DNA of 32,128 bases from Saprospiraceae bacterium (lineage in GTDB: Bacteria > Bacteroidota > Bacteroidia > Chitinophagales > Saprospiraceae): NCBI GenBank assembly GCA_022841505.1, contig JALHRK010000024.1, positions 1 through 32,128 on the forward strand, in the 5' to 3' direction. How positions within the stretch are numbered: position 1 is the stretch's first letter; every line of letters begins with the position of its first letter. This document shows, piece by piece, positions 1-32,128 of the stretch. The notes under the pieces were generated by a model. It did not search any database and had not been told where the DNA came from. It saw nothing but the letters and a program-made list of their open reading frames with translations. A program made the translations under genes and the position numbers.

Positions 1-336
1 GTGGAAGATGCTTCAGGGGATGTGTTGACTGGAATCTTTAACACTGTTCCGGAAGGTACAACACCAATTGGCGCTGATGTAAATACTTACCTGCCTGAAG
101 TATTGGCTTATCCCAACCCTGTACAATCAATCTTGACTGTTGTGATACCAGATGCAGATATGGCGGGGGAAATCAGGTTGATTGACCTGCAAGGCCGTAT
201 TGTTTTTGAGCAACAAGTGACGGAACAACACTTGAAAATAGATTGTGCGGCTTTCCCTTCAGGTATTTATTCCCTTCAGGTGGTTTATCCGGATCGCGGA
301 ATGTCTGTCCAAAAAGTGCAGATTATTCATCAGTAA
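1..336 (+). CDS. C-terminal fragment of a T9SS-secreted protein (5' end outside window)
   Basis: The reading frame is open from the first base, so the true start lies upstream; the GTG at position 1 need not be a start codon. Residues about 31-111 form a type A T9SS sorting domain: a YPNP motif opens it, followed by IRLIDLQGRIVF and a C-terminal QKVQIIHQ strand. Such domains direct a folded protein through the type IX system to the cell surface and are then removed. The domain is very close to those of the next two genes (the IDLQGRIVFEQQ segment is almost the same in the gene at 2183), so this is a third paralogue of a tandem family. The functional part is not in the window and cannot be named. 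Confidence 0.85.
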   Translation: MEDASGDVLTGIFNTVPEGTTPIGADVNTYLPEVLAYPNPVQSILTVVIPDADMAGEIRLIDLQGRIVFEQQVTEQHLKIDCAAFPSGIYSLQVVYPDRGMSVQKVQIIHQ

Positions 337-379
337 ATCATTTAGCAACCTTGAAAGATTGCTGGTCCATTCAATTTCT

Positions 380-405
380 AAATCTGAAATGGCATGAAAA
401 AAATA
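380..405 (+). repeat. Conserved start-site block, copy 1
   Basis: These 26 bases, running from 14 bases before the ATG at 394 to 12 bases from the A of that codon, match 2169-2194 with only two differences. The 57-base spacer in front of this gene otherwise shows only a weak AGCAA/TTGCT inverted repeat. The match shows that the duplication producing this gene family included the translation start region. Confidence 0.7.
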
Positions 406-2124
406 CTTATTTTATTGATTTTCAGCGCAATGACATACGTATCTTTGTTTGCTGAAGCAACAACAAATGGCCTGCTTTGCAATGAGGAAGCAGAGATGGC
501 TAATATAAATGTTGCGGATTTTAAAATAGCCATTAATTGCAATGACGGCAACTGGTCGGCTACCGCTACGGCAAAGATTACTACCGCTACAAACCATATC
601 TGGGAATTGTGGTCCACCACAGTTGCAGGCGCAATAAGCGGAGGAACTTTAGTTTCTACCATTACCGGCGGTCTGAGTGCTACTTTTGGATGGCTGGATT
701 TAAGCAAGCATTATTATATCGTGCATTACAGCGAAATTTCCGGGAATCCAGTTGCAACTCGCCTTGCCGTGCCCGATTTTTCAGCAAATGCTTCTCTTGC
801 TTATGTTTTTAAAAATAAGGAAGGTGTGGTAAAGGATAACTTCTGCTTTGGCGAAGACATTTTCCTTGACCCTTCAGGCACGAGCAATTACGACCGCTAT
901 TTTATGTCAGTATGGCGCAGGCCAAGCGGCAGCAACGCCAACTTTGCTTTATATGCAGATTACGGCTGGACTTATTCGAATAATATCGGAACCCTGAATC
1001 TGAGTAAGTTGGTAAGAACCAGTGGAGAAAACCCGGGTGAAATTTTTGAACCAGGTTATGTCTATCAACTCCAATTCGCCATTGCCAATCCACCCAATTG
1101 TATTCCATGGATTGAACTGAAAAGAGAGTTCAGGGTAGAGTGCTGCGCAGGCTTTATTTCTGGCGCCTTTGAGCTGTTCCAGGAATCATGGTATCTGAAA
1201 GTGGATAATTTTGAAACATACGACAATATTGGAGCCACACATAGCTGGGTTATCCTTTCCAATCCTGAGCAGGAGTCCGGTTCTTTTAGCAATTATGGTT
1301 ATGTAGGAGAAACCATAACGACCGAACCAGGGCCTCAGATAGTAGCGTTGAACATTAGTCATCTTTCACAGCCTTATTATACAGTCATTCATAGGGTATC
1401 TACGCTGTGTGGAGATTATTGTTATGGCCAACAAATAAGGTCTTCGTATCTGCGTGAAGACTCGGAGCTCAGTAAAAGAAGTGGGGACGATTGCGAACTC
1501 TGTGGCCCGAATGCGTGTGATTTTCTAGATAACGAGTGCTTTGGCACAGGTTTCCTTACTATGTATTGGGAGCAAGGAGCCTCTTTCAAAATAGTCTGGG
1601 TGCCTGTACCGGGCGTTACGGACTATTTGGTGGAAATTAGTTATAACCAGGGACCTTGCTGCGAGGACAGCAGCGGAGAGCAATGGGTAGACACCTATCA
1701 TACCACTAACTCATACATATACCCGGATATCACCTGGGGAAATTGTTTTAGTATCAGGGTAGTCACCATATGTGACGAAATGGAGATATGGTCGGAATAC
1801 GCATGCGATGAATCCCATCTTACCACCCCTCCGGGGAGCGAGACAAAGCACGGCAGCGGCAGAACTACGGGGAAGGATTTATCCCTGCCGATGCTTTACC
1901 CCAATCCCGCCAACGAACAATTGAGCGTACAGTTGCCAAAAGGCGCAATAGTTGAAACAATCCGCTTGCTCGATATGCAGGGACGGGTGGTTTTCACAAA
2001 ACAACAACCAGATCAGCAATTTGAGATTGATTGCAAAGCCTTGCCCGCCGGGATGTATACCATCCGGATTACCTATGCGGATCAAAGTCAGGCGATCCAA
2101 AAAGTGCAGATCATTCATCCATAA
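394..2124 (+). CDS. T9SS type A sorting-domain protein with one cysteine-bearing repeat module
   Basis: A 576-residue secreted protein of unknown function. Residues 1-21 form a signal peptide (MKKILILLIFS then a hydrophobic stretch ending LFAEA). Residues 48-251 are a module that starts NCNDGNWSATA, contains SNYDRYF and YADYGWTYSNNIG, and ends in a CC pair. The same module occurs twice in the next gene. Residues about 252-370 match a second region of that gene (IGATHSW, VSTLCGDYCYG). Residues about 398-475 resemble a fibronectin-III-like fold with several cysteines (WVPVPGVTDYLVE). The last 75 residues are a T9SS sorting domain (MLYPNPAN, LLDMQGRVVF, QKVQIIHP). The many paired cysteines suggest disulfides outside the cell. 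I recognise no catalytic motif; adhesion or matrix roles are possible but unsupported. Confidence 0.9.
   Translation: MKKILILLIFSAMTYVSLFAEATTNGLLCNEEAEMANINVADFKIAINCNDGNWSATATAKITTATNHIWELWSTTVAGAISGGTLVSTITGGLSATFGWLDLSKHYYIVHYSEISGNPVATRLAVPDFSANASLAYVFKNKEGVVKDNFCFGEDIFLDPSGTSNYDRYFMSVWRRPSGSNANFALYADYGWTYSNNIGTLNLSKLVRTSGENPGEIFEPGYVYQLQFAIANPPNCIPWIELKREFRVECCAGFISGAFELFQESWYLKVDNFETYDNIGATHSWVILSNPEQESGSFSNYGYVGETITTEPGPQIVALNISHLSQPYYTVIHRVSTLCGDYCYGQQIRSSYLREDSELSKRSGDDCELCGPNACDFLDNECFGTGFLTMYWEQGASFKIVWVPVPGVTDYLVEISYNQGPCCEDSSGEQWVDTYHTTNSYIYPDITWGNCFSIRVVTICDEMEIWSEYACDESHLTTPPGSETKHGSGRTTGKDLSLPMLYPNPANEQLSVQLPKGAIVETIRLLDMQGRVVFTKQQPDQQFEIDCKALPAGMYTIRITYADQSQAIQKVQIIHP
535..1146 (+). 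repeat. 205-residue module, single copy of the second gene
   Basis: Codons 48-251 of this gene. The module is bounded by an NC pair at the start and a CC pair at the end. It is much closer to the second copy in the next gene (2969-3583) than to the first copy (2318-2935); for example DNFCFGEDI, SNYDRYF and YADYGWTYSNNIGTLNLS are shared or nearly so. Confidence 0.75.
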
Positions 2125-2132
2125 CACCATTT

Positions 2133-2150
2133 GTAGTTTGAAAAAACTAC
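2133..2150 (+). other. Small hairpin between two paralogous genes
   Basis: Seven-base perfect arms GTAGTTT and AAACTAC close on a GAAA loop nine bases after the stop codon at 2124. An AT-rich stretch follows but no clear T-run. It may be a weak terminator, an mRNA processing site or a 3'-end stabiliser. The equivalent spacer at 337-393 has only a weak 5-base repeat. Confidence 0.4.
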
Positions 2151-2168
2151 TGATTCTTTAATTTATGA

Positions 2169-2194
2169 AAATCTAAAATGACATGAAAAAAATA
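2169..2194 (+). repeat. Conserved start-site block, copy 2
   Basis: Matches 380-405 with two differences, with the ATG of this gene (2183) in the same relative place. It supports the chosen start and a duplication that carried the upstream sequence along. Confidence 0.7.
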
Positions 2195-4543
2195 ACTTTT
2201 TTGTTGATTTTCAGCGTACTGGCAAGTCTGCCTTTGATTGCGGAATCAACACCGCATGAGCGACCATCAAAAGACATGGCAAGTAGTTTAGTTACTGCTG
2301 ATTTTACAATAGAGGTCAATTGTACCGATGGTAACTGGTCGGCAACGGCAACGGTTATCAATGAAGCATCCTTGAAAAATGTTTGGCAGTTGTGGTGTAC
2401 CAACACTCCCGGGGCCACCACCGGAGGAACATTAATCAGTACAGTTTCGGTTGGCTTAAGCGTTACTTTCAACGGGCTTAATGTAGGTAAACATTACTAT
2501 ATACGACACAGGTGTGTCTTATTTGGATCCCCTGTTGAAACCGTCCTCGCTGTTCCTGATTTTAATGTCAGTGCTACCGTTGATTTCTTACTGGAAGACG
2601 AAAACGGAATAGAAAAATCAACTTTTTGTGTTGGTGAAGCTATTTTTCTGGATGGAACAGGTTCTGTCAATTATGATCGTTTTTACTTGAGTGCAGGCAG
2701 AAGGCCAGCCGGCAGCGCTCCGGGAACACCCTTCACCGGTTACGCAGACTATGGTTGGACGATTGATAATTCAATTGGTGTACTGAATCTGACCAACGAA
2801 TTTCTGAATAACGGAGAAAACCCCGGAGAAGTCTTCGAACCGGGTTACGAGTATGAATTGCTCCTCGCTATTGCCAACCCGCCGAATTGTATCCCCTGGA
2901 TGGAGCTGAAAAAAAAGTTCACGGTTGTTTGTTGCGGTGATGTCAATCCTGCATTTACGGTGCAATCAAACTGTAATAATGGAAACTGGACCGTTGTAGC
3001 TTCTCCGGTTAGCTCATCCGAGACTAACCATGCTTGGCAATTGTATGAAACGACCACATCCGGAGCCACTACTGGCGGCACGGCCGTGGGTAACCCTCAA
3101 ACTGGAGCAATCGGATCTTTTAGTTGGCTTGATCACTCAAAATTCTATTACATCAAACACAGCACCGGATTTGAAGGCTGTGAGATGCTGATGGCGAGTG
3201 TTGCGGTTACCGGGTTTCAGGCAAATGCTAATCTTACTTATGTTTTCAGGAATAAGAATGGTGTGGTTAAGGATAATTTTTGCTTCGGAGAAGACATTCT
3301 CCTTGTTCCTACAGGTACAAGTAATTACGACCGCTATTTTATATCGGTGTGGCGCCGGCCAAGCGTCAGCGGTGGCAACTTTACCCTTTATGCTGATTAT
3401 GGCTGGACCTATTCGAATAATATCGGGACCCTGAACCTTAGTCAATTGATTAGAACCAGCGGTGAAAATCCGGGTGAAATTTTTGAACCAGGTTATGTTT
3501 ACGAATTACAATTTGCAATTGCCAACCCACCGAATTGTATTCCCTGGATTGAATTGAAAAGACAGTTCAGGGTGGAGTGTTGTGAAGACTTCATTTCAGC
3601 AGACTTTGGTCTACGCTTGGAAGATGGTACGCTAGGTCTGGAATTGTGGGTCAAATCGTTTGAGCCTTATGCCAATGCTGGCGCTACTCATACCTGGACT
3701 GTATTGTCTAGCCCCAATCTGAATAGTGGTCCTTATTCTTTTGTCCGACAGCTAACGACCTCCTCAAACCAAGTACCGTTTAGGTTGTACGAAAGGGGCT
3801 CTTCGGGTGTTTATTACTTTGTAATTCATAAGGTATCTACACTTTGCGGAGATTTTTGCTATGGAAAGCAAAGAGAGGGTATTGATTTTCAGGATGGCGA
3901 CAATCAAAACGACTACTGTGAGTTTTGTGGAGAAATAGATTGCTCTTTGCTTGATGATCTTTGCTTAGCTCCCGGCGATATTAGGGGGTATAATATTCCG
4001 CCCGGGCGTGTATGGGTATATTGGACTCCGGTACCCGGAGTTACAGAATATGCAGTAGAAGTTACGCTGAACGATCCTGCGTGCTGTAATAACGGCTTGG
4101 ATCCAATAACTACAGTTTTCAATACTACCGCCTACAGCCTTGTTTTGGGGCCTGACATTGAGGAATGTTTTTCTTACAGGATAGGTTCAATATGTGAAGG
4201 AGAGACGCAGTGGTCTGAGCTTAAATGTCATACTAATCCTTTTGGGTTGGATGGAGAGAATGGAGAAAATCACCTGATAGCCCCGAATATTAACAAAACA
4301 AGTGACCAACTTTTGGTTTACCCAAATCCGGCACATTCCACCCTGAATTTATTCATTCCAAAAGACCAAGCCGTAGAATTTTTGAGGTTGATTGATATGC
4401 AAGGCCGCATAGTTTTTGAACAGCAAACTCTTGAGCAGCAACTGGAAATAGATTGTACGGTCTTCCCTTCTGGAGTTTACACCCTTCAGGTAATCTATCC
4501 GGATCGCAGGCAATCGGTGCACAAGGTGCAGATTACCCACTAA
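2183..4543 (+). CDS. T9SS type A sorting-domain protein with two tandem cysteine-bearing modules
   Basis: A 786-residue secreted paralogue of the preceding gene. Residues 1-20 form a signal peptide (MKKITFLLIFS, then LIAES). Two copies of the 205-residue module follow, residues 46-251 and 263-467, each opening with NC and closing with CC, 217 residues apart. Next come a region shared with the previous gene (GATHTWTVL, KVSTLCGDFCYG), a fibronectin-III-like stretch (YWTPVPGVTEYAVEV) and a C-terminal T9SS sorting domain (LLVYPNPAH, LIDMQGRIVFEQQ, HKVQITH). It differs from its neighbour mainly by the extra module. The function is unknown. Surface display or matrix attachment fits the architecture, but no ligand or active site can be seen. 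Confidence 0.9.
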   Translation: MKKITFLLIFSVLASLPLIAESTPHERPSKDMASSLVTADFTIEVNCTDGNWSATATVINEASLKNVWQLWCTNTPGATTGGTLISTVSVGLSVTFNGLNVGKHYYIRHRCVLFGSPVETVLAVPDFNVSATVDFLLEDENGIEKSTFCVGEAIFLDGTGSVNYDRFYLSAGRRPAGSAPGTPFTGYADYGWTIDNSIGVLNLTNEFLNNGENPGEVFEPGYEYELLLAIANPPNCIPWMELKKKFTVVCCGDVNPAFTVQSNCNNGNWTVVASPVSSSETNHAWQLYETTTSGATTGGTAVGNPQTGAIGSFSWLDHSKFYYIKHSTGFEGCEMLMASVAVTGFQANANLTYVFRNKNGVVKDNFCFGEDILLVPTGTSNYDRYFISVWRRPSVSGGNFTLYADYGWTYSNNIGTLNLSQLIRTSGENPGEIFEPGYVYELQFAIANPPNCIPWIELKRQFRVECCEDFISADFGLRLEDGTLGLELWVKSFEPYANAGATHTWTVLSSPNLNSGPYSFVRQLTTSSNQVPFRLYERGSSGVYYFVIHKVSTLCGDFCYGKQREGIDFQDGDNQNDYCEFCGEIDCSLLDDLCLAPGDIRGYNIPPGRVWVYWTPVPGVTEYAVEVTLNDPACCNNGLDPITTVFNTTAYSLVLGPDIEECFSYRIGSICEGETQWSELKCHTNPFGLDGENGENHLIAPNINKTSDQLLVYPNPAHSTLNLFIPKDQAVEFLRLIDMQGRIVFEQQTLEQQLEIDCTVFPSGVYTLQVIYPDRRQSVHKVQITH
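2318..2935 (+). repeat. 205-residue module, first copy (diverged)
   Basis: Codons 46-251, from NCTDGNWSATA to the closing CC. It shares the framework YADYGWT, GENPGE, FEPGYEYEL and NPPNCIPW with the other copies, but its middle part is clearly more diverged (DRFYLSAGRRPAG). Confidence 0.75.
2969..3583 (+). repeat. 205-residue module, second copy
   Basis: Codons 263-467, offset 651 bases from the first copy. Its second half is nearly the same as the single module of the upstream gene (535-1146). This suggests a recent copy or gene conversion between the two genes rather than duplication only within this gene. Confidence 0.75.
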
Positions 4544-4597
4544 AATATTGTGTAATTTTTGATTGATTCAATTCCCCGAATTGAAGTACAAGGTGAT

Positions 4598-4626
4598 GGC
4601 TGCCCCGGTTGAAGGCCGGGGCAGCC
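4598..4626 (+). terminator. Strong GC-rich hairpin closing the T9SS array
   Basis: Perfect 11-base arms GGCTGCCCCGG and CCGGGGCAGCC enclose a 7-base loop, 55 bases after the stop codon at 4543. No long T-run follows, so a classic intrinsic terminator is not fully met; a boundary element or RNA-stabilising hairpin is also possible. A TTG codon in frame with the next gene falls inside the loop, which argues against that codon as a translation start. Confidence 0.6.
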
Positions 4627-4656
4627 AAATTCTATACAGGTTTCCCAAGAATCTCC

Positions 4657-4664
4657 TACCTTCG
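4657..4664 (+). promoter_or_regulatory. Bacteroidota-type -7 box before the rRNA methyltransferase
   Basis: TACCTTCG is one base from the consensus TAnnTTTG and ends 13 bases before the ATG at 4678. It sits downstream of the 4598-4626 hairpin, which makes 4678 the sensible start. No convincing -33 TTG is visible at the usual distance. Confidence 0.5.
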
Positions 4665-4677
4665 CGCAAAATTTTCC

Positions 4678-5856
4678 ATGCGCATTTTTCATACGCCAAG
4701 CCGGATCATCGTCACCTGCAACAGCCGGCTGTCGCCATACCTGGAACAGGAATTGCGGGATTTGGACTGCCCCATTGTCCGCACCTTTGCGACCGGCGTG
4801 GAACTCAGGGGCAATGTGCGGCAGTGCATCCGCCTCAACCTCCGCCTGCGCTGCGCCAGCCAGGTTTTGTATTCCCTCAAATCTTTTCCCTGCAACAGTC
4901 CCGACGAATTGTACAGCGCGCTGATTTCGGTACCCTGGGAAACTTTCATTGCCCCCGACGGGTATTTTTCCGTTACCGGAAATGTTTACCATCCCACCAT
5001 CCGCACGGTGATGTTCGCCAATGTGAAGGTCAAGGACGCCATTGTAGACCGGATTCGGCTGAAAACCGGCAGGCGCCCCGATACGGGGTCTGAATTAAGA
5101 GGGGTGGTGGTGTATTTGTATTGGAAAGACGAGCAGGCGGAAATTTTTATAGACACGTCCGGCGAAACGCTGGCCAAACACGGGTACCGCAAGATTCCGG
5201 GCAGGGCGCCCATGCTGGAAGCTTTAGCTTCCGCAGTGGTGCTGGCTTCCAAATGGGATCGAAAATCGCCTTTTGTCAACCCCATGTGCGGCTCGGGCAC
5301 TTTAGCCATCGAGGCGGCGCTGATTGCCACGGGCCATCATCCTGGGTTGCTGCGCAATAATTATGCGTTCATGCACCTGACCGGATACGAAGCTTCGATG
5401 TATGAAAAAGAGTGGCGACTGCTCCGTGAATTGGTCAGGCACTTGCCTGACTTGCGCATCATCGCTACGGATATCAGTACCGACGCCGTCCATATTTCAA
5501 AAATCAACGCCGCCCAGGCCGGTGTTGAGGAATACCTCGATTTTGAGGTTTGCGATTTTGCGGCAACGGAAGTCCCCGAAGGCGCCGGCGGCGTGGTTGT
5601 TTTCAACCCTGAATACGGCGAGCGCCTTGGCGAAGAAACGGAACTGGAAGCCACCTACGCCCGCATCGGCGATTTCATGAAACAGCAATGCAAGGGCTAT
5701 ACTGGGTATATATTTACCGGCAACGCCGACCTCGCCAAAAAAATAGGCCTGAAAGCCAGCCGCCGCATCGAGTTTTACACCGGGAAAATTGATTGTCGCT
5801 TGCTGGAGTATGAATTGTATGCGGGTACGAAAAAGGAGTTGCCGGAAGGGGAATGA
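4678..5856 (+). CDS. THUMP-domain class I SAM-dependent RNA methyltransferase (RlmL-type)
   Basis: A 392-residue cytoplasmic enzyme expected to methylate a guanine (N2) of 23S rRNA, as the RlmL half of E. coli RlmKL does. Residues about 5-150 match the ferredoxin-like/THUMP region (SPYLEQELRDL, FSVTGNVYHPT, RLKTGRRPD). Residues about 150-380 are the Rossmann methyltransferase. Its SAM-binding motif I is NPMCGSGT, starting at N201, with TDIS after the next strand. The catalytic motif IV reads NPEYGERL from N310 where NPPYGERL is usual. Only the RlmL part is present, with no fused RlmK domain. The start at 4678 is preferred because the promoter box at 4657 lies inside the alternative 5' extension from the TTG at 4609. 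It is unrelated in function to its neighbours. Confidence 0.85.
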   Translation: MRIFHTPSRIIVTCNSRLSPYLEQELRDLDCPIVRTFATGVELRGNVRQCIRLNLRLRCASQVLYSLKSFPCNSPDELYSALISVPWETFIAPDGYFSVTGNVYHPTIRTVMFANVKVKDAIVDRIRLKTGRRPDTGSELRGVVVYLYWKDEQAEIFIDTSGETLAKHGYRKIPGRAPMLEALASAVVLASKWDRKSPFVNPMCGSGTLAIEAALIATGHHPGLLRNNYAFMHLTGYEASMYEKEWRLLRELVRHLPDLRIIATDISTDAVHISKINAAQAGVEEYLDFEVCDFAATEVPEGAGGVVVFNPEYGERLGEETELEATYARIGDFMKQQCKGYTGYIFTGNADLAKKIGLKASRRIEFYTGKIDCRLLEYELYAGTKKELPEGE

Positions 5857-5905
5857 GCAGCTGCTTTTTGGGAGGCTGGATGACAAAATGGAAGACATTG
5901 GGATG

Positions 5906-5936
5906 TTGAGCAGCAGAATAGGTATATTTACACTTG
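5906..5936 (+). promoter_or_regulatory. Possible promoter of the haloperoxidase gene
   Basis: A TTG at 5906-5908 lies 20 bases before TACACTTG (5929-5936), which differs from TAnnTTTG by one base. The spacing and the 38-base distance to the ATG at 5975 fit a Bacteroidota promoter. The evidence is by pattern only. Confidence 0.4.
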
Positions 5937-5974
5937 GAAGGGTTTTATTTGAACATAAGACAAACACCAATCAC

Positions 5975-8900
5975 ATGGCCCAAACACTACGCCTTACGCT
6001 GTTCCTCAGCCTCTTCGCTTTAACTTCTGCCACGGCACAGGACGAATCCGTTGCCCGGAAATGGAACGAGGCGCTGCTTCAATCCATCCGCCAGGATTTT
6101 GCGCGCCCGCCGGTGCATGCCCGCAACCTGTTTCATACTTCATTGGCGATGTACGACGCCTGGGCAGCTTATGACAGCACCGCCCAGCCCTACCTGCTTG
6201 GAAAAACGGTGAGTGGCTATACCTGCCCATTTGAAGGTGTTCCGATACCCGCAGATATTGAAGCAGCCCGCGAACAGGCCATCAGCTTTGCCATGTTTCG
6301 GATTTTGATGCAGCGGTTTGCGCTTTCGCCCAATTTTTTTCAGGCTTATGTAAGATTTACAGGGCTAATGAACGAACTGGGGTACGATTTCGATATTGCT
6401 TCTACCAATTATCAGTCGGGCTCACCTGCGGCGCTCGGCAATTATATCGCAAGTTGCGTTTTGCAAATGGGGCTTCAGGATGGCGCAAACGAGCAGGGCA
6501 ACTACGCCATTCAGTACTACCAAACCGTCAATACGCCTTTGGTGATGGCAGCCCCCGGCAATCCAAATATCCTGGATCCTAACCGCTGGCAGCGGCTGAC
6601 CTTAGAGGCGGCAGTAGATCAGAGTGGCAACCCGGTACCTGCAACGCAGTCTTTTCAAAGTCCGGAATGGGGAAATGTGACGCCTTTTGCAATGACAGAG
6701 GAAGATTTGACCATTTACGAACGCGACAACAACGAATATTTAGTCTACAACGATCCCGGGCCTTTCCCAATGATTGATACGCTGAATGGGGGCGCCATGT
6801 CGGACGAATACAAATGGAATTTCGCGCTGGTAACTGCCTGGGGCGCCCACCACGATCCCAACGACGGGGTTTTGTGGGATATTTCTCCGCGCTCGATCGG
6901 GAACGTACAAACCTACCCACAGACCGTGGCAGAATACCACGATTTTTACAATTTTGAAGATGGCGGCGATACCGGCACGGGCCGGGAAATTAACCCGAAA
7001 ACCGGTCAACCTTACGAGCCACAAATCGTGCCCCGCGGCGATTACACCCGCGTGTTGGCGCAGTATTGGGCGGATGGCCCTACTTCCGAAACTCCGCCGG
7101 GGCATTGGTACACCATCATGAATTACGTTGCGGATCACCCTGATTTTATCAAAAAATACAACGGCAAAGGCCCTGTACTCGGCGACCTGGAATGGGATGT
7201 AAAAGCCTATTTTACGCTGGGGGGCGCCGTGCACGACGCCGCCGTTTCTGCCTGGGGCATCAAGGGTTGGTACGATGGCGTGCGTCCGGTTTCAGCGTTG
7301 CGTTACATGGCCGACCGCGGCCAAAGTTCGGATCCAAGCCAACCTTCCTACCACATCGCCGGCGTGCCTTTGATTCCGGGTTTCATCGAACTGGTAGCGC
7401 AGGGCGACCCACTCGCCGGGCCAAACAACGAACACGTCGGGAAAATCAAGTTTTATTCCTGGCGCGGCCCCGATTACATCATCAATCCCCTGACCGATAT
7501 TGGCGGAGTAGGTTGGATACTGGCAGAAGAATGGTGGCCCTATCAGCGCAAAACCTTTGTGACGCCCCCTTTTGGCGGATACATTTCCGGGCATTCTACC
7601 TATTCCCGGGCGGCTGCTGAAGCGCTGACCCTGCTCACCGGCGACGAATATTTTCCTGGAGGCATGGGTGAGTTTCACATAGCGGCCAACAGCAATTTCC
7701 TTGGCTTAGAACGAGGGCCTTCCGTGGATGTAACCCTCCAATGGGCAACCTACCGCGATGCTTCTGACCAAACCAGTCTGTCGCGCATCTGGGGTGGCAT
7801 TCACCCGCCAATGGATGACATTCCGGGGCGTGTCATCGGAGCGCAAGCCGGCACGGGGGCATTTCATTTGGCAAAAACTTATTTTTATACGGATACAGAC
7901 CAGGATGGTTTTTTTAGTTTTGAAGATTGCAACGACCAAAACGCAGCCGTGAACCCCGACGCAGCCGAAGTTTGCGACGGCTTAGACAACGACTGCAACG
8001 GCGAGGCGGACGAATTGCCGTTCTTTACGTATTACGCCGATGCAGATGGCGACGGATTTGGAGATGCAGCAACTGCGCTGGATACCTGCCTGACCGAACT
8101 ACCTGGCTATGTGTCAAATGGTTCGGATTGCGACGACCAGGCTGCTACGTTGAACCCCGATGCAATTGAGGTTTGCGACGGCTTGGACAACGATTGCAAC
8201 GGCGAGACAGATGAACTGCCGTTCTTTACCTATTATGCAGACGCAGATGGCGACGGATTCGGAGATGCTGCGTCGGTATTGGATACCTGTTTGACCGAAG
8301 TGCCTGGCTATGTTTCCAACAGTTCGGACTGCAACGACTCGATTGCCGCTTTGAATCCAGATGCAACAGAAGTCTGCGACGGCTTAGACAACGACTGCAA
8401 TGGCGAGACGGACGAATTGCCGTTCTTTACCTATTATGCAGATGCAGACGGCGACGGATTCGGAGATGTCGCGACGGTATTGGATACTTGCCTGACCGAA
8501 GTGCCTGGCTACGTTTCCAACAGCTCGGATTGCGACGACTCGCTTGCCGCCTTGAATCCAGATGCCACAGAAGTCTGCGACGGCTTGGACAACGACTGCA
8601 ACGGCGAGACGGACGAGCTGCCTTTCTTTACCTATTATGCAGACGCAGACGGCGACGGATTTGGAAATGCTGCGACTGCGCTGGATACCTGCCTGAACGA
8701 ATTGCCAGGCTACGTTTCCAATGACACGGACTGCGATGACGCCAATCTGGAAGTCAACCCCACGGGAATCGAAGTCTTGGACGGACTCGATAACGATTGC
8801 AACGGTTTAGTGGACGATGTGGTGGCTACAACCGATTTGTTCCGGAATACGAAATTGTTCCCGAACCCGGTATCGGATGTTTTAATGATTCAGCATACCG

Positions 8901-9088
8901 GACAGGCCGTTCTGGGCATCCGGATTTTCAATAGTTCAGGACAATTGATGCGGAACGAAGCTTTGTATTTTGATGACAAATCAGCCCGGGTAGATTTTTC
9001 GGCTTTTGCGACCGGGTTATATTTTGTGCATTTGTACGAAGGGGATAGCGGGAAGGAGCGGGTTGCAAAAGTGGTAAAGGTGGATTGA
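5975..9088 (+). CDS. Secreted vanadium-dependent haloperoxidase with MopE-like repeats and T9SS domain
   Basis: A 1037-residue protein. Residues 1-22 form a signal peptide (MAQTLRLTLFLS to ATAQ), so translation should begin at 5975 and not further upstream. Residues about 25-620 are a vanadium haloperoxidase of the PAP2 superfamily. All vanadate-site positions can be matched to the Curvularia enzyme: K430 and R437 (seven apart), S538-G539-H540, and R604 and H610 (six apart). F533, seven before H540, matches the chloroperoxidase rather than the bromoperoxidase type. The expected reaction is peroxide-driven halide oxidation; phosphatase activity is possible since the site is shared. Residues about 635-950 carry MopE-like metal-binding repeats (EVCDGLDNDCNG, DADGDGFGD). 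The last 80 residues are a T9SS sorting domain (KLFPNPVSD), giving surface display or release. Confidence 0.9.
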   Translation: MAQTLRLTLFLSLFALTSATAQDESVARKWNEALLQSIRQDFARPPVHARNLFHTSLAMYDAWAAYDSTAQPYLLGKTVSGYTCPFEGVPIPADIEAAREQAISFAMFRILMQRFALSPNFFQAYVRFTGLMNELGYDFDIASTNYQSGSPAALGNYIASCVLQMGLQDGANEQGNYAIQYYQTVNTPLVMAAPGNPNILDPNRWQRLTLEAAVDQSGNPVPATQSFQSPEWGNVTPFAMTEEDLTIYERDNNEYLVYNDPGPFPMIDTLNGGAMSDEYKWNFALVTAWGAHHDPNDGVLWDISPRSIGNVQTYPQTVAEYHDFYNFEDGGDTGTGREINPKTGQPYEPQIVPRGDYTRVLAQYWADGPTSETPPGHWYTIMNYVADHPDFIKKYNGKGPVLGDLEWDVKAYFTLGGAVHDAAVSAWGIKGWYDGVRPVSALRYMADRGQSSDPSQPSYHIAGVPLIPGFIELVAQGDPLAGPNNEHVGKIKFYSWRGPDYIINPLTDIGGVGWILAEEWWPYQRKTFVTPPFGGYISGHSTYSRAAAEALTLLTGDEYFPGGMGEFHIAANSNFLGLERGPSVDVTLQWATYRDASDQTSLSRIWGGIHPPMDDIPGRVIGAQAGTGAFHLAKTYFYTDTDQDGFFSFEDCNDQNAAVNPDAAEVCDGLDNDCNGEADELPFFTYYADADGDGFGDAATALDTCLTELPGYVSNGSDCDDQAATLNPDAIEVCDGLDNDCNGETDELPFFTYYADADGDGFGDAASVLDTCLTEVPGYVSNSSDCNDSIAALNPDATEVCDGLDNDCNGETDELPFFTYYADADGDGFGDVATVLDTCLTEVPGYVSNSSDCDDSLAALNPDATEVCDGLDNDCNGETDELPFFTYYADADGDGFGNAATALDTCLNELPGYVSNDTDCDDANLEVNPTGIEVLDGLDNDCNGLVDDVVATTDLFRNTKLFPNPVSDVLMIQHTGQAVLGIRIFNSSGQLMRNEALYFDDKSARVDFSAFATGLYFVHLYEGDSGKERVAKVVKVD
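7967..8770 (+). repeat. Four 201-bp coding tandem repeats (MopE-like metal-binding motif)
   Basis: The unit is exactly 201 bases (67 codons): its GAA/GAG start codon recurs at 7967, 8168, 8369, 8570 and, as the start of a final partial unit, 8771. Each full unit encodes EVCDGLDNDCNGE, then LPFFTYYADADGDGFG, then DTCL and a YVSN..DC segment. A partial unit also precedes the array from about 7900. Aspartate-rich DxDxDG loops and a pair of cysteines per unit suggest calcium or copper binding. The units are close to identical at DNA level, so copy number may vary between strains and assemblies. Confidence 0.9.
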
Positions 9089-9133
9089 AATTAAGCAGCT
9101 TTTAAGTTTATATTAACTGTTTGTACGCAGGCA

Positions 9134-9161
9134 TTGGGTGTGCTTTACTTCGCTACCTTTG
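9134..9161 (+). promoter_or_regulatory. Promoter at the head of the six-gene phosphoesterase/phosphonate operon
   Basis: TACCTTTG (9154-9161) is a perfect match to TAnnTTTG, with TTG at 9134-9136 seventeen bases upstream. This predicts transcription from about 9168 and a leader of about 70 bases before the ATG at 9240. Confidence 0.6.
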
Positions 9162-9179
9162 GAAGCAGAAATAAAGCAC

Positions 9180-9211
9180 GCCTGCCATGCAACCCGTATG
9201 ATCATGCAGGC
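9180..9211 (+). promoter_or_regulatory. Leader hairpin before the operon's first gene
   Basis: The arms GCCTGC-C-ATG and CATGCAGGC pair over nine bases with one bulged C. A competing shorter pairing, TGCAAC with GTTGCA, overlaps it. The structure lies inside the predicted transcript leader, 28 bases before the start codon. Two mutually exclusive pairings hint at regulation, but this could be chance. Confidence 0.3.
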
Positions 9212-9239
9212 ATGTTGCACCTAAAAAAAGCTGCATAAC

Positions 9240-11690
9240 ATGATGCTTAATCGCCTTTTTTTACTTCTTGCCTTATTGAGCTTTTGCGTTCAGGACGCTC
9301 TATTTGCCCAGCGTAGGCCAGGAACTATACCCACAGATAATACGGTATTGTTACCTAATGGGTGGTTGCTCAGTCCTGCCGGAAAATCGTTGCCCCTGGG
9401 AGATTTACCACTTAACATTGCTGTGTCGCCCAACGAAAAATACCTTGCAGTGAGCAACAATGGACAAGGTGTTCAGTCGCTGCAATTGATTGATGCACGT
9501 AAGGGCAAACTTTTGCATACTTTTGAAATTCCGATTGCCTGGGTAGGATTGGCGTTTGCTGCTGATAACAAAACTTTGTACGTATCCGGAGGCAACAGCA
9601 ATGCAATTCTGAGATACCAGGTCATAAAGCAAAAATTGGTGCTTAAAGATACCCTGACTTTGGGTAAGCCCTGGCCGACAAAGATTTCGCCAGCTGGCCT
9701 TTGTGTGGATGATGCCCGGAACTTACTCTATGTGGTCACCAAAGAAAATCATAGCCTTTATGTTTTGGACACTCGTACAAACGCTGTTTTGTACAGAGAC
9801 TCCATCGGGAAAGAGCTGTATACCTGTGTGCTTTCTCCCGATCGCAGGCAACTGTACCTTTCTCATTGGGGCAATAATGAATTGGTGATCTGGGATACGG
9901 AAAAGCGGCAAGTCGTAAGTCGCATCCCTGTTGGGGACAATCCTAATGATTTAGTCCTTGACAAAAAGGGAAATTTTGCTTACATCGCCTGTGCCGATGA
10001 CAATACAGTAAGCGTTGTGGATTTGCAACAAAGGAAAGTAGTCGAAATTTTGGTGGCCACTTTATACCCCAACGCGCCCAATGGTTCTACTTCAAACAGT
10101 GTAGCGTTATCGCCCGATGAGAAACAACTTTATGTGGCCAATGCCGATAACAATTGTCTGGCCGTCTTTGATGTGTCAGAACCCGGCCAGGGGCGCTCGC
10201 TGGGATTTATTCCAACCGGTTGGTATCCGACCAGTGTACGCACGACGAGACGGAAAATATTTGTATCAAACGGGAAAGGGTTTTCTTCTTTTCCCAATCC
10301 GGAAGGCCCCGATCCAACGAGCTTAGAGCAAAGAGTAGCTTATCAGAAAGGAGACCGGGAAACGATATCTAAAATCCAATACATTGGCGGTTTGATGAAA
10401 GGTACGCTGAGTATCCTTAATACGCCTGATGAAAGAAGTTTAGCGGCTTATTCGCGACAGGTTTACCGCAATTCGCCCTATTCTAAAGAGCGCGAAAAAT
10501 TAGCGGAAGGAGAGCCAGGAAATCCTGTTCCACAGCGGGTTGGCGACCCTTCTCCGATCAAATACGTTTTTTACATCATTAAAGAAAACCGGACCTACGA
10601 TCAGGTGTTTGGGGATATGCCGGAAGGTAATGGAGACACATCTTTGTGTCTGTTTCCGGAAAAAATCACACCCAATCATCATGCTTTAGCCCGCGAATTT
10701 GTCTTGCTCGATAATTTTTATGTCAGTGCAGAGGTCAGCGCCGATGGCCACAATTGGAGCACGGCCGGCTATGCCAATGACTACACTGAAAAGACTTGGG
10801 TCACGAGTTATGGCAATCGCGGGGGTGATTATGTATATGAAGGCCAAAACCCAATTGCCTGGCCTAAAGGGGGCTTTATCTGGGATCATTGCAAGCGGGC
10901 GGGGGTCAGTTATCGCACGTACGGCGAGTTTGCCGATGATTACAAACCCAATATCCCTTCGCTTGAAGGACACTACTGTCCTTATTTTACTTCCTGGGAT
11001 ACCTCTGTAAAAGATACGATGCGGGTCAGCCAGTGGAAGCGGGATTTTGATTCTTTAATCGTGGCAGGCGCTTTGCCCCGGTTCAGTACCCTTCGACTCA
11101 TCAATGACCACACAGAAGGTTTGCGCCTTGGTAAACCAACGCCCTTCGCTCAAATGGCTGACAATGACCTGGCTTTTGGCTTGTTCATTGAACACCTGTC
11201 TCAAAGTCCCGTTTGGAAAGAATCGGCCGTATTTGTGCTGGAAGACGATGCTCAAAATGGCGCCGACCACGTAGATGCCCATCGGTCTATCGCTTTTGTG
11301 ATCAGCCCTTTTACCCGGCAGAAATCGGTGGATCATACGCTGTACAGCACGAATTCCATGTTGCGCACGATTGAATTGATTCTTGGCTTGCCGCCGATGA
11401 GCCAACACAATGCGGCTGCGACTCCGATGTGGCGTTGTTTTACGGCCAATCCTGATTTATCTCCTTATAAAGCGCGCCCTTCCAATGTCAATTTGGACGA
11501 GCTCAATACTGCGGTAAGTGAATTAAGTCGTCGCTCCGAAGCATTTGATTTGTCCAAAGAAGATCTTGTTCCTGATTTGGAATTTAACGAAGTGCTTTGG
11601 AAGGCAATTAAAGGAGAACATTCAGAAATGCCTGCACCGCGAAGAGCTGCTTTTCTAAATTATGAAACAGAAGAAGAAGGCGAACGCTAA
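9240..11690 (+). CDS. Secreted YncE-like beta-propeller fused to an alkaline-phosphatase-family phosphoesterase
   Basis: An 816-residue exported protein. Residues 1-24 form a cleavable signal peptide (LLALLSFCVQ to LFAQ). Residues about 50-355 are YVTN/YncE-type propeller blades (LSPDEKQLYVANADNN and similar repeats). Residues about 435-735 are a phosphoesterase of the phospholipase C/AcpA type (PF04185). The metal ligand pairs are recognisable: E449-N450 in KENRTYDQVFG and D669-D670 in EDDAQNGADHVDAH. S500 in SADGH is a candidate nucleophile. No T9SS domain is present, so the periplasm is the likely site. The substrate is unknown. It is the first gene of a likely operon, 69 bases before a paralogue with the same two domains. 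Confidence 0.88.
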   Translation: MMLNRLFLLLALLSFCVQDALFAQRRPGTIPTDNTVLLPNGWLLSPAGKSLPLGDLPLNIAVSPNEKYLAVSNNGQGVQSLQLIDARKGKLLHTFEIPIAWVGLAFAADNKTLYVSGGNSNAILRYQVIKQKLVLKDTLTLGKPWPTKISPAGLCVDDARNLLYVVTKENHSLYVLDTRTNAVLYRDSIGKELYTCVLSPDRRQLYLSHWGNNELVIWDTEKRQVVSRIPVGDNPNDLVLDKKGNFAYIACADDNTVSVVDLQQRKVVEILVATLYPNAPNGSTSNSVALSPDEKQLYVANADNNCLAVFDVSEPGQGRSLGFIPTGWYPTSVRTTRRKIFVSNGKGFSSFPNPEGPDPTSLEQRVAYQKGDRETISKIQYIGGLMKGTLSILNTPDERSLAAYSRQVYRNSPYSKEREKLAEGEPGNPVPQRVGDPSPIKYVFYIIKENRTYDQVFGDMPEGNGDTSLCLFPEKITPNHHALAREFVLLDNFYVSAEVSADGHNWSTAGYANDYTEKTWVTSYGNRGGDYVYEGQNPIAWPKGGFIWDHCKRAGVSYRTYGEFADDYKPNIPSLEGHYCPYFTSWDTSVKDTMRVSQWKRDFDSLIVAGALPRFSTLRLINDHTEGLRLGKPTPFAQMADNDLAFGLFIEHLSQSPVWKESAVFVLEDDAQNGADHVDAHRSIAFVISPFTRQKSVDHTLYSTNSMLRTIELILGLPPMSQHNAAATPMWRCFTANPDLSPYKARPSNVNLDELNTAVSELSRRSEAFDLSKEDLVPDLEFNEVLWKAIKGEHSEMPAPRRAAFLNYETEEEGER

Positions 11691-11759
11691 GCGTCAGGCG
11701 AATTTATTCCCTATAAAGTACAAACTGCACCTTATTTAATCCATCAAAAAAATTGACGA

Positions 11760-14498
11760 ATGTTGCGAATATATACCAATTTTTTATTTCAACTCCTTGG
11801 TTTATTGTTGATTATTCAAGCTTGCAGCAGCCCCAAAACAGCGGGGAAGTGGCTGATAGAACCTCCTGCCGGCGATCGCTATTGCCAGATTAATGTTGAT
11901 GGGACAACGATTATCCCCAATGGCCGGGTAGTGGCGCCAATGGGGAAAACCGTGCGCATTGCGCCCCATCCTTTCGGTTTGGCACTTTCGCCGGACGGAT
12001 CGGTAGCCGTGACTGCAAATTCAGGAAACAGGCCATTTTCGGTTACGATTTTAGAAAATCCTGCATCCGGGCGTCCCAATATTCGTCAGGTACCTGAAGG
12101 CGCAATGAACGACAAAAACCTGCTTGAAGATGTCTTTATGGGGCTGGCAGTAACTCCCGATAACAAGAATGTTTGGGTTGCTGGCGGCCAATCCAATAAA
12201 CTTTATCTTTTTGATTTAAAAACCGGCGCCAAGCTTGATTCCATTGTTTGCGCACAACCCGGCCACGCAGACGGATACCTGGGCGACCTTGTCCTGACCC
12301 GCGACGGCAATACTTTATACGCATGCGATCAAAGCAATTTCAGACTTGTGATCGCCGATACCCGCACCCGAAAGGTCTTGAACTACGTATCAGTTGGGCG
12401 TTATCCATTTGGTGTAACGTTGTCGCCAGACGAAAAAACCGTCTATGTCGCCAATGTAGGGATGTTTGAATACCAACCTTTACAACAACCGATTGATTTT
12501 CCAGCTTCAGCTTTCGGTTCAAAAGAAATGCGCGACGGATACCGGGAAGGGGAAGCCGTTATTCCTGGTCTTGGTGATCCGAATGTCCCCGAGTCGTTTT
12601 CAGTGTGGTCCGTGGACGTTTCAGGGGCGAACCCAAAAGTCATCCATCGCATCAAAACCGGTTTTTTAGTAGGCGAAAAAATAGAAGGCATTCCTGCGGT
12701 CGGCGGAGCGGGGCCGAATTCTTTAGTTGCCACGGATCAATATGTATTTGTCACCAATGGCAACAACGACTGCATCTCTGTGATCGAACCGACGCAAGGG
12801 CGCGTAGTGAAAAACATATTTTTGAAACCGCTGCCGCAGTTGAGCCGCTTCCGGGGCGTGATTCCTTTTGGTGTAGCGCTTTCTCCCGATAAAAAACGCC
12901 TTTATGTGGCAGAATCGGGGTTGAATGCTGTAGCCGTTGTGGATGTGCCTTCGCTTGAAGTAATTGGTCATCTGCCTGTTGGGTGGTTCCCTTCCAAGGT
13001 AGCGGTATCGCCCGATGGGAAAAAACTATACGTGGCCAATGCCAAAGGCTACGGCAGTGGTCCCAATGGCGGCTATACATTCAAGGAGGGCGCGGAAGGC
13101 AGTTATGTCGGCCACCTCATGCATGGCTCCGTGACGATGCTCGATATTCCAAAAGACGAAGACTTAGCCCTTTTTACCCGGCAGGTTTTGGAGCATAATT
13201 TCAACCTGACCCCGGCATCTGACCCAATTTTAGCGGCTCGAAAGGACAACCCGATCCCTTTGTTCCCCGGGGAGAAACAGAGTCCGATCAAATACATTGT
13301 ATTTATTTCCAAAGAAAATCGCACCTATGATGAAGTCTTTGGGCAGGTGAAACAAGGCAAAGGCGACCCCGAAATTGCCCGCTACGGCTACAACCGTACT
13401 TTTTCAAACCGGGATAAATCCACGACAATAGAAGGCGCTACCATCATGCCCAACCACCTGGCATTAGCCCGGCGCTTTGGCATTGCCGATAATTTTTATG
13501 TAGATGCCGATCACTCCGCCGATGGACACCGTTGGTTGGTCAATACCTATCCCAACCAATGGGTCGAAACGAATGTACCGGCGGGTTATGGCGGAACCCG
13601 TGATGTGAAGGCCAATAGCAAAGAACCGGGGAAATTCGGCTGGACCGGATCTGCCGGAGCTATCTTCCCCGAAGACTACAACGAAGCCGGTTCGATGTGG
13701 GACCACCTGGAACGCAACGGGATTTCGTTTTTTAATTGGGGCTTTGGTGTGGAAATGCCTGCTAATTTATCGGATTCTACCATGAAATACTACGGGCAGA
13801 AAGTGCTGGTCAATTACCCGGTTCCTGCGCCGCTCTTCGTCAATACGTCCAGGCGTTATCCAACTTATAATATGGCCATCCCAGACCAGTTTCGCGCCGA
13901 TTTGTTCATAGATGAATTTAAGGAAAAATGGCTGGATTCTTCTGAAAAAATGCCCCAAATGCTGACGATCCTGTTGCCCAATGACCATGGTGCCGGGGAA
14001 CGTCCGGATGCTGGCTACCCTTTTCGGGAAAGTTACATGGCCGACAATGACCTGGCGTTGGGACGAATCGTCGAGTTTTTGTCCGGCACGCCTTACTGGA
14101 AAGAAATGGCCATCGTTGTTACGGAAGACGATGCACAAGATGGCCGGGATCATGTGGATGCGCATCGAAGTTTGTTGATGGTCTATTCTCCTTGGGCAAA
14201 GCGCAACTTTGTAAGCCACCGGCATTTCAGTTTCGGAAGCATCTTCAAAACTTTCTGGAACATCCTGGGTACGCCCTACCTGAATCAGTACGACGCAGCC
14301 GCTTCCGATATGGCTGATTTTTTTACCAATCAACCCGATTTTACGCCTTATCAGGCACTTCCCGTAGACCCGCGCGTGCTTGATCCCCAAAAATTACTTA
14401 CGCCTTTCGATGAAAAATTTGATTGGAAAAGTATGCTCGAATCTCCGGAATTGGACAATGTAGAAGATTTTATCAAAGAAAAACGCGGTGGGAATTAG
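11760..14498 (+). CDS. Lipoprotein paralogue: YncE-like propeller plus alkaline-phosphatase-family phosphoesterase
   Basis: A 912-residue protein with the same layout as its upstream neighbour but clearly diverged. The N-terminus is a lipoprotein signal with lipobox IIQAC, giving C22 as the lipidated residue. The residues after it (SSPKTAGK) lack the acidic surface-export signal, so a periplasm-facing anchor is the simpler guess. Propeller blades cover about 50-440 (LSPDEKTVYVANVG, VSPDGKKLYVANAKG). The phosphoesterase covers about 505-860, with E519-N520 in SKENRTYDEVFG, candidate S586 in SADGH, and D790-D791 in EDDAQDGRDHVDAH. It has longer insertions around 535-560 and 620-700 than the first copy. 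Two variants in one operon suggest different substrates or different membrane placement. Confidence 0.88.
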   Translation: MLRIYTNFLFQLLGLLLIIQACSSPKTAGKWLIEPPAGDRYCQINVDGTTIIPNGRVVAPMGKTVRIAPHPFGLALSPDGSVAVTANSGNRPFSVTILENPASGRPNIRQVPEGAMNDKNLLEDVFMGLAVTPDNKNVWVAGGQSNKLYLFDLKTGAKLDSIVCAQPGHADGYLGDLVLTRDGNTLYACDQSNFRLVIADTRTRKVLNYVSVGRYPFGVTLSPDEKTVYVANVGMFEYQPLQQPIDFPASAFGSKEMRDGYREGEAVIPGLGDPNVPESFSVWSVDVSGANPKVIHRIKTGFLVGEKIEGIPAVGGAGPNSLVATDQYVFVTNGNNDCISVIEPTQGRVVKNIFLKPLPQLSRFRGVIPFGVALSPDKKRLYVAESGLNAVAVVDVPSLEVIGHLPVGWFPSKVAVSPDGKKLYVANAKGYGSGPNGGYTFKEGAEGSYVGHLMHGSVTMLDIPKDEDLALFTRQVLEHNFNLTPASDPILAARKDNPIPLFPGEKQSPIKYIVFISKENRTYDEVFGQVKQGKGDPEIARYGYNRTFSNRDKSTTIEGATIMPNHLALARRFGIADNFYVDADHSADGHRWLVNTYPNQWVETNVPAGYGGTRDVKANSKEPGKFGWTGSAGAIFPEDYNEAGSMWDHLERNGISFFNWGFGVEMPANLSDSTMKYYGQKVLVNYPVPAPLFVNTSRRYPTYNMAIPDQFRADLFIDEFKEKWLDSSEKMPQMLTILLPNDHGAGERPDAGYPFRESYMADNDLALGRIVEFLSGTPYWKEMAIVVTEDDAQDGRDHVDAHRSLLMVYSPWAKRNFVSHRHFSFGSIFKTFWNILGTPYLNQYDAAASDMADFFTNQPDFTPYQALPVDPRVLDPQKLLTPFDEKFDWKSMLESPELDNVEDFIKEKRGGN

Positions 14499-14551
14499 TG
14501 CGATTTCAGCGGTGTAATCATCACGTTCCCGATTTCTAAAATCCTCTTTTA

Positions 14552-16597
14552 ATGAAGCCTTTTTGTACAATACTGTTGATTGGCTGGTTCAGTTGCTTTA
14601 CCTGCGCTCAAACAATAACTGCACAGGATACAATTTCACCAGTTGATACGACCATCTTATTTCAGCGAGGAGTCGTGGTGACGGCTCAGCGGCAACCACA
14701 AAATAGTTTTAAATTACCGATAGTCACAACGGTTTTGGATGCGCCTTACTTACAGGCGCGTGCACCCCGGAGTGTACCGGAGGCCCTGTTCGGGGCGCCC
14801 GGCGTTTTTTTACAAAAAACCAATCATGGCGGCGGATCGCTTTTTTTGCGTGGATTGACCGGACAACAAACCTTATTACTGGTTGACGGCATTCGTTTAA
14901 ACAATGCCACTTTCCGATCCGGCCCCAATCAATACCTCAACACCCTTGACGCAGGCTGGATGTCGCGGATCGAAATCATGCAGAGCAGCGGCGCTGCTGC
15001 TTATGGCAGCGATGCAATCGGGGGCGTTGTTAATGTCCTTACCCGAACGCCACTTTTTACAGAACAAAGCAAACTCCGTCCTGAAGCAGCCTTTAAATGG
15101 ATGTCTGACGGGATGGAATTGAGCGGACAGGGCGCCGTAGAAGCTTCCGGGCAACGTTGGGCGCTGAGAGCCGGAGGCGCTTACCGCAATTTTGGCGACC
15201 TGATGGCTGGTGAAGGAATTGGCAGGCAGGCTCCGAATGCTTACAGCCAATGGAGCGTGGAATTTAAGGGGTTATTAAAACTAACCGACCGGATTCGGCT
15301 GGTTGCCGTTTATCAGGATTTGGAACAACAGGATGTTCCGGTTTTCCACAAAGTGCAATTGGAAAATTTCAAATACAACACCTTCGACCCACAGCGCAGG
15401 CAATTGGCCTATGCGCGTTTTCAAGGTTTTTTTGACAACAAGTGGTGGCAAAAAACAGAATTGACGTTTTCGCGCCAACGCAGTCTGGAAGTGCGGAAAA
15501 GCCAGAAAAACGGGCAACCATTACAAGTTACCGAAACGGATGAAGATGTAACGAATGGCTTGCAATTTAGTGTTTTATCCAATATCCTGCCAAACTGGGC
15601 GATGACTACCGGCGTAGAATGGTATGCAGATGAGGTGCGCAGTGACAAAGTGGAATACCACGAACAGACCAATGTCGAGCTCGAAAAACGGGGTTTGTAT
15701 CCCGACCAGTCCAGGATGCAAAGTTTAGCTGTTTACAACCTGCACACCTTCAACTGGAAAGACGTGGTGTTTAGTGGCGGATTGCGGTACAACGCCTTTC
15801 GAATCCGCGTACCCGATGACAATATTGGCATTTCTGAAATCACACCGTCAGCCCTTGTCGGGAATTTGGGTATTTCCTGGCAAGTTGTAAAAAAATGGCG
15901 GATTTTCATGAACGCAGCCTCTGCTTTTCGCGCGCCCAATATTGACGACCTCGGCACGCTGGGCATCGTAGATTTTCGCTACGAATTGCCCAACTATGAG
16001 TTAAAACCTGAAAAAAGCAGAAGCGTTGAAGCTGGGATTAAGGTCAAAACAGAAGATTTTAACGCCAGTTTTGCAGCCTATTACCTGCAACTCAGCGACC
16101 TGATCGGGCGCATTCGTACGGCAGATTCCTTGCAAGGGTATGCCGTTTACCGCAAAGAAAATATTACAGAAGCCTTTATCAGAGGCGCCGAAGTGCAGTT
16201 GGAGTGGCGCTGTGCTTCCCGATGGTTGATTGCAGGACATACTTCGTACACCTTTGGTCACAATGCAACTGCCAGCGAACCGCTTCGGCGGATACCGCCC
16301 CTGAATGGCCGGCTATACCTGGAGTATTATCCCGACAACCAGCTGAGTCTGCGGGTCGAAAGCATCTTCGCCGGAGCGCAGCGCCGCTTAGCAAAAGGCG
16401 ATATTGACGACAACCGGATTGCGGATGACGGCACCCCGGGATGGCAGATTTTTAACATTGGCGCCAGATACCAATTTCGGCAGTATGCCCTTTCGGGCGA
16501 ATTTCACAACGTGCTAAACGAAGCTTATCGCACGCATGGCTCCGGAGTTGACGGAATAGGCCGGAGCATCTGGCTAAGTCTGAATGTACATTTCTAA
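14552..16597 (+). CDS. TonB-dependent outer-membrane receptor
   Basis: A 681-residue outer-membrane protein. Residues 1-25 look like a signal peptide (ILLIGWFSCF to ITAQ). Residues about 40-165 form the plug: VVVTAQRQPQ, PEALFGAPGVFLQ, FLRGLTGQQTLLLVDGIRLNN, then the conserved YGSDAIGGVVNV. The rest is a 22-strand-type barrel ending in an aromatic residue (SLNVHF). It has no carboxypeptidase-regulatory-like N-terminal domain and no SusD partner, so it is a compact BtuB-sized receptor rather than a SusC. It starts 53 bases after the phosphoesterase lipoprotein and ends 23 bases before the oxidoreductase. The operon context suggests uptake of an organophosphorus compound, but the ligand cannot be read from sequence. 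Confidence 0.9.
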   Translation: MKPFCTILLIGWFSCFTCAQTITAQDTISPVDTTILFQRGVVVTAQRQPQNSFKLPIVTTVLDAPYLQARAPRSVPEALFGAPGVFLQKTNHGGGSLFLRGLTGQQTLLLVDGIRLNNATFRSGPNQYLNTLDAGWMSRIEIMQSSGAAAYGSDAIGGVVNVLTRTPLFTEQSKLRPEAAFKWMSDGMELSGQGAVEASGQRWALRAGGAYRNFGDLMAGEGIGRQAPNAYSQWSVEFKGLLKLTDRIRLVAVYQDLEQQDVPVFHKVQLENFKYNTFDPQRRQLAYARFQGFFDNKWWQKTELTFSRQRSLEVRKSQKNGQPLQVTETDEDVTNGLQFSVLSNILPNWAMTTGVEWYADEVRSDKVEYHEQTNVELEKRGLYPDQSRMQSLAVYNLHTFNWKDVVFSGGLRYNAFRIRVPDDNIGISEITPSALVGNLGISWQVVKKWRIFMNAASAFRAPNIDDLGTLGIVDFRYELPNYELKPEKSRSVEAGIKVKTEDFNASFAAYYLQLSDLIGRIRTADSLQGYAVYRKENITEAFIRGAEVQLEWRCASRWLIAGHTSYTFGHNATASEPLRRIPPLNGRLYLEYYPDNQLSLRVESIFAGAQRRLAKGDIDDNRIADDGTPGWQIFNIGARYQFRQYALSGEFHNVLNEAYRTHGSGVDGIGRSIWLSLNVHF

Positions 16598-16620
16598 GGA
16601 ATTATTTTCAATAGAATACA

Positions 16621-17778
16621 ATGCATCAACACTACGACTTATTAATTGTAGGCGGCGGCGTCCTCGGCGTCTTTCACGCGTATCATGCCCTGCAATTGGG
16701 GTTGAAAGTCGCCATTCTGGAAAAAAACAACCTCCCGCAAGGTTCTTCCGTACAAAATTTTGGTCAGATCGTCCCTTCAGGGATGGATCCAAAATGGCAG
16801 CAGTACGGCCGCAAAAGCTTAGAAATTTACAAATCAATTCAGGCACAATTCGATATTTCTCTGCGACAAAACGGCTCTGTTTACCTCGCCTCTGACGAAG
16901 AAGAAATGGTGCTGCTGGAAGAATTGGCAGCGATCAACCTTGCCAATGATTATCCGTCGCAATTGTTGACTGCCAGTGAATGTTTGCAGCGTTATGAAGG
17001 CTTGCGCGCCGATTATTGCCGCGGAGGGTTGTTCTTCCCGGAAGAAATAACCCTGGAACCCCGGGTTGCCCTTCACCGCATTCTTTCTTTTCTAATTGAA
17101 CAAAAAGGGCTCCATTATTATCCGCAAACGCTTGCGGTGGACGTGGAAACATCCGGTGCGACCTGCAAAGTAATGGCAAGCGATAAACGCGTTTTTCAAG
17201 CAGACCAGGTGCTGATTTGCAACGGATATGAGTTTCAGGCGCTTTTCCCGGAGGTTTACCGGCAAAGTGATTTACAGGCAGTTAAACTGCAAATGATCCT
17301 GCTTGAGCAACAGCCTGCTCAACGCATTCCAGGTTCCATCCTGACCGGACTGAGCATCCGGCGCTATGAAAGTTTTCGGGAATGCCCTTCTTACGAGGCC
17401 ATAAAAGCCAGGGAAAACCCGGACAGCCTTGCGAAAAAATGGAGTGTTCATATTCTGTTTAAGCAAACAACCGACGGCGCCATCATTTTGGGCGATTCAC
17501 ACGAATATGCAGATGTGAACGACCGGGAATCCCTGCGCATTGAAATCAAATCAACCATTAACCAATACATGATGGAGGAGGCCGCAAAGATTTTTGATTT
17601 GCAGACCTGGAACATCCGCGAAACCTGGGTTGGCATGTATACCCAGTGCAAAACACAGGATGTTTTTCAGAAAAAAATTAATGATCAGATTCACCTGCTT
17701 ACAGGGATTGGCGGTAAAGGCATGACGGCAAGCGCCGGTTTTGCATCGGAAAATATCAACCATATTTTGGGCAAATAA
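16621..17778 (+). CDS. FAD-dependent oxidoreductase, phosphonate-associated (TIGR03364/PbfD-like)
   Basis: A 385-residue cytoplasmic flavoprotein of the DAO family. The dinucleotide-binding motif G11-x-G13-x-x-G16 (LIVGGGVLG) and the ribose-binding E34 (AILEKN) are in place. GSSVQNFGQIVPSG at 41-54 and LTGIGGKGMTASAG near the C-terminus are typical of the family. Members linked to phosphonate genes oxidise 2-aminoethylphosphonate or its N-methyl forms, giving phosphonoacetaldehyde. The next gene, ten bases away, encodes a phosphonatase-like hydrolase that could use that product. No PhnW-type transaminase is nearby, so this enzyme could supply the aldehyde instead. The family call is firm; the exact amine substrate is inference. 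Confidence 0.82.
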   Translation: MHQHYDLLIVGGGVLGVFHAYHALQLGLKVAILEKNNLPQGSSVQNFGQIVPSGMDPKWQQYGRKSLEIYKSIQAQFDISLRQNGSVYLASDEEEMVLLEELAAINLANDYPSQLLTASECLQRYEGLRADYCRGGLFFPEEITLEPRVALHRILSFLIEQKGLHYYPQTLAVDVETSGATCKVMASDKRVFQADQVLICNGYEFQALFPEVYRQSDLQAVKLQMILLEQQPAQRIPGSILTGLSIRRYESFRECPSYEAIKARENPDSLAKKWSVHILFKQTTDGAIILGDSHEYADVNDRESLRIEIKSTINQYMMEEAAKIFDLQTWNIRETWVGMYTQCKTQDVFQKKINDQIHLLTGIGGKGMTASAGFASENINHILGK

Positions 17779-17788
17779 AAAAGAAAAA

Positions 17789-18469
17789 ATGACCATTGAA
17801 TTAGTTGTATTTGACATGGCCGGCACCACGGTTGATGAGCAAAATGTAGTTTATAAAACTGTGCATCAAGCCATTCAGCGGGCTGGGTTTGAAGTTTCGC
17901 TCGACGAGGTTTTATTCCATGCTGCCGGTAAAGAAAAATTTCAGGCAATTCTGGATGTATTGCAAAGCAAAAGCAATGAACAGATCGCCCCTGAAACGAT
18001 CTTGCCTGTTTTTCAGGATTTTGAGGCTTTACTTGACCGCGCTTATCAGGATTTAACTCCCAAGGCAATGCCCGGGGCGGTTCATGTTTTTGAAACTTTA
18101 AGAGCGCACGGCATAAAGGTGGTTTTGAATACCGGTTATAAACGCAAAGTTGCAGCAGGGTTGCTGCAAAAATTGGGATGGGCAGAAGGGCTAACTTTTG
18201 ATTTGTTGCTTACCGCAGACGACGTTCCGCGTGGCCGCCCGTATCCGGACATGATTTTGGCGGCGATGCAGCACTTTCAGGTAACTGACCCAAAATTGAC
18301 GGCAAAAATCGGCGACTCCATTGTTGACGTCGAAGAAGGAATTGCGGCAGGTTGTTCGATCAGCGCAGGCATTACGACCGGCGCGCAAACTGCGGCACAA
18401 TTGAAAACCGCTTCGCCTACTCATATATTGACAAAACTGGAAGACCTTTTACAATTCATTGACCTTTAG
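17789..18469 (+). CDS. Phosphonatase-like HAD hydrolase (PhnX-related, TIGR03351 type)
   Basis: A 226-residue cytoplasmic enzyme. HAD motif I is DMAGTTVDE, with nucleophile D9. Position +2 is A11, as in phosphonoacetaldehyde hydrolase, where other HAD phosphatases have Asp. K50 in AGKEKFQAI lies three after a glycine, as the Schiff-base lysine of PhnX does in its MGLLK segment, so it is a good candidate for the substrate-binding lysine. Motif II (LNTGYKR), RGRPYPDMI and motif IV (IGDSIVDVEEG) are intact. The expected reaction is phosphonoacetaldehyde to acetaldehyde plus phosphate. The start at 17789 avoids a 16-residue extension overlapping the previous gene. The ten-base gap to that gene suggests translational coupling. 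Confidence 0.85.
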   Translation: MTIELVVFDMAGTTVDEQNVVYKTVHQAIQRAGFEVSLDEVLFHAAGKEKFQAILDVLQSKSNEQIAPETILPVFQDFEALLDRAYQDLTPKAMPGAVHVFETLRAHGIKVVLNTGYKRKVAAGLLQKLGWAEGLTFDLLLTADDVPRGRPYPDMILAAMQHFQVTDPKLTAKIGDSIVDVEEGIAAGCSISAGITTGAQTAAQLKTASPTHILTKLEDLLQFIDL

Positions 18470-18498
18470 CATCGTGTCTTTCAAACGAAAAGAAAAAT

Positions 18499-19785
18499 AT
18501 GCTGCACTCACCTGCGCTTGAGCGCCGCTTAGCCAATTCCGGTCCAATCCTGTTCATTGTTACGGCCGGTTTGGTCGCATTTGTTACCTATGGCTGCATC
18601 TATGCTTTTCGCAAACCCTTCACAGCCGCCAGTTTTTCAGGGATGGAAATTGGAGGGGTTCAATACAAAATTGCGTTGGTCATTGCCCAGGTTGCCGGGT
18701 ACGCATTGTCGAAATTTATTGGAATCCGCTTGATTTCTTCCCTTGGCGCAGCACGACGCGCTGGGGTGGTGCTGATCATGATTGCCATTGCCGGCGCTTC
18801 CCTGCTTGGTCTGGCATTATCTCCGCCTTCCTGGGGTTTGTTTTGGATGTTTCTCAACGGGTTGCCTTTAGGAATGGGTTGGGGGTTGATTTTCAGTTAT
18901 TTAGAAGGGCGTCGGGTGACCGAAGCGCTCGCTGCTTTTCTTTGCGTAAACTTTATTATTTCTTCCGGCTTTGTCAAAACTGTGGGAAAATGGATGATCC
19001 TCGATTGGGGCATCTCGGAGTTTTGGATGCCTTTTGTTGTTGCTATGTTGTTTTTGCCGGCGTTGTTGCTGGGCTTATGGATACTCGAACACCTGCCACC
19101 GCCTTCAGGCGCGGATATCGAACAGCGCAGCCTGCGCCAACCTATGGATGGACCGTCGCGAAAAGCGCTGTTTTTTCAGTATGCTCCCGGCCTGATTATT
19201 ATGGTGGTGATCTATCTGGCGCTCACCATACTCAGGGATGTGCGCGACAACTTTACGGTTGAAATCTGGACCGAACTTGGATTTGGCGCTCAACCCGAGG
19301 TGCTCACCACCGCCGAATTACCTGTGGCGCTGTTGGTGTTGGTATTTGTTGCAGCGCTTGCCCTGATTAAAAACAATGAAAGAGCCTTGTGGATCAATCA
19401 TGCTATTATTGTAACAGGGGCGCTGGTGTTGCTTGGAGCAACCCTGATGTTCAGAGCGGGCCACCTGTCGCCGGTCGTATGGATGATCCTGACGGGAGTA
19501 GGCGTTTTCCTGCCTTATATTCTTTTCAATGGCGTCATTTTTGATCGCTTATTAGCCACATTTCGGGAAACTGGAAACGTTGGTTTTTTAATTTACATAG
19601 CCGACTCATTTGGTTACTTAGGAAGCGTTTTGGTTTTATTGTGGCGTAACTTTGGGAAACCTGATTTAAGCTGGGTTCAGTTTTTCTCTAACCTTTGCCT
19701 TTACGGAGCAGGCCTGGTTTTTTTTGCGGGATTGCTTTCCTGGCATTATTTTCGCGTGAAATATAAACGCCTTTACCCTGCGTAA
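18499..19785 (+). CDS. DUF5690-type multi-pass inner-membrane protein, probable transporter
   Basis: A 428-residue protein with about 11-12 hydrophobic segments (for example ILFIVTAGLVAFVTYG, LALLVLVFVAALALI-like stretches and a final LVFFAGLLSW), resembling the major facilitator layout. The N-terminal YAFRKPFTAASF and the central EGRRVTEALAAFLC segments are typical of DUF5690 as I remember the family. It is the last gene of the operon, 29 bases after the phosphonatase-like gene, and its stop codon overlaps the left arm of the terminator at 19780. Its place beside cytoplasmic phosphonate enzymes makes it a candidate inner-membrane importer for their substrate. No substrate is known to me. Confidence 0.75.
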   Translation: MLHSPALERRLANSGPILFIVTAGLVAFVTYGCIYAFRKPFTAASFSGMEIGGVQYKIALVIAQVAGYALSKFIGIRLISSLGAARRAGVVLIMIAIAGASLLGLALSPPSWGLFWMFLNGLPLGMGWGLIFSYLEGRRVTEALAAFLCVNFIISSGFVKTVGKWMILDWGISEFWMPFVVAMLFLPALLLGLWILEHLPPPSGADIEQRSLRQPMDGPSRKALFFQYAPGLIIMVVIYLALTILRDVRDNFTVEIWTELGFGAQPEVLTTAELPVALLVLVFVAALALIKNNERALWINHAIIVTGALVLLGATLMFRAGHLSPVVWMILTGVGVFLPYILFNGVIFDRLLATFRETGNVGFLIYIADSFGYLGSVLVLLWRNFGKPDLSWVQFFSNLCLYGAGLVFFAGLLSWHYFRVKYKRLYPA

Positions 19786-19823
19786 ATGTGCTGTTTGTTA
19801 ACAATAAATTACGCGTTTTTTTT
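19780..19823 (+). terminator. Intrinsic terminator of the six-gene operon
   Basis: GCGTAA (19780-19785, overlapping the stop codon) pairs with TTACGC (19809-19814). The loop itself contains the perfect palindrome TTGTTAACAA (19795-19804). Eight T residues follow at 19816-19823. Confidence 0.65.
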
Positions 19824-19849
19824 CATTCTATTAATATTGGGTGTTTGAT

Positions 19850-19865
19850 TTAATTATTTAATTAA
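19850..19865 (+). promoter_or_regulatory. AT-rich inverted repeat upstream of the SusC gene
   Basis: TTAATTA and TAATTAA form perfect 7-base arms around two T residues, about 55 bases before the -7 box. It could be an upstream activating sequence or regulator site. In such AT-rich sequence a chance palindrome is likely. Confidence 0.25.
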
Positions 19866-19920
19866 CAGTAACTTAAATACGATTTAATATCAGAATTCTG
19901 CCTTCTCATTGCCCTCCTTT

Positions 19921-19928
19921 TACCTTTG
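19921..19928 (+). promoter_or_regulatory. -7 box of the SusC/SusD operon
   Basis: TACCTTTG matches TAnnTTTG exactly and lies 37 bases before the ATG at 19966. No TTG is found at the -33 position, so activation by another factor is possible. The box lies inside the frame that extends upstream of 19966, which supports the shorter start. Confidence 0.55.
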
Positions 19929-19965
19929 CCCGCATATTCACGTTTCACTAAAACTCATTAGAACT

Positions 19966-22900
19966 ATGAAGGTACACTGCCAAACCTTCAAGGGCCTGTT
20001 TATTGCCCTTGTTGTAGCAATGCTGTCTGCGATGAGCGTTCATGCACAATCCATTAGCGGGATCGTCATAGACGCCGACAGCAAGGATCCGTTGATCGGC
20101 GCCAACATCGCTGTAAAAGATTCCAACCGCGGAACAGTTTCCGATGTTCAGGGCAACTTTTCCATAGAAGTCCGCGCAGGAGAAAAATTGATGATTTCCT
20201 ACATTGGTTATGCTGCTCAGGAAATAGTCATTGGTATGGAAAAAGAACTGACGGTTCTCCTGAAGCAGGAAAACCTGCTCCAGGAAATTACGGTTACTGC
20301 TTTGGGCATCAGCCGGGAAAAAAAATCACTGGGGTATTCCGTACAGGAAGTCAGCGGCGATAACCTGGATAAAGCCCGCGAAACCAATATCATCAATGCG
20401 CTTTCCGGCAAAGTTGCCGGTTTGACCATTGTGGGAAACCCTTCCGGGATAGGTTCCTCTTCGCGGGTAACCATCCGCGGGGAACGATCCTTGAACATCA
20501 ATGGCAACCAACCGCTTTTTGTAGTGGATGGCGTGCCGATCAGCAATGAATTCCGGGGCTCGTCGGGGAATTCTTATCAGGATGTAGATTATGGCAATGG
20601 CGCCGGGTTGGTAAACCCCGACGACGTTGCGACGATTACCGTACTTAAAGGCGCAAGCGCAGCCGCTTTATACGGTTCCCGTGCCAACAACGGCGTTATC
20701 CTGATCACCACTAAATCAGGCAAAAATACCAAGGGAATTGGCGTTTCGATCAATTCTACGGTTTCCTTCGAAAACGTATTGCGCTTGCCGGAATATCAGA
20801 ATGTCTATGGCCAGGGCCTGAACAACGCCTTTGAATTTAAAGATGGAAATGGTGGCGGGGCTGCCGATGGGGTAGATGAAAGCTGGGGCCCTGCCATGGA
20901 GGGACAATTGGTTCGCCAATTCGACTCGCCAACGGCCAACGGGTTTCGCGGTGCAGATGTTGGCAACCTGTTTAATTCCATCGGCCCGGTTAATTTAGAT
21001 GCACAGTTAGCGGCTCGTGGGGACATTACGGCTACTCCGTTTATTGCAAGACCTGATAATATCCGTGATTTCTTCGAAACCGGAGTGACTCAAACGCACA
21101 ACGTAGCCGTCTCGGGAAGCAACGAAAAAAGTGATTTCCGACTTTCCTATACCTGGCTGGATCAGACAGGGATCGTTCCAAACACTGACCTTCAGCGCAA
21201 TTCCATTGCATTTGCAGGTGGATACAACCTGACGCCAAGGTTGCGGGTTCGCACCAGCATCAATTATGCGAACAGTGCCAGTTCCAACCGCCCTAACCTG
21301 AGTTATGGAACAGAAAACATCATGTACCTGTTCAACTGCTGGCTTGGCAGAAGTGTGGATGTATCAGCTCTGCGCGATTATTGGATGGCTGGGCGTGAAG
21401 ACCTCAACCAGTTCAATTTCAACTATAATTACCACGATAACCCATATTTCGGACTATACGAAAATACCAATAGCCAAAACATTGACCGTATTTTCGGAAA
21501 TATTGCGCTGACTTACGACATCAGCGATAAGCTGAGTCTGATGTTGCGCAGCGGTACAGACGTAAGCAACGAATTCCGAGCCCGCCGCCGCGCCTATAGT
21601 ACGCAGCGTTTTCAGCGCGGCAGCTACCGCGAGGAACGACTTGGCTTCACAGAACTTAATACGGATTTCCTGTTGAGCTATAAAACCAAACTGAGTTCCA
21701 ACCTGGGCCTGAATTTCAGCGTAGGCGGCAACGCCATGCAGCAAAAAGGAAGGGTTTCTGATGTCATTGCACCAGAATTAGCTGTTCCCGGTATTTTTAC
21801 CCTGTCCAACTCCCGGGTAGCGATCCAGAATCTTGCCTCACAGCCTTACCGCGAAAAACAAATTCACAGTTTGTACGCAACCGCTCAATTAGACTTCAAC
21901 AATTACCTCTACCTTGATTTGTCGGCTCGCAACGACTGGTCCAGTACGCTGCCTTCTGATTCGCGCAGCTATCTTTACTACGCAGCCAACCTGAGCGCTG
22001 TACTTACGGATGCATTCAACATCAACAGCGATGTATTGTCTTTTGCGAAAGTACGCTTAGGACTTGCTCAGGTGGGTAACGATACCGATCCATATCAATT
22101 AAGCGCCGTATACAACGCGCAGACAGCAGTTCAGGGTCAGCCAGCGTACAGCGAATCCAGCATCCTGGTCAACCCGAATCTCAAACCTGAAATCAGTACG
22201 TCTATTGAAACCGGTCTTGACCTGCGTTTCTTTGGCAACCGGCTGGGGCTCGACTTAGCTTATTACAATACCGAAAGCCGCAACCAGTTGTTGCCCCTTG
22301 AGTTGTCCATTACGACAGGCTATGCGCGTCGTTTCATCAACGCCGGCTTGATTCGCAACAAAGGTTTTGAAGCAACCCTGAACATCACGCCGCTGAAAAG
22401 CCGTGATTTTACCTGGGATCTTGCTTTCAATTTTTCCACCAACCGCAGCGAGGTTGCTGAACTTTTCACTGATCCAATCAGCGGACAGGAAGTAACCCGT
22501 TACGTGATGGCTTCCCGCTATGTATCTGTGGAAGCGCGTGTCGGCGAACAAATGGGTGACATGTATGGCATTGGATTTCAACGGGTAAGTGATGACCCGG
22601 ACAGCCCCTATTTCGATCCGACGGGTGAACACGTGGGCAAAGTAGTGTACAACAATCAGGGCAAGCCTGTGGCTACAGCCAATTTGATCAAACTTGGCAA
22701 TTATAACCCCGATTGGCTGGGCGGCATTAGCAATACTTTTTCTTATAAAGGATTGACATTAAATGTTCTGTTTGATGTGCGCGTCGGCGGTGAAATTTAC
22801 TCCCACACACAAACGGTAGGCCGTGAAGGCGGTCAACTCATAGAAACGCTGGAAGGCCGCGCCAATGGCTACGACCTGAGCCTTGAGGGCAATGGCGTGA

Positions 22901-23271
22901 TCGGAGATGGCGTCGTACTACAGGAAGACGGCAGTTTCAAGCAGAATGATGTGAAGCTCAGCGCCCGCGAATGGCATACTTCCTACACCCTGGGCCGCAG
23001 GCTCATTGAAGGAGTAATTTACGATGCTTCTTTTGCCAAATTGCGCGAAGTGCGGCTGGGTTACACCTTTCCAAACCGCATCTGGGGCAAAGCTCAGATC
23101 CGCGACCTGAGTCTCAGCGTAGTAGGCCGCAATTTAGCGTTGTGGACAGATGTACCGCATATTGATCCGGAAACGTCTTCTACTTCCGGAGGAACAGTGA
23201 TCCCGGGGGTAGAATCGGTGGCGCTGCCTTCCACGCGCAGCATCGGCCTGAACCTGAATTGCCGGTTCTGA
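19966..23271 (+). CDS. SusC/RagA-family TonB-linked outer-membrane protein
   Basis: An 1101-residue outer-membrane transporter. Residues 1-28 form a signal peptide (FIALVVAMLSAM to VHAQ). Residues 29-95 are a carboxypeptidase-regulatory-like domain (ISGIVIDADSKDPLIGANI, SYIGYAAQEIVIG). Residues about 110-240 are the plug, with the typical ITVTALGISREKKSLGYS, NALSGKVAGL, PLFVVDGVPISN and ALYGSRANNGVILITTKSG. The barrel follows and ends in GLNLNCRF. The downstream gene, 27 bases on, encodes the SusD partner. SusC/D pairs import oligosaccharides, peptides or other large nutrients; no glycoside hydrolase or peptidase accompanies this pair here, so the ligand is open. Confidence 0.95.
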   Translation: MKVHCQTFKGLFIALVVAMLSAMSVHAQSISGIVIDADSKDPLIGANIAVKDSNRGTVSDVQGNFSIEVRAGEKLMISYIGYAAQEIVIGMEKELTVLLKQENLLQEITVTALGISREKKSLGYSVQEVSGDNLDKARETNIINALSGKVAGLTIVGNPSGIGSSSRVTIRGERSLNINGNQPLFVVDGVPISNEFRGSSGNSYQDVDYGNGAGLVNPDDVATITVLKGASAAALYGSRANNGVILITTKSGKNTKGIGVSINSTVSFENVLRLPEYQNVYGQGLNNAFEFKDGNGGGAADGVDESWGPAMEGQLVRQFDSPTANGFRGADVGNLFNSIGPVNLDAQLAARGDITATPFIARPDNIRDFFETGVTQTHNVAVSGSNEKSDFRLSYTWLDQTGIVPNTDLQRNSIAFAGGYNLTPRLRVRTSINYANSASSNRPNLSYGTENIMYLFNCWLGRSVDVSALRDYWMAGREDLNQFNFNYNYHDNPYFGLYENTNSQNIDRIFGNIALTYDISDKLSLMLRSGTDVSNEFRARRRAYSTQRFQRGSYREERLGFTELNTDFLLSYKTKLSSNLGLNFSVGGNAMQQKGRVSDVIAPELAVPGIFTLSNSRVAIQNLASQPYREKQIHSLYATAQLDFNNYLYLDLSARNDWSSTLPSDSRSYLYYAANLSAVLTDAFNINSDVLSFAKVRLGLAQVGNDTDPYQLSAVYNAQTAVQGQPAYSESSILVNPNLKPEISTSIETGLDLRFFGNRLGLDLAYYNTESRNQLLPLELSITTGYARRFINAGLIRNKGFEATLNITPLKSRDFTWDLAFNFSTNRSEVAELFTDPISGQEVTRYVMASRYVSVEARVGEQMGDMYGIGFQRVSDDPDSPYFDPTGEHVGKVVYNNQGKPVATANLIKLGNYNPDWLGGISNTFSYKGLTLNVLFDVRVGGEIYSHTQTVGREGGQLIETLEGRANGYDLSLEGNGVIGDGVVLQEDGSFKQNDVKLSAREWHTSYTLGRRLIEGVIYDASFAKLREVRLGYTFPNRIWGKAQIRDLSLSVVGRNLALWTDVPHIDPETSSTSGGTVIPGVESVALPSTRSIGLNLNCRF

Positions 23272-23298
23272 TTTTTATCACAATAAACAATCTTGACA

Positions 23299-24768
23299 AT
23301 GAAACATACTTTCTTGAAATCATGGGTACTGCTCGCGCTGCTTTCAATGGCGTTTGGATGTACCAAAGACTTTGATGAAATCAATACCAACCCGAATGCG
23401 CCAACCCTCGTGAATTCAGGTCTCCTGATGCCGCAAATTCAGCGCGATGTCATGAACAGCCTGTTGAATGAAGCCTGGGGTATTGGCAATATCGTCATTC
23501 AGCACACGGCCAAAAACCAGTTCGTAAATGAAGACCGCTACCTCTGGGGCGAACTCAACGGAATCTGGAACAGCGTGTACGACAACATGCGCGACGTGAA
23601 CAACATTATTGCCCAAAGCGATGCCAATAATGAGCAGAATTACAAAGGCATCGCGCTGGTTCTGCGCGCCTGGATGTTTTCACTGGCCACAGATGCTTAC
23701 GGCGATATTCCTTATTCTGAAGCCATTCTGGCAAAAGAGGGCATCAATTACACCAACTACGATTCACAGGAAGCGGTATACGACGGGATCTTGAACGACC
23801 TGGAAACTGCCAACAATATTCTGGGAACAACCGGTGAAGTCGTTGCAGGCGATCTCATTTTCAAAGGCGACGTGGCAAAATGGAAAAAATTAGCCAATTC
23901 GCTGAGCATCCGCTATTTACTGCGCATTTCCAACAAACGCAATGTAAGCGCAGACCTGACGAAAATTGTGGCCAACACCGCTGATAACCCGATCTTTGAA
24001 AACGTAGCGGACAATGCGGTCTACACTTTTCTGAGCAATTCTCCCGACCAATTCCCGTTGCACTCTGCACGGATCGGCTCTTTCAACGAGTTTCGCGCTT
24101 CTAAAACGCTGCTGGATACCCTCCAGACCCTGGATGACACCCGGATGCCCATCTTTTTCCGACCTACTCCTGAAACTGAAACTTCCGGTAACCCGGTATT
24201 TGCCGGACTTCCGAATGGTCTGGGCGACGTGGAAGCCCTTCAGTACAATGGCGGCCCGCAAAACCAATCCAGAATTGGTTCGCTTTATTTTGAAAACGCT
24301 GTTTCGACCCAAGGACTTTCCATTGCCAAAGGCGTCATCATGACCTACGCAGAATTACAGTTCCTGCTGGCAGAGGCTGCTGAAAAAGGCTTAATAAGCG
24401 GCAGTGCACAGGCCTACTATGAAAATGGAGTGAATGCGTCATTCCAGTTTTATGGATTAACGGCGCCGGTCGCATACTTTTCTCAGAATCAGGTAGCATA
24501 CACCGGCTCGTCGGTGGAAAAACTGAATAAAATTGGTTTCCAAAAATGGATTTCCCTCTATTTTCAGGGACTGGAAGCATGGTTCGATTGGCGGCGCACC
24601 CAAATCCCGGCATTGATTCCTGGCCCGACGAATCAGAACGATGATAAAATTCCGGTTCGATTCCGTTATCCGATTATCGAACAGTCGCTTAACGCAGAAG
24701 GATACCAGGGGGCAATTCAACGCCAGGGCCCCGATGACTTGAACTCAAAAATGTGGTATTTAAAATAA
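23299..24768 (+). CDS. SusD/RagB-family outer-membrane nutrient-binding lipoprotein
   Basis: A 489-residue lipoprotein, SusD-like_2 subgroup. The lipobox MAFGC places the lipidated cysteine at C21. The following TKDFDE is rich in K and acidic residues, as in the Bacteroidota signal for lipoprotein display on the cell surface. Typical features are DFDEINTNPNAPT at the mature N-terminus, WNSVYDNMRDVNNII, the helical ALVLRAWMFSLATDAYGDIPYSEA segment (TPR-like region) and a C-terminal FDWRRTQIPAL. The start at 23299 gives a normal signal sequence. It acts as the lid of the SusC transporter encoded just upstream. The substrate is not indicated. Confidence 0.93.
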   Translation: MKHTFLKSWVLLALLSMAFGCTKDFDEINTNPNAPTLVNSGLLMPQIQRDVMNSLLNEAWGIGNIVIQHTAKNQFVNEDRYLWGELNGIWNSVYDNMRDVNNIIAQSDANNEQNYKGIALVLRAWMFSLATDAYGDIPYSEAILAKEGINYTNYDSQEAVYDGILNDLETANNILGTTGEVVAGDLIFKGDVAKWKKLANSLSIRYLLRISNKRNVSADLTKIVANTADNPIFENVADNAVYTFLSNSPDQFPLHSARIGSFNEFRASKTLLDTLQTLDDTRMPIFFRPTPETETSGNPVFAGLPNGLGDVEALQYNGGPQNQSRIGSLYFENAVSTQGLSIAKGVIMTYAELQFLLAEAAEKGLISGSAQAYYENGVNASFQFYGLTAPVAYFSQNQVAYTGSSVEKLNKIGFQKWISLYFQGLEAWFDWRRTQIPALIPGPTNQNDDKIPVRFRYPIIEQSLNAEGYQGAIQRQGPDDLNSKMWYLK

Positions 24769-24838
24769 GGGCTCAAATCCCAAAAACTGCTGATCCCTTT
24801 TTCTTTTTTTAAGCAACGTTTCATACAACCAGTAGGCA

Positions 24839-24868
24839 GGTGGAAAACGGGTTACGCCGTTTTCCACC
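24839..24868 (+). terminator. Hairpin terminator after SusC/SusD
   Basis: Perfect 12-base arms GGTGGAAAACGG and CCGTTTTCCACC enclose the loop GTTACG, 70 bases after the SusD stop codon. It is followed by CTCTTTA, a weak T-run. It separates the SusC/D pair from the large gene downstream. Confidence 0.65.
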
Positions 24869-24938
24869 CTCTTTATGCCTTTAATGGTTCCAAGCGGTTA
24901 TAGTTTACATTGCATCCAATTTCTTCACCATATCTTAA

Positions 24939-25005
24939 TCCGATTTTTAAGTTGGCTTAACCCATGACACGGACTTTTGAGGATTGTTAATTCTTAAAAA
25001 TCGGA
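24939..25005 (+). promoter_or_regulatory. Perfect 13-bp inverted repeat with one arm on the Shine-Dalgarno region
   Basis: TCCGATTTTTAAG (24939-24951) and CTTAAAAATCGGA (24993-25005) are exact inverted copies 41 bases apart. The right arm covers most of GGAG (25003-25006), the likely ribosome-binding site for the ATG at 25010. If both arms are transcribed the hairpin would hide the ribosome site. If transcription starts between them, the arms could be paired operator half-sites about five helical turns apart. Confidence 0.55.
24952..24979 (+). promoter_or_regulatory. Weak promoter candidate inside the inverted repeat
   Basis: TTG at 24952-24954 is followed after 17 bases by GACTTTTG (24972-24979), one base from TAnnTTTG. 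The spacing is the same as at 9134-9161. If real, transcription starts near 24986 and only the right arm of the inverted repeat enters the mRNA. Confidence 0.3.
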
Positions 25006-25009
25006 GTCT

Positions 25010-28000
25010 ATGAACTTACTTCTACGCGCTCTTTGGCGATGTAGTCTTATGTTGCTGCTGACCGGGCAGCTTCAGGCACAATCGCTGATACATTACTGGA
25101 ATTTCAACAATTCAGTGGATGAATCAGCTTTGCTAACCCCTACATTGAGCCTAACTGGCGGCGCGTCTATCGCGCATGTTCCCGGTAGTCTCAGTGCCAT
25201 TCAAGCTACGAGCAATACCGGCCAGGGCTTTGATACATCCAACCCGAACGCCCGAAATGGCGATCCGGCTGCTTCCCATCTGCGATTCAACGACCCCATT
25301 GGTGGCGCTTTGTTGTTTACCCTGCCCACCACAGGCTACCAACAAATTGTGATTCGATATGCCACACGCCGGTCGGGTTCAGGGGCCGGAATACAAAAAA
25401 TTGAATACTCCGTAAATGGCCTTGATTTCGACAGCCTCACCGTAGTAGAACCCGCAAACGGCGATCCTACTTTGCAAACGCTTGATTTTTCAGGTATTCC
25501 CACCGTAAATGACAACCCGGATTTTCAAATCCGCATCACTTTCCAGCAAGGGGCCGGCGGCGCCGGCGGTAACAACCGATTCGACAACTTTACCTTAGAT
25601 GGCGCACCGCTTGGCGCGGATGCATTGCCTCCTACCGTAGTTTTTGAACCATTAAATGGCGCTTTAGATGTTGCTGTTGACGTTCAGCCGACGGTGACCT
25701 TCAGTGAAGCAATCCGGTTGATTTCCAATGCGCCTGTGCTCAATGAAGATATTCAGAACTTGCTTGAGTTTCGCCTTGGCGATGCATCAGGCAACCCGGT
25801 GTTATTCTCCGGAACGATTAATGGAGCGGTAATTACCCTGACGCCGGAAAGCGCACTGGAAAATGGACAGACCTATTACCTCGCCCTCAAGGCAGGGGTC
25901 GTTGAAGATACCTCCGACAATGCAATTACCGATGTACTGTCCGCTTCTTTTACCACCATCGTGCCTCAAACCGCTTTCCAGCCCGGCGACATCGTCCCCG
26001 TCGCTTACCGGATGAACGCCACTGGCGGCGAAGATGAAGTGGCTTTGCTGACTTTCGTCAATATCTTGCCGGGTACTAAAATTCGTTTGACCGATGCCAA
26101 ATACACCGACAATGCTCAGCCGCAGTGCGCGGGTGGGATCACCTGGACTTCTCCGGCTCAGATTGTTCCTGCAGGAACGGTTTTTGTCATCCAAAATGAC
26201 GCCGGCGCAGCAAGTATTGGTACCGTAACCGGCGCAACGTTCGGACTCAGCTCTGGTGGCGACCAGGTCATTGTGTATACAGGCACGCCGCAATCTCCCG
26301 ATTATCTCACCGCGCTCAGTTCCAATGCCTGGGTGGCGACTTTGGCCGCCTGCAGTGGTAGTTTTTCCAAACTTCCTGCCGGTCTTCAGGATTCTGTTAC
26401 GGCAATTAACCTGAGTACGGCTCCCGGTAATGTCGCAGGAAATACCGTCAATGGGTATTATAGCGGGCCACAAGACGGCACCGTACAGGAACTCCGCGCT
26501 GCGATCCTCAACCCAGGCAACTGGAACGGGATTGCCGGTGGAAATCCTCCACAGGTTTGGCCACAGTGGAATTTCCCGGGAGCGCCGCAGGTCGTCAAAG
26601 CAACCGTCACTTCCGGAACAACCATCGAGTTGGTCTTCAACAACGACCTCAATGCTGCATCAGCTACGGATTTGTTGAACTATCAGGGCATTGCGGACCT
26701 GGCAACAGCAGCGCTTACAGACAATGGCAGCTTGAACGATACGGTAACGCTGACCTATTCGACGCCTTTTGTACTCGGAAATACCTACACGCTAACCGTT
26801 TCCGGCGTGGTAGACGCTGAAGGAAGAGCGATGGTAGATGTCTTTAATTTTACGTTTGAATACATCACCCGAATTGCATTTGTAAATCGTTTTGTTTCTA
26901 TTTCAGAGGATGGCGGCAGCGCAAAAATCAGCCTTTCCATAGAAAACCCTTCTACGGGCGCCAGTGCGGATTTGGTTTACAAAACCGGCGTTTTCAGCAC
27001 AGCGGATTTCAACGACCTGCTGTCTGCACCGGTCACAACCACACTGGATTTCAGCAGTGGAAACACCATTGAATTGGAAATTCCAATCTTAGACGACCAG
27101 GTAGGGGAGCAGGATGAATATTTGGTGTTTGCGCTGGAAAACGTGAACGGCGCTGTCGTGCAGGGCAATCCTTTCTTTACCCTTTACATCCGCGATAACG
27201 ACCGGCAGGCGCCGGTTGCGTCGAAAGCGGTAGAACTTGAATTTGTGGGAAGGTATACCGTGGCGAACCCGAACGATGCAGAAGGATTGGCCGAAATTGT
27301 TGCCTACGATCCCGGTTCGAAGCGCTTGTTTACCATCAGCACAGGCCTTAAAGCATTTGATATTGTAGATTTTTCCAACCCGGCTGCGCCAGCGTTAATT
27401 CAGCAAATAGACATTTCTACTTATGGCATTGGCATTACGAGCATTGCTGTGAAAAATGGAATGGTTGCGGTCTGTGTGCCGGGTACTTCCAATGAACAGG
27501 AAAACGGATCGGTTGTGTTTTTTGACGTGAATGGCGTTTTTCAAAACGCGGTGGCTATTGGTGCATTACCCGACATGATTACCTTTACGCCTGATGGCCA
27601 GTTAGTGCTTACCGCAAATGAAGGCCAACCCAATGCCACGTACACCATTGATCCGGAAGGTTCGGTCAGCATCATTGACATCAGCGGGGGCATTGCCGGG
27701 CTGACACAGGATCAGGTGGTTACGGCAGATTTTACGGCTTTTAACGCGCAGGAAGCTGAACTTCAGGCTGCTGGTGTCCGTAAATTATTTGCGGCAAGCA
27801 CCTTTGCTCAGGATTTTGAACCAGAATACATTACCATTGCTGCTGATGGAAGCAGAGCCTGGGTAACCTTGCAGGAAAACAATGCAGTTGCTGAGTTGGA
27901 TCTGCTTACGAAAACCTTCACATCCATCCGCCCTTTGGGGACTAAAGACCATAGTGCCTTCGGCAACGGGTTGGACGTATCCGACCAAAGCGGGGTGATC

Positions 28001-31000
28001 CATATTGCCAATTATCCATTGAAAGGGTTTTACCTGCCCGATGCGATTGGAAACTATTCAGTTGGGAATACGACTTATTTGGTCACCGCCAACGAAGGCG
28101 ACGAAAAAGAATACGACGGCTTCAACGAACGATCCACGGTTGCATCTTTAACCCTGGATTCCCTGGCTTTTCCCAACGCGCAGGTGTTACAGGAAAACCA
28201 TAATCTTGGGCGTTTTCGGGTGTCGAACCTGCAAGGAGATACCGACGGCGACGGCGATTTTGATGAATTGTATTGCGTAGGCGCCCGTTCTTTCTCCATT
28301 TGGAATGCGGAAACCGGTACGTTGGTCTACGACAGCGGCGATGATTTTGAAAAGATCACCGCTGCAGATCCTTACACGGCGCCAATTTTTAATGCAGACA
28401 ACGAAGGCAATGGTTTTAAAGGGCGCAGCCGCGCCAAAGGCCCGGAACCAGAAGGATTGACACTGGCTACCATTCGGGACCGCACTTATGCATTTGTTAC
28501 GCTGGAACGCATCGGCGGCGTCATGGTTTACGACATTACCGATCCGGCAGGCATCACTTTTGTTGATTATAAAAACTCCCGCGACAACACCACCTTCGCC
28601 GGCGATAACGGGCCGGAAGGAATTATTTATATCGCTCCTTCAGACAGCCCCGACGGCAATGCCTACGTGATCAGTGCAAACGAATTGAGTGGCACGCTGG
28701 CTGTTTTTAACCTGAATACGGCGCCCAAAGTTACTTTTCTGGATGATGTAGTGGCCTACACGGAAGGCGATGGCGAGGTGGAGCTCAAAATTGCTGTTGA
28801 AAAAACGGGCCCTGCCGGCGCCGTGACGCTTCAGGTTTTGGAGGCTACTACGGCAACATCGGGCGACGATTATGTTTTGGCGACGACGACCATTGCTATT
28901 CCGGCTAATGCTGCGGATACCTTCTCCATCACGCTGAATCTGCCGGATAACGGCAATTTATCAGGCGGAAAGTACCTCGTGCTGGCCATCGCTGACGATC
29001 AGAACGCCATTCCCGGAAGCATCCGGGAGCAGGTTATCCTCATTCAGGACAACGACATCGAAGCGCCCGCTGCTCAGGCGGATCCATTTGTTAGCATGCG
29101 GCATTTGGGCAGTTTTGCAGGCAATCCGGCAGGAGGCTCTGCGGAAATCTCTGCTTATGATCCTGCGTCTAAGCGACTGTTTGTGACCAACATTACGAAT
29201 GGAACCTTAGATATTCTCGATTTCAGCAATCCTGTAGCCGCAACTCCGGTCTCCAGCATAGACATGACGCCTTATGGCGGAGGAATCAATTCTGTGGCGG
29301 TCAAAAATGGCTTTGTAGCGGCTGCCGTTCAAGGCAATTCCACGGCTGAGGACGGAAAAGTTGTGTTTTTTGACACCGACGGGAATTTCCTGAATAGTGT
29401 GCCCGTAGGCAATTTGCCGGATATGGTCATTTTTAGCAATGACGGCGTTCGGGTGCTTACCGCAAACGAAGGAGAACCCAACAGCGATTATACGATTGAC
29501 CCGTTGGGTTCGGTTAGCATCATCAACTTATTGCCGGGTATTCCCAACCTCACATCGGATCATGTGACCACCCTGACTTTTGAGTCGTTCAATGGCGAAA
29601 TTGAAAGCCTGCGCGCTGCCGGGGTCCGCATTTTTGGCCCGAATGCCACGGTGGCATCCGACCTCGAACCGGAATACATCTGCATCAGCTCCGATGATAA
29701 AACAGCTTTGGTGACGTTGCAGGAAAACAATGCCATCGCCGTTGTGAACCTGGAAACCCTGCAAATCGAAGAAATTCGCCCGCTTGGATACAAAGACCAC
29801 GCTCAGGTGGCGAACATGCTCGATGCTTCTGACCGGGGCGGCCGGATTTTCCTGGCACCCTGGAACATCAAAGGCGCATACATGCCCGATGCAATCGAAT
29901 GTTTTGAAACCGGCGGCATTACTTATGCCATTACGGCCAATGAAGGCGATGCCAGGGAATACGACCCGCTCGTTGAATCGGTTCGACTGAAAGACCTTGC
30001 GCTGGATTCCCTTGCTTTCCCGGATGCCCGGTTCCTGCAAAAGGACGAATTGCTGGGCCGCCTGAATGTGACAAGTGCTTCCGGCGATACCGATGGAGAT
30101 GGCGAACTGGACGAAATATACGCGTTCGGTGGGCGTTCTGTCACCATTTGGAACACCAGCACCGGTGAACCGGTCTGGGACAGTGGCAGCGACCTCGAGC
30201 GCATCACTGCAAACGACCCGGTCTGGGGAAGCATCTTCAACGCCAGCAACGGCGCTTCCGCTTCCTTCAAAAACCGGAGCGACGACAAAGGCCCTGAGCC
30301 GGAAGCTGTGTTGATTGCCAATATCGAAGGTCGCCAGTTTGCCTTTATTGGACTTGAACGGATCGGCGGCGTTGTTTTATACGAAGTGAGCAACCCGGCA
30401 AATCCTGAGTTTATTCAATACATCAACACCCGCAACCTTGGCGATTTAGGCCCTGAAGGCATGGTCTTTATTCCAAAAGAAGAAAGTCCGAATGGCCGGA
30501 ACCTGCTGGTGTTGTCGAATGAAATCAGCGGCACGCTCAGTGTTTTCCAAATCGAACTCGACCGCACCAACAACGACGAAGTTGCCCTCGAAACGTTCGA
30601 CTACAATACCACAACACCGATTGTTGATTTTCAGGATGCGACCATTTTTGAAGGCGGAATTTCCGGACTGCACTACATTCCGGGTACCGACAAGGAGTTT
30701 TACGCAGTAGGCGACCGCGGCCCAAATGCCGATGCCAGCTTGCATCCCAACGCAACGGGTACCACCCTGCTGTTTCCTGCGCCGGATTATGCGCCTAAAG
30801 TGACGCGTTTCAAGGCTGAGAACGGAGTTTGGAATATCCAGAGCATTGAACCGCTCAGACGTCCGGGAGGCGCTGCTATAAGCGGCTTGCCATTGCCCGC
30901 AGGCGCCGGCTCAACGGGTGAAACGGCCTGGGCTGACACTACGCCTGTTGTCCTGACTCCTGACATTTGGGGCATGGACAGCGAAGGAATTGTGGAAGAC

Positions 31001-32128
31001 AACCAGGGCAATCTCTGGTTTTGCGACGAATACGGCGCTTCGGTTTGGAAAGTGAACAAAACGACGCTCGAAGTCATCAAACGCTACACGCCATTTCCCA
31101 CAGAAACAGAAGACGCACCGCTGCCGGCTGCCATTGGCAGGCGTCGCGCCAACCGGGGCTTTGAAGGCATTGCCTACACCCCGAATGGCAAAATTTACGC
31201 ATTTGTGCAAAGTCCGGCTGATAATCCAAACACGGCTGCGGGCAACAGCGGTCGCCTGCTGCGCATGGTGGAAATTGACCCGGAAACGGATGCAGTACGC
31301 CAGTTTGCATACGAAATCAACCCGCAAACCGGACAAATCCGTACCCGCGACTGGAAAATCGGCGACCTGGTAGCCGTGAACAACGACGAATTTTTGTTGA
31401 TTGAACACGCAGAGCGCAATGGCTGGAATGTGAAAAACATCTACAAAATTAATATTGCCAACGCCACGCCGCTCAGCACGGAAGATTACAATGGCCAAAC
31501 AATGGAGCAAGTCGGAACGGCGGCCAACCTCGCTGCTTTTGGCGTAAATGTCGTTGAAAAAGAATTGGTATTGGACTTGCTCGAAGCAGGCTGGGATCTG
31601 ACGCACGACAAGCCGGAAGGTTTGACGATTCTCAATGACAGTACCATTGCCGTTGTTAATGACAATGATTTTGGCATCAATAGCCCGGCGGGAGACGGTT
31701 CAATTGTGTATACCGGAAAAACGACCCGCCTGTATATTTTTGGCCTGAGAAACGGATTGGATTACCAATCTCCCTATTGCAGCTACGATTTCCCGCAAAG
31801 TTCGGTTGAAGATTGCGCAGGAGAAACTGTGGTACTGGACGCCGGGGCAGATTTCGACGCCTACCAGTGGAGCGACAACTCCACCGACCAAATGCTTGAA
31901 GTGACCAGTGCAGGAACTTATGCGGTGACGGTTACCAACGCAGTCGGCTGTAAATCGGGCGATGCGGTAACTGTAGTCTTTAATCCGACTTCTGCATCCG
32001 AACAAAGCTTTGGGGTATGTCCCGGAGAAGTAGTTGAGTTTAATGGCGCTATCCTGATGGCCGGCGATACAGTACAATTCGTGTTGACCAACGCTTTTGG
32101 TTGCGATTCTGTACTGACCATTTCGGCT
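25010..32128 (+). CDS. Giant secreted multidomain protein with duplicated propeller block and phytase-like esterase domain (3' end outside window)
   Basis: At least 2373 codons, open to the window end with no break. Residues 1-24 form a signal peptide (LMLLLTGQLQAQ). Then follow: an N-terminal beta-rich region (25-200), a Big_5-like Ig domain (about 203-318), a lamin-tail-like region (321-523), a second Ig-like domain (525-617), a Calx-beta-like domain (622-732), a choice-of-anchor-I-like propeller (740-1237), a second Calx-beta (1242-1352), a second propeller (1353-1853), a phytase-like esterase domain of PF13449 type (about 1863-2252; GISGLHYIPG, DSEGIVEDNQGNLWFCDEYG, NRGFEGIAYTPNG), and a PKD-like stretch near 2263-2322. 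A T9SS domain is expected beyond the window. DGDG loops near 1080 and 1695 suggest calcium binding. It may be a surface hydrolase or adhesin; which one is not decided here. Confidence 0.88.
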   Translation, partial: MNLLLRALWRCSLMLLLTGQLQAQSLIHYWNFNNSVDESALLTPTLSLTGGASIAHVPGSLSAIQATSNTGQGFDTSNPNARNGDPAASHLRFNDPIGGALLFTLPTTGYQQIVIRYATRRSGSGAGIQKIEYSVNGLDFDSLTVVEPANGDPTLQTLDFSGIPTVNDNPDFQIRITFQQGAGGAGGNNRFDNFTLDGAPLGADALPPTVVFEPLNGALDVAVDVQPTVTFSEAIRLISNAPVLNEDIQNLLEFRLGDASGNPVLFSGTINGAVITLTPESALENGQTYYLALKAGVVEDTSDNAITDVLSASFTTIVPQTAFQPGDIVPVAYRMNATGGEDEVALLTFVNILPGTKIRLTDAKYTDNAQPQCAGGITWTSPAQIVPAGTVFVIQNDAGAASIGTVTGATFGLSSGGDQVIVYTGTPQSPDYLTALSSNAWVATLAACSGSFSKLPAGLQDSVTAINLSTAPGNVAGNTVNGYYSGPQDGTVQELRAAILNPGNWNGIAGGNPPQVWPQWNFPGAPQVVKATVTSGTTIELVFNNDLNAASATDLLNYQGIADLATAALTDNGSLNDTVTLTYSTPFVLGNTYTLTVSGVVDAEGRAMVDVFNFTFEYITRIAFVNRFVSISEDGGSAKISLSIENPSTGASADLVYKTGVFSTADFNDLLSAPVTTTLDFSSGNTIELEIPILDDQVGEQDEYLVFALENVNGAVVQGNPFFTLYIRDNDRQAPVASKAVELEFVGRYTVANPNDAEGLAEIVAYDPGSKRLFTISTGLKAFDIVDFSNPAAPALIQQIDISTYGIGITSIAVKNGMVAVCVPGTSNEQENGSVVFFDVNGVFQNAVAIGALPDMITFTPDGQLVLTANEGQPNATYTIDPEGSVSIIDISGGIAGLTQDQVVTADFTAFNAQEAELQAAGVRKLFAASTFAQDFEPEYITIAADGSRAWVTLQENNAVAELDLLTKTFTSIRPLGTKDHSAFGNGLDVSDQSGVIHIANYPLKGFYLPDAIGNYSVGNTTYLVTANEGDEKEYDGFNERSTVASLTLDSLAFPNAQVLQENHNLGRFRVSNLQGDTDGDGDFDELYCVGARSFSIWNAETGTLVYDSGDDFEKITAADPYTAPIFNADNEGNGFKGRSRAKGPEPEGLTLATIRDRTYAFVTLERIGGVMVYDITDPAGITFVDYKNSRDNTTFAGDNGPEGIIYIAPSDSPDGNAYVISANELSGTLAVFNLNTAPKVTFLDDVVAYTEGDGEVELKIAVEKTGPAGAVTLQVLEATTATSGDDYVLATTTIAIPANAADTFSITLNLPDNGNLSGGKYLVLAIADDQNAIPGSIREQVILIQDNDIEAPAAQADPFVSMRHLGSFAGNPAGGSAEISAYDPASKRLFVTNITNGTLDILDFSNPVAATPVSSIDMTPYGGGINSVAVKNGFVAAAVQGNSTAEDGKVVFFDTDGNFLNSVPVGNLPDMVIFSNDGVRVLTANEGEPNSDYTIDPLGSVSIINLLPGIPNLTSDHVTTLTFESFNGEIESLRAAGVRIFGPNATVASDLEPEYICISSDDKTALVTLQENNAIAVVNLETLQIEEIRPLGYKDHAQVANMLDASDRGGRIFLAPWNIKGAYMPDAIECFETGGITYAITANEGDAREYDPLVESVRLKDLALDSLAFPDARFLQKDELLGRLNVTSASGDTDGDGELDEIYAFGGRSVTIWNTSTGEPVWDSGSDLERITANDPVWGSIFNASNGASASFKNRSDDKGPEPEAVLIANIEGRQFAFIGLERIGGVVLYEVSNPANPEFIQYINTRNLGDLGPEGMVFIPKEESPNGRNLLVLSNEISGTLSVFQIELDRTNNDEVALETFDYNTTTPIVDFQDATIFEGGISGLHYIPGTDKEFYAVGDRGPNADASLHPNATGTTLLFPAPDYAPKVTRFKAENGVWNIQSIEPLRRPGGAAISGLPLPAGAGSTGETAWADTTPVVLTPDIWGMDSEGIVEDNQGNLWFCDEYGASVWKVNKTTLEVIKRYTPFPTETEDAPLPAAIGRRRANRGFEGIAYTPNGKIYAFVQSPADNPNTAAGNSGRLLRMVEIDPETDAVRQFAYEINPQTGQIRTRDWKIGDLVAVNNDEFLLIEHAERNGWNVKNIYKINIANATPLSTEDYNGQTMEQVGTAANLAAFGVNVVEKELVLDLLEAGWDLTHDKPEGLTILNDSTIAVVNDNDFGINSPAGDGSIVYTGKTTRLYIFGLRNGLDYQSPYCSYDFPQSSVEDCAGETVVLDAGADFDAYQWSDNSTDQMLEVTSAGTYAVTVTNAVGCKSGDAVTVVFNPTSASEQSFGVCPGEVVEFNGAILMAGDTVQFVLTNAFGCDSVLTISA
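26882..30569 (+). repeat. Internal tandem duplication of a Calx-beta plus propeller block
   Basis: Two blocks of about 1.85 kb (roughly 26882-28718 and 28742-30569) encode the same domain order. Matching landmarks lie about 617-619 codons apart: AYDPGSKRLF against AYDPASKRLF (1851 bases), LTANEGQPNATYTIDP against LTANEGEPNSDYTIDP, and GDTDGDGDFDELY against GDTDGDGELDEIY. The copies are clearly diverged, so the duplication is old. Confidence 0.85.

Follow-up and report, generated by a model that had tools for sequence, protein, structure and literature searches.

The window analyzed here (i.e., the whole 32,128-nucleotide stretch of contig JALHRK010000024.1 from a Saprospiraceae bacterium) probably carries a Bacteroidota PUS-type phosphonate-utilization locus composed of three modules, a reading of its gene content to which we assign a probability of roughly 0.6. 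The window co-localizes a SusCD/TonB transporter with phosphoesterases, which is the gene content characteristic of a PUS, and these genes adjoin two enzymes of phosphonate degradation and a DUF5690 membrane protein. An earlier sequence-only reading of this DNA had proposed that the genes cover every cellular compartment on the route from the cell surface to the cytoplasm, and our results support that proposal.

Gene organization and limits of the locus

Six co-directional open reading frames (ORFs) occupy positions 9240 to 19785 of the forward strand, with intergenic gaps of 69, 53, 23, 10, and 29 bases (Table 1). This layout is exactly the one described in the sequence-only reading, and all six gene identities were confirmed (i.e., two fusions of a YncE-type propeller to PF04185, here called PE1 and PE2; a TonB receptor; TIGR03364; TIGR03351; and DUF5690). 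The order of all six genes is kept in L047, a congener, and that of five of them in L039, which belongs to another genus; this indicates more than chance adjacency. The same order is seen in a Saprospiraceae metagenome-assembled genome (MAG; L196), whose contig is apparently the same as that of the congener (G001; L047).

The boundaries of the operon had been drawn more tightly than our scans suggest. The promoter box proposed upstream of PE1, TACCTTTG, is present, but the TAnnTTTG motif occurs 15 times in the window versus 21.7 times expected (i.e., no enrichment), and the match alone is therefore little evidence of a promoter. The terminator that had been placed at 19823 was not found: the scan detected no terminator-like stem-loop between the DUF5690 stop codon (19785) and susC, and the best candidate in the scanned region follows susD. 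The 3' limit of the operon is thus doubtful, and the stem-loop positions suggest that the locus probably runs on through the susCD pair (19966 to 24768), which the earlier reading had missed and which begins 180 bases downstream of DUF5690. A second TACCTTTG at 19921, between DUF5690 and susC, may provide susCD with a promoter of its own.

Two large ORFs flank this region on the forward strand. Directly upstream of the operon, positions 5969 to 9088 encode a vanadium-haloperoxidase-like protein (PF22778, DUF6851) that carries five MopE metal-binding repeats as well as a type IX secretion tail; it also lies upstream in L047. Just after susD, an ORF of at least 2373 amino acids (25010 to 32128; open at the end of the window) contains two choice-of-anchor-I domains and a phytase-like esterase domain (PF13449) and possibly encodes another phosphorus-related secreted protein.

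Table 1. Features of the locus (positions in the window)
Feature	Position	Strand	Basis
Candidate Bacteroidota -7 promoter box TACCTTTG, 5' of operon	9154..9161	+	motif match only
PE1, propeller + PF04185 phosphoesterase, 816 aa	9240..11690	+	Pfam/NCBIfam
PE2, propeller + PF04185 phosphoesterase, 912 aa	11760..14498	+	Pfam/NCBIfam
TonB-dependent receptor, 681 aa	14552..16597	+	Pfam/NCBIfam
PbfD-type FAD amine oxidase (TIGR03364), 385 aa	16621..17778	+	curated model score
PhnX-like phosphonatase (TIGR03351), 226 aa	17789..18469	+	curated model score and catalytic residues
DUF5690 membrane protein, candidate OPA-like MFS carrier, 428 aa	18499..19785	+	profile, predicted structure, neighborhood
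SusC-like outer-membrane transporter, probably part of the locus	19966..23271	+	neighborhood conservation
SusD-like lipoprotein	23293..24768	+	profile and neighborhood
Intrinsic-terminator-like stem-loop, 12 pairs, 3' of susD	24839..24868	+	strongest in scanned region; consensus match

The phosphonate core and the DUF5690 protein

The last three of the six genes (i.e., those for PbfD, the PhnX-like hydrolase, and DUF5690) form a robust and well-supported phosphonate core, and we are highly confident that this core serves phosphonate catabolism. The PbfD protein scores 397 bits against TIGR03364 (cutoff, 285.1), a model whose cutoff is exceeded in 27 of the 199 related genomes, with broken copies in two more (29 in total). 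The PhnX-like protein scores 238 bits against TIGR03351 (cutoff, 218.9) and 119 bits against the true PhnX model TIGR01422 (cutoff, 220). By score, this hydrolase is not a member of TIGR01422, but its residues suggest that it may work like PhnX: the DxAGT nucleophile motif and the cap-domain lysine are present, and the positions D12 (nucleophile), K53 (Schiff base), R160, and D186 are conserved. Among the PhnX-like proteins of the relatives and 80 further loci, the nucleophile Asp is kept in all 76 and the Schiff-base Lys of Bacillus cereus PhnX in 75. PbfD enzymes convert M1AEP or AEP to phosphonoacetaldehyde and are often encoded beside phnX alone, without phnW (PMC10590968). The genome that contains the window (7.5 Mb; 99% complete) has no PhnW above the cutoff, so the aldehyde-supplying entry enzyme would need to be PbfD; this genome has no PEP mutase either, and the two absences together mark the locus as catabolic rather than biosynthetic. 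The scores and catalytic residues thus bear out the phosphonate catabolism that had been proposed for this enzyme pair.

Phosphate and phosphate esters are the cargo of OPA carriers, and several comparisons place DUF5690 near this family. The sole PDB matches of the DUF5690 profile are to human SLC37A4 (E = 0.006). Its match to a GlpT/UhpT/UhpC profile has an E value of 5e-4, versus 0.2 for NarK and ProP as single sequences, but is weak (hhalign probability, 31%; GlpT as a single sequence, E = 0.05). With the predicted structure (pLDDT, 92), SLC37A4 was the top match both in Foldseek (E = 4e-8) and in VIA-align (Z = 33.3; rmsd, 3.2; 364 aligned). Since other, non-OPA MFS proteins lie within 2 to 3 Z units of it, fold alone is no proof of OPA membership. 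DUF5690 and GlpT have in common the YxxRKxF motif of helix 1; R38 aligns with R45 of GlpT, one of its two phosphate-binding arginines. For the other, R269, the neighboring R246/R249 are shifted by one position in the profile alignment, which counts against the match. By sequence and profile, DUF5690 is closer, if weakly, to OPA carriers than to other MFS proteins, and it probably represents a new transporter family. A literature search, with subscription papers outside its coverage, found no paper naming DUF5690 or PF18943. Another OPA relative, AepP, is an AEP permease (Murphy et al., PMC8316502), so that an OPA-like role in phosphonate import has a parallel.

The genomic context of DUF5690 points in the same direction. 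The window protein scores 516 bits (cutoff, 25), and the family exceeds its cutoff in 36 of the 199 relatives, where it is present in 28 of the 29 PbfD genomes (Fisher P = 8e-26, ignoring genome kinship). We then scanned one genome per species and took the 80 highest-scoring DUF5690 loci out of 597 or more, a nonrandom set that is mostly from Bacteroidota with some Pseudomonadota. Under strict thresholds, a phosphonate gene lies within 10 kb of DUF5690 in 68 of these 80 best-scoring loci, versus none of 20 controls. These controls were the PE and receptor loci together with a single DUF5690 locus of the first survey, a background chosen for convenience that is not ideal. A looser tally of 70 was replaced after low scores and possible cross-hits to generic ABC ATPases had been removed. 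Counts per model were 43 for PbfD, 39 for PhnX-like, 25 for PhnZ-type HD (TIGR03276), 10 for HpnZ, 9 each for PhnJ and PbfA, 7 for PhnM, and 6 each for PhnW and PhnF. Curated models named PhnW, PbfA, PhnF, PhnL, PhnM, PhnJ, HpnZ, and PhnZ-type HD neighbors in representative loci, C-P lyase genes being among them.

The remaining 12 of the 80 loci have no phosphonate gene in reach, which would fit a cargo other than phosphonates (i.e., export of phosphate or of the aldehyde, or import of phosphate esters), as would the established substrates of OPA carriers. We consider such a cargo unlikely. The constant partners of DUF5690 are chemically different phosphonate routes, including C-P lyase, and what these routes have in common is their phosphonate input. 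Furthermore, five Chitinophaga loci (L205, L206, L208, L209, and L216) pair DUF5690 with SusCD alone, in a regulator-susC-susD-DUF5690 unit with no recognized catabolic gene within 10 kb, an arrangement that fits two transporters in series. The phosphonate context and the OPA likeness both favor the inner-membrane carrier suggested in the sequence-only reading, and we predict that DUF5690 quite likely carries phosphonates.

Other neighborhoods of DUF5690 have features of their own. In Dyella and Rhodanobacter (L211, L215, L236, L238, L242, L255, L259, and L267), DUF5690 lies beside C-P lyase genes (several of phnF, phnJ, phnL, phnM, and TIGR03223), for which it is a possible alternative importer. 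A second DUF5690 paralogue (74% identical) occurs in the genome of the window (L061; G000:C579) and in the congener (L194), where a further choice-of-anchor/phytase-like ORF lies close by. A HisJ-like PHP hydrolase adjoins DUF5690 in 9 of the 80 loci (including L219, L222, L225, L228, and L264) and in three loci of the relatives (L182, L187, and L189). An HTH-cupin regulator, which could be the sensor of the pathway, often lies near DUF5690/SusCD phosphonate loci (L191, L192, and 33 of the 80); none was seen in the window.

Esterases, receptor, and SusCD as exchangeable modules

The window PE1 and PE2 proteins score 60.1 and 40.0 bits, respectively, against PF04185 (cutoff, 23). PE1 has a signal peptide and PE2 a lipoprotein-type signal (LIIQAC), and neither has a type IX tail. 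The crude signal-peptide rule was used only for inspecting PE and F9 proteins; its flag on PbfD is false, the rule being triggered by a Rossmann N terminus. The metal-ligand motifs ENR and EDD of PE1 align with those of acid phosphatase 2d1g, and EN and DD are invariant across six PE proteins. An AlphaFold model of PE1 (pLDDT, 60; six rows) was too poor to use and was set aside. In Flavisolibacter nicotianae (L217:17160-20460), a second PE-type gene is apparently split into separate ORFs. The L217 locus of this cultured member of the Chitinophagaceae encodes SusCD, a PhnZ-type protein, a PhnX-like protein, DUF5690, PbfD, and PE.

The esterases and the receptor are an optional, exchangeable module, and elsewhere other esterases and SusCD fill their slots. 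Full-length PE2 orthologues were found in 11 of the 199 relatives, where the receptor adjoins PE2 in seven of the eight genomes having both. By sequence, the closest named families of the receptor are of the heme/cobalamin type, which says little about its substrate. It was found in six phosphonate loci (the window, L047, L039, L038, L274, and L280), and the receptor-PE pair of L038 lies beside a PbfD only 27% identical to that of the window. Among the 80 DUF5690 loci, where TonB receptor labels are mostly low-scoring generic matches, its close relatives are limited to L196 and L274. Alternative esterases include an alkaline-phosphatase-superfamily (PF01676-like) protein in 13 of the 80 DUF5690 loci and, in other clusters, calcineurin-type or PF01663 phosphodiesterases.

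Absence of the esterases or the receptor from most related clusters had been named beforehand as an outcome that would refute a joint pathway, and such absence is literally what we observed (i.e., PE-type esterases in 12 of 67 PbfD loci and the receptor in the six phosphonate loci above). We do not read it as a refutation, because PE tracks PbfD, substitutes occur elsewhere, and all the parts are found together again in another family. On a tree of the 67 PbfD proteins, PE presence requires at least seven changes (gains or losses), and none of 500 shuffles reaches the same degree of clustering; co-occurrence is significant for PE with PbfD (P = 4.5e-4) and for PE with the receptor (P = 2e-9), genome kinship being ignored in both. 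In L274 (a Chitinophagaceae MAG) and L280, one co-directional run encodes SusC, SusD, the receptor, a PhnZ-type protein, a PhnX-like protein, DUF5690, PbfD, and PE1. Identities to the window proteins are 39 to 41% for the receptor (41% in L274), 34 to 36% for PhnX-like, 29 to 31% for PbfD (i.e., only 29 to 36% for the core enzymes), and 62 to 63% for PE1 (62% for the orthologue in the L274 phosphonate operon). That the same parts have come together repeatedly speaks for a functional link.

A rival explanation is general phosphorus scavenging, in which the receptor, PE1, and PE2 would take ordinary phosphate esters (e.g., phospholipid headgroups, nucleotides, or phosphorylated glycans) and the phosphonate core would be separate, only co-regulated under phosphate limitation. 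Receptor-PE2(-PE1) clusters without an adjacent phosphonate core exist (L161, L162, L163, and L282); in L161, which has no phosphonate genes, receptor-PE2 adjoins a purple acid phosphatase as well as SusCD, and in L282 PE2 and PE1 flank the receptor. The receptor-PE module is thus not phosphonate specific, and these clusters keep the scavenging explanation alive, in line with the phytase-like domain encoded 3' of susD in the window and with the mixture of esterases and phosphonate genes in Flavobacterium PUS loci (PMC8115612). Against it, PbfD clusters gained or lost PE on at least seven occasions, and PE lies within the same co-directional run as the phosphonate core in L274, L212, L280, and the window. 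We regard general scavenging as somewhat improbable; that the esterases and the receptor feed the same pathway as the phosphonate core is, in our estimate, an evenly balanced proposition.

SusCD also recurs beside phosphonate genes. It accompanies the same core in L047, L055, L274, and L280, and 10 of 22 relatives have SusD no more than 10 kb from PbfD, versus 1.1 expected from SusD density (P = 4e-7). With SusD in 31 of the 80 DUF5690 loci, SusCD is the commonest outer-membrane partner, which would suit an aminophosphonate-decorated glycan, a variant of our reading that differs in substrate only: SusCD would import the fragment and the esterases would remove AEP. Bacterial phosphonate production is reported to serve mostly the decoration of cell surfaces with AEP (PMC6697681). 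No carbohydrate-active enzyme was recognized among the scanned neighbors (a subset of all neighbors), an absence tempered by the known lack of such enzymes in PUS SusCD loci (PMC8115612). We consider a phosphonoglycan substrate rather doubtful.

Proposed route and relation to known systems

We propose that the TonB receptor, probably together with SusCD, imports a phosphonate-bearing compound across the outer membrane and that PE1 and PE2 would hydrolyze its P-O ester in the periplasm, releasing a small aminophosphonate (e.g., AEP or N-methyl-AEP). DUF5690 would import this phosphonate across the inner membrane, perhaps against phosphate, as its context, fold, and motifs suggest. In the cytoplasm, PbfD would oxidize the amine to phosphonoacetaldehyde, a reaction demonstrated for other PbfD enzymes, and the PhnX-like enzyme, given its catalytic residues and the chemistry of related phosphonatases, would split the C-P bond into phosphate and an aldehyde. 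A dedicated phosphonate-ester route is a plausible prediction. The window alone does not separate phosphonolipids, phosphonoglycans, and ordinary phosphate esters as its substrate, and we hold a phosphonolipid to be improbable. Only tentatively, at somewhat less than even odds, do we extend the reading to DUF5690 proteins as a widespread group of OPA-type carriers that, in both Bacteroidota and Pseudomonadota, import phosphonates for the PhnX, PhnZ-type, and C-P lyase routes and that complete a receptor/propeller-PF04185 phosphonate-ester pathway in this locus.

Phosphonates are a sizeable phosphorus store, often bound to lipids and glycans, and Bacteroidota are major polymer degraders whose access to bound phosphonates is poorly known. 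If DUF5690 does carry phosphonates, it would be a genomic marker of phosphonate uptake in a phylum with rarely reported named importers. The swappable outer modules lead to testable predictions of the bound phosphonate used by each species.

An outer-membrane transporter, esterases, and phosphonate enzymes in one Bacteroidota locus have been stated for Flavobacterium PusCD (PMC8115612). The window resembles these PUS in combining a SusCD or TonB transporter with exported phosphoesterases, and differs in having a non-SusC receptor and two propeller-PF04185 esterases ahead of the PbfD, PhnX-like, and DUF5690 genes; the likeness is one of gene content only, whereas PUS are also defined by induction under phosphate depletion. 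As in the PbfD-PhnX pathway (PMC10590968), a TIGR03364 oxidase lies beside a phosphonatase-type enzyme without PhnW, but the hydrolase in the window belongs to TIGR03351, below the PhnX cutoff, and uptake and esterase genes are attached. AepP, which is co-localized with phnWX/phnWAY, resembles the proposed DUF5690 carrier as an OPA-family relative for AEP uptake; it is 28% identical to GlpT (PMC8316502), whereas DUF5690 constitutes a Pfam family of its own, whose profile similarity to GlpT is no more than remote. DUF5690 has the MFS fold, the helix 1 motif, and an NG-rich region before helix 5 in common with GlpT, UhpT, and SLC37A4, but its sequence identity to them is about 17%, and its transport is predicted only. 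The adjoining glpQ and glpT genes of Escherichia coli follow a logic like the one proposed here, in which a diester is cut outside the inner membrane and the headgroup is then imported by an OPA carrier; the window differs in its esterase family and in its proposed product, a phosphonate instead of a phosphate monoester. Compared with these systems, two things are new here: a PE/receptor variant that has been recruited repeatedly and the argument for a phosphonate-carrying role of DUF5690.
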